A stretch of 64,000 bases of DNA from Ephemerocybe angulata (Eukaryota; Basidiomycota; Agaricomycetes; Agaricales; Psathyrellaceae). The stretch covers positions 186,001-250,000 of the forward strand of contig JAACJK010000063.1 in NCBI GenBank assembly GCA_013368325.1, written 5' to 3'. The position numbers and the translations under genes were made by a program. Below, piece by piece: positions 1 to 64,000 of the stretch. Under the pieces are notes generated by a model that did no database searches, was not told where the DNA came from, and worked only from the letters and a program-made list of their open reading frames with translations. Numbering within the stretch: the stretch's first letter is position 1; each line of letters begins with the position of its first letter.

Positions 1-836
1 GACTCACCTGCATCACCCTTATCATGGTGCGCTTCCAGGATGGAGATCTCTTTTGGAACGCGCTTCGCGGTTGCAAGGTCCTCAGAACATTGGAAATATC
101 CTTCGATCTTGGCCCGGGGGATTCGCCGTGGGCCTTCCCCCAACCTCCTTTATCATCAGCAGTGGTTTCGATACCATCCCTTCGTCAGCTCCGCTTGATA
201 GGTGGCAGTCATCTCTGTCTTCCTCTACTTGGCCTAGATCTTCCCTCCCTCAGCTCTCTTACAGTGCTCACCAACCATACGGAGCGCTATATGAGAAGGC
301 TTACTACCGACGTCTATATGGCCCTGGAGTACTTCCTGACCCGTTGCCGATGCCAGCTGCTTTCCTTTAAGATTAGGGATGAGAGAGAGAGCGGATTCGA
401 GATGCGGGTATCTCCTATTCTTCGCCATTGCGCCCTCCGAGACCTTGTGGAGCTGACATTGGGCAGCCCCGTGGGGAAGAAAACCTTGGAATTGCTTGTC
501 CGCAGTCCAACGAACCATGGGCTCCTTCAAGGCCTCAAGCGGATTGATCTTCAGGCCCTCGCTGCGGGCGGCGAAATCCCTGTCGCTCTCGTGACGGAAA
601 TGGCAGCGTCGAGGAGCTGTGATAGCAGGCCCGCGGTCAACCTAGCGTCCTTGACAGTGGGATTCCTATCGAGGACTCAGCTTATCCATGAAATGAGGAC
701 ATGGAATGCGCATGTAGCAGAGAAGGGAAATATGGAGCTTGAGAAGGTATTCTACTTAGCGACCAACGTTGAACGTACTCGTACGCTAAAGGACGAGTTC
801 CTTTATCGTGACTTCTCTATGATCCAGGGATGGTGA
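1..836 (+). CDS. F-box-like/LRR-type protein, 5' end outside window
   Basis: This is the C-terminal part of an F-box-like protein; the reading frame is already open at base 3 and ends at the TGA at 834-836. It aligns by eye with the C-terminal half of the intact paralogue at 25285-26862 and with the broken copy starting at 4104. Shared stretches include 'RTLEISFDL', 'TTDVYMALE', 'SFKIRDERE' and the C-terminal 'FLYRDFSMIQGW'. The region is Leu-rich with repeated Leu-containing segments, as in the substrate-recognition part of agaric F-box proteins. The F-box itself would lie upstream of the window. Family knowledge suggests an adaptor of an SCF ubiquitin ligase; the substrate is unknown. No frameshift was seen. 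Confidence 0.75.
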   Translation, partial: LTCITLIMVRFQDGDLFWNALRGCKVLRTLEISFDLGPGDSPWAFPQPPLSSAVVSIPSLRQLRLIGGSHLCLPLLGLDLPSLSSLTVLTNHTERYMRRLTTDVYMALEYFLTRCRCQLLSFKIRDERESGFEMRVSPILRHCALRDLVELTLGSPVGKKTLELLVRSPTNHGLLQGLKRIDLQALAAGGEIPVALVTEMAASRSCDSRPAVNLASLTVGFLSRTQLIHEMRTWNAHVAEKGNMELEKVFYLATNVERTRTLKDEFLYRDFSMIQGW

Positions 837-1189
837 CGCACTGTCGAAACCAGTACGATGTGTAGTATAGGTACATATTTTTAGTGAGTTAATGACAGGA
901 AAAACCACTATTCAATCACACGTATCTTCGTCGAAAGGAGCGTTCTCAGCTTCCAGCCCTTTCCCGACCCCTCCATCACGCTCCCAGTAATGAAACGTTG
1001 AGGAGCAGGGCAACATCAACTCGTCTCGATGGATCCAATGTCCACAGTCAATTGCACGATCGTTCCAAATGCTCGTGCGATCCAGCATTGAGATATGTGG
1101 ACTTCACCGAGACGACATTCAACCAGCCCTGTTCCATCCCCTCCATCCCTCGCTACCGTCCTTCCTCCACAAATCAAATGATAGAAAAA
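837..1189. other. intergenic, no gene recognised
   Basis: This is the 3' flank of the first F-box gene. Short open frames overlap here, but none resembles a protein I know. Confidence 0.5.
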
Positions 1190-1404
1190 ATCTCACCCTT
1201 GAGAACCTCCTGGTCAGATCAGATCGTTTGGAAGAGCTGCGCAGCGTCGTCGAACATGTCGTTGGCGAGCTCATACTTACTGAGCGATCTGGACGACCTC
1301 CGAATCGGGAAGATGGAGAGCTCGGAGAGGTGGGCGAGCAGAGGGAAGGCAAGATGCCCGTTGAGGTACGGGATTATCGTCTTGGAGAGATCGTGTTCCG
1401 CCAT
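1190..1404 (-). pseudogene. eIF3 subunit e N-terminal fragment (decayed)
   Basis: Read on the minus strand from the ATG at 1404, the frame begins MAEHDLSKTIIPYLNGHLAF and continues with 'PLLAHLSELSIF'. This matches the very conserved N-terminus of translation initiation factor eIF3e (INT6). Further on, 'EVVQIAQ' and then 'YELAND' plus 'AAQLFQTI' appear in different frames, so the copy carries at least two frameshifts and a stop. The rest of this roughly 400-residue protein is absent. A (GTC)n tract lies just upstream. It is best read as a 5' fragment of a gene duplicated here and then degraded, not a functional eIF3e. Confidence 0.6.
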
Positions 1405-1408
1405 TTTT

Positions 1409-1430
1409 GTCGTCGTCGTCGTCGTCGTCG
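1409..1430. repeat. (GTC)n microsatellite
   Basis: About seven GTC units lie immediately upstream, in the minus direction, of the eIF3e fragment start. Confidence 0.85.
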
Positions 1431-1734
1431 ATGGGAACCGTTCTCGACGTCGTCGCCGTTCACAACGTTCGCGAGATTGCGATCAAAATTTTGGTGCATA
1501 GCCACGGGATTTGTCGATATTCGAATCCCGGGCTATTGACTTTGCCGCCCAGACCAACCGCCGACTCGGATGGAAACAATTGGGCTTTGTTCACGACCGT
1601 CATGAAGGGCGCCTTGAGGCTGCCACGAGGACGCGGGACGAAGCTGCAAAGCCCAAAATTCCCTTGCTTTGCATGCCAACCCAATGAGTTGGCGGCCACA
1701 CTCATGAGCTTTGTTGGCCCTTGCCAGAGGGAGG

Positions 1735-1750
1735 CGTATATATATAAGGA
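1735..1750 (+). promoter_or_regulatory. TATA-box-like element
   Basis: GTATATATATAAGG lies about 90 bp upstream of the ATG at 1833, the distance expected for a TATA box with a short leader. Confidence 0.45.
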
Positions 1751-1832
1751 CCATTGATAACCACCTCTCACCTCATCTCCAGCACCCAGATTCCCAACCA
1801 AACAAGCACTTTCTCCCTCTCAGATTCCAAAA

Positions 1833-2108
1833 ATGGCAACTAGCACTCAAAGCTCCGCGTCTTCCTCCCCGAGGTCCGCCCAAGCCGGTTCCTCTACCAG
1901 CAACACGACATCGGGCTCTGGCCCAACCTGGGTCTTCCCCATCTACCCAGACAGCGACTCGGACTCGGATTACGAGGACGACTCCGTCATCACTACGCGC
2001 ATCTCGCGCAGGGTCCAGGACCTTCCTGCTCCGGCGCCTAATACGTTCACCCTCACTCGGGCGGTGGCTCAGGAGAGGAAGGCCGCCCTTGAGAACTCTC
2101 GCAAGTGA
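1833..2108 (+). CDS. small Ser/Asp-rich hypothetical protein
   Basis: This is a 91-residue ORF without introns. The N-terminal 35 residues are mainly Ser, Thr, Ala and Gly. An acidic Ser-Asp tract (DSDSDSDYEDDS) follows at residues 40-51, and then a basic C-terminal part. There is no signal peptide or membrane segment. A TATA-like box lies upstream and a pyrimidine-rich leader ends in CCAAAA before the ATG, which favours a real gene. I do not recognise the family. The composition suggests a disordered, possibly nuclear, protein, which is inference only. Confidence 0.45.
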   Translation: MATSTQSSASSSPRSAQAGSSTSNTTSGSGPTWVFPIYPDSDSDSDYEDDSVITTRISRRVQDLPAPAPNTFTLTRAVAQERKAALENSRK

Positions 2109-2643
2109 CTGTCCGAGGGCTTTTTTGTGTGGGCTCCTTAGGTCCGCTGGTGGGTGCGCAGGAATTATCCGCCACCAAGTCGACCCGGGAGAGGGTGTAC
2201 TTAGAGTATGAAGGACGATGGTTTACGGGATATGCATTAATTACAATTTCTCACTTTGAATATAGATGATTACCTTTACCTCTAAGTGTATTGGAGAATG
2301 GTTCCTGATTCGGACCCCTGTACGTTGTGATAGAAGCCGGCGCTTATTGTTGCCGCTACATAGGCGCTCAGCGTAGAGTGCTTTGATTGCATTCGAGGGA
2401 CAGGGTCACACGGTTGCTTTGGCCCGAACCTGAGAGAAAGAAATATAAAAGAACCAAAGCCCAGCATTGTCCTATCACAATGCTGAATATAGTATCCGGG
2501 ACTGTGCTTTGCTTGCACTCAGTGAATGGCTGTGGGGTATTGATATTGGTATAAAAGAAGGTCGGCTTGTTGAAGTTCTATGCACCCACTCTTGCCACTT
2601 GACGCGTTCCCCGACCCAATATATCCCACATTACACTCTCAGA
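2109..2643. other. intergenic; promoter of the homeodomain gene
   Basis: No gene was recognised. A TATAAAAG sequence at about 2551 lies 93 bp before the ATG at 2644 and is the likely core promoter of the two-homeodomain gene. Confidence 0.45.
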
Positions 2644-3290
2644 ATGGAATTCTACCGCAGTAATATCCATGATCTCCTTAACCGCGACAACGAGCATCCT
2701 GACTTCAGCGAGGGGTTGCACCGCGACGCCCCATGCTCAAGTTCTGAACAGTCGCCCAGCTCGAATGCCAAGCCAAAGCGAGCCAGAGTGGTGCTAACCA
2801 AGGATCAGTCGAAAGCGCTTGAGCTGCTCTTTAAGAAAAGCCCATATCCGACTACACAAGAGCGCAAAGATTTAGCCAACACTCTTGGCCTGACGGATCG
2901 CAAGGTTAATGAGTGGTATGTTTCGATTCTCAACTGTTCCTTCCCATATATACTATCTTACTTACCGCCGATAACTCCAGGTTCAAACGTGAACGAAGGG
3001 ATGCCCCACGTCGATTGCTTCCCGACGGAACAAAGCTCGAGTTTATGCAGCGACCGACGGAGGAGCAGCAATCGAGGTTGGAGAAAGCGTATGTGGCACT
3101 CAACAGGCGACCCTCGAAACAAGAACGGGAGGCGATTGCTCTGGATATTGGCTTACCTGAGCTTAAAGTTTACCATTGGTACGCCCACTTCTTTTCTTCA
3201 GATATCATGTAATGAATCATTGAATAACTATGACTATTCAGGTTTTCTGACAGGTTACGTCGTTCGAGGAATAAGGGCAAGCAACCGTGA
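2644..3290 (+). CDS. protein with two tandem homeodomains
   Basis: I predict three exons: 2644-2915, 2981-3178 and 3242-3290. The CDS is 519 nt (172 aa) and in frame throughout. The first homeodomain starts about residue 43 (KRARVVLTKDQ), has helix 1-2 'LELLFKK..YPTTQERKDLA', and ends in the recognition helix 'DRKVNEW|FKRERR'. The second runs from 'RPTEEQQSRLEKAY' to 'ELKVYHW|FSDRLRRSR' at the C-terminus. In both domains the Trp codon of the recognition helix is split TG|G by an intron, which supports an internal duplication. Homeodomains bind DNA, so a transcription factor is likely. The usual Asn of the WFxNxR motif is not present, so DNA contact may be altered. A TATAAAAG lies upstream. 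Confidence 0.7.
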
Positions 3291-3377
3291 TAGTGTTGTG
3301 TTGAAGTTAATGTGGTATTCTTGAGGCATTAATATGGTATTCTTGAGTTGACCTGTGTCTTGTTATGTATACTATAG

Positions 3378-3692
3378 TGTTCTAACGAAGACGAGAGTGG
3401 CCACACATTCCTTCGCCTTATTCTTGGGTTTGCCTCGAACAAGGAGGACGTCCTTGGCTTCGACAGCTCTATCCAGTGGAGGATAGACCCGGCGACCGGG
3501 AAAAAGATTTCAGGCACCATCGAGACAGTTGACGGGGATGGTCAACTTGTAACCAAGGTTGCTATCTGCCCTTCAGCACCCCGCATTCTGGAGCCTGATA
3601 GAGCCGAGGATAGGCTGTATTGTATTGTCGGAGAAGGCAGGTTGAAGAAGATTACTACCGTTAGTGTAGATGATACGGAAACGGGACGTTGA
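3378..3692 (+). pseudogene. FunK1 (fungal-type protein kinase) fragment
   Basis: This is a stretch of 104 codons without an ATG, bounded by a stop at 3375. It contains 'HTFLRLILGFASNKEDVLGF' followed by 'SSIQWRIDP' and 'ISGTIETVD'. That resembles the segment that precedes the catalytic core in agaric FunK1 kinases (typically FLRFxLGI..xDVLGFDxSI). The kinase core itself, with its catalytic HRD and DFG motifs, is missing. The frame ends at the TGA at 3690-3692. This is likely a gene relic. Confidence 0.5.
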
Positions 3693-3841
3693 ACCACTTA
3701 CTCCTTCGTAGGCTCAGAAATATTCGCATTAAGGCTTTGGCCGTAGTCGATCGAACCTTGATTGAACCGTCTTCTACGCTATTCTTGGCACAATGGCGAG
3801 GCCTGGTTGGCTTCCTGTCGCAAAGTTCAGAAGATCCTGAG

Positions 3842-3930
3842 TGTGCGTGTGTGCGCGTGTGGAAGGACTACAGTAAGTGTGCATGTGTGATACTGTAGTC
3901 CTTCCACACGCACACACACGCACACACACA
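3842..3930. repeat. long imperfect hairpin with GT-rich arms
   Basis: The left arm ends GTGTGGAAGGACTACAGTA and is followed by a short spacer. Its reverse complement, TACTGTAGTCCTTCCACAC, starts the right arm. Pairing continues outward through GT/CA repeats, giving arms of about 35 bp with a loop of about 15 bp. Confidence 0.85.
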
Positions 3931-4103
3931 CCTAAGATCTCAGTAATCACCAAGCAAAATATAGTCCACTTGTGGAGTTTAATCGTGCGAACACGATTCC
4001 CCTGTGTGTGTGTATTTCAAAGGAAAGGTGCCATTCACATCGATACGGTCTCAGGTCTTGTTCACTTCCCTCATCTTCGATCTACTTACCTCTTCGACTC
4101 AAG

Positions 4104-4986
4104 ATGGCCCTGCCTTTTCCCCCGGAGCTGCTGTTGATTATCTTCAACTTCGCGGTTCATACTTCCTACGACCCAGCGGACCAGCCTGACTCGCCATCGT
4201 TCGACATGAGCGTCGCTAGCGCTCTGGCAGATATTTGGGATGGACTCACTGGCATTCGCAAAGACACGGAATACCCTGAGTCACAGCTCCAGCCTGGCGT
4301 AATCGCACATACGACGAACCCATTCACACCGTTGCACATCAGCCATGTCTGTAAAGATTGGCGCGACATTGCATTTTCCGCCTCTGAGTTGTGGTCCTCG
4401 ATATATGTTGCGGACGGCATGGCCAGTGCCCCCCATCTTCTTGGACTCTGGCTGCAGAACTCGCGGTCGCAGCCTCTCGACATGGTCTTTCGCGACACTC
4501 CGAACGGATCAAGCGGTGACACTATCGTGGAGATGATACAAATGGCGGCAGAGCACAGCGTGCGGTGGAGGACGTTTAAAGTCAGGCTGCGTAGGCGGAG
4601 GCTGCCGATGGAGGAAGTCAAAAAGGCGCTTCATGGGATCGTAACTCCCCTTCTACAGACGCTCGCGTTCAGCTTCAACCCAACCGAGCTTGGAGGTACC
4701 CAATTCGATGACCTATGGACATCTCTAATCGCCAACGCGCCAAACCTGCAGGAGCTCCAGATGTGGTCGACGAAGTATTCGGAGGACTTCGTCTCATCGA
4801 TACCTTTTGACCACCTCACCTGCATCACCCTTGTCATGGTACGCTTCGAGGGCGGAACCCTCTTTTGGCAGGCCCTTCGCGGTTGCAACGTCCTGAGAAC
4901 ATTGGCAATATCATTCAGTCTTAGCCCGGGGGATTCGCCATGGCTCTTCACCCAACCTCCTTCGTCATCAGCAGCGGTTTCAATAC
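4104..4986 (+). pseudogene. F-box-like protein, 5' piece (interrupted)
   Basis: The ATG at 4104 (MALPFPPELLLIIFNFAVHT) opens an F-box-like domain. 'HISHVCKDWRDIAFSASELW' follows at about residues 87-106, as in the intact paralogue at 25285. The frame runs to AAVSI and is cut at the AATAC where the retrotransposon inserted. The gene continues at 15972. Without the insert, this would be a protein of about 525 residues like its paralogue, acting as an SCF-type adaptor. The ATG choice follows the paralogue, whose start also directly precedes '(I/F)P(S/P)ELLL'. Confidence 0.8.
4982..4986 (+). repeat. 5-bp target-site duplication (AATAC), left copy
   Basis: AATAC here and at 15972-15976 flank the TG...CA ends of the retrotransposon. 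The uninterrupted paralogue at 170 reads GATACCATCCC at this point, confirming a single ancestral copy. Confidence 0.9.
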
Positions 4987-5506
4987 TGCCGTGAACACCG
5001 GTCAGCCTACCTATTTTCTCTTCTTTTCCTTTCATTTCTTTCTTTACTATTCATTCGTGCGCATTCCTGCACACTCTTGCACACCTTTGCACACCCTTGC
5101 ACACCTTCACACTGCCTTCGCTCTTCTGAGCCTTCCCCTCACTTCATGCACAGCACGTTCACACCTTGTTCACACCTTTGTTCTCAGGCGCACTGCCCGC
5201 GCGCTGCCTTTTAGTCATATCGACTCATATGGACTCTATTGTTCTCTGGATCATTCTATTGTTCTATTTTCGTTCGAGATCATCTGGACACATATATACT
5301 CGTAGCTACTCGTTCATTATTCCCCACTTGATCTCTTTGACTATACAGGTACATAGTCGCTTCGCTCCTATTCCCTGTATTCTATTTACCTTTGACTATA
5401 CAGCTCTTGTATCTGCATCACTGCTCGTCGCTCGTCTGACCTCTGCTCCTCTGCTCTCTGCTCTCTGCTCGTCGCTCGTCCGACATCAGCCGGCGTCTTC
5501 GCCACA
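4987..5506 (+). repeat. 5' LTR (520 bp)
   Basis: It begins TGCCGTGAACACC and ends TTCGCCACA. Inside is a run of short TGCACAC-type repeats. Compared with the 3' LTR it lacks a 30-bp segment. Confidence 0.92.
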
Positions 5507-5942
5507 TTAGATCAAGTCCTCCCAACTGCGCCGACGTCCATCGTCCTCGCAGCCCCTGCTAGCCGGCACCATCGCGCCCACCCGTTCCCTCCCCTGCAAC
5601 CTCTGACGGCTCTGAACCGGACAGCTGTGCACCGTACCTTCATGGCCTACAGATCGACTCCGCCTACCTCCGATCCACCACCGATCCAGTCTTCTCCTCA
5701 GTCTACTGGTACATCGACCGGAACGGCTCAACTGTCTACACCGACTGCGCAGAACAACCCTGCTCCCACGCTAAGGAAACCCAGGATTCTATCCCAGGCT
5801 TCTACCTCTCTGGTCTTCGTGGAGAACTAGTCCTACCACTAGTCCCACAGTACCTGCACCCTACCAGCCCACCTAGTCGTGTTGCACCCCCATCGTCGCC
5901 TCCGCCGCCGTACTCCCCGACTACCCAAGTCCACCTTCTACC
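5507..5942 (+). other. retrotransposon leader
   Basis: This lies between the LTR and gag. It starts TTAGATCAAGTCC, where the primer-binding site should be, but I could not match it to a tRNA 3' end. Short open frames here have no recognised domain. Confidence 0.5.
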
Positions 5943-6171
5943 ATGTCCGACGCCGCATCCGTCCAACGTCTCGAAACCCTCTTCACCAAGCTCATACAAG
6001 CCCAGGAGAGGACCAACGACCAGCTAACCAAACTGGCTACTGCTCAAACCCAAGCTGCCTCCGCCATAGCCCCACCTGCGCCCGCTCCAACCTCTACTAC
6101 CACGCAGGTCGGGGCTGTCAACGTGTCCACTGGTTCCAGCATGGCTCGCCCGGAGACCTTCAAGGGAGGCT

Positions 6172-6584
6172 CCGCTGATTAGACTGTCCGCGGTCAAGTT
6201 CGGAACTTTCCGAACCTGAACTGAACCTGAACCGAACCTGAGGTTCAGGTCCAGGTTCGGAAAAAATCCAGAATTTGGCCGAACCTGAACTTTTTTACGG
6301 GCGCTTATTGGGCGCTCGGGTTATTGGGCAATCTGACGGGCCCCATTTCTCAGCGTGTATCTATCCGTTTGCCTTCGTTCCTTTTGCGTTCGAATAGTGT
6401 TTTAGATTACGATCCAGAATATATAAAAAAGTTTGCCTAAAATCCAAAACTGGCCGAATTAGGAAATTTTGAAAAAGTTCAGGTTCGGGCTGGTCCCCGA
6501 ACCGAACCTCAGGTTCAGGTTCAGGTTCAGGCCAAAATAGGCCGAACCTGAACCGAACCGGACCCCGGACAGTCTACCGCTGAT
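6172..6584. mobile_element. 397-bp hAT-type MITE with 8-bp TSD
   Basis: CCGCTGAT is repeated at 6172-6179 and 6577-6584. Between them is a 397-bp element (6180-6576) with inverted termini TAGACTGTCCG and CGGACAGTCTA. Subterminal parts are dominated by short GAACCTGAAC/GTTCAGGTTC repeats that can fold back on each other. It contains no coding capacity. The 8-bp TSD and TIR size fit the hAT superfamily. The termini differ from those of the larger hAT at 10746, so it was probably mobilised by another transposase. Confidence 0.88.
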
Positions 6585-7630
6585 GCCAGGCGATTCCTCC
6601 AGTACTACACCATGTGGGCCCGATCGAAGGAGGCTCCCCTCAACGTGCTCGACACCACCAAGAACATGTCGGTTATCGTCCCAGAGCAGTGGATCATCCA
6701 CGCCCTCTCGCTCCTGCAGGGGGAAGCTGCAGTGTGGGCTGTTCGCTACCTCCAAGACATCGAGGCCCACGCCACCACCGGAGCCGCTGCTGCGGCTGCT
6801 GCTGCCGCCAGTCAGCCCCCTGTCACCATCACTCCTTTCCCCTTCAGCGGACAGTGGGACGAGTTCGTCAAGGCCTTCAAGGCCTGCTTCATGGCCTCGG
6901 ACGACAACACCGAAGCCCAGAGGGAGCTCGAATCCATCACCCAGGGCAACAAGACAGTGGCGCAGTACGCAGCTCGCTTTCAGGAGGTCTCCGGACGCAC
7001 GGACTACTCCCCGTCGGACCTGGCCCATCGCTTCAAGCAGGGCCTCTCCAAGGACGCCCGTGCCTGGCTGACCATGGCCTCCTTCGCCAAAGCACCTGCC
7101 AACTTCGAGGAGCTCATCCAGCTCGCTGTCAAGGTTGACTTCCACATGCGCGACAGCATGGCGGAAGGCCCTCGCACCAAGAGTTCCACCGCCTACTCCC
7201 CTCCCACTGCCTCTCGCGACCCCTATGCCATGGACGTCGATGCTAGTCGAAGCTCGACCGCTCGCACCCGTGATGACTTCACCAAGCTTATGCGGGGTCG
7301 CTGCTACGGGTGTGGCTCCAAGGCCCACCTGAAGTCAGCAGGAGGACATGAGGCCACCAAGTGTGGATATTGCGCCCGCACTGGGCACATTGAGGGCGTC
7401 TGCCAGGACAAGTTCCTAGGCAACGAGAAAGGCCGAGGAGCTAGACGCTTCCAGAAAGCGGCTGCCACGACCAGCGACACCCCCTTCACCCTCTTCCCAG
7501 GTGAGACCCCTGCCCCCAACACCCCATCTCCTGCCCCTTCAACGACGCCCGAGGACCCCAGGTTTGCACGCCTGGAGGCTACCCTCACCGAGCAGAACCG
7601 TCTCTTTGGGATCCTTGCCAACGACAAGCC

Positions 7631-7640
7631 GGGTTTTTGA
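7631..7640 (+). promoter_or_regulatory. programmed -1 frameshift site between gag and pol
   Basis: GGGTTTT (7631-7637) fits the X XXY YYZ slippery heptamer exactly in the gag frame (G GGT TTT), and the gag stop TGA follows at once. Slipping back one base gives TTG AAG CGG, which is the first sense stretch of the pol frame. Pol has no ATG at its beginning, so frameshifting is the likely way it is expressed. Confidence 0.7.
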
Positions 7641-10600
7641 AGCGGGTGCCCGTCCGTGCTGCCGCACGCGTACCCATTGCTATGTGTTCCACCTCCTCCT
7701 ACGACTCCATCTCATCATGTACTATTAGTTCTATTCGTGAAATCGATCCCACTTCAGACCATTTCCGAGTACGAACAACGTTGAGAGGTCGCAACAGGAG
7801 CACTAGCTCAGCAGCCATGATAGATTGTGGGGCGACCGCCCTCTTTCTTGACCACCCCTTTGTCTTAAAGCATCACATCACAACCTTCCCGCTCCATCAC
7901 CCCATCCTCCTTCGCAACATTGATGGCTCCCCTAACACCGCTGGGGATATCACCCACTTCGCACGTCTTCACCTCACGGTTGGACCCCACAACCGCTGGA
8001 CGGACTTTCTTGTCACCGACCTAGGAGGCGAGAACATCATCCTGGGGCTCCCCTGGCTTTGCCAGGTTAACCCCGAGATTGACTGGACAAAGGGTGTCGT
8101 GCGCATCAACCCCCGAGCCACCATCGAGGACGTTCCTGAGGACCCGAACCCGAGCTACGCTCTGGGGGAACCGTCCAACGGATCTGTCCTGGAAGAGATC
8201 TATGCCTCGAGCGCACCCCCAGACCCCATCGCATTCGTTCCAGAGCTCCTACCCTCACGCCGTCATCCCCGCGCCTCGGTAGAGGAGGTGCCGGAGGAAA
8301 GACATCTGTGTTTGGACTTAGGGGAACCCTCTGACGGAGCGATTCTGGAAGAGATCTATGCCTCTTGGCCCATGCTCGCCAGCTCTCCAACTCCTGAACC
8401 TGCCCCACCGTCGTCGCCCCCTCCTGTGGAAGAGAAGCCCGAAACCCCCTTCTGCCGAATCCGTGCTAACCGAACTACTCGACGCCGCTGGCTTCGAGCC
8501 GGTATCATCGAGCGCACGGATGAGGAACTGTGGTGTTCAGCTGGCTTCACCTACTCCCAGAAGATTGCTGAGGACGCGAAGAAAGGTAAACCGGAGAGAA
8601 CCCTCGACGAGATCATCCCTGCCCACTACCGGGAACATGCCGCTGTCTTTTCTGAGCAAGAGTCTACTCGCCTGCCAAGCCACAAGGACTGGGATCATGC
8701 CATTGAGCTCACGCCTGGCGCCCCAGCCAACATCCGCACCAAGATCTACCCCATGTCCCTAGACGAACAAGCCGTACTCGACACGTTCCTCCAGGAGAAC
8801 CTCGCCAAAGGATACATCCAACCCTCTAAGTTGCCCATCTCCTCCCCGGTCTTCTTCATCAAGAAGAAGGATGGAACACTCCGCTTCATCCAGGACTATC
8901 GCCGTCTCAACGAGTACACCATCAAGAACCGCTACCCACTCCCTCTCGTCGCCGACATCATCAGCTGTCTCCGAGGTGCCAAATACTTCACCAAGTTTGA
9001 CGTCCGCTGGGGATACAACAATGTCCGCATAAAAGAGGGAGATGAATGGAAAGCTGCGTTCGCCACCAGTCGAGGCCTCTTCGAACCCAAAGTCATGTTT
9101 TTTGGTCTAACCAACTCACCTGCCACGTTCCAGGGCCTCATGAACTCGATCTTCTCAGATCTGGTCGCCTCCGGCAAAGTGGCGGTCTACCTCGACGACA
9201 TCCTCATCTTCACCATGGACCTGGAAGAACACCGCCACATCACCCACGAAGTCCTCCGTCGCCTGCGACAGCATGACCTCTACCTGCGTCCTGAGAAGTG
9301 TGAGTTCGAGAAGGAGGAGATTGAGTATCTGGGCATGGTTATCCGAGAGGGAGAGGTGAGCATGGACCCTGCCAAGGTCCAAGCCGTCCGTGGCTGGCCT
9401 GTACCGCGCAACGTCCGCGAAGTCCGAGGATTCCTGGGCTTTGCCAACTTCTACCGCCGCTTCATCAAGGACTTCTCCAAGGTCGCCCGCCCCCTCCATG
9501 ACCTCACCAAGAAGAACACCCTGTTCGAATGGACTGATGAGCATCAGCAAGCTTTCGAAACCCTCCGTGACGCCTTCATCTCGGCCCCTGTCCTCGCCCT
9601 CTGGGATCCTGACCGCCCTACTCGCATCGAAGTTGACACCTCTGGCTTTGCCACCGGAGGTGCCCTTCTTCAGCAAGCTGCTGATGGTGCCTGGCATCCT
9701 GTCGCCTTCCGATCAGCGTCTATGGACCCAGCTCAGCGAAACTACGAGATCTATGACCGGGAGATGCTAGCCATCATCGAAGCCCTCAAGGATTGGTGCC
9801 CGTTCCTGGAAGGTCTCCCTGACACCTTCGGGATCGTAACCGATCATGCTAACCTGAAGTACTGGCGCACTGCCCAAGATCTGGCACGACGACAGGCGAG
9901 ATGGGCGCTGTACCTCTCTCGCTTCGACTTCCGTCTGGAACACCGCCCAGGTGCCGCTAACACCCAAGCTGACCCCCTCTCGCGCATGCCCCACCATCAC
10001 GTCTCGGACTCTGACGACAACACCCAGCGCACTGTCCTCCGCCCTGAACACTTCGCCAAACTCGCGGCCGCTTCCCAGTTCACCAACCCCCTAGAAGACC
10101 GAATTCGTCGTGCGAGTGCACGCGAATCTGTGGTCTTGGGAGGGCTAGAGAAGCTGCGCAAGTTTGGACCCCAGAAACTCGTCAACGGGTTGACAGAGTG
10201 GACAGAGGAGAACGGGTTGGTATGGTTCAGAGGCAAGGTATACGTCCCAGCAGACGAGGAACTCCGGCGAGAGGTGGTAAAGCAGTGCCACGATGACCCC
10301 ACTTCAGGCCATCCCGGGAACCATGCAACCCTCGAACGGGTCGAGCGGTTGTACTGGTGGCCCACGATGCGCGCTTTTGTGAAGAAGTACGTCGAAGGCT
10401 GCGATCTCTGTGCTCGACACAAGCATGCCCAGCACCCTCGTGCCCTCACCCAGCCCATGGACGTCCCCGAAGGCCCTTGGGAGGCTGTTGGAGTTGACCT
10501 CATCACACAGCTACCATCTGCCCATGGCTTCGATGCAGTCATAGTCTTCACCGACTTCTTCACCAAGCAGATCCATGCACTCCCCTGCTCCTCCACCATC

Positions 10601-10737
10601 TCGACTGAAGGTGTCGTCGACATCTACTACCGAGAGATCTTCCGCCTCCACGGTTTGCCCCTTCGTTTCATCAGCGACCGAGGGCCCCAGTTCGCCTCTA
10701 ACGTCATGCGCACTCTCCTCCAACGGCTTGGGATTGG

Positions 10738-13700
10738 ATCCAACCTAGTGATAGTCACGGGTCGCCCAAACCGGGCGGGTTGACGGGTTGTACCCCGTGG
10801 GGTACGGGTGCGGGTGCCGGAATGCCGACCCAGCCAAAAAACCGCCGAGTTTGGCCGGGTTTTGGGTAACCGAGAAGCCGGATGCGAAATTCGAGCTCAG
10901 CGAACCTTAAATTCGAATATGTACAGTTCTTAGGGCATACAGCAATCCCAGATAATATCAAAAACTGCCCGCAAATTTATGCTGAGTCCCCTCACGGTAT
11001 CCTAGTACCTCGCCTCACATTCTCAAACATGGTACCCGAGCCGGCGTCCAACCGGACGTCCAGCTCTGGCCGTCGCATCAGCACGACGCAACGCCGCCTG
11101 GATGCTCCTGCCTCCGCCGCGAGTATTTTTGTTCGCGGCGTTAAAAAGGCTGTCAAGGGACTCAAGGCCCTTTCTCCCAAAAAGAAAAAGAAGTCAACGG
11201 CATCTTCTCACGTCAACCCACCATCGACTTCTCCAGATGCCACAGCCTCCGGTTCTCGCCCTCGTGTAAAGCGCCGCAAGACCACAGTTGTCGACTCTGA
11301 CGAAGACGAAGACCTCGACGACCAGTCCTCCAATGGAGACGTTCTCCCTGGTGACGGCCCTCTTCTCAACGGTCCCATCTCGGCGTCATCTCCAGCCCCC
11401 GCCGAGTCCCCCATCGAGGTCCCATCCGACGACGACTCGGATATTCCCATCGTCGTTCCGGCGCCTTCTCAGGGCGCTAAGAAAGGAACAAAGCGCAAGC
11501 GGCGAGGCCCTGTAACCTCGCAGCGTGGGCTTCCGGTCACGGCAGCGCGTCGAGCAGAGGCGGAGGAGGAGTTTGGTATGATTATTTTTGTCTCATGCTT
11601 ACCTTTCTGACCATTCCTCAGCTCTCCTTCATACCAAGTGGACATCTGGAATATACGGCTTCTTTGATCCCGAGCCAAAGCTCGAGTTCATCGATGGCCG
11701 TGTATGCCATGTGTTTACCTGCGCCAACCCGATGTGCAAGGCCCGAACGAGCGGCGGAAACCATCAGACCCGCCGCTATCAAGACACCACCGACATGAAC
11801 TCCACTGGCAACCTGTGCACTCATATCAACAACTGCTGGGGCGGCGCAGCTCTCCACCATGCGAAGGAAGCGAAGGACTCGGCGGAAGTGCGGGAGATGC
11901 TGGGGAAGACGGGTGGTGTGTATACAGAGGAATCTATTGTTCTGGCCTTTGCGAGGAAGGGGAAGGGCATTGTGACGTACTCTACGAAGCCTCACACGAA
12001 GGCCGAAACACGGTGAGTTGTGTCCGTTTCATTCCCATATCATTCGCTGATAGATCGACAGCGTGGAAATCGTTCGATGGGTTGCTGAGAGTCTCCGACC
12101 TTTCAACATCGTCCGGGACTGGGGTTTCCTCTCCCTTATGAAGACTGGGCGCCCGCAGCACTGGATTCCATCCCCCTCCACCGTCATTCGAGATAGACTC
12201 GGGCTCGCATTGCCCAACTTCTTCGAGTACGTCGTTGAGCACCCCCGTCTTACCTCGCATCACTAACCCGGACTTTACAGGACCATCCCGGCTCCCTCCA
12301 CTTCGCAACCGACTGCTGGACGTCGCCAAACCACAAGGCATTCGTCGCGTTCACAGTCCATCTCGAACGCGATGGTGTTCCCTTCTCCATGCTGCTCGAT
12401 TTCGTCGAGCTCCCCAAGTCACACAGCGGCAAGAACCTCGCCGAGGCCTTCGAAAGGGTCCTCAAAGACTTCGGTATCGACGACAAGGTATGTACACGTC
12501 GTTCTGAGTCTATTCATTGACTTACCCTTATCTCAGATCCTCAGCGTCACCGGCGACAACGCGTCGAACAACGACGTGATGATTACCGAGCTCGCCAAGC
12601 TCGTCGACACGTTCCAAGGCCTGATCAACCAAACCCGCTGCTTCCTCCACATCGTCAACCTCGTCGCTCGCACCACCATCCGCCTTTTCGATCCCCCAAG
12701 TGTAGATAAGACCGCCAGCCTCGATGACGCCCAGCAGGCACTTCAAGACCTCGCCCAGAACCTTGACCTTGAGGAGGCCGAGACTCGCGCTCAACGCGCA
12801 CAGGAACCAGGCGACGGAGCGGTGGAGGAAGGGCTCGATGATGAGCAACTCGACGGGAGTGTAGAGGGATGGGTCGACGAGCGGCTGATGCTGTCGTCCG
12901 CTGCGCGAGAGAAGCTCGACGCTTATATCCACCCGGTTCGCATGGCCATCGTCAAGGTACGTTGCCATCCATTCGTTCTACTGCATCTGAGCTCACCTGG
13001 GTTTATTCTGCAGCTTCGCAAGTTCGCCTACGCCGTCCTGCACTCCAGCACACTCCTCCTTCCTCTGTGGTTCGAGATCCTTGAGTCTCTCGGCCTCAGT
13101 CCTCGCACAATGCCACGCGACGTCGCCACCCGGTGGAACTCGACGTACGACATGTTGTCGTTTGCGCTCGAGTATCGGCAGGCTATCGCTCGGATGTCCG
13201 CTGACGCTGACACTGGCCTGCGTCGCTTCGAACTTGATCGGAAGGAGTGGGAGATCGTCGGGCAGTTGGTGGAAGTGTTGAAGGTACGTACTTTCGTTGA
13301 CGCCGGCCAATGGTTACTAAATCTTTCATTCAGGTCTATAAGCACGCTACAATGTTCTTCTCCCGCGGAACGCCCAACCTCCCCACCGTCATTCCTGCGA
13401 TGGACCGCATTGACGACATCCTTACGAACCAGTCCCTCAACACCGTCAAATTCGCCGAGTCCATCCGCGCAGCGTGCACACTCTCCAAGGCCACCCTCAA
13501 CCGCTACTACAACAAGACAGACACTTCGGAGACGTACCGAATCGCCATGAGTACGTACCCTCCGGCCTCTTTGTTTGTTTGACTAACACATTGCTATAGT
13601 TCTTCATCCTCGGTACAAGCTTCAGTACTTCCGTAACCGTCGCTGGGAAACAGACTGGATTGAGACTGCGGAGGAGATCCTCCGTGACGAGTACAAGCGC

Positions 13701-14575
13701 TCTTACGGCCCCCTCGACATTGACAACACCGCTGATGCCACATCGTCAGGGTTTGATCCTGGGCCCGGACCTTCCACGGTACGTGTTACATTCCGTTGCT
13801 ATATCATTCCATATCGTTTACACTTTCCCATAGACCTCGCACACGCATGAGCCCAATATGTTCGATGAACCCCCGCCGGCTGATCCCGGTGCCCAGTCAT
13901 CCCTCGTCAACGATGACTCCGCCACCGAGATCGACCATTATCTTGCACGAGACGTCGACAGTGAATGTGTCGATGCTCTGGCGTGGTGGTCGACTGCGGA
14001 GAACAGACGCCGTTACCCTCGATTATCAAGAATGGCCTTGGACTACTTGTCCATTCCCGGTACGTATGTCTTGTTGTATTTTCGTATCCTTTCTGATGAA
14101 ACTTTCGCAGCCACGTCCGTTGAAGTTGAACGCGTGTTTAGCCGTGGTCGAATTTTGATATCTCATCTTCGCAACCGTCTTGCCCCTCAGACCATTCGTT
14201 CGTTGTTATGTCTCAATTATTGGAGTAAGGCTGGTCTTGTACGGGATAAGGATATTTTATTTGTGGCTCGTACTAACCCTGAGCTCGACGAGGAGGATGA
14301 AGTCGAGTACGAAGATGGTTGGGACTCTGTACTGTAGTAGACTTGCGTGTATGTAAATAATGTATGCTTATCTATGCCTCCGTTGCCTGTGTCTGACCTT
14401 AAGACAACTTTTGGTGGGAAACCCGTCCAAAAACCCGCCTACCCGTCAAACCGGACTTAACCCGGAAAAACCGGACTTACCCTACCCGGCGTATGGGGTT
14501 GGGGTAAACACCGGTTTGGGTGCGGGTTGCCCCAAAATCACCCGGGGTTGACCCGTGGTGAACACTAATCCAACC
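10738..14575 (+). mobile_element. hAT DNA transposon, 3822 bp, with 8-bp TSD
   Basis: ATCCAACC is duplicated at 10738-10745 and 14568-14575. The element (10746-14567) begins TAGTGATAGTCACGGGT and ends ACCCGTGGTGAACACTA. These are imperfect inverted termini: TAGTG, a variable 5 bp, then CACGGGT. Subterminal DNA is full of short CCCGGGTTT-type repeats. One multi-exon transposase gene fills the interior. It disrupts the integrase core of the retrotransposon and so arrived later. Confidence 0.92.
11029..14337 (+). CDS. hAT family transposase
   Basis: This is a multi-exon gene from ATG 11029 to TAG 14335-14337. Introns with clear borders include 11576-11621, 12013-12061, one ending near 12280, and others near 12487-12537, 12957-13014, 13284-13334, 13551-13600, 13780-13832 and 14060-14110. 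In order it encodes a Ser/basic N-terminus, a BED-like zinc finger (CHVFTCANPMC ... CTHINNC), then 'FATDCWTSPNHKAFVAFTVH', 'SVTGDNASNND' and 'MPRDVATRWNSTYDML'. The C-terminal hAT dimerisation domain (SVEVERVFSRGRILIS) follows. These are the hallmarks of hAT RNase H-fold transposases. No internal stop was found in the exons I could join, so the gene may be functional. Confidence 0.85.
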
Positions 14576-15408
14576 TCACAACAGCATACCACCCTCAGGC
14601 CAATGGCCAGACCGAGCGCGCAAACCAGGAAGTCGAGAAGCACCTTCGCTTCTATGTCAGTCGATGACAAGACGATTGGGACCAACACCTCCCCATGGCT
14701 GAGTTCGTTATCAACTCCCGCATCCACTCTGCTCATAATCGCTCCCCCTTCGAGGTTATCTACGGCTACTCCCCCCACTTCAACATTCCCATCGGCGCTA
14801 CCACCGGGATCCGCGGTGTCAACGAACGCATCCAGGACCTTCTAGACACCCAGAAAGACGTTGAAGCGGCCTTACGAATGGAGAAAGCCCGCCAGAAGAC
14901 AACCTTCGAAGCTGGGAAGCGGACAGCACACACCTTCGCCGTAGACGACTACGTCTGGCTCAGCGCCAAGAACATCAACATCAAGGTGCCCACTCGAAAG
15001 CTTGGGGACTTCCAGCTTGGCCCCTACAAGGTCATTGAGAAGGTCAGCGACCTTGACTACCGTCTCGCACTCCCTCAGTCTCTATCCCACCTCCATCCTG
15101 TCTTCCACGTCGACAAGCTTAGTCCCTGGAAAGGGAACGACACCAACGGCATCCTACCTCCCCCACCAGAGCCTGTTGAACTCGAGGACGGGACAGAGTT
15201 TGAAGTTCAGGACATGCTGGACAGTAGGGAGGTCAAGCGTGGAAGAAAGCGCTGGGTTGAATACCTCATCAGCTGGAAGGGCTACAACGACAGCGAGAAC
15301 TCTTGGGAACCCCTTGCCAACCTTGGGAACGCAGCTGAAGCCGTCGCAGAGTTCCACCTTCGACACCCCACGGCACCCCAACCATAGTCATCGAGGACGA
15401 TGAGTTCT

Positions 15409-15420
15409 AGGAGGGGGGTA
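15409..15420 (+). other. polypurine tract
   Basis: AGGAGGGGGGTA lies directly before the 3' LTR, where plus-strand DNA synthesis is primed in LTR retrotransposons. Confidence 0.75.
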
Positions 15421-15421
15421 A

Positions 15422-15971
15422 TGTCGTGAACACCGGTCAGCCTACCTATTTTCTCTTCTTTTCCTTTCATTTCTTTCTTTACTATTCATTCGTGCGCATT
15501 CCTGCACACTCTTGCACACCTTTGCACACCCTTGCACACCTTCACACTGCCTTCGCTCTTCTGAGCCTTCCCCTCACTTCATGCACAGCACGTTCATGCT
15601 TCTTATTCTCGTGCACAGCACGTTCACACCTTGTTCACACCTTTGTTCTCAGGCGCACTGCCCGCGCGCTGCCTTTTAGTCATATCGACTCATATGGACT
15701 CTATTGTTCTCTGGATCATTCTATTGTTCTATTTTCGTTCGAGATCATCTGGACACATATATACTCGTAGCTACTCGTTCATTATTCCCCACTTGATCTC
15801 TTTGACTATACAGGTACATAGTCGCTTCGCTCCTATTCCCTGTATTCTATTTACCTTTGACTATACAGCTCTTGTATCTGCATCGCTGCTCGTCGCTCGT
15901 CCGACCTCTGCTCCTCTGCTCTCTGCTCTCTGCTCGTCGCTCGTCCGACATCAGCCGGCGTCTTCGCCACA
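15422..15971 (+). repeat. 3' LTR (550 bp)
   Basis: It begins TGTCGTGAACACC and ends TTCGCCACA. It is 30 bp longer than the 5' LTR because of an extra segment at about 15591-15620 that partly repeats GTGCACAGCACGTTCA. Confidence 0.92.
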
Positions 15972-16578
15972 AATACCATCCCTTCGTCACCTCCGTTTGA
16001 TAGGCGCTAGTGATCTATGCGTTCTTCTACTTGGCCTACATCTCCCCTCCCTCAGCTATCTTAGAATGCACACCCACCATACGCACCTCTGCTACATGAG
16101 GAGGCTCACCACCGACGTCTATATGGCCTTGGAGGACTTTCTAACCCGCTCCCAATGCAAGCTCCTTTCCTTCAAGATTAGAGATGAGAGAGAGGGCGGA
16201 TTCGAGATGAGAGAGAGGGCGGATTCGAGATGCGGGTGTCGCCTATTCTTCGCCATTTCGCCCTGCGAGACCTCGTGGAGTTGAGATTGGGCAGCGCCGT
16301 AGGGAAGAAAACCTTGGGTTTACTCGTCTATCGTCAAACGGGAGGTGGCCCCTTGCAATGTCTCAAACGTATTGAACTTGACGCCCTCCTTGCGGGTGAC
16401 AGGATCCCTTTCACGGGCCTTGTCACGGGAATGGCGGCGTCGAGGAGCTGTGATAGTAGGCCAGCGGTCAATTTGGCGTTCCTGGCGGTGGGATTCCTAT
16501 CGAGGACTCAGCTTATCCTTGAAATGCGGGCATGGAATAACTATATAGCAGAGGAAGGAGATCTGAAGGTCGACAAGG
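15972..16578 (+). pseudogene. F-box-like protein, middle piece
   Basis: This continues the gene that stops at 4986, after the second AATAC. It translates as 'IPSLRHLRLIGASDLC', then 'TTDVYMALEDFLTRSQCKL' and 'SFKIRDER'. A 23-bp tandem duplication (16182-16204 and 16205-16227) shifts the frame, and the rest reads on from 16228 (MRVSPILRHFALRDLVE). It ends at 'KVDKV', where the TTACGAGTCCGTTT terminus begins. The retrotransposon, the duplication and the second insertion each break this gene. The last 30 codons lie at 24931. Confidence 0.8.
16182..16227 (+). repeat. 23-bp tandem duplication (frameshifting)
   Basis: Two adjacent copies of AGATGAGAGAGAGGG plus CGGATTCG. The paralogues have one copy, so this is a later lesion. 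Confidence 0.9.
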
Positions 16579-16730
16579 TTACGAGTCCGTTTACGGAATC
16601 GTTATTGTAGGACCGGTTTTTGCGTGACGCCTATCGTTTTTGATGTTTGGTTCTTGTTGGTCGTTCCGCGCGTGATGTCCGCTCTGATCGGACTTTCGTT
16701 TCCTACCTCTGGGCTGGAGTGACGCCTATC

Positions 16731-16876
16731 TAGTCTCATCCCCATCCTCTCCCGCTGAAATTCGTCCCAATCGGGACTTCCCATCGTGAGAGTCTGGGCT
16801 CATACCAACGAACTTTGGAGGACATTGTCTTCGGTGTTCTCGGCGACCCTCGGGCATTTTTCCGAGGCTGATTTGG
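16731..16876 (+). repeat. 146-bp TIR, left end of copy 1
   Basis: Runs from TAGTCTCATCC to GGCTGATTTGG; identical by eye to the reverse complement of 22219-22364. Confidence 0.9.
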
Positions 16877-16955
16877 TCGCTAATTAGCTTATGTCATCGC
16901 ATTTACCATCCAATCAATCGTGTCTCTGTCCTGCCTCGTCCACTATCTTCTACTC

Positions 16956-19796
16956 ATGCATCGCTATCCCGTCCGTCGACACGCTGAAGGGCTACCAAGG
17001 CGCTCGGAAGATGACGAAGAATCGGATGCCCGAGCTACATCACCAGCAGCCCGTTCAACAATGGCTGAGTCGTCTTCTGCTGGAGGGTCTGATTGGAGTG
17101 AGGAGGAGGAAACACCGGGAGATTCAATGCACATGGAACTCTTGGGGGAACTCTTATTGAGTAGTGACGATGAAGATACCGACTACATGGATGAAACGGC
17201 ACCCGGAAAGCGTCGCCCCGCTATGACCAACGACCAGAAAGCGCGTGAAGTCCTCCAGTTCATGACCACCCTCCCCCGCTATTCCTTTCGCACCTTCCTC
17301 CTCTCTATATTCCAGTCTGGCGATCCTGTAATCAAGAAATTTGCCAATATATTCCTTTCCGATAACTCGCATCTGCAAGTCATGGATACGTGGTGGGATA
17401 GATGTGGTGGAATGACACGCACCCAGCCCACAAACCCGACTGCAGAGTGGGTGATCAACCGGGCAGCAACAGTTGTGTCTAAGGAAGCAAGCTGGCTCAC
17501 GGATCGAGCTTCGGAAGGCCCATTCTATGAAGATGCGAAGGCCCTGCGAGTCCCCGCTACCGATGTGTCCGTGAAGCTGGTCAACGACTTCCGAATCTAT
17601 GGTCTTTTGGCCAGGTATGAGAGAACAACACCTCATCTTCAGTCTATCCTCAAATCTGCGATCGGGAAGGTTGGGAAGGATGACAAGGAGGCGAAGGAAG
17701 GTACTAGGGATCCTGATGCAGTGCGTTTGTTTAGTTATCTTCTTGATATCCTTTCTAATTGCACGCAGGGCCGGACTCTCGCAACGTCGATTGTATTGAA
17801 CCTTCGCAGCCGAGTCACCAACTATCACGGCGTAATGAACTCGTTGCTGCTCTGGGATAACCGAGTACCCAAGCGCCTTGTTCAGACCCTCAATAACCTT
17901 GGGATGACCGTTTCGTATCCTGCTCAATGTCGAGCGGTTGCATCACTTAGCAAGAGTTCTGTCCAGCTTGCGCGAGAGGCGGCCAACGACCCGACGAAGA
18001 TCAAGATGTTTCCGTACGACAACTTCAACTGGATGAAGAAAACGTACGAAGCCTCAGCTACACATGGTTCAGTCCAACACGACGAAGTCTCGGCACTTCT
18101 TGTAATTCTCCCTACTCCCTCTGGTACCGCCACGGCAAAGGAGATAGTCGACATTGCTGCGTTTAAAGCACTCGAAGGCACTCGACACAACCTCCAGCCT
18201 CCTCAGAAGTCCCTTGAGGATATCATGCCTTCACTCGAGGATCACCACACATTTCGGCGCAATTGTATCTTGCACATAGCTCGGGCGCTTGTTGACGAAA
18301 TAAAATCCCTTTCCCATCTTTCATCACGTCTGCCCGAATTCGAGGATGTCCATGCAATGAAAGTCACGAAGACCGAAGAACACTATCTACCAACTTTCGA
18401 CCAAGAACAAGGCTCAACGAGGGGGAATATGGTTGTGCTTGAGCACTATTTTCAAGACGTCCTCGGCATACCAAAGGCAACATTTGAAGACACAATGTTC
18501 ACTGTGCTCGGCGACCGGCTCACCACTGCGCGTGACCGTGCAGCGCAAGATCAGCGTGCTGTCGACCGCTCGAAGGACCGCTTTGACCACCTCTCGTCGT
18601 TTGCGATGATCAGTGGACTCATGCATTATGGCTTGAACTTTATGAAGGCAATGGGAGGGAATTTCTGGGGTACGGCTCAGGACCCGGTGAGCCTGGCAGC
18701 ACTGCGAGACCAATTACCAAATCGCGAGAATGTTCAACCTCAGAAAGTCGACTACTACGCCTGGCAACGATTCCTCGACGTGATTATGCGAGGCTTAATG
18801 CTACGTGCATCCACTGTCCTGCTGCAAGCTTCCGGCCGCAAGGATTTGGAGGAGAAACTCGCTCCAATGGATCTACAGTCACTCCTTTCGCATGCAGCCC
18901 AGATTGTCGATAATTATGTCTTGCAATCTCCGAGCCGCCTAGAAGCCACTGGTGTCAAGAAAGTTCCGGGGAATAGCATCACGGGGAACGCAGTCCTCCT
19001 CTTCCACAGTATCATGACTGCGACGGAAATGCAGAGTGCGATAAAATTGGGCCACACGGGGAGAGTTGTCCGGGTCCTCAAGATATGGCTTCCGATGTTT
19101 TATGCTGCAGGGAGCTACAATTATGCAAACGAGACAATGGAGCTACTACACAACATTATACACGACTGGCCAAAGCCATACACCGACGTTGCCCGTGACG
19201 GAATGCTTGTAAACCCTCTGGGGAAGCGAACGGGCTTCAAACCAACCGATATTCGCGTCGAGCATCTCAACGATCGCATCAAGGAGAAAGCCCATGGCTC
19301 GAATGCAACACCGGAAGTCCTCGAAGTGATAACTCCTGCCATGGGTCACATCTCGCAGTTTACGGACCAGTTGTTTGAAGACCTCGGTGTTCAACTCCAG
19401 AATCAACACCATGCTCATGTACAGCAGCACCGCGACGTCCAGCTCGTTGCCGATCACCTTTCGACTCATCATGTTTTCAATTTCGCGCTTGACTCTCCTT
19501 CCTCCCATTCTGTGGTTGACCTCTTTGCAACTGGCCTTGTACGACTATCAGGAGAAAACGGCGGTCACGCAAAGCACCTACTACGACACAAACTCCGTCT
19601 TCGTACACGCCATACAACTGAAAGTGCCACAAGCACATCAGCTGCTGTGAGTGACACGGCAACCAGGGAGGCTTTCCGGGAATTGGAGACAGCGCGGGAT
19701 GCTCAGGTGGTCGATTATCAAGTTACTGAGAGACGGACTGAGCTGGAGGAGTTTGCTGAAGGATTGAATGATTACAACGACGTATTGGACAATTAA
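16956..19796 (+). CDS. DUF6589-like protein, putative transposase
   Basis: A 946-residue ORF without required introns, starting at the first ATG in frame. Residues 20-75 are acidic and low-complexity. The rest resembles proteins that agaric genomes label DUF6589 (my recollection of the family). Candidate catalytic acids for an RNase H-like core are Asp355 (YDNFNW), Asp520 (VLGDRLTTARD) and Glu726 (NYANETMEL). That assignment is inference. It is the only non-helicase gene inside 146-bp TIRs with a 9-bp TSD (copy 2), which argues that it is the transposase. It converges on the helicase gene. Its exact twin lies at 34008-36848. The function should be called putative. Confidence 0.65.
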   Translation: MHRYPVRRHAEGLPRRSEDDEESDARATSPAARSTMAESSSAGGSDWSEEEETPGDSMHMELLGELLLSSDDEDTDYMDETAPGKRRPAMTNDQKAREVLQFMTTLPRYSFRTFLLSIFQSGDPVIKKFANIFLSDNSHLQVMDTWWDRCGGMTRTQPTNPTAEWVINRAATVVSKEASWLTDRASEGPFYEDAKALRVPATDVSVKLVNDFRIYGLLARYERTTPHLQSILKSAIGKVGKDDKEAKEGTRDPDAVRLFSYLLDILSNCTQGRTLATSIVLNLRSRVTNYHGVMNSLLLWDNRVPKRLVQTLNNLGMTVSYPAQCRAVASLSKSSVQLAREAANDPTKIKMFPYDNFNWMKKTYEASATHGSVQHDEVSALLVILPTPSGTATAKEIVDIAAFKALEGTRHNLQPPQKSLEDIMPSLEDHHTFRRNCILHIARALVDEIKSLSHLSSRLPEFEDVHAMKVTKTEEHYLPTFDQEQGSTRGNMVVLEHYFQDVLGIPKATFEDTMFTVLGDRLTTARDRAAQDQRAVDRSKDRFDHLSSFAMISGLMHYGLNFMKAMGGNFWGTAQDPVSLAALRDQLPNRENVQPQKVDYYAWQRFLDVIMRGLMLRASTVLLQASGRKDLEEKLAPMDLQSLLSHAAQIVDNYVLQSPSRLEATGVKKVPGNSITGNAVLLFHSIMTATEMQSAIKLGHTGRVVRVLKIWLPMFYAAGSYNYANETMELLHNIIHDWPKPYTDVARDGMLVNPLGKRTGFKPTDIRVEHLNDRIKEKAHGSNATPEVLEVITPAMGHISQFTDQLFEDLGVQLQNQHHAHVQQHRDVQLVADHLSTHHVFNFALDSPSSHSVVDLFATGLVRLSGENGGHAKHLLRHKLRLRTRHTTESATSTSAAVSDTATREAFRELETARDAQVVDYQVTERRTELEEFAEGLNDYNDVLDN

Positions 19797-19844
19797 TTAA
19801 TGAAAGTGAAACACAGGAGGGCGGTAGAATAGTAATAGAATATA

Positions 19845-22087
19845 TTAACTTTGCTGTGATTGGAATTGGGAATGTGAAGAGCGTGAAGGGGTAGTAGTGG
19901 GTAAATCATTTGCCCAGCGGATGCTGGGATACGGAGCTGGCTCGGGAACGGTAGAAGGAATGACTGGAGCGAGATTTTGTACTGGTAAATTGGGGTGGGG
20001 AGTGTCGGATGCAAGGTCTGGGTAAAGCTCCAGCTTGATAGCTTGAATCTTCTGTAGGAGCGGCGGCGCGATGGCCGTGAAATGGGGTATATGGGCCTTC
20101 TTGTAAATGCAGTCCGTCGTCTTGATTGAATGTATCGTCTTAGCGAGTGCCGCAATATCTGCATCGCATATGAGATGGTCGGGACCGTAACTGAACCATT
20201 TATCCTTCCACTCGCGTGTCCATAGATCGAGCCTCCATGCCTTCAGCTTATCTATTGCAATGGCCTGCTGTGCTTCAGACGGTGGCGTCGGACCAGTAAC
20301 GGCTGGCGCTGCGACGGCTGGCGCAAGATTGGTGACTGGCATCCAAGTGAACGTGCGGATGTTGTTGAGGAGTGAAGGGTTGCAGCGAGAGCAACGCGCG
20401 CCGCATGGGATCGACAACCCAGGGTTCTCTAGCCATTTATTTGTTATCATCTCATAACAGGTGGTGTTAGAGCGAATGACATCCACCAAACCTGGGTCTT
20501 CGGAGCCAGGTGCAGCAAGAGAAGGGCCGGTTTCGGAAGATGCCATCGACTTCTCGACCAGGAGAATGCCGACCGCAGAATTCCCTGCTGTACGTGCACC
20601 CCTCCCACGCCGCTGCTCCCACTGAACCAAGGTCAGGTCCCTGCAGCAGTACTGAACGACCCGTTTGACATTAGGGAAGTCCATTCCCGCCCCCACCTTG
20701 TCCGTCGCAAAGAGAATTGAGATTGCGCCGGACATGAAATCCCGGGTACACGACTCTTGGTGGCTCGTTGACAGGCCAGCATGGAGAAGATCCACAAAAC
20801 CCGTGTCGAGAATACCCCGAGCCTCCATCCCTGCTTTACACCACCAGAATGCCTTCGTAATGCGCTCGATATCGTCACTATAGATGATGGTTTGAGGGAT
20901 TGATGCCGGATTTCCGTCGAGAGGAAAGATAAACACCAGGTCGTTGAACGAGATGATGTCAAATTGCATGAACTTGATAATTACAGATAGTTCGGCACGG
21001 AAGTTTCCTTTGTGTATTAGATAGTAGTTGGGCTTGAGACCGACACATGAAAGGAGTGATTGGCGGTAGATGGAGGGGAGCGTCGCGGAAAGCGCGATCA
21101 TTGGCACGTCGGATAGACCTGCAATTCGCCGAAGTAAATGGAGGCGAGCATACGCAGGCCGCCAGTGTTGGCTTTCATGCGGGGTGTGTGCTTCGTCGAG
21201 GTATACGCCAGAGAGTTGGGCTTTGAAGGATTCGGAGTGGAGGAGATTGGCGAAGGTGGGGGTTTCGAGCATCTCGGCACAGACATACACAACAAACATG
21301 CCGGCCCCGCGCGCGATCTCCTCTAACAGCCCACGGCTCTTATTCTTCGAGTGGACAAACCGACTCTTGAGTTTAGTACCAGCGAACCTATGTGTTGCAT
21401 AGCCGTCAGCTCGATGTTTACTGTAGATAAGTGGTAATTGACTCACCGAAGCTCCCCTTGATGTCCCAAGCTTGTGTACGGCACAATCACCAGTGAGACG
21501 CCGGTTCCTTGGGCAAGCAGTGGCAAGACCCACACCAGCGACTTGCCTGACCCCGTTGGTGACACGACGCAGAGGTCCCGATCACGATTAACGATGTGGT
21601 TGGCTGCTTCGACTTGGAAATCCTTGAGGGACTGGTCCTGGCGCAGCACGCCGTGCTCTCGCGCGAGCTTGTTCCATTCGTGCTCCTCGAGATTTCCCAT
21701 CGAGGTCAGCTGGGCAAACTGAGCGAACGTAAACGGGGCAAGTTTTGAACGTCCCCGATTCGCGCCAGTGTACACTCCCTTCGTCGATGGCTTGACATTG
21801 GGATCTTGCAGAAAACCGTTGACGTAGATTGGGCGTTGCTTCTTCTTTGGTGCGGAAGATTGAAATAAGGGTGTTGCGAGCGGCGTGAGGGGTGCAAATG
21901 GGACTCCTGGGCGTGTTATAGGTGTCGGTGTGCTTGGTGCGAAGGGTATGTCGAGTAGGGGACCTCCAGGAGTGGATTGTGGGGTTGGGAGGTTGGGACG
22001 GGGTGGTACATTCTCTTTGGCGGGATCCCATGGTACTGTGCGTCGTCTTTTGCTCGGAGGTTCATTCAAAGGAGTGGAAGGGTTCAT
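19845..22087 (-). CDS. RecQ-like DNA helicase of the transposon
   Basis: Two exons on the minus strand, 22087-21447 and 21387-19845, with a 59-bp intron; 727 aa. The N-terminal 110 residues are Pro-rich with a basic patch (PPSKRRRTVPW). The helicase core has Walker A SPTGSGKS (residues 176-183), DEAH-type motif II (YLDEAHTP), motif III (ALSATLP), a C-terminal domain 'FATDKVGAGMDFPNVKRVVQ' and motif VI 'QWEQRRGRGART'. A Cys pair set (CGARCSRC) follows, as in the zinc-binding part of RecQ proteins. ATP-dependent 3'-5' unwinding is the family activity. Being encoded inside the transposon, it may help in transposition or gap repair. Confidence 0.8.
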
Positions 22088-22218
22088 TGGCGCGAAATTT
22101 TGAAGGATAGAGTGGTATTAGAGCATGGATTATAGTACAGAGGTGGTGTAAAGAGACAGGAGGTGCGACGCGACGACTTTGGCGCGTCGAAATCAGCTTA
22201 GTCATACCTCCGTCTCAG

Positions 22219-22364
22219 CCAAATCAGCCTCGGAAAAATGCCCGAGGGTCGCCGAGAACACCGAAGACAATGTCCTCCAAAGTTCGTTGGTATGAGCCCA
22301 GACTCTCACGATGGGAAGTCCCGATTGGGACGAATTTCAGCGGGAGAGGATGGGGATGAGACTA
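22219..22364 (-). repeat. 146-bp TIR, right end of copy 1
   Basis: Reverse complement of 16731-16876; ends GGGGATGAGACTA. It contains an ATG-started open frame that runs out into the flank. Confidence 0.9.
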
Positions 22365-22560
22365 TCTTCAGCACCAGAACCGGCAGAGGCCGACTACGAC
22401 GCACCCAACGCTGACCCCAAGATCCTCTCAATTGTCAGCGCACGTTTATTACGACGTCGAAGGATGCCTCTACCGCCTCGACTCTTGCTGCCTGGAACAC
22501 CCTGCGAGAACACCGTGAACAACGTCCAGAACCCCCCGGATTAAGCGGAAGACTCACCGC
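22365..22560 (+). other. possible BTB-domain gene scrap
   Basis: Around 22441-22505 one frame gives 'FYYDVEGCLYRLDSCCLEH', loosely like the start of agaric BTB domains. It stops soon afterwards. This is weak evidence. Confidence 0.2.
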
Positions 22561-22677
22561 AACACAACCGGCAGACTGTCGCTGTCCTCAGAAGTCAGGG
22601 TGGATTGAGCTTGGTATCAGTGCGTGTCGCTGTCTTCAACGCGTCCTGCTTCAAGGCTTACGGTGCCCTTGTTTTAG

Positions 22678-23480
22678 GTTCCATGGGAGAGAGCCTGGTG
22701 TGCATCATTGGGACGATGAGATGCCACGAGAGGCACGGGGCGAATTCTTGTTCATGTATGTCAGTTTCCCTTTCTTTCCTTTGCTCTATGATGCCTATTG
22801 ACGCGACGCCTCGTCTTCCCTTAGTACGGTGATATTCGACAACTCCTCCACGACGCTGCGATCTCCCTGGGTGTGAAGATTCGTCTAGGCATCGAGGTGA
22901 CCAGCATCGACCCAGACACGCGGCGAGCGAAGGACGTTATTGTTGGTGCAGACGGGGTTAATGGCGTGACGCGGCGGATGGTCCTAGAGCAAGAGCTGTG
23001 GAGGAGGAGCCACCAAAACAACGCTACAATGTCTACATGTGAGTGACCGTTGCCCCTGACTTGGCAGTAATGCAGTCCCGCTGACCATGCATCACAGCAC
23101 ATGCATCCCGCGCGCCATCGTCGAGCAAGACCTGGAACTGGCCCCTTTGTTTGACGAGGAATTTGTGAGCGCTTCCTTTGACCGAAAGTCCGGAGTAGCG
23201 CTGATGCCTAGTCCAGAAACGTCTCGTATGGAAGTGGAGGTTGCGTCATCGCGTTCCCAGTGGTGAGTTTAGCGCTTATTCGATCCCCGACATTATCGGC
23301 TTAAACTCTTCCTTTTTTGTAGGGACCGGATATGCAAGAACTGGCTTTCGAAGTCTATACTGGCAATGACGGAAATGCACGCGAATGGGGAGAGGAAGCA
23401 TCCGCAAAAGTCTTGTTGCTGCATTCGCAGGACTTTCACCAAGGTGAGCTACTATTCCGACGATGCCAATCGACGCGAAC
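22678..23480 (+). pseudogene. FAD-dependent monooxygenase fragment
   Basis: Several exons can be joined: 'REPGVHHWDDEMPREARGEF', then after an intron 'GDIRQLLHDAAISLGVKIRL' and 'DVIVGADGVNG' (the second FAD-binding GD-type motif). 'TCIPRAIVEQDLELAPLFDEEF' and 'YGSGGCVIAFPV' follow. This is the middle part of salicylate-hydroxylase-like flavoprotein monooxygenases. The N-terminal GxGxxG dinucleotide-binding region is absent, and a one-base indel near 23415 disrupts the region that should read (L)AAFAG. It is a truncated, decayed copy lying inside the TIR-bounded insertion. Confidence 0.65.
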
Positions 23481-24890
23481 TGCCCGACGCACGACGCAAG
23501 CCGTGTCAATGGGACTGCGAGGAGGAAAAGGCTCTTGTGAGTATGTCCCCCGACACCTCAGCAACAGGGTACTGACTCACTACAGCCAACACACCCCGCC
23601 ACACACAGCCTACGTCTCAGCCGTCATCCCCAAACACAATTGCAACCCCTCCGCGCCGGCGTCGCAAGCAGCCCTGAACGACGACTCGAACGTTCGAGCA
23701 GCTGCATCAGCCGCCACCAACAACACCTCGCAAGCATAGGAGCGTGGACCCTGGCGCGACGCACAGCCAGCCGACGTATTGGGCGCCCGTCGCTTCTCAG
23801 GGACGGTCCCACGGCGTGTCTACTGCCAGGAGGTACGTCAATATATCGCCTGTAGGCCAACCAAAAAAACTTACATACCCTCGTAGCCATCAACGATCAG
23901 TAACAACAGGAGCACGACGACGACGTGCGACTGGCTTTCCTGCTCGACCTGCAACACGATGATGCACGAACGGCAACGAGAATCCTGTCGGGACGGAAGG
24001 AAAGTGCATTAGACGAGCTCGACGCGACACCAGCTAGACAACTACACTGTGAGCACCGGACTAGAGTGCTGACAGCGACGAACGCACTTCGACCTCATCG
24101 CCTCCCTCAGCATGAATCACCTTTCCGAAACACTGTCACAACGCGCAGAGCACGCAAGAACGCTGCGCTGGTGGTCTAGCGTGCGCGCTGGATTGCTCGA
24201 GTTCTCCGGAGTCTTTGGGCCTGAGATTGGCGGAACTCTCCCCAATAAGGACTTGAGAGGAGGGAAAGGGGTATTGTGAGTGCCTGATGAGAAGCAGGGA
24301 TGTGAGGGAGAGGCGGAATTGAAGTATTTCAACGATAAGCGCCCAAACGAGCGCTAAGTGCTCGAGTCTTTCGCGCGCCGGATCGCGCATCGCAGCTTTG
24401 CTGGATGAGATCTCAAATCTTAATCGGGATCTATAGAACCCCTGTTGACACTGGGTATACATATCTGCATAGATTATGGATGCTGTGTACATAGAAATGC
24501 TGCAAAGCTTTGTGTGCAGCGGCCAGCCTGCGTTCAGACAACTTTGACTTGTGTCTGAATCTCCAAGCTCTGGAGGACGTGGCGTGAATATTTGGATACA
24601 CAAAGATATATACGTGCATACGTCGGGACAGCATGGAATGGTGGGTAACAGGAAGTAACTTGTGGGGTGGAGCGAGGCAGATTGTAGCATGGTTTTGTAC
24701 CTTTCAAGTCCTTTTTCAAAAGAGGTAACTCAGCCTTCAGGTCAGGAGGGTGCACCGAGTAAAGAGATGCCACCCATCCTCAGGCTCTTACCCACATTAA
24801 TACAATTTGTATACAACATAAACATATGGCATTTGTCATTAGGCTCGCACATAGCAAAGGTGCAGCAACGGGTCTAATCCTGCGGTGCGG
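23481..24890. other. no recognisable gene
   Basis: Short open frames, some GC-rich and Arg-rich, probably degraded coding DNA of the same insertion. It contains one ATAAGCGCCC motif at 24335-24344. Confidence 0.4.
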
Positions 24891-24906
24891 AAACGGACTC
24901 GTAAAT

Positions 24907-24922
24907 GGCATGCTAGCATGCC
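24907..24922. repeat. 16-bp perfect palindrome
   Basis: GGCATGCTAGCATGCC lies between the TIR and the resumed F-box frame, possibly filler DNA from the insertion event. Confidence 0.8.
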
Positions 24923-24930
24923 CATAATGC

Positions 24931-25022
24931 AAGTGTTCTACTACTCGAGCGGCGCTGAACGCACTCGGAGATTAAAGGGCGAGTTCCTTTATCGTGACTT
25001 CTCTATGATCCAAGGCTGGTGA
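24931..25022 (+). pseudogene. F-box-like protein, 3' piece
   Basis: It reads 'VFYYSSGAERTRRLKGEFL' then 'YRDFSMIQGW' and stops at TGA 25020-25022. The paralogues at 836 and 26862 end with the same sequence. It completes the gene whose other pieces are at 4104-4986 and 15972-16578. Confidence 0.85.
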
Positions 25023-25284
25023 CGCGCAGCATGATGTATACTATGCAGTATATACTGAAGATGTAATTTCAAATTGACACTGACCAGGACTTGACCTGCA
25101 GGACCTCCCCATTCTGGTCACGAATGGCCTGACTCGGATAACTTGAGGTGGTGCGAATCAGATCACCGGCGATCAGAACCTGCTGTTCTGCCACACTGGT
25201 GCGGCTGCCACAGTCTCAACTTGGTCTCAACTTTCATCTTCGACGTCAGCGGTAAACATATCTCTAGAGGTCCTCCTTCTAAGC

Positions 25285-26862
25285 ATGACACCGTCCATTC
25301 CATCTGAGCTACTATTGACGATATTCGATCTCGCGGTTCACACTCCCTTCGACCCAGAGGTCCAACCTCTCGAAACGATTTCATCGCTCGACGACCTCGT
25401 AATCGGGGAACCACTTCCCTCTACGATGGCTTCGATTGGCGCCACTACTACGTCCAGGATACACAAAGACGACAATTACCCAGAGTCGCAATTGGAATCC
25501 GGCATCATCGCACACGTAACGAACCCATTCACGCCTTTGGACATCAGCCATGTCTGCAGGGATTGGCGCTTGATCGCTTTCTCCGCTCCGGAACTCTGGT
25601 CATCGATATACGTTGCAGACGGGCAACCAAGCACAGTCCACCTTCTTCGACTGTGGCTTCAGAACTCCGGCTCTCGCCCTCGGGATCTAGTATTTCGGGA
25701 CACCCCGGGCGTAACGAGCGGGGACATCTTCAGGCCCAGCAACACTATTGTCGAGATGCTCAAGGTGGCAGCAGCACACAGCAAGCGGTGGAGATCGTTC
25801 AAGGTCAGGCTGCGCAGGGGACGTTTGTGGATGACAAACGTGATGGAAGCGTTAAGCGGGATCGAAACGCATCTTCTGGAGGCACTCGCCTTAGGTCCCC
25901 AGTTCAGCGATGTATGGATCCGTGCCCTAATCACCGGCTCTCCGCAACTGCAAGAGCTCCAGATGTGGTCCACCATGGACCGTTCGAAGGATTTCCTACT
26001 CGCCGTTCCTTTCCATCGCCTTACCACCATTACGCTCACCATGGTGGCGTTCCAGAGGGACAGTCTCTTCTTGAATTCGCTTCGTCGATGCGAGGTTCTA
26101 GAGACATTGACGATATCCTTGAATGTCGGTTCGTATTGGGGAGCCCTTCAACCTCCCTCATCGTCGGATGCAGCTGTCTCCATACCCTCGCTTCGCCACC
26201 TCAACTTGATAGGCAAAAGTGCCCTTGTGACTTGTGACCTCTTACAAAACCTACATCTTCCCTCCCTCGTCTCCCTTTCGCTGCACACCAGGTACTATGA
26301 TATGCAGATCAATGCTAGACATCTGAGGAACGATGTTTACATGGCGCTGGAAGACCTCTTTACCCGATCCCAGTGCCATCTGCGTTCGTTCAAGATCAGG
26401 GATGAGAAGGAGGGTGGCTTTGAAGGGCGGTTACTTTCCATCCTTCACCATCCCGCCCTACGAGACCTCGGAGAGTTGAGGGTGGGTAGCGAAGTCGGGG
26501 AAAGGGCCTTGGAATGGCTCGGCGGTGGGGATCCTACGAACACTCCACCCTTTCAGGACCTCAAGCACATTCATCTCGAGGCTTTCGCTGCGGACCCCAA
26601 AATTCTTTCCGCCACTGTCGTCGCAATGATAGGGTTGAGAATTCGTGGAACTGGGTTGGTCGCTAAGCTACGGTGCCTGACGGTGGGCTTCCTATCAGAG
26701 ACTCAATTGATATACGAAACGAGGGCTTGGAATGGGCTTGTGGCGGAGCGTGGGGGTCTTGGTGTCGATAAGGTTTTCTATTTCGCGAGCAATGCTGAGC
26801 GAACTCGGAGGTTAAGGAGCGAGTTTCTGTATCGCGATTTCTCTCTAATCCAAGACTGGTAA
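25285..26862 (+). CDS. F-box-like protein, intact
   Basis: Single-exon ORF of 525 residues. An F-box-like domain opens at the N-terminus (IPSELLLTIFDLAVH) and includes 'DISHVCRDWRLIAFSAPELW' at about residues 87-106. A Leu-rich C-terminal region follows, with spaced 'LQELQMWS', 'LRHLNLIG' and 'LRSFKIRDE' segments. Family knowledge makes it a Skp1-binding adaptor of an SCF ubiquitin ligase; the target is unknown. It is the full-length reference for the broken copies at 1-836 and 4104-25022, so this is a tandem family of three. It lies 262 bp after the end of the broken copy. The start is the first in-frame ATG and sits at the family start. Confidence 0.85.
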   Translation: MTPSIPSELLLTIFDLAVHTPFDPEVQPLETISSLDDLVIGEPLPSTMASIGATTTSRIHKDDNYPESQLESGIIAHVTNPFTPLDISHVCRDWRLIAFSAPELWSSIYVADGQPSTVHLLRLWLQNSGSRPRDLVFRDTPGVTSGDIFRPSNTIVEMLKVAAAHSKRWRSFKVRLRRGRLWMTNVMEALSGIETHLLEALALGPQFSDVWIRALITGSPQLQELQMWSTMDRSKDFLLAVPFHRLTTITLTMVAFQRDSLFLNSLRRCEVLETLTISLNVGSYWGALQPPSSSDAAVSIPSLRHLNLIGKSALVTCDLLQNLHLPSLVSLSLHTRYYDMQINARHLRNDVYMALEDLFTRSQCHLRSFKIRDEKEGGFEGRLLSILHHPALRDLGELRVGSEVGERALEWLGGGDPTNTPPFQDLKHIHLEAFAADPKILSATVVAMIGLRIRGTGLVAKLRCLTVGFLSETQLIYETRAWNGLVAERGGLGVDKVFYFASNAERTRRLRSEFLYRDFSLIQDW

Positions 26863-27201
26863 CTCAGTGCACTATTAACTTGTATTACTCCGAAAGCATG
26901 GGGCATACGGATCGAAATTGTACTAATAGATTCAGTCAGGTTAATGCTTCAGGATGTCCTCGTCCAGAGTGTACATGGTTCCTCCCCGAAGTAAGGAAAG
27001 TAAACGAGTTGATAAGTACAAGAATCCTATCGAGAAACATGTTGCAGTCCAGATTCAAAGATATCAGAAGGTTAAGGTATCAAGGCGGTCATGGAAACGG
27101 GAAGAAGGGAGAAGGTGCGGCGCTGAGCACTCACGATAACAATATATCGAAAGGGCGGCAGGAGAGAAATTCAATCAGGATATATTCAACGGGAAGGATG
27201 G
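26863..27201. other. intergenic between F-box and SH3 genes
   Basis: Convergent 3' ends. The open frame seen here is not related to any family I know. Confidence 0.5.
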
Positions 27202-28998
27202 TCAGCGGAGGCAACCCAAGGGCACCAATCCGCGTTGGACGGCAACACGAGTCTCAGGGTCCAGCTTCTCAACAAGAGTCCAGCCATCGTCGAAAAGCTG
27301 TAAAACTGTGACACTATCGCCAGGCTGCACTGACACCTCGTCGTGCATCGTGCCCGTAAACGACTTCAGCACGGGAATGGGCAATTCATCCGCCGCCGCC
27401 GCTGTCTCGTGCGACGTTGAAAGGGTGCTATCCGAGAACGGGTCCGTGGTGTGCGATAAATTCGACTCGGGAGTATGGGCTGCAGGGTCGGCAAAGGGAT
27501 TGGCAACGAGTGCCGGCAGGGTTTGATGTTCTGGGGGAGTGGGCGAGGTATCCGGAGTTCCGTAGGTAACCGACTCCTCGGTCGCGCTCGGGGGTCTGGA
27601 GGAGTCGCTAGAGGCATCGGATGGGGGTTTGGGGAAAGCGTAGCGCTGGGCGGGGCTGGCAAAGGGGTTCGCGGTGTCGATGTTCTGGTGGTCATTGGAA
27701 GTATCAATGCTCGGCCTGTGGTTGATGATGAAGAACTGGGAGTCGTGACTGTTCCCGCTCCCAACGGACCCAACGGAGAAGCGATTGTCGTGGCCAGACA
27801 CGGTGGAGGCTGCGACTGGGTAGTCGAGTTCATTTCGAGACCGTCGAATCTCAGCCATGGGAGGGACGGCTGGGAGGTCAGCAGCAAAGTTCGTCTCGAA
27901 ATGTGCAGCATGGTCGAAGGTCGTTGCAAAGCTACTCCTGACCGAAGCCGGAGTGGGTATCTCAACGACATGGGTGTCGTCATTGTAGGTCCTAGAGTTT
28001 CGCTTCTTGGTGAACCACCATTTATTGAGACGTTCGCTTCGCCGGGCCTTCCTGTGGCGACGAAGGAGGAAGACAAGTCCAATGAGGAAGAGGAGCGCGC
28101 AGATCACCCCGATGGCAATCCCGGCAGTCTTCGACGAGTTACTCGATGCACCGCTGTTATCAATGTCGTGATTTCCTCCATCGGTGCCCGTGGGCGAGGC
28201 CCCATTGCCCGAGCGAGTGGAGGAGCCACGGACACTCGAGCCCCCAGCACCAACTCCCAGGGCACCTGCGACGCCCCCTTTTGTCGAAGTGCCCTCCCCT
28301 CCAGACTCGCCCGAGCCAGAAGACCCAGACGACGACGACGAGGAATCGGATGAAGAGCCGTCTGAGTTCACCTGTCCACCGGAAAAGCCGTTGGAGCCGA
28401 GGTTACCAGCAGGTTTCGTCGATGAGGAACCGGTGTTATCTGTTCTATCCGTCGTTGTGCCTCCCGTGGTAACCCCTCCGCTGGTCGTTCCACCTGTTGT
28501 CCCTCCCGTCCCACCAGTTCCCTGGCTACCAGACGATGGAGAGGTACCTGTACCCGCATTGACGGTCCCAGCCTGAGGAGTAGAGCCGGTGTTACCTCCG
28601 CTAGGGGGGTCAGGGGTGCCAGTGGCTGGGTTACTGGGGGTGGTGGTGGGCTGGGACGCTTGGGCGGTACTGCTACTGGAATTTCCTCCGCCGTTATTGC
28701 CGTTGTTATTGCCGTTCCCATTGCCATTTCCATTGCCGTTCCCATTCCCGTTTCCGTTGTTGCCATTGGAAGTAGTTGTCGTGGCTGCTGGAGGCGTCGA
28801 CGCCGTCGTCGTAGGCTTCGCGGTGGCAGTCGAGCTTGAGGTTGATTTCGCACCGAGGGTGAGGTTGATGTCGGGGAGGAGAGGAAGACCGAGACCGATG
28901 GTAAGCCCAGGTGCTCTCGCCTCAACCCGATTATCAGGAACTGTGGAGTGGAGCTCTGTCATCTGCGAGTGTCGGCGCTCATGGCGCCTCAATAACAT
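27202..28998 (-). CDS. single-pass membrane protein with C-terminal SH3 domain
   Basis: A 598-residue intronless ORF. After about 50 residues comes a long extracellular-type Ser/Thr/Gly/Asn-rich region, including a Gly-Asn dipeptide run at about residues 80-95. One membrane helix follows at about residue 290 (GIAIGVICALLFLIGLVFLL), and then a basic stop-transfer RRHRKARR. A cytoplasmic tail ends in an SH3 domain (about residues 535-598; 'VQPGDSVTVLQLFDDGWTLV' and 'GLVPLGCL'). The layout resembles Fus1/Sho1-type fungal surface proteins, which place an SH3 domain under the membrane for polarity or MAPK signalling. No clear signal peptide at the chosen start; the helix may act as signal anchor. 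Confidence 0.7.
   Translation of the reverse strand: MLLRRHERRHSQMTELHSTVPDNRVEARAPGLTIGLGLPLLPDINLTLGAKSTSSSTATAKPTTTASTPPAATTTTSNGNNGNGNGNGNGNGNGNGNNNGNNGGGNSSSSTAQASQPTTTPSNPATGTPDPPSGGNTGSTPQAGTVNAGTGTSPSSGSQGTGGTGGTTGGTTSGGVTTGGTTTDRTDNTGSSSTKPAGNLGSNGFSGGQVNSDGSSSDSSSSSSGSSGSGESGGEGTSTKGGVAGALGVGAGGSSVRGSSTRSGNGASPTGTDGGNHDIDNSGASSNSSKTAGIAIGVICALLFLIGLVFLLRRHRKARRSERLNKWWFTKKRNSRTYNDDTHVVEIPTPASVRSSFATTFDHAAHFETNFAADLPAVPPMAEIRRSRNELDYPVAASTVSGHDNRFSVGSVGSGNSHDSQFFIINHRPSIDTSNDHQNIDTANPFASPAQRYAFPKPPSDASSDSSRPPSATEESVTYGTPDTSPTPPEHQTLPALVANPFADPAAHTPESNLSHTTDPFSDSTLSTSHETAAAADELPIPVLKSFTGTMHDEVSVQPGDSVTVLQLFDDGWTLVEKLDPETRVAVQRGLVPLGCLR
28690..28760. repeat. GN-coding minisatellite
   Basis: Repeats of the type CCATTGCCGTTCC encode the Gly-Asn run of the SH3 protein on the minus strand. 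Confidence 0.7.
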
Positions 28999-30360
28999 AA
29001 TAACGCGCTCGGAGTGAATGAATGGGGTTTCAAAAGGAGAGACGAAGTTTAAATGAGTGGAAGGGTTGTAGTGTGACCGAGTTTACTGGATAGAAGAGTG
29101 TGAGGTGACGGTAAGAGACATAGGGGGGAGAAAACGCACCAGGTTGCCGTGTGCTGCAACCTATATGTATACCATCAGACTTTTTCGAACGGGTCAGATA
29201 TGATCTACGGAAGGTTTGCACGATGTCCACTTGACAACGCAACTTTGATGGGGTCAAGCGACTTCCAATTGAATGTCCGGACCGTGGTGAGAACCCCATT
29301 AGCAGGTAAACTCTATCCAAATCGAGGTGAACGCACCGGACCCGTGTCAAGGAACGTGTTGGCAGCCAATCAGGCTCTCCTGCTAGCATTCGTTCCCACT
29401 CCACAGAGATGTAAACATATCACACATCCAGCAAAAGGCTCGTTGCCAACATAAGTAATCCAGCGATATTCTCTGATATACTCTGGATAATTGGAGTTCT
29501 TGAGGCCATGGAAGACGAAGCAGCGAAGTACGGGCTAAGCACGGATAATGATAATGACGATGAGAAAGAACGAGAACTCATCAACCCCATTGCCCCGTGG
29601 TCGTAGAAGGACGTCATTGACCTCCTAACTTCCGTCAGTCCGTAACATGAGCTTCTGTCAGGCGCTTCTGTAAACAAAGGGAAATTCAAAGATGCGTCAA
29701 GGGATGCTCGTTAAGGCCCAAGCACACTAACTTAACTATCGCGCTTGTAGAAGGCTTTGTTCGTCGTTATTTCACTACTGTCCCCATCGAAGGCTACTGG
29801 CCATACCAGACTCACCAGGGCGCTTCAAGTTCTACGATATTTCGACGTCCGCTCTCAACGGATCTACATAGCAAAAATGAGCACTCATCGATTTTACCTA
29901 TCAGCGTATCCAGCTCGCCGTTTCATAGCTGCGGTGTATCTGCACCGATGTGGGCATTCCTTGCGTACATGCTTACCGACAATCGTTGGGCCAGATACAG
30001 TCTAAGCTGCAGCGGCCACAAGTCTGAGGTCGATGGTTCTTCTTTGGACCTAGTATCCGCGGTCAGGAATTGGAAGGTGAGCAAGGGCGTCGGCCGTCGA
30101 GAAGATTTCACCAAGGTTAGATGAATAATCTGCGCGATCCCTCGTTGAGTTCGATACCTGTGATTTGGCGTGACACCGTACGACATGAGCGCTTCAACAA
30201 ATCTTCTGGACGAGAATGCCAGGCTTACCCGGAGCGATCTTCGATAGGCCTGGCCAAGGCCTAGCACAGTGCGAAGTAGTGCCAGTATCGTACCGAGCAT
30301 AGGTCACAGCAGTCCGGGCAAGAGGCTTTCCACCCCATACAGAGCGATTACGGTTCCCAG
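28999..30360. other. intergenic, no gene recognised
   Basis: A short plus-strand frame at about 29456-29606 (acidic, ending INPIAPWS) could be a gene scrap. Nothing firm. Confidence 0.4.
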
Positions 30361-30369
30361 GGACCTTCC
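30361..30369 (+). repeat. 9-bp TSD of the composite transposon, left
   Basis: GGACCTTCC; repeated exactly at 37074-37082 on the other side. Confidence 0.9.
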
Positions 30370-30646
30370 TAGTCTCATCCCCATCCTCTCCCGCTGAAAT
30401 TCGTCCCAATCGGGACTTCCCATCGTGAGAGTCTGGGCTCATACCAACGAACTTTGGAGGACATTGTCTTCGGTGTTCTCGGCGACCCTCGGGCATTTTT
30501 CCGAGGCTGATTTGGCTGAGACGGAGGTATGACTAAGCTGATTTCGACGCGCCAAAGTCGTCGCGTCGCACCTCCTGTCTCTTTACACCACCTCTGTACT
30601 ATAATCCATGCTCTAATACCACTCTATCCTTCAAAATTTCGCGCCA

Positions 30647-31004
30647 ATGAACCCTTCCACTCCTTTGAATGAACCTCCGAGCAAAAGACGACGCACAGTA
30701 CCATGGGATCCCGCCAAAGAGAATGTACCACCCCGTCCCAACCTCCCAACCCCACAATCCACTCCTGGAGGTCCCCTACTCGACATACCCTTCGCACCAA
30801 GCACACCGACACCTATAACACGCCCAGGAGTCCCATTTGCACCCCTCACGCCGCTCGCAACACCCTTATTTCAATCTTCCGCACCAAAGAAGAAGCAACG
30901 CCCAATGCACACCGACACCTATAACACGCCCAGGAGTCCCATTTGCACCCCTCACGCCGCTCGCAACACCCTTATTTCAATCTTCCGCACCAAAGAAGAA
31001 GCAA
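30647..31004 (+). pseudogene. truncated helicase 5' copy with internal duplication
   Basis: It starts exactly like the helicase gene (MNPSTPLNEPPSKRRR). After 'KKKQRP', a segment starting GCACACCGACACC (30801-30906) is repeated at 30907-31004. It then runs into the F-box fragment. It cannot make a helicase. Confidence 0.85.
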
Positions 31005-31439
31005 GCCGTAGGGAAGAAAACCTTGGGTTTACTCGTCTATCGTCAAACGGGAGGTGGCCCCTTGCAATGTCTCAAACGTATTGAACTTGACGCCCTCCTT
31101 GCGGGTGACAGGATCCCTTTCACGGGCCTTGTCACGGGAATGGCGGCGTCGAGGAGCTGTGATAGTAGGCCAGCGGTCAATTTGGCGTTCCTGGCGGTGG
31201 GATTCCTATCGAGGACTCAGCTTATCCTTGAAATGCGGGCATGGAATAACTATATAGCAGAGGAAGGAGATCTGAAGGTCGACAAGGTTACGAGTCCGTT
31301 TACGGAATCGTTATTGTAGGACCGGTTTTTGCGTGACGCCTATCGTTTTTGATGTTTGGTTCTTGTTGGTCGTTCCGCGCGTGATGTCCGCTCTGATCGG
31401 ACTTTCGTTTCCTACCTCTGGGCTGGAGTGACGCCTATC
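31005..31439 (+). pseudogene. captured F-box gene fragment plus insertion edge
   Basis: Identical by eye to 16296-16730. It includes the C-terminal F-box codons, the TTACGAGTCCGTTT terminus and about 140 bp beyond. So capture happened after the F-box gene had already been interrupted by the TIR-bounded insertion. Confidence 0.9.
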
Positions 31440-31585
31440 TAGTCTCATCCCCATCCTCTCCCGCTGAAATTCGTCCCAATCGGGACTTCCCATCGTGAGA
31501 GTCTGGGCTCATACCAACGAACTTTGGAGGACATTGTCTTCGGTGTTCTCGGCGACCCTCGGGCATTTTTCCGAGGCTGATTTGG
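31440..31585 (+). repeat. inner 146-bp TIR of copy 2
   Basis: TAGTCTCATCC start, preceded by ACGCCTATC exactly as in copy 1. Together with the TIRs at 30370 and at 36928-37073, copy 2 has three. Confidence 0.9.
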
Positions 31586-31716
31586 CTGAGACGGAGGTAT
31601 GACTAAGCTGATTTCGACGCGCCAAAGTCGTCGCGTCGCACCTCCTGTCTCTTTACACCACCTCTGTACTATAATCCATGCTCTAATACCACTCTATCCT
31701 TCAAAATTTCGCGCCA

Positions 31717-33959
31717 ATGAACCCTTCCACTCCTTTGAATGAACCTCCGAGCAAAAGACGACGCACAGTACCATGGGATCCCGCCAAAGAGAATGTACCA
31801 CCCCGTCCCAACCTCCCAACCCCACAATCCACTCCTGGAGGTCCCCTACTCGACATACCCTTCGCACCAAGCACACCGACACCTATAACACGCCCAGGAG
31901 TCCCATTTGCACCCCTCACGCCGCTCGCAACACCCTTATTTCAATCTTCCGCACCAAAGAAGAAGCAACGCCCAATCTACGTCAACGGTTTTCTGCAAGA
32001 TCCCAATGTCAAGCCATCGACGAAGGGAGTGTACACTGGCGCGAATCGGGGACGTTCAAAACTTGCCCCGTTTACGTTCGCTCAGTTTGCCCAGCTGACC
32101 TCGATGGGAAATCTCGAGGAGCACGAATGGAACAAGCTCGCGCGAGAGCACGGCGTGCTGCGCCAGGACCAGTCCCTCAAGGATTTCCAAGTCGAAGCAG
32201 CCAACCACATCGTTAATCGTGATCGGGACCTCTGCGTCGTGTCACCAACGGGGTCAGGCAAGTCGCTGGTGTGGGTCTTGCCACTGCTTGCCCAAGGAAC
32301 CGGCGTCTCACTGGTGATTGTGCCGTACACAAGCTTGGGACATCAAGGGGAGCTTCGGTGAGTCAATTACCACTTATCTACAGTAAACATCGAGCTGACG
32401 GCTATGCAACACATAGGTTCGCTGGTACTAAACTCAAGAGTCGGTTTGTCCACTCGAAGAATAAGAGCCGTGGGCTGTTAGAGGAGATCGCGCGCGGGGC
32501 CGGCATGTTTGTTGTGTATGTCTGTGCCGAGATGCTCGAAACCCCCACCTTCGCCAATCTCCTCCACTCCGAATCCTTCAAAGCCCAACTCTCTGGCGTA
32601 TACCTCGACGAAGCACACACCCCGCATGAAAGCCAACACTGGCGGCCTGCGTATGCTCGCCTCCATTTACTTCGGCGAATTGCAGGTCTATCCGACGTGC
32701 CAATGATCGCGCTTTCCGCGACGCTCCCCTCCATCTACCGCCAATCACTCCTTTCATGTGTCGGTCTCAAGCCCAACTACTATCTAATACACAAAGGAAA
32801 CTTCCGTGCCGAACTATCTGTAATTATCAAGTTCATGCAATTTGACATCATCTCGTTCAACGACCTGGTGTTTATCTTTCCTCTCGACGGAAATCCGGCA
32901 TCAATCCCTCAAACCATCATCTATAGTGACGATATCGAGCGCATTACGAAGGCATTCTGGTGGTGTAAAGCAGGGATGGAGGCTCGGGGTATTCTCGACA
33001 CGGGTTTTGTGGATCTTCTCCATGCTGGCCTGTCAACGAGCCACCAAGAGTCGTGTACCCGGGATTTCATGTCCGGCGCAATCTCAATTCTCTTTGCGAC
33101 GGACAAGGTGGGGGCGGGAATGGACTTCCCTAATGTCAAACGGGTCGTTCAGTACTGCTGCAGGGACCTGACCTTGGTTCAGTGGGAGCAGCGGCGTGGG
33201 AGGGGTGCACGTACAGCAGGGAATTCTGCGGTCGGCATTCTCCTGGTCGAGAAGTCGATGGCATCTTCCGAAACCGGCCCTTCTCTTGCTGCACCTGGCT
33301 CCGAAGACCCAGGTTTGGTGGATGTCATTCGCTCTAACACCACCTGTTATGAGATGATAACAAATAAATGGCTAGAGAACCCTGGGTTGTCGATCCCATG
33401 CGGCGCGCGTTGCTCTCGCTGCAACCCTTCACTCCTCAACAACATCCGCACGTTCACTTGGATGCCAGTCACCAATCTTGCGCCAGCCGTCGCAGCGCCA
33501 GCCGTTACTGGTCCGACGCCACCGTCTGAAGCACAGCAGGCCATTGCAATAGATAAGCTGAAGGCATGGAGGCTCGATCTATGGACACGCGAGTGGAAGG
33601 ATAAATGGTTCAGTTACGGTCCCGACCATCTCATATGCGATGCAGATATTGCGGCACTCGCTAAGACGATACATTCAATCAAGACGACGGACTGCATTTA
33701 CAAGAAGGCCCATATACCCCATTTCACGGCCATCGCGCCGCCGCTCCTACAGAAGATTCAAGCTATCAAGCTGGAGCTTTACCCAGACCTTGCATCCGAC
33801 ACTCCCCACCCCAATTTACCAGTACAAAATCTCGCTCCAGTCATTCCTTCTACCGTTCCCGAGCCAGCTCCGTATCCCAGCATCCGCTGGGCAAATGATT
33901 TACCCACTACTACCCCTTCACGCTCTTCACATTCCCAATTCCAATCACAGCAAAGTTAA
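31717..33959 (+). CDS. RecQ-like helicase, copy 2
   Basis: Exons 31717-32357 and 32417-33959; 727 aa, with the same protein sequence as the copy at 19845-22087. Walker A SPTGSGKS, YLDEAHTP, ALSATLP and QWEQRRGRGART are all intact. It is expected to be an ATP-dependent DNA helicase serving the transposon. It converges on the DUF6589-like gene. No lesion was seen. Confidence 0.8.
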
Positions 33960-34007
33960 TATATTCTATTACTATTCTACCGCCCTCCTGTGTTTCACTT
34001 TCATTAA

Positions 34008-36848
34008 TTAATTGTCCAATACGTCGTTGTAATCATTCAATCCTTCAGCAAACTCCTCCAGCTCAGTCCGTCTCTCAGTAACTTGATAATCGACCACCTG
34101 AGCATCCCGCGCTGTCTCCAATTCCCGGAAAGCCTCCCTGGTTGCCGTGTCACTCACAGCAGCTGATGTGCTTGTGGCACTTTCAGTTGTATGGCGTGTA
34201 CGAAGACGGAGTTTGTGTCGTAGTAGGTGCTTTGCGTGACCGCCGTTTTCTCCTGATAGTCGTACAAGGCCAGTTGCAAAGAGGTCAACCACAGAATGGG
34301 AGGAAGGAGAGTCAAGCGCGAAATTGAAAACATGATGAGTCGAAAGGTGATCGGCAACGAGCTGGACGTCGCGGTGCTGCTGTACATGAGCATGGTGTTG
34401 ATTCTGGAGTTGAACACCGAGGTCTTCAAACAACTGGTCCGTAAACTGCGAGATGTGACCCATGGCAGGAGTTATCACTTCGAGGACTTCCGGTGTTGCA
34501 TTCGAGCCATGGGCTTTCTCCTTGATGCGATCGTTGAGATGCTCGACGCGAATATCGGTTGGTTTGAAGCCCGTTCGCTTCCCCAGAGGGTTTACAAGCA
34601 TTCCGTCACGGGCAACGTCGGTGTATGGCTTTGGCCAGTCGTGTATAATGTTGTGTAGTAGCTCCATTGTCTCGTTTGCATAATTGTAGCTCCCTGCAGC
34701 ATAAAACATCGGAAGCCATATCTTGAGGACCCGGACAACTCTCCCCGTGTGGCCCAATTTTATCGCACTCTGCATTTCCGTCGCAGTCATGATACTGTGG
34801 AAGAGGAGGACTGCGTTCCCCGTGATGCTATTCCCCGGAACTTTCTTGACACCAGTGGCTTCTAGGCGGCTCGGAGATTGCAAGACATAATTATCGACAA
34901 TCTGGGCTGCATGCGAAAGGAGTGACTGTAGATCCATTGGAGCGAGTTTCTCCTCCAAATCCTTGCGGCCGGAAGCTTGCAGCAGGACAGTGGATGCACG
35001 TAGCATTAAGCCTCGCATAATCACGTCGAGGAATCGTTGCCAGGCGTAGTAGTCGACTTTCTGAGGTTGAACATTCTCGCGATTTGGTAATTGGTCTCGC
35101 AGTGCTGCCAGGCTCACCGGGTCCTGAGCCGTACCCCAGAAATTCCCTCCCATTGCCTTCATAAAGTTCAAGCCATAATGCATGAGTCCACTGATCATCG
35201 CAAACGACGAGAGGTGGTCAAAGCGGTCCTTCGAGCGGTCGACAGCACGCTGATCTTGCGCTGCACGGTCACGCGCAGTGGTGAGCCGGTCGCCGAGCAC
35301 AGTGAACATTGTGTCTTCAAATGTTGCCTTTGGTATGCCGAGGACGTCTTGAAAATAGTGCTCAAGCACAACCATATTCCCCCTCGTTGAGCCTTGTTCT
35401 TGGTCGAAAGTTGGTAGATAGTGTTCTTCGGTCTTCGTGACTTTCATTGCATGGACATCCTCGAATTCGGGCAGACGTGATGAAAGATGGGAAAGGGATT
35501 TTATTTCGTCAACAAGCGCCCGAGCTATGTGCAAGATACAATTGCGCCGAAATGTGTGGTGATCCTCGAGTGAAGGCATGATATCCTCAAGGGACTTCTG
35601 AGGAGGCTGGAGGTTGTGTCGAGTGCCTTCGAGTGCTTTAAACGCAGCAATGTCGACTATCTCCTTTGCCGTGGCGGTACCAGAGGGAGTAGGGAGAATT
35701 ACAAGAAGTGCCGAGACTTCGTCGTGTTGGACTGAACCATGTGTAGCTGAGGCTTCGTACGTTTTCTTCATCCAGTTGAAGTTGTCGTACGGAAACATCT
35801 TGATCTTCGTCGGGTCGTTGGCCGCCTCTCGCGCAAGCTGGACAGAACTCTTGCTAAGTGATGCAACCGCTCGACATTGAGCAGGATACGAAACGGTCAT
35901 CCCAAGGTTATTGAGGGTCTGAACAAGGCGCTTGGGTACTCGGTTATCCCAGAGCAGCAACGAGTTCATTACGCCGTGATAGTTGGTGACTCGGCTGCGA
36001 AGGTTCAATACAATCGACGTTGCGAGAGTCCGGCCCTGCGTGCAATTAGAAAGGATATCAAGAAGATAACTAAACAAACGCACTGCATCAGGATCCCTAG
36101 TACCTTCCTTCGCCTCCTTGTCATCCTTCCCAACCTTCCCGATCGCAGATTTGAGGATAGACTGAAGATGAGGTGTTGTTCTCTCATACCTGGCCAAAAG
36201 ACCATAGATTCGGAAGTCGTTGACCAGCTTCACGGACACATCGGTAGCGGGGACTCGCAGGGCCTTCGCATCTTCATAGAATGGGCCTTCCGAAGCTCGA
36301 TCCGTGAGCCAGCTTGCTTCCTTAGACACAACTGTTGCTGCCCGGTTGATCACCCACTCTGCAGTCGGGTTTGTGGGCTGGGTGCGTGTCATTCCACCAC
36401 ATCTATCCCACCACGTATCCATGACTTGCAGATGCGAGTTATCGGAAAGGAATATATTGGCAAATTTCTTGATTACAGGATCGCCAGACTGGAATATAGA
36501 GAGGAGGAAGGTGCGAAAGGAATAGCGGGGGAGGGTGGTCATGAACTGGAGGACTTCACGCGCTTTCTGGTCGTTGGTCATAGCGGGGCGACGCTTTCCG
36601 GGTGCCGTTTCATCCATGTAGTCGGTATCTTCATCGTCACTACTCAATAAGAGTTCCCCCAAGAGTTCCATGTGCATTGAATCTCCCGGTGTTTCCTCCT
36701 CCTCACTCCAATCAGACCCTCCAGCAGAAGACGACTCAGCCATTGTTGAACGGGCTGCTGGTGATGTAGCTCGGGCATCCGATTCTTCGTCATCTTCCGA
36801 GCGCCTTGGTAGCCCTTCAGCGTGTCGACGGACGGGATAGCGATGCAT
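34008..36848 (-). CDS. DUF6589-like putative transposase, copy 2
   Basis: Minus-strand ORF of 946 residues from ATG 36848, identical in predicted sequence to the one at 16956-19796. That includes the candidate acidic residues in YDNFNW, LGDRLTTARD and NYANETMEL. Intact frames in both copies suggest recent activity. The function as transposase is inferred from position inside TIRs and a TSD. Confidence 0.65.
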   Translation of the reverse strand: MHRYPVRRHAEGLPRRSEDDEESDARATSPAARSTMAESSSAGGSDWSEEEETPGDSMHMELLGELLLSSDDEDTDYMDETAPGKRRPAMTNDQKAREVLQFMTTLPRYSFRTFLLSIFQSGDPVIKKFANIFLSDNSHLQVMDTWWDRCGGMTRTQPTNPTAEWVINRAATVVSKEASWLTDRASEGPFYEDAKALRVPATDVSVKLVNDFRIYGLLARYERTTPHLQSILKSAIGKVGKDDKEAKEGTRDPDAVRLFSYLLDILSNCTQGRTLATSIVLNLRSRVTNYHGVMNSLLLWDNRVPKRLVQTLNNLGMTVSYPAQCRAVASLSKSSVQLAREAANDPTKIKMFPYDNFNWMKKTYEASATHGSVQHDEVSALLVILPTPSGTATAKEIVDIAAFKALEGTRHNLQPPQKSLEDIMPSLEDHHTFRRNCILHIARALVDEIKSLSHLSSRLPEFEDVHAMKVTKTEEHYLPTFDQEQGSTRGNMVVLEHYFQDVLGIPKATFEDTMFTVLGDRLTTARDRAAQDQRAVDRSKDRFDHLSSFAMISGLMHYGLNFMKAMGGNFWGTAQDPVSLAALRDQLPNRENVQPQKVDYYAWQRFLDVIMRGLMLRASTVLLQASGRKDLEEKLAPMDLQSLLSHAAQIVDNYVLQSPSRLEATGVKKVPGNSITGNAVLLFHSIMTATEMQSAIKLGHTGRVVRVLKIWLPMFYAAGSYNYANETMELLHNIIHDWPKPYTDVARDGMLVNPLGKRTGFKPTDIRVEHLNDRIKEKAHGSNATPEVLEVITPAMGHISQFTDQLFEDLGVQLQNQHHAHVQQHRDVQLVADHLSTHHVFNFALDSPSSHSVVDLFATGLVRLSGENGGHAKHLLRHKLRLRTRHTTESATSTSAAVSDTATREAFRELETARDAQVVDYQVTERRTELEEFAEGLNDYNDVLDN

Positions 36849-36927
36849 GAGTAGAAGATAGTGGACGAGGCAGGACAGAGACACGATTGATTGGATGGTA
36901 AATGCGATGACATAAGCTAATTAGCGA

Positions 36928-37073
36928 CCAAATCAGCCTCGGAAAAATGCCCGAGGGTCGCCGAGAACACCGAAGACAATGTCCTCCAAAGTTCGTTGGT
37001 ATGAGCCCAGACTCTCACGATGGGAAGTCCCGATTGGGACGAATTTCAGCGGGAGAGGATGGGGATGAGACTA
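36928..37073 (-). repeat. 146-bp TIR, right end of copy 2
   Basis: Ends GGGGATGAGACTA, followed directly by the TSD GGACCTTCC at 37074-37082. Confidence 0.9.
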
Positions 37074-37082
37074 GGACCTTCC

Positions 37083-38113
37083 GGGCAAAATCTCGAGAAA
37101 TCAATGAAGAGAGTGGGCGTCATACCTCAGGGAAGCATGAAGCTGCATGGGGTAGCCTGATGTGAGAAGTTGACATGAGAAGTAGAAAAATAGTAAATCG
37201 AAGGGGAAATTGGGCTTACATAGCCAATGACATGGAGAGAGAAAGACACCGCCGGGGGTCAGCCACTGCAACCAATGACGACGATATCAAGAAAAATACA
37301 CGCGCACTGTCGGAGGCAGAAGTCTCGAGGGCTGCGTGAGCATCAACAAGGAAGTATTCTGACCATGCTTCGTAGAATCGTACATAGCTGGCCAATGACA
37401 TAGAGGGCTTCTGGCCGAAGTTAGGCAGGTGCGTGGGCAATCAAGGAGAGGCCGTACTCCGATTGGTCTCCCTTGGACGGTTACGGAAGAGCTTACGCGC
37501 GTAGTGTATGCTTTGAAGTTCGTTGATATAGACCCATTTCCTACATTTCGAGCAGCTCTATTATGGTCGAGGAAGCGGGGAAGACAAATGGACGAATGTG
37601 GCTTGTCTGCGAATTGGTGATGGTCGTGGTTGGGGTCAAAGGGGTGGTGGACGTATTTCCCACGCTCTCGTTGGAGCGAAAAGTTCTATGAAATGCCTGT
37701 AGATTGACTTCTCGGACGACGAAAGATGCGCAGGCTTGAAGCTTGAAATTGGTATGCATTTTGAGAAAATTGAATTACAAGAATATTCTGTGTTGGGTGA
37801 ACGACAGAGTCAATCGCGTAAGAAGTTCAGATCGGTGATTGCAAGTAGGTAGTATAGTACAAATGGAATAAAGATAGGTGGGTGCTGGAGGGATCTCAGC
37901 CATAGTAGGTACTGAAAGATGTGATAATGGCTAGTAAGCCGTCACAGTGCGAATTCGAAAGATTTGGGAGGAATGATGGTCGTGGATAGAAGTTGTGAGG
38001 ACGGCTCGTATTTTTCACGGGGTATAGGGATAGCGTTAGTCTGGCAGAAGCGTCAGGTCCAGTATCATCAGAGCATGGGGGATATAACATACCGAGGCTA
38101 TTAAGATGCATAT
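37083..38113. other. intergenic; 3' region of pheromone gene A
   Basis: No coding gene was recognised. On the minus strand a GTATGT donor-like site 20 bp after the pheromone stop suggests a 3'UTR intron. Confidence 0.45.
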
Positions 38114-38320
38114 TTAAGCAATAGTGCAGTAGCCACCGGATCCTTGATCGATTTGCTCCGTCTCCTCATCGGCCGGGATCTCCACCTTGGCGAAGACAAC
38201 GCAGTATCCGCCACTGCCCTGATCAATCTGCTCGGTCTCGTCATTGGAGGGGACCTTGACAGTCGGAGTCTTGGAACCGGCTTTGGTGACGGAGGCGAAG
38301 AGGGTGGTGAAGGAGTCCAT
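38114..38320 (-). CDS. lipopeptide mating-pheromone precursor A
   Basis: A 68-residue ORF beginning MDSFTTLFASV, the usual start of agaric pheromone precursors, and ending in a CaaX box (CTIA) for farnesylation. The body holds two repeats of about 23 residues, each ending DQGSGGYC: the first continues VVF, the second TIA. Known precursors are cut at the N-side, farnesylated at Cys, and sensed by STE3-type receptors to drive mating. The upstream minus-strand TATAAAA at about 38390 is a good core promoter. Related genes lie at 42764 and 48246. No typical ER/NR cleavage pair is seen. Confidence 0.85.
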   Translation of the reverse strand: MDSFTTLFASVTKAGSKTPTVKVPSNDETEQIDQGSGGYCVVFAKVEIPADEETEQIDQGSGGYCTIA

Positions 38321-39904
38321 GGCGAAGATGTGGATGGTGGCTGAGTTGGGTCGATCTGAGCTGGGGAATTCAGGAAAGGTGAGCGCTCATTTTATACTGC
38401 GTGAGGCGGTCTCCTCCGGCTTGCCCAGAAGACAAAAGAGCTACAGTCTAAGGTGAGTGAGCATCCGTTCACGGGGGACACACTATAGACACTATTGTCT
38501 CGCTCCTTTCTGCTGCATGTTCCTGAGGAACGGCGTCGTGTTTCTCGGGAATCGTGGAATAGCGGTTGCTATTCTAATCTTGAAGGCCCCCTAGTCTTGT
38601 CCAAACTCACTTCATGAGCGAAATACCCACCGCATGCGCTCAAGACGTTTAGCGCCTCAATTTTAACAACCGACCTCTCTAATTGTCTCTCGTATTTGTG
38701 TTGAGATGCTTTGCTCAACGTTGACGCGTGCAAGCTCCGAAGAGGCTACCGAGTGAAACAGAAGACAATAGAAGCGGCGTTCTTGGGCGAGACTGCATCC
38801 AACGTCAGCCGATGATTTTATGAAATAATGGTTAGCATGTGGGGTTAAGGTTGCTCTAGATCCGTTCAATGATATCGAGAAGAGAATCCCGATTCGACAG
38901 TCTGACTTCGGAGGCCAAGAAATAAGCGCCCTGTAGAAGTCGGATATAACGGACACGGTGAGAACCTCATGTCTCGCGAGCTTCAGTGAGCCCTGGGGAT
39001 GGCACTGAGGCTATCACACATCATTTTATACGTTCCTGACCATGATTTTATAAGTCATTGATTGCCGTCCCAGCCCCAAAAGTCTCGAAGTACACGCCGG
39101 CGATCCGTTAAGCGCCCATTGCGAGCACCTAAGTGAGTCCATCAAGAGTCCATACTACTGGGGTGAAAGAGTGAGTTCAAGACCAAAAGTTAAAGGTGAA
39201 GCCCCTTTCGAGGTCTATCGTCAGATATAAGTCTTACAAAGAGCATCTATCAAACCCCCAAACGTGGCGCCTACAACACTGCCAGCCATGCTCACGGCGC
39301 CGTTACGTTTGAGTTCAATGTTCTGGCGATAGCCTGATTCGGTGCGCATCCGTCCAAATCTAGATCTAGAGAAACCTCGCACAGGCCTGGATGGGTACAG
39401 TGCCGTAACTGAAGGAAGCGCTCAAGCCTAAGCCGCGCTCGGCATTGCGGAGTACGAGCGGACTTCGAATATGGTAGTGCGCTGCCCGCGTCGGCGGGCG
39501 GGGTCCGTGCGCACGACGCGCGATACTTTATATTGCGCGTCGCGTTTTCGCCCGTCCCAACTTTTCTTTCTTCCCTTCTCCTATCATCTCCAAAAGCCGA
39601 ATCCCCTGCACCAATGCCCCTCCAAGCGTATTTCTGCGCCGCTGGGAACCAACTTTGAACAGCGAACGTCAGCGGTTACCATCGGGTAAGGTTTGTCATG
39701 AACTCCACTGAGATTTCTGCCAATTCTTATTGACATCTTTCGATGTACTATCTAGTCAGGTCGGTTTCTTATCCTGTGGGCCAACTGTGCCTGCGACGAG
39801 CCAGGACTCGTCCAAATCGTGCTGCGGGATCAATCAGGTACCGGCATCAAAGTTCTACGTGTCGCTGGAACTTCTACTTTCTCCATCTTCCATGAACACT
39901 CTCA
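38321..39904. other. intergenic; shared upstream region
   Basis: Divergent region between pheromone A and the GDPase gene. It holds the pheromone TATA box and pyrimidine-rich leader sequence before 39905. It also has ATAAGCGCCC (38922) and TTAAGCGCCC (39108) motifs. No ORF resembles a known protein. Confidence 0.45.
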
Positions 39905-41988
39905 ATGCCGAATGGTCCCAGTAATCCTGTCAAAGGAAGGAAAAACCACAAGTCTGTGAATCTCAACCTCGGAAACACCAAAGAGGCCACCAGCAGCGAC
40001 AACTGGGAGCTCGAATTCGACTTTGAGCCGGTACCCCTGACCGCCCGATCGTCTGCTTTGTCCTTTGCCGCCAGCACGGCAGTCAACGACGAATCGACCC
40101 CAGAATCAACCAACTACGCAGCTTCATCTTCGCGCCAGAACACGAAGGGCCACTCACACCGACGTTCAAACAGTATTTTCGCCTCGTTCAACAATCCTGC
40201 ATCCTCGATGGCGATGGCAGCTATGAACATGATCTCCCCGCGCTCGGGGAACTACGACCGGCTCGAGGGAGGTATGGGGCCCAGCCGCACCGGCGAAGCG
40301 AAGAAGGGGTGGAGACGCTTTGGGTGGAAGAAGTTTGCGATTGGGGCAGCCGTGCTGCTGTTCGTGGTCTGGCTGTGGGGTCCGAGAGAGCGGCGGTTCG
40401 ACTGGAAGGAGGTCGGGAGCAAGGTCAAGGAGGGTCTCGGTGGGAAGCCTGCAGGTGCGTCCCCATTGCTCAGCCAAAACGTAGCTCTAATGCATTGGAA
40501 ACAGACGTCCTCGTGCCTCCAATACACCACGAGGAAGAGCATCCTCCGTCCAAGGGCGCGCCAAAGTCTCCCCTATCCTTCGAGACCGACCCAGACCCGA
40601 GCAAAACCTCGTTCTGCGAGAAGCCGCACGACCCGGCCTCCCACCTCGTCCAGTTCGCCCTCATGATCGACGCCGGGTCCACGGGCTCGCGCATCCACGT
40701 CTACAAGTTCAACAACTGCAAGGCCTCGCCCCAGTACGAGTACGAAGTGTTCAAAATGAACCAGCCGGGTCTCTCCTCCTTCGCCGGGAAGCCCTTGGCC
40801 GCGGCGAAGAGTCTCGACGAGCTCCTGGACCTCGCGGTCAAGGTCGTGCCGGAGGACCTGCACCACTGCACCCCGGTCGCGGTGAAGGCGACGGCCGGTC
40901 TGCGCCTGCTTCCCGGGCGGCAGAGCCACGACATCCTGGAGGCGGTGGAGAACAGGATTAGGAAGAAGTACGACTTCCAGCTCCCGGCGAAGGACGGCGT
41001 GGTGATCATGGACGGGAAGGACGAGGGCGTCTACGCGTGGATCACGGCCAACTACCTCCTCGGCACCCTCAGCGCCGCCAAGCCCACTCCAGGTGTGAAG
41101 GAAAAGAAGGCCGACACGTATGCGGTGCTGGATCTGGGTGGCGCGAGCACGCAGATCGTGTTTGAGCCCAACTTTACGCCGGCGCATGCGGAGGGGCGGC
41201 TGGAGGAGGGCGAGCACAAGTATGAGCTCGACTTTGGGGGGAGGAAGTACGAGCTGTACCAGCATTCGTATCTTGGGTATGGGCTGATGAGGGCAAGGCG
41301 TCATGTGCATCGTCTGGTGGACTTTATGGCGACGATCCGTCCTGGGGCCCCCGAACGGCATCACCAGCACGACCACGACCACGACGAGCCGGAGATTGTG
41401 CCAAACCCGTGTCTCGCGAGGCATACGGAGAGGAGGGTGGAGATCACGGATGAGGGCGTGTCAGGCGAGGCCTGGAATGTGACGATGTCGGGTGGTGACG
41501 TCGGGTCGTTCGAGGCCTGCGAGAGGGTCGTGCAGCTCGTTCTCGCCAAGGACGCCGTCTGCGAGCTCAAGCCATGTTCGTTCAACGGCGTGTACCAGCC
41601 CTCGTTGCTAGACTCGTTCCAGAACGGCAAGGTTCTCCTGCTTTCTTACTTCTATGACCGACTCGCGCCCCTCCTACCCCCAGCATCTGCTGAGCCCCTC
41701 AGCGTCGACAGCTTCGCGTCCACTGCGAAGGCGATGTGCGGTGGCCCCGATGCGTGGGCCAAGCAGTCGCACTGGATTGGCAATAAGGAGCTCATGGACG
41801 AGATACATGGGCGTCCAGAGTGGTGCCTGGATCTTACGTTCATGCATGGCCTGCTGCGCATGGGCTACGAGTTTGAGGATACGAGGCGGATCGATATTGG
41901 GAAGAAGATCCGGAATACGGAGTTGGGGTGGTGTCTGGGCGCCACCATCTCGATGGTTAGTGGTGGGGAGTTGACGTGCAAGGCGTAG
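39905..41988 (+). CDS. GDA1: Golgi guanosine diphosphatase (GDA1/CD39 family)
   Basis: Exons 39905-40454 and 40505-41988; 677 aa. A cytoplasmic N-terminus of about 140 residues precedes one membrane helix (FAIGAAVLLFVVWLWG), giving a type II Golgi protein. The lumenal part has the apyrase-conserved regions: ACR1 IDAGSTGSRIHVYKF, ACR2 KATAGLRLLP, ACR3 'MDGKDEGVYAWITANYLLG' and ACR4 VLDLGGASTQIVF. GDA1 hydrolyses GDP to GMP in the Golgi lumen, which is needed to exchange GMP for incoming GDP-mannose during mannosylation. A His/Asp-rich insert (HHQHDHDHDE) lies in the C-terminal half. The gene looks intact; the symbol follows the yeast name. Confidence 0.88.
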
Positions 41989-42763
41989 ATAAGCCATTTA
42001 GAGACGGATATTTCCTTAATTTATAGTATGGATCTACACTTGGACGACTCAGCGCCGTGTATTGCTTGTGTTCTTCCTTCGCCGGGTAGAGGACTAGCTA
42101 GAGTCGAGCGAGCCTCAGTACCCAGAAATGGGTGGTAGCCCTGAAGTCGTTCATCATTTCAGCGCTTGATATGCAGAAGTCGAAACTCGCCGCACATCCC
42201 GAGCCCACGCCCACAGTCGCCCAGTTGGAACGAAGTCTTTCGTATGGACCGCTGCGCTCACTTGCAGCTGCCTTCCGCGGGCCATCGCCGATCAGCCATA
42301 TGTAATACCCCGAGATGATAGGATAGGTGATAGGTGATAGGTGATTGGCGCCCGTGCGTGGCACTTCAACCGCTCAATAGGCTTCAAGTTGCAAGGCTAA
42401 AAAGTAAAAGACTGTTTATCGTATATGGGATTGTGGGTACGCAAAATGAGAGTCCTTGACTAGGCAGAGCCGGGCTATGCGGGCCAGAATGGTTATCTTG
42501 CATTTTACGAGCTCGAAGAGGAGAAATGCTCGACATATCCATGATGGAAAGACGCTGGTGGCGGCGAAGCAGCACACAGAGGTAAGCTATGGGCGTTCGT
42601 AGCGGCTTTCCTGGACTTAAATTGCGACCTGGGATCACGCGCAACAATTCCTGAAATAGATTGCCTTACCATCTGAATGGTATATAACCTCGAGCGATTC
42701 CTCTCTAAGGTCTCCAGCTCAATACCACAATCCAACCAAAGCACTCCAAGCTAAACACACAAG
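41989..42763. other. intergenic; promoter of pheromone gene B
   Basis: No gene recognised. TATATAA at 42681-42687 lies 77 bp before the pheromone ATG. Confidence 0.5.
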
Positions 42764-42943
42764 ATGGACTCATTCAGTACCCTCCTCACCAGCATCCTTA
42801 CTATTGTCTCCAGCGGCACAGGGCTGACCTCCAACAACACGAACACCTCGAGCGGCACCTCTCTCCCCGTCGCTACTATCGACCTCCCCGTCGATGAGGA
42901 AAAAAAGGGTGGAGGAGCCAACACCGTCTGTACCGTCGCTTAA
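42764..42943 (+). CDS. lipopeptide mating-pheromone precursor B
   Basis: A 59-residue ORF from MDSFSTLLTSI to the CaaX box CTVA. It has a Ser/Thr/Asn-rich middle and an acidic-basic DEEKKGGG before the presumed mature end (GGGANTVC). It has only one pheromone unit, unlike its neighbours. Farnesylation and export are expected from the family. TATATAA lies upstream, and a GTAGGT donor-like site downstream hints at a 3'UTR intron. It was found by its conserved N-terminus and CaaX end, not by length. Confidence 0.82.
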   Translation: MDSFSTLLTSILTIVSSGTGLTSNNTNTSSGTSLPVATIDLPVDEEKKGGGANTVCTVA

Positions 42944-44072
42944 GCGTTGAAGGACCTGGAGCTCTGGTAGGTTGACCTCTCTATCCCGGCTATTGTCGAT
43001 GGGAGCTAATGCGCCATGTTTAAGGCTCTGCAGCTTCCTCGTCCTGATAATTCGTCCCTCGACGTTTTAATCAATATATGTTTTAAACCCTTTTTGACCC
43101 CCTATCCTTTCCTTCTATGTAGCCCATTGAATGTGGCCCTTTCGTTCGATTTACCCCTTGCCCCGGAAGTAAAGCCTTTGATTGGAGGCCTTCATTTGAA
43201 CCTATCATGTGTTCAGTATGTACAAATATATGTCTAACCCCTTCGTTTTGAAATTCTCGCCCCCGGGGCGCGTCCCACAATCTTCTACGGGCTCTTCTAG
43301 GTAGTAGGAGCCCGGGGTAGCTTCTGCACCCTTCGACGTGGCGATGGATATTCAGGTCAATTGTGATTTTGTATTACATATTACAGGTAACTGTAGGCTT
43401 AGGCCGAAGCTAGAAGCACGTCCCACCATGTGTAGCTCCTTGTAGTGCTCCCGTCCGGCAGCTTCAAGTCCCGGTTCGGCATACCCACGGCTCGGGCGCT
43501 TATCACCCATTGCTATAGACGCCGAAGTTGTGTGGCACATGTTCAAGTTGGTTCCAGTGCAAGAACGATTTACTGTGCGGGAATTAAATTGCGCAGCGAC
43601 GTACTAGTCTCGCTACGTTTTCTTGCCGAGACGCTTAAGGTCTTATCATGGTCGCTGTCACACACGGGCAGCATTGAGGTGACCGCACGGACTCGGCAAA
43701 ATACGTTGAAATTCGAATACGGTGGACCGGTTATCTAAGTGGGGCATCAGAAGGTGGGAGACAGCGGCAAACCAAGTCATCCCTGCTATCATGTACATGT
43801 AGCTTATATTTCGATGCTTAACAATGTTCAAACCACCAACTCCAGCTCATATTCATCCCAGAGAGCTACATACTTGACAAAACAATATAATCGAGACACA
43901 TATGCGAGGGTTTTATATTTTTTTACGCGAGAAAGGAAGGGAGTCGGGAAAGGCCCAGGTCGTTAGGTGCGAAGTGCAATGTGATCTAGGGGCAGATAAA
44001 AGAGGTCAGTTCCAGAATGGTGTGGAAAAATGAATGTCATACTGAGTAAGGTGCGAACAGCGCACTGAACCC
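42944..44072. other. intergenic, no gene recognised
   Basis: 3' region of pheromone B and downstream side of the Cys-rich gene. A GGGCGCTTAT motif is at 43494-43503. Confidence 0.45.
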
Positions 44073-44583
44073 TTAGGTGAAGGGAACATTGATAGACCTG
44101 GTTCCAGGGGTATAGCAGAAGCCGTTGTCGAGCCTAGTGCCACAGCTGGAAAGCTGGTTGCAAGAGCCTCCGCAGCCACCGCGGTCGCAGAAGCCGACGT
44201 TGGTGGTGGCGCTAATGCAGTTGGTGTCGGGAGCATCGAGACACCTGGCATTGCCGTCGTAGACGGTACAGGCTCCACCACAGACGTTATTGGTCCTATT
44301 GCTGCAATACACAACCCTAGTGTTCTGGGCCGCGCGCTTGGTGAGCGGGTTGGACGTGGCTGCATCGCTGATGTAAGTCAGCTTGGCGTCGGTGGTGGCG
44401 ATCCAGTTCTCGATCTCATCGTGAGTGACGATGCCTGCGGGGAACTAGTATGCGTAGGGGAAGTGAGTACATCATGGGGCATGGTGAGGAGAGAGAAAGA
44501 CTAACCGGCGCGGGGCTGGCCTTGCTGAGGGTAGCGAAGGCAGCAACGGCGAGGAGAGTGAGAGTAGAGAGGTTGAAAAGCAT
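44073..44583 (-). CDS. small secreted Cys-rich protein
   Basis: Exon 1 44583-44506 (26 codons) and exon 2 44444-44073; 149 aa. The signal peptide is clear (MLFNLSTLTLLAVAAFATLS, then KASPAP). A basic KR site precedes a Cys-rich domain with about twelve Cys ('VVYCSNRTNNVCGGACTVY', then 'CLDAPDTNC', 'GFCDRGGCGGSC' and 'NGFCYTPGTRSI'). The paralogue at 62819-63328 has the same layout and intron position. The intron acceptor was set by frame. Likely extracellular; the function is unknown to me. Confidence 0.72.
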
Positions 44584-47500
44584 GTTTGTTGAACTGCTGG
44601 AGAAATAGAGCACAATCCGTAGGTCTTTTATACATATTCCTGAGGTACTCCACACATAGACAAACAGCGGTGTCTCTCTGAGAATGCATTGCAAGTTATG
44701 AGAGACATGTGCTCAGTACGACATACGAAGCAAGCTTGAATCTTTGCCATCTCAATGATCAATACGAATACATGCGTTAAATTTAGCCCCTTTTCTGGAC
44801 TTCAAACAGGTTTCATGGGGCTACTCGAGAGCCAAGAATCCTTAAAACGGAGGACTGTGGCACAAATGAGACTACCGCACGGAAAATGGCCTCAACAGAT
44901 CCGAAAAGAGTTCTTCCTCGTGTCTATCCACCTAGGAGATAAATTCTAACTCTGGTATGCAGTTGAGAATAAATGGGTAGTGGGGCGGCCATTGTCTCGA
45001 GCCACCGAGTGCACTGAAGAGAAGTCGTTTTAGTCAATATACACGACAAATACGGACAATAGGAGGATCCTTATGTGCGGCATATCCCTGAATTTGATAA
45101 CCATTGCCCCCGGTTGTCACACACCCGATTTGTCTGGATTCCGCCTTTCGGATTTAATCATTTGATTTTGATAATCCCAATGGCTTCTCAAGGGCCACTC
45201 AACTAGAGCAAAGTCTTGCGGACACTAAGGAGCGCTCAATTCGAAGCCGTTCTGTTTTACGACGACGCGCATAACCCGTTCGGATAAGTGCTACTTTGTA
45301 TCATCTGTTTAGCAGCAAGCTGTAAACAAAGCGGCTAGGCAGAATCGTAGCCACAAGTGACCAAACTTGAAGGTTTGTGAGAGATCCACCTGCTCGTGCG
45401 TCAACGCTCATTTTCAGCACGGCTTGTACCATCCGTAGTATAACTTCCATTGCAATTTCTACTCCGGTTCAGGCTCCTTATTAACTCACTGCGATCATTC
45501 TTCTATCCTCCAAATCTTGGCTGAAATGTGCCGGTAGCTAGCGCTGAAATAAAGAAAGGTCCTCATAAGTCCTGTGGTAAATACATTGGCGTCATTTATT
45601 GGTCATTTGTAACGCTTCTATGGCTAGTCTCGACGCCCGGACATGCTCTCGGCTCGAATCAAACGTGATGGTCAGCCTTCTATATTGGCTCATATACTGT
45701 CCTCCCGTGTAGCATCGATACTGTCGAAAGACTGGTCACGGGTAAAGATCTAACCTTCGAGTACAGGGTCACACAGAAAGTACGTTAGAATATATTCATA
45801 GATATTGCAATGCTTCTAATAGGATGGAGGGAATTACGCTGTATTGTACGTGAAAGCTGCACACCTTCAAGCGACTGTGAAGGTCCATGAGGGAGGACTT
45901 AACACAAGACTCTCGGACACCTCCGCCCGCAGAGATGAACGAGGTCCAATGCTAACGGCACCAAGCTTTATTTGCACCGTCCGCGTGATGCCTGGGCGAA
46001 ACAGACCGTACTCGAACAAGTAACAGCTATTTCACAAGTAGATTACTGCGATCCTTCCACAACAGTTGTATCGTAAGCGCAGGCAAGGGTTTGCGTTAGG
46101 TAGGCAATTCAAACGAGTCAGCTTGTCCTTTGTCCCAGCCCAACTTTAACTTCGCAATGATCCTGATCCCCAGTCCGATGATATACATTCACTGCCTTAG
46201 CAGAGCGAGCAAAGCAGATTTAAGTAGGCTCGGCTGCCGCTGAAAATGCGGCACCTACACTCAAAGTGGAGCCCCAGCTGGTATTGCGACGGATGTAGCG
46301 CATTACGTCGGCCGTCTCATCCCTATTATCGTCACCGGTGTATAGTTCATTCCGAGAAGTGACCCAGCTACGGTAAATGAGCGGTATTAAGGAAGTATAT
46401 GGGGAGCCAGATCACCGCCCACGGACTTCTCAGAACCACACTGATCCCGGAACCTAACCTAGAAGCTACCCCAGGTCTCCGAATAAGAAATCTCGAGTTC
46501 GCCGCTCCTGAGAATGAGAAGTACATGGCTCAGCCAGGCCGCTCTAGTGAGGTCACGGAGGCCAAAATGGATAGGTGTTGATTCGGCATCTCCGCGGCGA
46601 CATGGGCGCTTATCACTCATATCAGATACCGAACTGATAAGCATCTCCAGCAGGTAACCACGTTTGCCATTCCTCGCACGTTGAGGTCAGCGCCTGTAAT
46701 ACTTTGTAAATTTGAACCCAATCTGCATGAATTATCGTCAAAAAGCGGGCTCTCCACAATCACCCGTACTCAACGGTCCAAGAAGTCCGGAATAGTTACA
46801 TATATGTCCCCCTGGGAGTAAAGTTTGTCACTCGGATCGCCATGTACCGGATTCTCGCATCTTTTTCCTATTCTGTGTCGTGAATTTGTGGGGCACGCTG
46901 CCCATTTTTGGGAACCTAGCGATCATCTTACTATCGTCCGAAAGGAAACTTGAAAGCGCCGCGACGCATCTTAGGCGCCCACTGATGATGACAGGCATAC
47001 TTGTCCATGAAGGAATTCAGTTCAGCACTTGCTAGTGTGCGACTCAGTGAAGTATCCTGGGATGCAGCCCTTACAGAGCTATATAAAATGAACATACCTA
47101 CGCCAAATTGGCGATCCAGAGAAATTGCGACCGCCCTTCCCACCACGGGGTTGAACTTGAACTCGGTATGATGATATACTGGGCATATTCGCGGAATCTG
47201 ATACGCTGTGGGGTAGGCTGTGCCGGCTTGAGTGAAATGCCCTTTGCTAGCATTTAGGTGAAAGATTTTACTCGGAAGAGCCCACGGTACAAGCATCCCG
47301 AGGTCTTGCACTTCAAACAGGCAGCACATTACGAACACCGTATCTTCGGTATGACACGTGTGACGTGCGGGCAGCTTTCGAGCTCTGAAACCAGACTATT
47401 CACCTATCGCAGATGGTCTCATAACGCATTTCGAATATTGATATGCAGGTCGGGCAGGATCTGCACAGCATTGATCATGGTCAGTCTTCAGACAATAGGC

Positions 47501-48245
47501 TCGTGCATCACGGTACCCACGCTCCTGCCAGCTTCACTCATGACCCCGGATTTTGGCTAGGCTATCGCAATTATTAAGGTTCAACGCCACTTCAATTGTT
47601 CATAATTGGCACCCGTTTTACAGCTCCGTTTGAGCAACTCACACTATCTCCCGTTTTGTTGACCAGTACTCAGGATTGAGGTTTGAGGGACCGACATGCT
47701 CGATTAAGCGCCCAGGAATCAACAATAAGGATCAAATGAACGCCGGATCCGTTGAACAACGTGGCTATAGGATTTTGACGTCACAGAGAGCCCTGATATA
47801 TGTACGATCGCCATGCATCGTTCCTGTGTTCCTGTGTAGCAATTCGATGCAACCGTTTCACTTGTGGATACGTCTGTCGCAGGATGGCTTTCTAAGAGAC
47901 CAGAGGGCCTGCGGGGGGCCGCAGCTCACCTCCGGCAAGTCCAGCTATCTTTTGTCTCGGATATTAAGGGCGTAGGGTATTGCGAACGCCACGATGCACC
48001 CCATATACGGCGACACAGGGAATATGTCACCTTCAAGCGACAATAGGGTAATTCAGTTGAACTTCAAGTCACATAGACAGCAAGACCCGCGACGCCGCCA
48101 TTTTTGTTCTGCAAGTAACCGGGACATGCTCAGCTTTACGCGTCTGCATATAATCGAGCGTCGTTTTGCGTTATCCAGCTCAGAGGCACATTCTAAAGCT
48201 ACCTTCCAAAGCCACTCCTCGCACATCTCATATCTCCCAATCCAA
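44584..48245. other. 3.6-kb region without recognised genes
   Basis: Only short scattered open frames. No STE3-type receptor (seven-helix) sequence could be found despite the pheromone genes on both sides. GGGCGCTTAT-type motifs occur at 46604 and 47704 (reverse). Confidence 0.5.
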
Positions 48246-48449
48246 ATGGACTCCTTCACCACCCTCTCTATCTCCGTCCGCACCATCGCCTCCAAGGCTC
48301 TCTCTGCCGATGTGCCCACTGATAAGGAAGGCACGGGCAGTGGCCAAGGAAGTGGAGGATACTGCGTCGTCTTTTCGAAGGACATCCCCACCGACAACGA
48401 GGGCACCGGAAGCGGCCAGGGTAGCGGTGGCTACTGCACAATCGCGTAG
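48246..48449 (+). CDS. lipopeptide mating-pheromone precursor C
   Basis: A 67-residue ORF starting MDSFTTLSISV and ending in the CaaX box CTIA. Like precursor A it has two repeats, here 'GTGSGQGSGGYC' each, the first followed by VVF and the second by TIA, with short acidic linkers (PTDKE, PTDNE). A and C are therefore paralogues that inherited the same internal duplication, though the repeat bodies differ. The expected product is a farnesylated secreted pheromone. A GTACGT just after the stop region may start a 3'UTR intron. Confidence 0.85.
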   Translation: MDSFTTLSISVRTIASKALSADVPTDKEGTGSGQGSGGYCVVFSKDIPTDNEGTGSGQGSGGYCTIA

Positions 48450-49697
48450 CTGTAGTACAACCTCAGTCCCTTGAAGCATCATGTACGTATTTTTGGAGTG
48501 CTACCTGGTGGACGAAGGGCTTACTGCACACCTTTCCTTGATAGATTCGCCTGATAGTCCATCGTTTTCGCATCTTCAAGCATCGGCCAACGTATCTTAT
48601 CGCATTCATCGCATATCATCGCATCGTCTCGAAAACCAGGACCCCAGCATCTTTCTAGTCATCTTTCGCACATAATTCCTTGGCTTTCACCTTAATCATC
48701 CTTCGACCTTCGCCCAGCTCTCCAGCTACATTTACAACACCTTCGACCTTCGAACGCCTCTAGGCCCCTTTTGCTATCCATTTGCTATCTACCGCTATCT
48801 GTCGCTCCAGCATGTATCTTTATATTAGCATGCACTTCATCTGAAGGCTTACTCCTGTTATGTCGCGCTTACTCCGAACTGTAAACCATCCTAATGGAAT
48901 CATGATCGCCTTCGGACATCGTTATATTCGAGAGGGTGTGTGGATATTTCGGGTCTGAGATGTAAAGGTGTAGCTTGAAGGCTTGGCCTTGAGATCTTGT
49001 TGAAACCTGAGTTGGCTAGGCGTTAACAGGACGACGAGGCCTGCAGCTGGTACCTCACACTGTGTCACACAAGTCGGTGCTCGGCATTTTGCGGCGGACC
49101 GGCTCGGAGTTTGAAGAATTATGGAGGTGCCGCTGCCCGGCGCGATTGATGGCCCGTGCGTCAGGCGCCTCCCTTTAAATATCGCGTCGTTTGCCTCGCG
49201 ATTTCCAATCCTTTTCCTTTCTTCCCCCATCATCCATCCAGTCATTTTCCTTGAGACTTCTCTACCAAGTTCAAAGCCCCCATTAGAGCCCGACGCGACG
49301 AACCTGAAGCTCAGCTGTCCAGGGTCATATGGGGATAGGCGGCGGCCCAGGGTGATGCTTCGACTCGGAGCTTCGCTCGCTTGGCAACCTCTTGACTTTT
49401 GCATGAGTCCATCTCAACCCCATGCTGCCCCGATTCTATTTCCAAGTTGTACGAGCTTGTAGCATCGACTGGACGGAAATGCTTGCGGAATTTGAAGCGT
49501 TGAAGACTCGGGTTCGATCGATTACATAGGAGAGCAATTCGGGTCACAACGAATAAATCTGGTCACGTCGGATTCTTTGATCATATATCATTCGACCGTG
49601 GATATGCTCCTACGTTTCCAACCTCCACCATCGCTCGCCAGCACCAACTTCGCCGGACACGATATCGCCATTAACAAGCGGTATCTGAGCGTCGAGG
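48450..49697. other. intergenic, no gene recognised
   Basis: Upstream region of the antiporter gene. Pyrimidine-rich stretches near 49200 could be promoter or leader. Open frames here are not family members I know. Confidence 0.45.
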
Positions 49698-52600
49698 ATG
49701 CCTGAGTTCTCGAAACAGGTTATCAGCCTCTTCCAGAAGCGAGCAGCGGCCGAACAGGTGAGCATCGTCGTTGTCTTTCGAGAAGCTTGTTTGAACGGCG
49801 TTTGGACGCTTCGCAGGGCGGGCTGCTCAGCGGGAAGGACCCAACAGAGTTCAATGAACACGATCCAATCAGGCTCTGGATTATTCAAGTTGGTACGTAC
49901 TCGTTCGATTTCAAACCCTGCGTCAGGAGCCATGCTGTCGCTTTTCGGTAATGCGCAAGGTGCTGACGCGACGATGCTGGCGTCCATAGGTATCATCATA
50001 TGCACGGCCAACCTACTCGCCCTCGGGCTTCGCAAGATGCGGCAACCAAAGGTCATTGCAGAAGTGTTGGGTGGGATCATTCTCGGTGCGTTTCTCGTCG
50101 CTTGAGCCAAGATATGCTTGCTTAACCCTTCACAGGACCGACAGCGTTTGGTGAGCATCGAAAGTCCGAAAGTAGTGTCTCCGCTGACCCACGACTCCAG
50201 GAAGGATTCCCGGTTTCACGAAGCACATATTCCCCCAAGAATCACGCCCGTACCTCAGCCTGGTAGCGACCATCGGCCTCTGCCTTTTCCTCTTTCTCGT
50301 CGGGCTCGAAATCGACGCCGGCGTCATCAGGCGCAATGCGCGCCTTTCTGCTACCGTCGCTCTCGCAGGCATGGTCGTCCCTTTCGGCCTTGGAGCAGGC
50401 CTGGCCGTCCCCATCTACGAACGCTTCATCGACCCGAGCGTCAAATTCACGCATTTCATGCTGTTCACGGGAGTGGCGTACTCTATTACCGCCTTTCCCG
50501 TTTTGTGCCGTATCCTCACGGAGCTTAAGCTCCTGGATACGACTGTCGGGATCGTTGTGCTGTCCGCGGGAGTGGGAAATGACATCAGTGCGACTTCACC
50601 TCTTCACCCCGTTATCAACGCCTGACACCCATACAGTCGGATGGGTACTTCTCGCCCTCAGTGTCGCACTGGTCAATGCTGGAAGCGGCCTTACCGCTCT
50701 GTACATCCTTCTCGTGTCTGTTGGATGGACACTCTTCATCTTATTCCCCGTCCGCTATGGTATGAAATGGCTCGCACGTAAAACAGGCTCGAGTACGTTC
50801 AATACTGCCGTTCTCGATATCTCATCCACCTGACATACACCTCTCCTTAGTTGAGAGCGGACCTTCAGTCTTTTTCATGACAGTTACGATTGTCATCCTC
50901 TTCGGCTCTGCGTTCTTCACAGACATCATTGGTGTCCATGCCATTTTCGGTGCGTGTTTTCGTATGCAAGGTGTCGTTCGTTAACTTATGGATGCTCTCA
51001 ATAGGGGCCTTCCTTGCCGGCCTCGTCGTCCCTCGTGAGGGAGGGCTAGCGATCGCGATGACGGAGAAGCTCGAAGATATGGTTTCCATCATCTTCTTGC
51101 CTCTGGTAAGCTCTCCATCCTGGATATCGATGCGCGAGCGTCTTGACTGACGACTCTGGTTCAGTACTTTACGCTCTCTGGATTGTCGACCGATTTGGGT
51201 TTGCTGAACGACGGACTGACATGGGGCTTCACCATCGCTATCATTATCACCGCTTTCGTCGGGAAGTTCGGAGGATGCATCATCGCTGCCCGCTACTTCG
51301 CTGGGTTCAATTGGAGGGAGGCGAGCACCATCGGCTCGCTCATGAGTTGCAAAGGGTGCGTCGGTTCTCGCGCTGTGCTGCATTAAAAAGTTCACCAACC
51401 GCCGAACTAGATTGGTCGAACTCATCGTCCTCAATGTTGGACTCACTGCGGGTATTCTCTCGCAGGTATGTGCGAGTCTTGCAATAGCCATCGACGTATG
51501 CTGATGATTACTTCAAGCGTGTCTTCTCAATGTTCGTGTTAGAGGCACTCGTTCTAACCTTCGCGACGACCCCTCTCGTTACCTGGCTCTACCCACCTCA
51601 ATTCCGCGTGCGTATCGCTGCCACTGGCGCCAACTTTAACAACGTCGCGGATGGGGAAGCTTCCAACGGAAAACGACAAGAACCTCGCTCGAGGGACGGT
51701 GATTATAAGACTCGCTTCACTGTGGTTCTCGACAAGTTTGAACATCTGTCTGGCATGATGGCCCTCACCCAGCTCATCAACCCGTCTGTCCTTGTCTCGG
51801 CGTGGAGCGAATCCGAGAAGGCTAGACAGCCGTCGACCAACAGCGTAAAGTCGTTCGCTCAGAAGGCGAGCCAAGTTGTGGTGGAGGCGCTTCGCGTCAT
51901 CGAGCTTTCCGACCGTGTGTCCGCCGTCATGAAGTCGTCGGCAGCAGAGTCCCTGTTGCGCAGCGACCCACTGCTCTCGGCGTTCAGGATGTTCGGAACG
52001 CTGAACGACATCAAGATTGTCCCCTCACTGACTATTGTCAAGCACGATGAGCTGGCGTTCAGCATCGTCGAACACGCTAGGAATAACGACTCCGACATGA
52101 TCATGCTACCGTGGCTCCCCCCACTACATGACCCTTACCCTGAAGTCACTCACCGCCAACGCGGGGACCAAACTCCCAACACACCTGCACCGCCGACCCC
52201 TGGGATCAAGTCTCCTACTCACAACCCCTTCGACCTCCTCTTCAAGTCGTCTACGGGAGCCCCTGGCTCGCACGGCCCGCACCATCACCATCATCAACAG
52301 CACCACGAATCCTCAGCGTCGGTCATCCATTCGCAGTTCGTTCGAGCGGTATTCTCCCAGGCTACGACCGACGTCGCCCTGTTCGTCGACCAGAGTCAGT
52401 TCGGAAGTAGCGCGAATAGCGCGCAGCACCTCTTCCTTCCTTTCTTCGGAGGTCCAGACGACCGCGCTGCCCTCGAACTTGTTATTCAGCTCTGTGAGAA
52501 TCCGAGGGTGAGCGCGACGGTTGTGAGGTTGAGCAAGCGGGACCCAGATGTAGACGACGTGCCGGAGGAGGATGAGGAAGGGAAGCTCAAGATTGAGGAG

Positions 52601-53385
52601 ATCAATCGGTTGACCGTCGCTTCTGTATGTGTCGACTTCTTGCACCTTCATTGACTTACTAAACCCCAGGATAGGCAGCGCAGGGATACCCTGATACCTT
52701 CTATGGACAGCATAATACCGAGACGAGGTTGCAGTCGGACACGGCGGATAACATCGTCTGGGCGAAGTACGCTCAGTCGTCTAAGCTGAAGCGCCGTGAT
52801 AGCGGTGCTGGCTCTTCATCAACTTCTTCCAGTGTCCGTTCGAGGGTGGAGTTTAGAGAGATTGGAACGCATGTGCTTCTGCATACTGCGGTGAATGAGG
52901 CGAAGCTCTATGCTGGGCTGGGCGACGACGAAGAGGGCGACGTTGAAGATGGGGATGGCTACGTCGGCGGAAGGTTATCTTTGAAGCGGTCGAAGAGTAG
53001 TGGAGGTGTCGCCTTCAAGGATACCGGGAAGAACGAGGGTCAGGAAGGGGCGCCGGACCAAGATGGTATCGCTGAAGCTGTAGCTGCGACCCCCAGATCG
53101 CCTATCACCTTGACTCGGAAGTTGAGTACGCGGAGCCGTACGCGTACGTCGGGAGTTGGAGGGCGGCCGGGGACGCATGGGCGCCTTTTGGTTGTGACGG
53201 GGCGGAGTCGAAGGTTGGCTGTGGAGGACCATAGTGCTGAGTTGAGGGAGCTGATGGAGGAGTATGGTGCTGTGGGACCGGAGGTGAAGAAGGCGATTGG
53301 GAGCGTTGCGAGTGCGTTTGTTGTTTCGGGTGTTGGGGATGGGATTGTTGTGTTGCAGGCTGCGACTGGGGGCAACGTGGATTGA
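49698..53385 (+). CDS. K+/H+ antiporter, KHA1-like (CPA2 family)
   Basis: About twelve exons, ATG 49698 to TGA 53383-53385. The first borders are 49698-49757, 49817-49892, 49990-50085, a 15-nt exon 50136-50150, and 50201-50587. The N-terminal half is a cation/proton exchanger domain of many helices, with 'GLRKMRQPKVIAEVLGGIIL', 'FLFLVGLEIDAG', 'AYSITAFPVL' and 'GVGND' (the ion-binding ND). 'HAIFGAFLAGLVVPR' follows. The C-terminal half is cytoplasmic with a His-rich loop (HHHHHQQHH) and regulatory-type segments. In yeast, Kha1 sits in the Golgi/endosome and balances K+ and pH. No defect was seen; later exon borders are set by frame. Confidence 0.85.
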
Positions 53386-53910
53386 GTGAGTGTGGTGGGT
53401 GGTTCATGACTGTTATGATTACGACTTTTGGAGATGCCTATACCTGATACCGAATTTGATATCCTTTTTCTTTTCGAAGGTCGAGCGACTGTTCTTTTTT
53501 GTCGTTATGCCTGCGGAGTGGTCACTGGTCCCCATCGTTTCTGATGTGGGGGTCGGGACATGGTTGGGTCCGTGTCGATCTCAAGGTATGTGAATTTACG
53601 CCCCGGTGATTTGGTAAAAGCGGTCGACATTTTGGGGTATGGGACAGTGGGATAGATGCAACATTCGGTGGGGCAGGTCTTCTTCTATTGCTGATAAAGC
53701 TAAAGTTGAAAGGGTAGGCCGTGAAGCCGTTCAATTTGATTATGAAGCAGCTTACTAACTAGAAACTGGAAGCGCTGAGAGACTGTGCCGGGAGGGTATA
53801 TAATGCCTCAGTTCACTCCCGTATCTCATCAACGGAAAGGCCTTGTTTCCTATCCACTCAAGCTTAACTCGACACCAACACCACTACATACCAATCCTTT
53901 TCACTGCACG
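53386..53910. other. intergenic with GST promoter
   Basis: Contains the GST1 promoter: a 16-bp box GATTATGAAGCAGCTT at 53738-53753 and TATATAA at 53797-53803. Confidence 0.6.
53738..53803 (+). promoter_or_regulatory. GST1 promoter: conserved 16-bp box and TATA
   Basis: GATTATGAAGCAGCTT, then GGGAGGGTATATAA 59 bp on. The same pair occurs before GST2 and GST3. Confidence 0.65.
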
Positions 53911-54693
53911 ATGATCACCCTCTTCGACATTCCATGCACCCTTTCCGTCTCGTGGTCGGCCAACGCATGGAAGACGCGGTTCACCCTCAATTATAAACGT
54001 ATCCCATACAAGACGGAGTGGGTCGAATACCCCGACATCGAGGCCGTGCTCAAGAAACATAACATAGGACCGACGGGCACGAAGGGGGACGGGACGCCCT
54101 ACTACAGTCTCCCCGCGATCCTGGACGTCGACGACGCTACTGGTGAAATCAAGGCTGCGCTCGCGGATTCCTTCCATATCGCGGCGTACCTCGACAAGGC
54201 GTACCCTGATACCCCTCGCGTTTTGCCGGAGGATAAAGAGGGGGTGGAAGAGCAAAAGGCGTTTGCGGACGGGATTCTGTGGGACATTATGCCTCTTTTG
54301 ACGATTATGTTCAAGGCGGCGTTGCCAGTGCTGAACGAGGGCAGTCGGGAGTACTTCTCGAAGGCGCGCGCGATGAATTTGTTTCCGGTGTATGGGGTGC
54401 ATAGGTTGGAGGATATCCCGTATGGCGAGGAGGAGAGGAGGGTACTGTGGAAGAATTCGGAGGTGTGTTTTGGGAAGTTGGAGGAGAAGCTAAAGGTGGC
54501 GAAGGCGGATGAGGGTGTTTGGTTTAAGGGCAGCAGGATTACCTTTGCGGATTTTGTGGTTGGAGGAGTTTTGATTTTGATTAGGACGGTTCTGGGAGAG
54601 AGTAGTGAGGAGTGGGGGAGAATTAGCGCGTGGAATGGGGGGAAGTGGGGGAGGTTTTTGGAAGGGCTGAAGGAATACGACACTGCCGTTTAG
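53911..54693 (+). CDS. glutathione S-transferase, LigE/etherase-like (GST1)
   Basis: A 260-residue intronless ORF; the start ATG (MITLFDIPCTL) matches its paralogues. The thioredoxin-like N-terminal domain has 'NAWKTRFTLNYKRIPYKTEW', where this class binds glutathione, then 'SLPAILDVDD' and a Ser/Asp 'ADSFHIAAYLDKAYPDTPRV'. An all-helical C-terminal domain ends 'WGRFLEGLKEYD'. Relatives of bacterial LigE and fungal GTE enzymes conjugate or deglutathionylate aromatic compounds, often wood-derived. The enzyme is likely cytosolic. It is the first of three close intronless paralogues. Confidence 0.8.
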   Translation: MITLFDIPCTLSVSWSANAWKTRFTLNYKRIPYKTEWVEYPDIEAVLKKHNIGPTGTKGDGTPYYSLPAILDVDDATGEIKAALADSFHIAAYLDKAYPDTPRVLPEDKEGVEEQKAFADGILWDIMPLLTIMFKAALPVLNEGSREYFSKARAMNLFPVYGVHRLEDIPYGEEERRVLWKNSEVCFGKLEEKLKVAKADEGVWFKGSRITFADFVVGGVLILIRTVLGESSEEWGRISAWNGGKWGRFLEGLKEYDTAV

Positions 54694-55130
54694 ATTTGCG
54701 ATATCTACCAAAGAAGTCTGTATCGATTCTTTCAATTTGATTAACTGTGTCAAGTCGTTCGGATGACCTGTGCTGTAGTAGATACGACCCCAAAAGTTGA
54801 TCGAGTTATCTGAGAACCGATAAAGGCTAATCCCGACTGCACCACTAGAGCGCTATTCTATATTGATGCGCTCGCTTCACCTTCTCGCACGGGTCTAAGG
54901 CTTGTCTTGAAAGTGGGAAAGTCAGAAACGGTGAGGCCGTGTAGGTCGCCGAAGGTTGATCATCAAGCCGTTTGTTACCCGGATAATAGAAGCAACGGCC
55001 ACAGTACCATGTGGGAGGGTATATAAAGACTACGTAGGTTTACCACTGCATCTAATGCAACGGCCTCTGTGCATCCCCCTCAAATCAGACTCATCCTAGG
55101 AGGCCAAGTCCCAACACCTTTCCCTACGCG
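54694..55130. other. intergenic with GST2 promoter
   Basis: Includes a stretch around 54838 (ATCCCGACTGCACCACTAGAGC) that is also seen in variant form before GST3, showing that upstream DNA was duplicated together with the genes. Confidence 0.55.
54958..55027 (+). promoter_or_regulatory. GST2 promoter: box and TATA
   Basis: GATCATCAAGCCGTTT, a diverged version of the 16-bp box, then GTGGGAGGGTATATAAAG 62 bp on. Confidence 0.6.
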
Positions 55131-55907
55131 ATGATCACCTTCTTCGACATTCCTTCTACCCTCCCTGCTAACGCGTGGTCACTCAACACATGGAGGATAC
55201 GGTTCACACTCAACTATAAACGCATCCCATACAAGACGGAGTGGGTCGAGTACCCCGACATTGCGGCCGTGCTAAAGAAACACGGTATCGGGCCCACGGA
55301 CGAGAATCGGGACGGGACGACCTACTACAGTGTACCCGCTATCTTGGACGTCGACGATACCACCGGCGAAGTCAAGGCTGCGCTTGCGGACTCCATCCCT
55401 ATCGCGGAATACCTCGAAAAGGTGTATCCGGCAACTCCTCGCGTTTTTCCGGAGGACGAAGAGGGACTGGAGGAGCAGAAAGCCTTCAGAGTATTGAGGG
55501 AGATGGTCCCCATTTTCACGATTATGTGTAAGGCGACACTGCCGGTGCTGAACGAGGCGAGTCGGGACCACTTTTCGAAGGCGCGCGCGATGGATTTGTA
55601 TGAGCTGTATGAGGTGGATAGGTTGGAGGATGTCCCGTATGGCGAAGAGGAGAAGAGAGTGTTGTGGAGAGATTTGGAGGTATGTTTTGGGAAGTTGGAT
55701 GAGAAAGTGGCGAAGACGGATGGGGCTGGTGTTTGGTTTAAGGGCGACAGGATTACGTTTGCGGACTTTGTGATTGGGGGAGTTTTGATTTGGATGAGGA
55801 CGATCCTTGGGGAAAACAGTGAGGAGTGGGCCAGAGTTAGCCCGTGGAATGGGGGAAGGTGGGGGAGGTTTTTGGAAGGGTTGAAGGATTACGAAACTGT
55901 CATTTAG
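55131..55907 (+). CDS. glutathione S-transferase, LigE/etherase-like (GST2)
   Basis: A 258-residue intronless paralogue of GST1. The N-terminal segment reads 'NTWRIRFTLNYKRIPYKTEW', so the usual Lys-Thr after the Trp is Arg-Ile; this may affect glutathione binding. 'SVPAILDVDD' and 'ADSIPIAEYLEKVYPATPRV' follow, and the C-terminus is 'WGRFLEGLKDYETVI'. The ATG was chosen by match to GST1 and GST3. Probably a cytosolic detoxification enzyme. Confidence 0.8.
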   Translation: MITFFDIPSTLPANAWSLNTWRIRFTLNYKRIPYKTEWVEYPDIAAVLKKHGIGPTDENRDGTTYYSVPAILDVDDTTGEVKAALADSIPIAEYLEKVYPATPRVFPEDEEGLEEQKAFRVLREMVPIFTIMCKATLPVLNEASRDHFSKARAMDLYELYEVDRLEDVPYGEEEKRVLWRDLEVCFGKLDEKVAKTDGAGVWFKGDRITFADFVIGGVLIWMRTILGENSEEWARVSPWNGGRWGRFLEGLKDYETVI

Positions 55908-56269
55908 ATTAGCGATATGTCCCAAAGAACTTTGAAGTAGTAGTGATCAACGGGCGCTTATGTTTTCAGAAATGATAGCTAAACAGGCAATCATGGATGG
56001 GAGGGAAGCGTGGGCGGTCGTGTAGACAGTCCAATACGGGGTTCAAGGAGTCTCTACTCAGGTAGCACATGTAATTGTTCAACGGGCGCCTATCACATTC
56101 GGCTGTTTCCATTTGATTGAATATGTGTAACCCGACTCCAAGCCAATGCCTTTGATTAGGAGGATTAGCCTATCCTGAGTGTTCAGAGAGTGTCTTCTCA
56201 TGAGCCGCGCGCCCGGTCAAACACCCTAAGGTTCATTGGAAGGCAATCAGTTTGAGAAAAAAAAGAATG
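55908..56269. other. intergenic
   Basis: Holds CGGGCGCTTATG (55951) and GGGCGCCTAT (56084) motifs about 130 bp apart, both in the same orientation. Confidence 0.5.
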
Positions 56270-56631
56270 TCATGGCTCGAATCTCACGACAGCCTCGCAT
56301 AACGATTGAACGGCCAAAAGGCTAGTCAGGATATCTGCCCCTTCGCACTTCTTGGAGATGCAGCGGTTCAGTTGATTAATGAAAGCGCCGTTGAGGCACA
56401 GACAACGATTGTCTGTGAGAGCACATCCTGTCGCCTGGATGTCGGCTTGTGCTATACACGTCGTGGTACAGGCTGGGGACAAATTGGTGAGTAAGGCAAT
56501 AACAACGTTCAGCACTACGGGTGGGCGTTACCTGAAAGTTGTCTCTTGGTAGGGAGAAAGGTACTCATGCAGATTGCCGGAAGGACGACCACGGGGAGGA
56601 TGATAGAAGACGGGGCGATGAAAAAGCGCAT
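56270..56631 (-). CDS. CFEM-domain secreted protein 1
   Basis: Exon 1 56631-56532 and exon 2 56472-56270; 100 aa. A signal peptide leads (MRFFIAPSSIILPVVVLPAI). The CFEM domain follows with eight Cys: 'ACTTTCIAQ', 'GCALTDNRCLCLNGAFI', 'LNRCISKKCEG' and 'LCEAV'. The Asp in CALTDNRCLC matches the position that binds haem iron in known CFEM proteins. CFEM proteins act at the cell surface in haem/iron uptake or as host-interaction factors. No GPI-type tail is visible, so it is probably secreted. Its paralogue is at 59018-59351. Confidence 0.8.
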
Positions 56632-58016
56632 TTTTATACACAACTCAGACGGGGGACGAGGATGTAAGAAGCTGTAAAGGTCAAGGGTGTTATATAGAAG
56701 TTGAAATGGCACAGCCTGATCGGAATATTGAGTGTCCTGTGGCTCACTTGGGAGCGCTCAGCGAGACGCTTCTTGTGATCATGGGAGTCATTGAGACGCA
56801 AAGCATCACAACGATCTCCTTCTGAAGATTCTGCGTATGAATTGTAACGTAAAGTGTGTAGGCAAACGAATTCATTTTGAAGACATCCTGGCATGAGCCA
56901 TGAGCCATGGCCTGGCATATCATGTTGGGGCTTTTATGCTGGCTGGAACCTGCATGGCTCCAACCACGCTGCCGCTGGAATGGAGGTCACGGTGGGCCAA
57001 TAAAGGAATGAACATGGTCACAATCTATTTAGATGCGGGGTATATGGGTATTAGTGTGATTTTGCGATGATCGGTAGTCCGTCGTGGTCGAACCTGATGT
57101 AGATGGTTGACTACCAGGTTGGCATTACAGCACGCTACGGGGAGGGTATTAAGTTACATAGTGAGGAAATGCCTCGTTTCCCAACTCTGAAGGACTGTCT
57201 TGTAGTCAATGTCAGATGGACAGTTTACGGCGGTCGGCAAGAGAACGCGATGGTAGAGCGGCGGACTCAGAGTTTTAACGCTGTGGCAGTACTTGCCATC
57301 TGGCCCTCCCACCTCTCCTCCTCGTACCTGTAATCAGTAGCTTAGATTAGATCTCCTCTGATGGGATCATGTATCAGTGTAGACGACGTCCGCCGCCTGC
57401 GCGCCGAGAATGGATAATCGAACCTTGGCCCTTGCTCGCCTGCTCGACGCATTTCCCAGCTCATTGTCGCCTTGGACTACTCCTACGAGCCAATTTGTTT
57501 GAAGATTGGCTGACCATGTTTTCTACCCCGTTAACCGCGGAGGCGGTCGTCGGATGCGTCGATCTGAGCCGTTTGCGTCTTGGCGCTTGGTAAGTGGGAT
57601 CGTCCTTGTGGGGGAAATCTCTCCCCAGCCCCGCAATTTTCGGCGGCCCGCCTGCGGCGGGACTACCAAAAATAGTAATTGTCACGCCGTTCGGGGCTCC
57701 GGTTCCTTGTTTTCGCCCTCACAAAAGTGTCAGGGTCCAGATCTGGTTCCTTCTCTACAGTCCAGTATTCTATCTAAATGCCGATAATGGCAACCCCGAC
57801 TGCGCCGCTAGAACTTGTCTTGTGACACGATTGTTATCTGGAGAGCCGCATTATCATAGCCCGAAATTGATTATGAAGCAGCTTGAAAATAGAAGCGAGG
57901 GTCGGTGCCATGTGGGGGCGGTATATAAAGGAATCATGCACCTGACACCCAACAGCTTTGTTTCCTCCACCCACATAACTCGATACCGAGACCAACTTAA
58001 CCCCTTTCACGACGCG
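56632..58016. other. intergenic with GST3 promoter
   Basis: No gene recognised before the GST3 promoter. A CCCGCCTGCGGCGGG hairpin is near 57648. The 16-bp box and TATA are annotated separately. Confidence 0.5.
57869..57930 (+). promoter_or_regulatory. GST3 promoter: conserved 16-bp box and TATA
   Basis: GATTATGAAGCAGCTT, identical to the GST1 box, then GGTATATAAAG 53 bp on and 87 bp before the ATG. Confidence 0.65.
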
Positions 58017-58799
58017 ATGATCACCCTCTTCGACATTCCGTCCACCCTCCCTATTAACGCGTGGTCTGTCAACACATGGAAGACGCGTTTCACGCTCAAC
58101 TACAAAGGAATTCCGTACAAGACGGAATGGGTTGAGTACCCCGACATCGCGGCCGTGCTCCAGAAACACAACATCGGGCCGACGGACACGAAGCGGGACG
58201 GGACGCCCTACTATAGCTTGCCCGCCATCTTGGACGTCGACGACACCACTGGCGAAATCAAGGCTGCACTCGCGGACTCCCTCCCCATCGCGGCGTACCT
58301 CGACAAGGCATATCCGGATACTCCTCGCGTTTTGCCGGAGGATGAAGAGGGGCTGGAGGAACAGAAGACGTTCGCACGCGGGTTCCTGAGGGAGATGTTG
58401 CCTGTTTTGACGATTATGTGCAAGGAGACGCTGCCTGTGCTGAACGAGGCGAGTCGGGAGCACTTTTCGAAGGCGCGCGCGATGGATCTATATGGGCTGT
58501 ATGGGGTTGATAGGTTGGAAGATGTGCCGTACGGCGAGGCGGAGAGGAGGGCGTTGTGGGAGGCGTTGGAGGTGGATTTTGGGAAGTTGGAGGAGAAGGT
58601 GGCGAAGACGGATGCGGAGGGTGTTTGGTTTAAGGGGGCTAAGATCACATTTGCGGACTTCCAGATAGGGGGGTGTTTGATTTGGATTAGGACGATCCTT
58701 GGGGAGAGCAGTGAGGAATGGGGCAGAGTTAGCGCATGGAATGGCGGGAGGTGGGGGAGGTTCTTGGAAGGGCTGAAGGAGTATGAGACTGTCGTCTAG
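58017..58799 (+). CDS. glutathione S-transferase, LigE/etherase-like (GST3)
   Basis: A 260-residue intronless ORF from ATG 58017 (MITLFDIPSTLPINAW). It has the class motif 'NTWKTRFTLNYKGIPYKTEW', then 'SLPAILDVDD' and 'ADSLPIAAYLDKAYPDTPRV', and the C-terminus 'WGRFLEGLKEYETVV'. It is closest to GST1. The open frame extends upstream to 57594, but that part crosses the TATA box and is not coding. Expected to be cytosolic, acting on aromatic or lignin-derived substrates. Confidence 0.8.
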   Translation: MITLFDIPSTLPINAWSVNTWKTRFTLNYKGIPYKTEWVEYPDIAAVLQKHNIGPTDTKRDGTPYYSLPAILDVDDTTGEIKAALADSLPIAAYLDKAYPDTPRVLPEDEEGLEEQKTFARGFLREMLPVLTIMCKETLPVLNEASREHFSKARAMDLYGLYGVDRLEDVPYGEAERRALWEALEVDFGKLEEKVAKTDAEGVWFKGAKITFADFQIGGCLIWIRTILGESSEEWGRVSAWNGGRWGRFLEGLKEYETVV

Positions 58800-59017
58800 A
58801 TTAGTGGTGTCTCCGATGAGGTCTGCATTCATCAAATTAAAGGAAGCAGATGTATGAAGTAGTTTCGAAAGACTACCCGGCCAAAGGTTGATCAGTACAC
58901 TAAAGCCTAGAATTCGAGTTGGGAGATAAACCGACATGTGCGCTAATCTTTTCTGGCAGGTATCGATCCTTTTCTGGATCACATCAACGACTCAATGACT
59001 GAGATAGCACTTACAGC

Positions 59018-59351
59018 TCAACGGGCGCTTAAATACAAGACATCGGCCTCTTCGCACCTGTTCGAAATGCAGCGATTCACTTGGTTGACGCAAGCACCGT
59101 TCAGACATAAGCAGCGCCTGTCGATGGGATCACACCCCGTCGTGTCAGGGTTGACATGTTGTGAGACGCAAGCCGTGGCACAGGCTATGGAGTAGCAATG
59201 GTTAAGGTCACAGTAATGGTATCAGATGCTTCGTGCGAACGTCACCTGGCAGTGTGTTTTGTCTCCTGCCGGGCAACAGTGAGCCCAGGCAGATTGCGGG
59301 GACCATGCCCGTGAGGAGGATGGAGGATGAGGTGGCAGCATAGAATCGCAT
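59018..59351 (-). CDS. CFEM-domain secreted protein 2
   Basis: Exon 1 59351-59246 and exon 2 59184-59018; 90 aa, exactly in frame. Signal peptide: MRFYAATSSSILLTGMVPAI. CFEM part: 'ACATACVSQHVNPDTTGCDP', 'DRRCLCLNGACVNQVNRC' and 'ISNRCEEADVL', with the iron-binding-type Asp in IDRRCLC. It is shorter than the paralogue at 56270: it stops in 'LSAR' before the last Cys region, so one disulfide partner may be missing. The stop codon overlaps a GGGCGCTTAA motif. A (TA)n tract lies directly upstream of the ATG. Confidence 0.72.
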
Positions 59352-60237
59352 ATATATATATATACGATTTGGAGAAGTTGACGAGAAATAGCTAGCGGGG
59401 GTCTGCACAGATTCTCCGTCGTCTGTGATGTGGGGTTCCTTTGGAGCGTGAAGCTTCTCGGGATGGAGGTAATACACTGTATATTCAGGTCATATTCAAA
59501 GGTGTTCAACGGGCGCCTAATAGTCAAGTCTGAATCGCCCCAGCCACGCTGCGAGCGTACTTGGTTTATCTTCCTTCCTTTTGATTAATATGGAACACAA
59601 AGGGCAGCCTAACTCATAGACTCACAAGAGCTGAGCACATAGTCCTGAGATCCCTCGTTCCCCATCTCGAAAAGATTATTTTTGGGAAAATTGAAGTTTC
59701 ACCTGAACAGGCTACGTCAAGAGGAGGATGTGATGGTAAGCAGTCGCACGTCGGACTCACAGGGTTTCCGACTCTTCGATTCCATGCTTGTTTCACGAGG
59801 TATAGTCTACCAAGCTAGGGAGAATGCGGAGGTTCTTTTGCAGGTGTGAAACGTTCGAGTATACAACATGATCAAGGCTTGCCACCTTCTCGAACGACGG
59901 GGCACCAGTCTCCAGAAAGGGAGAAGCGGTTTTTGAGCTATAGGTTCCGCACCTCTGGAGAGGTGCAGGACCCGGCGATCAAGGAGGAGGTGGGACCTTC
60001 ACCTTGATAATCACAGTCACAATAGGTTAATGCCATGATAAGGACTTCGTTCATGAGCGAAAAAAGGAATTTGGTGTACCGAGTGAGGGTCTGCGGCTGG
60101 GAAACAGGGCAACGAGTTTGAACACGCTCCGTGACGCCTTTAAGGAGAAGTTGGGCAACGTTCCAAAAGGCTGCGACCACTTCGACTTACCACCTCGTCC
60201 GACACGCCGAAGCACAGCGCCCAAGCCGAGGAAAGCC
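59352..60237. other. intergenic or 5' part of the next gene
   Basis: A GGGCGCCTAA motif is at 59511-59520. An upstream in-frame stretch from 60118 without ATG might be an extra 5' exon of the next gene. Confidence 0.45.
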
Positions 60238-61033
60238 ATGGAGGACGAACAGTACGACCAGGAGCTGGAGGCATACACCCAGCTCTTCGACGACATTTTC
60301 GCGACGTCCGATTTCTCTTCCACCTCTCTCGGGGAAGTTATCCTCCAGAACCCTACGATTTCCTTGCCTACAGCACTGGCTTCTTCGACATGGGCCGCTG
60401 CGAACATTCGCCCAACAGAGATGGAGGACTTTCTTAGCAGGATCAAGAATGTCTTAAACGACGCACGAATTCAAAACCTGGTCGTCCATGGCGGGGAAGA
60501 TGGGCCCGAGAGGTTCGTCGATGTCTACAACAGGTCACTATCCGACATCGTTAGTGACCACATCCATATCTCGAGCGACTCCGACGAGGACGATACTGTC
60601 GTGGACACAAACAGTCCAGTCCTCACCACCGTTCTCCTGCAGTCGGTTGCAGCGAAGCTCGGCCTCGTGGACACCGACCATCACATCCGCGCTGCACGCC
60701 AGGGGTTAGGACTAGAAGAATCGGAGGAGGTTGGTCGCGAGGTTTTGGCTATTGCAGCCGTGGTGGTATTCGCCATTCTCGGAGCACGAAGGTCTGCCAC
60801 CCTCTCGGCCTTACACGGGGGAAGCTACGAAGATGTGGTCGCCGCATTCAGAAGTCTGTGGCAGGGGAGCACGAGTCCAGCCTTAACACCAGTTCTCGAG
60901 GTAAGTCCAGGAAAGCTAGATCAAACAGCCAAAGGAGTCTCATGAATCATTTCAGAGGATCATCGTTGAGCTTGAAAGGGGATCGAACGAGTCGGCTTCT
61001 AGCGAGGAGTTGTGGTTGGCTTTGTTCCAGTAG
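60238..61033 (+). CDS. hypothetical acidic protein
   Basis: I predict two exons, 60238-60900 and 60956-61033, which give 246 aa. The frame is open further upstream (from 60118) without an ATG, so the true start may be in an earlier exon. The protein is acidic with an Asp/Ser/Glu run (SSDSDEDD) at about residue 115 and a hydrophobic Ala-rich helix (LAIAAVVVFAILGA) at about residue 175 that could be a membrane segment or a buried helix. I do not recognise the family. Confidence 0.5.
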
Positions 61034-61638
61034 CTTTTGGCGTACCCGGCGTGAAATTGAAGCAGGAGGAGTTTGTGGAAGACCTTGAACCTTGAGCGCT
61101 ACAACATATCCACGGGGATCTGAATCATGTATGGCCAGGCCTCTGGACAGTGCGCAGTTACAAAAGCCAGGGCGCGAGGCCATACAGGTGTGGTCGGACG
61201 CTCGTGTGGTGGTTGCAGGTCAACCCGTTCTTCGGACGTTGGTCGGAACAAAATTGCTTAGGGATGGTTTGAACAACAACACCAAACTCACCGAAGTCCG
61301 AAAAGCCGAAAGGCCGAAGGGCAGATTAAGCGCCGAGGCTCCAAGCGCTGGGATCCTGGTATACCCCTATGCCAGTCGATCTGAGTTCTGGACTCGTTAC
61401 ACACCCGGTATCCCTGAAGATGTCGTACCGTGAATGAGGCCACATCGATAATTCGCGTGTCCGTGGAGTAGGGAACCTATCAGGCGTTTGATATTTATCA
61501 ATCAATTATCAGGTACTTACAACCATGAATGTATGACGCGTACACGTGAATTTGTATAAGTATCGCGCGCCTTTGAAGTTACGATATTAATATATCCCCA
61601 ACACCCTCTCCGTGAGGTTCTACCAGGTTCCCCTTGCC
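61034..61638. other. intergenic
   Basis: No gene recognised; ATTAAGCGCC is near 61325. A GATATTAATATATCCCC sequence at about 61585 may be the GST4 core promoter. Confidence 0.45.
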
Positions 61639-62522
61639 ATGACAGAGAATATCCGTACGAAGGCCGATTTCGACCAGGCCAGGATCACACTCTTGGATCT
61701 CGACTCAAGAATCGGGCCATTTTCTCCATCAACGTGGAAAACCAGGTACGGGAGCAGCTCGCTGGGAGTATGAGGCTTACCGTGATAATCTAACACTACG
61801 TTCAATACAGATACGCACTCAATTTTAAGGGGATTCAGTTCAACACCCTGCTTGTTGACTTCGTCGACATTGAGCCATTGTGCAAACGCATCGGCGCAGA
61901 ACCTGCTATCAGGGTTCGGAAGCCTGGTTCAGATGAGGAGACGGTTATCTACACCCTCCCAGTCATATATGACCCCAACACTGGGCGCACTGTGAGCGAG
62001 TCACTGGCAATTGCCGAATATTTAGATGAAACGTACCCGGCACCCACATATCCGGCCCTCGTTCGACCAGGGACTCGAGCATTTACTCGAGCGCTATTGA
62101 CCGCAATCGACACCAGCCCTAAGGCTATGGCTCCCCTCTATCCATTTATAATCCCAGCTACCTTCGTCCATGTTCATGACCGCAGTAAAGCCTACTTTCG
62201 CGCAACAAGGGAATTGCAATTCGGGATGAAGCTGGAGGAAATCACACCGAGAGGTGCCGATAGAGCTGAGGCGTGGGAGAGGGTCGAGATGGGGTTCAAC
62301 ATGATTGCAGGGTGGTACAGAGGTTCGAAGTGGATAATGGAGGATGAGCCATGCTATGCGGATCTCGTCGTCGCAGCTTTCCTTATGTGGGTCAGGAAGG
62401 TGTTCGGGGAAAGCAGCACAGAGTGGAGAGATGTAAAGAAGTGGAATAATGGAAAGTGGGAAAGGCATATGGAGGCGTGCATGGCATATGAGGACAGTTC
62501 AGAGAGGTCTGTTACCAATTGA
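61639..62522 (+). CDS. glutathione S-transferase, LigE/etherase-like (GST4)
   Basis: Exons 61639-61745 and 61811-62522; 272 aa. The intron interrupts the glutathione-site motif 'SPSTWKTR|YALNFKGIQF', unlike the intronless GST1-3. 'TLPVIYDPNTGRTVSESLAI' and 'AEYLDETYPAP' complete the N-terminal domain. The helical domain ends near 'WERHMEACMAYE'. It is more distant from GST1-3 and closer to the usual GTE pattern (SPxTWKTRYALNFKGI). It probably represents the ancestral, intron-bearing form in this neighbourhood. Confidence 0.8.
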
Positions 62523-62818
62523 CTCGAAATGCGATAGGATGTGTGTAAAACATCCATGACCAATATATTCATCCACAAGTAAGCCACCACATCAACTACA
62601 ATGAGAACTAAACTGAACCAAAGAGCCATCAAAGAACATATGTTTTTCACGATTTTTCAATAATATACCAATGCTCGCGAGACCAGAACTGCGATAGCCC
62701 GGCGGAAGGGAACAAATTCTGTAGAAAATCCTTTCGTCAGCACTGGGGTTTAGATTATCAAAGACATGGTGTACACACCTGTCGTCTGACAACGGTAGGA
62801 GTGACGGACGCAGCTCCT

Positions 62819-63328
62819 TTAGGTGAAGGGGACGATGATGGACCTGGTCTCGGGGGTATAGCAGAACCCATTATCCAGCCTCTCAATGCAGTTGGAGAGC
62901 TGGGTGCACGGGGCAACACAGTTGGGCTGGGAGCAGAACGCAACCTGGGTGGAGGCTTGGAGACACGCAGTGTCGGGAGCAGCGAGGCAGACAGCGTTTC
63001 CATTGTACACGCTGCATTGACCCCCGCAGACCTTCCCGGCGCGCTGGGAGCAGTACACAACACGAGTGTTGAGAGTTCCACGCTTCTCGATGCCCTTGAG
63101 CGGGTTGACGGACGCGTCTTCGTCACCGATGTAGGTGATCTTGGCGTCGGTGGTAGCGAGCCAGTGGTCGATCTGGGCATCGTTCGTAAGCCCTTCAGTG
63201 GCCTACATGCTGTGGTGTCAATATGGCAATTATCTGGGAGGTGATAGAATATTTACAGGGGTAGGGCTGGCCGTGACGACAGTAGCAACAGCGGCGAAGG
63301 CTGCGATGAGGAGAGTAGCGAATTGCAT
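62819..63328 (-). CDS. small secreted Cys-rich protein, paralogue
   Basis: Exon 1 63328-63257 and exon 2 63202-62819; 151 aa. The signal peptide is MQFATLLIAAFAAVATVVTA. A dibasic KR site near the middle (GIEKRGTL) may release the Cys-rich part, 'VVYCSQRAGKVCGGQCSVY', 'CLAAPDTAC', 'AFCSQPNCVAPC' and 'NGFCYTPETRSI'. Same architecture and intron place as 44073-44583, 18 kb away. Likely extracellular; function unknown. Confidence 0.72.
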
Positions 63329-64000
63329 CTTGGTCAGAAGTGAGGAGGAAGTTGAAGAAAACTCTGGATGAGAACTCTGTAGAAAGATGAACGGATTACC
63401 ATCCCTTATATATGTTTTTTCTGCCCCGCGCTGTAAATCTTCCCCCCAATCCATCGCCCAGAGGCCACACGACACTTGCACGAAACTTTCGTGTTCAAAA
63501 TTCCATATCTCGTAAGTTTGAAATTTACACTTCCTTGGCCTTCGTAAAACTCAAGAGTTTCAAGCGTTTCTGCTGCTTCTTGATGCGCTCACGGTTTTAC
63601 AGTGGGCAGCGTGACTATCGGCGCTTAATTGAGCTGTGCATCTCAACTCTTCCGATTTCCAATGTACGCATAACAGCTACTATCAATCTAGTTGTGTCTC
63701 TTTATAGTGTTTATGCTTACATTCACATTGCTCTGGGATAAGTGACGCTCGCTCGATGGCTGGTAGAACGCAGTGATGTCAACGCCCAGTCAATGATGTA
63801 TTCAAGGAACAATTGCAAATCGCACACATAAGGTCCATACTGGGATAATCTATTTCCAGCTATGGCTTCTCTCTCCTGATGCTGGGGCGCCCGGGAAGGC
63901 AATAGGGTGGGCCAAGTGTGTCCGAATTTGAATTTGAGCTGCATGATTATGGGTAGACAGGTATACTCTGAATGACTTCTTCAGTTCAATTTTCTGACGT
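63329..64000. other. intergenic to window end
   Basis: Upstream region of the secreted protein. No gene recognised. Confidence 0.5.

What the first reader, a model, noticed from the sequence alone, without database searches (positions are those of the whole stretch)
16731..22364. DNA transposon pairing a DUF6589-like protein with a RecQ-like helicase
Two intact convergent genes sit inside 146-bp perfect terminal inverted repeats. No other gene is present, so the DUF6589-like protein is the prime transposase candidate (possible D355, D520, E726) and the helicase is a passenger or partner. The second copy shows a clean 9-bp TSD. Long TIRs plus a 9-bp TSD recall Mutator-like elements, but neither protein looks like a standard MULE transposase to me. 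This could be a poorly described transposon class.
Basis: partly seen in the sequence, partly recalled or inferred. Interest (0 to 1): 0.87.

Follow-up and report, generated by a model that had tools for sequence, protein, structure and literature searches.

The report
Mushroom jumping gene carrying a helicase
This stretch of a mushroom genome holds a recently active DNA transposon whose two genes are very probably its DDE transposase (a protein filed so far as a family of unknown function) and a RecQ-like helicase partner, most likely a member of the known AcademH group.

Summary
Window 16731-22364 is a 5,634-bp element with perfect 146-bp TIRs and two convergent intact genes, DUF6589 and a RecQ-like helicase. 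An identical inverted copy lies at 31440-37073. Correction: the 9-bp duplication flanks a larger 6,704-bp composite (30370-37073), not the second copy alone; copy 1 has none. Elsewhere in this genome (Ephemerocybe angulata) 7 elements show exact 9-bp duplications at YAGNCTC termini, plus a mini-element. Four of the seven, at about 21-58% DUF6589 identity, carry both genes convergently. A helicase lies near 27 of 39 DUF6589 loci; distances co-vary across 17 pairs (Mantel r 0.86). The DUF6589 model has an RNase-H core split by a helical domain; best solved matches are Hermes and P-element transposases. Best reading: an autonomous AcademH-type transposon, a group reported to have helicases and 9-10-bp TSDs (PMC10045372, passage). 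No Academ reference sequence was at hand, so membership is inferred. What seems new is the DDE assignment of DUF6589.

The parts
16731..22364 (+). complete element, copy 1 (5,634 bp), no TSD
16731..16876 (+). left 146-bp terminal inverted repeat, starts TAGTCTC
22219..22364 (-). right 146-bp terminal inverted repeat, perfect complement of the left
16956..19796 (+). DUF6589 gene, putative DDE transposase; proposed triad codons 18018-18020 (D355), 18513-18515 (D520), 19131-19133 (E726)
17721..17768 (+). probable 48-bp in-frame intron of the DUF6589 gene (16 residues missing from the aligned homologues)
19845..22087 (-). RecQ-like superfamily 2 helicase gene, two exons, 727 aa after splicing
   Evidence: relatives
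21388..21446 (-). 59-bp intron of the helicase gene
31440..37073 (-). complete element, copy 2, inverted, identical to copy 1
30370..37073 (.). 6,704-bp composite that carries copy 2 and is the unit flanked by the 9-bp TSD
30361..30369 (+). 9-bp target-site duplication GGACCTTCC, left copy
37074..37082 (+). 9-bp target-site duplication GGACCTTCC, right copy
30370..31004 (+). helicase-end fragment of an element (TIR plus 5' part of helicase) with a 106-bp tandem duplication 30793-30898 / 30899-31004
31005..31439 (+). 435 bp of host DNA inside the composite, identical to the left flank of copy 1 (16296-16730)

Best explanation
This is an autonomous DNA transposon, most likely of the AcademH lineage of the Academ superfamily, in the mushroom Ephemerocybe angulata. 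The DUF6589 protein is its DDE transposase: it binds the long TIRs, cuts at the TAGTCTC/GAGACTA ends with a D355-D520-E726 active site in a hAT/P-like RNase-H fold interrupted by a helical domain, and joins the ends to target DNA with a 9-bp stagger. The RecQ-like helicase is a co-inherited partner that most likely unwinds DNA during transposition or during repair of the donor and target gaps. Shown: element anatomy, recurrence, 9-bp TSDs, gene pairing, identity of the copies; predicted: the fold. Inferred: catalysis, the helicase's role, membership of Academ.
Against: No Academ sequence was available to compare, and the AcademH paper is not held. 12 of 39 DUF6589 loci have no helicase neighbour by my search. 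Of 14 regions that hold both genes, 5 show a TSD (counted by hand); of the rest some run off what I held, and C151, complete and 99.98% identical to C154 over 5,849 bp, has none, like copy 1 in the window. In the C125 element the E726 column reads H. C121 and C154 have only weak terminal TIR similarity (8 and 7 of 12). Whole-protein Foldseek gave no match at E<=0.001 (best 7.5e-3). No biochemical evidence.
Confidence: 0.8

Rival explanations
1. A separate, unnamed transposon superfamily: DUF6589 is a DDE transposase of its own kind that acquired a RecQ-like helicase independently of AcademH, and the shared 9-bp TSD is coincidence.
For: The literature library holds no paper that names DUF6589, and its one paper with PF20231 is about optics, so the link to Academ is not documented there. 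The hits that carry an organism name are, by my knowledge of the genera, all Agaricomycetes, whereas AcademH is said to occur in animals too (title in a reference list).
Against: Helicase plus 9-bp TSD plus Basidiomycota is what is reported for AcademH. The protein searches reach only relatives that share short exact words.
Confidence: 0.13
2. KolobokH: the fungal Kolobok lineage that carries a RecQ helicase.
For: RecQ helicase and fungal host (PMC9587614 passage).
Against: Kolobok makes 4-bp TTAA duplications and has 5'-RR ... YY-3' termini (PMC9587614 passage); here TSDs are 9 bp without a fixed sequence and the ends are TA or CA. The helicase is a separate convergent gene.
Confidence: 0.02
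3. Mutator-like element (MULE) with a diverged transposase.
For: Long TIRs and 9-bp TSD, as recalled for MULEs.
Against: No MULE domain in the Pfam scan at E<=1. The place that I take for the C/DxxH signature reads GLMH (signature from PMC9587614).
Confidence: 0.04
4. The helicase is only a passenger gene picked up by the element.
For: An element with helicase but no DUF6589 match, a deletion derivative and a palindromic mini-element carry 9-bp TSDs (C18, C120, C134), so the genes need not be in cis. 12 of 39 DUF6589 loci have no helicase neighbour.
Against: Pairing at 27 of 39 loci, co-variation of distances, and pairing kept in lineages whose DUF6589 segments are only about 21-31% identical to the window's.
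Confidence: 0.1

Closest known systems
AcademH (Academ superfamily; Kojima 2020, not seen, known here through passages of PMC10045372 and PMC10799480)
   Same: Helicase encoded, 9-10-bp TSD, DDD/E superfamily, Basidiomycota
Hermes (hAT) transposase
   Different: hAT TSD is 8 bp (recalled); about 8% identity; no hAT Pfam domain; no helicase (recalled)
Drosophila P-element transposase
   Different: 8-bp TSD (recalled); 9% identity; no helicase (recalled)
KolobokH
   Same: Fungal DNA transposon with RecQ helicase (PMC9587614)
   Different: TTAA 4-bp TSD and 5'-RR...YY-3' termini
RecQ-family helicases (RECQ5, E. coli RecQ)
   Same: Helicase core (RECQ5 E 1.4e-14; TIGR00614 E 7.2e-25; both with the helicase of the C146 element, P0101)
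   Different: Below NCBIfam cut-offs; no RQC or HRDC Pfam domain reported

Membership tests
AcademH | 9- or 10-bp target-site duplication | tested here: met
   8 elements with exact 9-bp TSDs and one mini-element; two complete copies without TSD; definition from PMC10045372 passage
AcademH | encodes a helicase | tested here: met
   Pfam DEAD and Helicase_C in the window's gene; relatives
AcademH | encodes a DDD/E transposase | tested here: met
   by predicted fold and conserved triad only; catalysis not tested
AcademH | transposase groups with Academ transposases by sequence | not testable with these tools
   AcademH paper not held; I found no Academ reference sequence to compare with
KolobokH | 4-bp TTAA duplication | tested here: not met
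   9-bp duplications of varied sequence; definition PMC9587614
KolobokH | 5'-RR and YY-3' termini | tested here: not met
   termini TA... or CA...
MuDR/MULE | MULE transposase domain | tested here: not met
   only DUF6589 reported for this protein in Pfam at E<=1
MuDR/MULE | C/DxxH signature between second D and E | tested here: inconclusive
   the likely place reads GLMH (G 29 of 31, H 30 of 31)
hAT | 8-bp TSD (recalled) | tested here: not met
   TSDs are 9 bp
hAT | RNase-H core split by a helical insertion | tested here: met
   Hermes is the top fold match; shows what it works like, not membership
Helitron | no TIRs and no TSD (recalled) | tested here: not met
   long TIRs and TSDs

The most novel reading that the evidence does not exclude
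DUF6589/RecQ elements are a transposon superfamily of their own, with a hAT/P-like DDE transposase that works together with a dedicated helicase. The helicase would drive strand unwinding, perhaps even copying of the element, during transposition, which would explain both the recurrent gene pairing and the composite made of read-through flank plus template switches at 30370-37073.
Probability: 0.13. Interest if true: 0.72.

Novelty: new member of a known kind. Interest (0 to 1): 0.45.

Why it matters
DUF6589 is an unannotated protein family met again and again in mushroom genomes (39 loci in this one; 69 and 131 hits); naming it a DDE transposase would let many 'hypothetical proteins' be read as transposons. 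The identical copies and the mini-element with identical ends suggest recent movement, so this is a possible test system for what a helicase does in DNA transposition.

Tried and rejected
Tried without result: search of viral contigs with the DUF6589 profile (27 pattern matches, none a relative); sequence search of solved structures with the DUF6589 profile (0 hits at E<=1); fold search in the viral library (one match at E<=0.001, a Pandoravirus hAT-like protein); literature on DUF6589 and PF20231 (0 papers and 1 unrelated paper); reading the AcademH paper by DOI and PMC id (not held). Full-length DUF6589 in Foldseek gave no match at E<=0.001, so the core was folded alone. The third protein search, with a divergent alignment, found 131 relatives; among the 120 listed I saw no animal name. 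This search reaches only relatives sharing short exact words.

Rejected: KolobokH (TSD and termini), MULE (no domain), Helitron (TIRs and TSDs present), passenger helicase (pairing and co-variation). In the first scan 8- and 10-bp duplications turned up, self-complementary words inside longer inverted repeats, except one 8-bp pair at C86 with 20 of 60 TIR matches; they were not counted. One search demanded 8 perfect terminal bases and found 5 elements at 9 bp; one search used the end motif and found 8. In one search one C86 locus was scored divergent because its nearest helicase belongs to the neighbouring tandem copy; by hand it is convergent, which makes 20 convergent and 7 divergent instead of 19 and 8.

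Limits: TSD tests used 38 regions assembled from what the session allowed; several element ends lie outside them. Alignment A1 used 31 sequences (the window protein plus 30 of 69 homologues), A2 30 (the window core plus 29 of 69). In one search the window's DUF6589 is the database entry P0001 and its helicase is the second exon only.

Full report
Where it lies. The window is bases 186001-250000 of contig C77 of a 58.7-Mb assembly. Its DUF6589 protein matches D9611_011724 of Ephemerocybe angulata (98% identity) on a contig of the same length, 567,892 bases, so the host is taken to be that mushroom (Agaricales, Psathyrellaceae).

The observation. The element at 16731-22364 is 5,634 bp with 146-bp perfectly complementary ends. 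A second copy, 31440-37073, is inverted and identical over all 5,634 bp. The DUF6589 gene begins at ATG 16956 and ends at 19796; the aligned homologues lack a 16-residue stretch that corresponds to a 48-bp GT...AG sequence at 17721-17768, so it is probably an in-frame intron. The helicase gene is on the other strand, 22087-19845, with a 59-bp intron, giving 727 residues. So both genes look intact and converge.

Correction on the duplication. GGACCTTCC occurs at 30361-30369 and 37074-37082. The unit it flanks is 30370-37073, 6,704 bp: a helicase-end fragment with a 106-bp tandem duplication, 435 bp of host DNA identical to the left flank of copy 1, and then copy 2. Either this composite moved as a unit, or a simple insertion was rebuilt there by gap repair with template switches; the data do not decide. 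Copy 1 has no TSD. Part of its left flank (16577-16730) is a repeat with 7 further matches at 91-97% outside the window, one of which runs on uninterrupted past the insertion point (C147). Its right flank has a 91% identical element-free relative at C67. Its two flanks therefore seem to come from two different sites, as after recombination between copies; this is inference.

Other elements in the genome. I paired YAGNCTC starts with GAGNCTR ends 900-9,000 bp apart in 38 regions (374 pairs) and tested duplications of 7 to 13 bp. Eight pairs had an exact 9-bp duplication and no other length gave a match; among 74,800 random pairs in the same regions 1 had an exact 9-bp match. They are C121 (5,841 bp), C125 (5,775), C146 (5,462), C152 (2,466), C154 (5,844), C18 (3,024), C120 (1,204) and the composite in the window. 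In C121, C125, C146 and C154 DUF6589 and the helicase lie inside, converging. Identity of their DUF6589 segments to the database copy of the window's protein is about 21% (C121), 24% and 42% in two pieces (C125), 31% (C154) and 58% and 39% in two pieces (C146). C121 and C154 have only weakly similar ends (8 and 7 of 12). C18 holds the helicase but no DUF6589 match, C152 a helicase fragment, and C120 is a deletion derivative with a DUF6589 start. A 105-bp palindromic mini-element at C134 has the same ends and the 9-bp duplication CTATGGCGT. Of the 14 regions that hold both genes (counted by hand), 5 gave a TSD. Of the other nine some run off the stretch I held; C151, complete and 99.98% identical to C154 over 5,849 bp, has no TSD, and neither has copy 1 in the window.

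Gene pairing. DUF6589 matches fall into 39 loci and helicase matches into 36. 27 of 39 DUF6589 loci have a helicase within 6 kb, 12 have none; 26 of 36 helicase loci were assigned a DUF6589 neighbour. No pair is on the same strand; after one hand correction at C86, 20 converge and 7 diverge. The divergent ones are C114, C125 near 3.0 Mb, C143, two at C144 and two at C24. In other fungi, 16 of 50 helicase homologues sit on contigs whose length equals that of one of the 69 DUF6589 hits (counted by hand), two of them with neighbouring locus tags (EST38_g13408/13409, H0H93_015956/015957). Over 17 such pairs, the window's included, DUF6589 and helicase distances correlate at r 0.856, and 0 of 10,000 permutations reached this. 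Part of that correlation may reflect species relatedness, but the four Cyathus striatus pairs show it within one species.

What the helicase is. Pfam finds DEAD and Helicase_C in the window's gene and in five relatives. The relative from the C146 element matches RECQ5 and E. coli RecQ in solved structures (E about 1e-14) and the RecQ family in NCBIfam, below the cut-offs. So it is RecQ-like, without the accessory domains that Pfam would name.

How it works. Inferred: the transposase binds the TIRs, cuts at the TA ends and inserts with a 9-bp stagger; the helicase helps to open DNA or repair the gaps. The short derivatives with 9-bp duplications imply that proteins act in trans.

What is known. 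I saw passages of PMC10045372, which state that AcademH makes 9 or 10-bp TSDs and relate this to the encoded helicase; passages of PMC10799480, which place AcademH in Basidiomycota and other fungi; passages of PMC9587614 on KolobokH and the TTAA duplications; passages of PMC8290104, PMC12210899 and PMC12411881. The AcademH paper itself was not seen. DUF6589 is named in no paper of the library. So the element fits AcademH by anatomy; the sequence test is open. I therefore file it as a new member of a known kind, with the DDE assignment of DUF6589 as the part that seems new.

Noticed in passing
window 19845-21533; protein P0070 of Crassisporium funariophilum: The helicase of a mushroom of another family is 90% identical over 497 residues, while the other hits are 54% or less; 38 of 49 differences fit C-to-T/G-to-A changes alone. 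This suggests recent horizontal transfer followed by RIP-like decay in Crassisporium.
   Followed up: partly
L008 (C134:578662-578766): A 105-bp palindromic mini-element made of the element's ends (58 bp identical to the window's), with 9-bp TSD CTATGGCGT; similar palindromic matches at C117:2037474-2037586 and C22:385119-385225.
   Followed up: partly
window 16577-16730: This part of the left flank of copy 1 belongs to another repeat, with 7 further matches at 91-97% identity outside the window and more at lower identity.
   Followed up: partly
window 16731-22364: Copy 1 lies between flanks that seem to belong to two different sites, a sign of recombination between copies.
   Followed up: partly
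C114, C125:3.00 Mb, C143, C144, C24 (L011, L012, L015-L017): DUF6589/helicase pairs in which the two genes diverge instead of converging.
   Followed up: partly
C86:812409-820334 (L034, L035, L061, L062): Two DUF6589/helicase units in tandem, 4,282 bp apart.
   Followed up: no
window 5144-5443 and 15609-15908: Near-identical (99%) direct repeats about 10.5 kb apart, with a second such pair next to them (4984-5161 and 15419-15596).
   Followed up: no
window 53785-58826: Three related stretches (starting 53951, 55174, 58060) that look like a local gene family.
   Followed up: no
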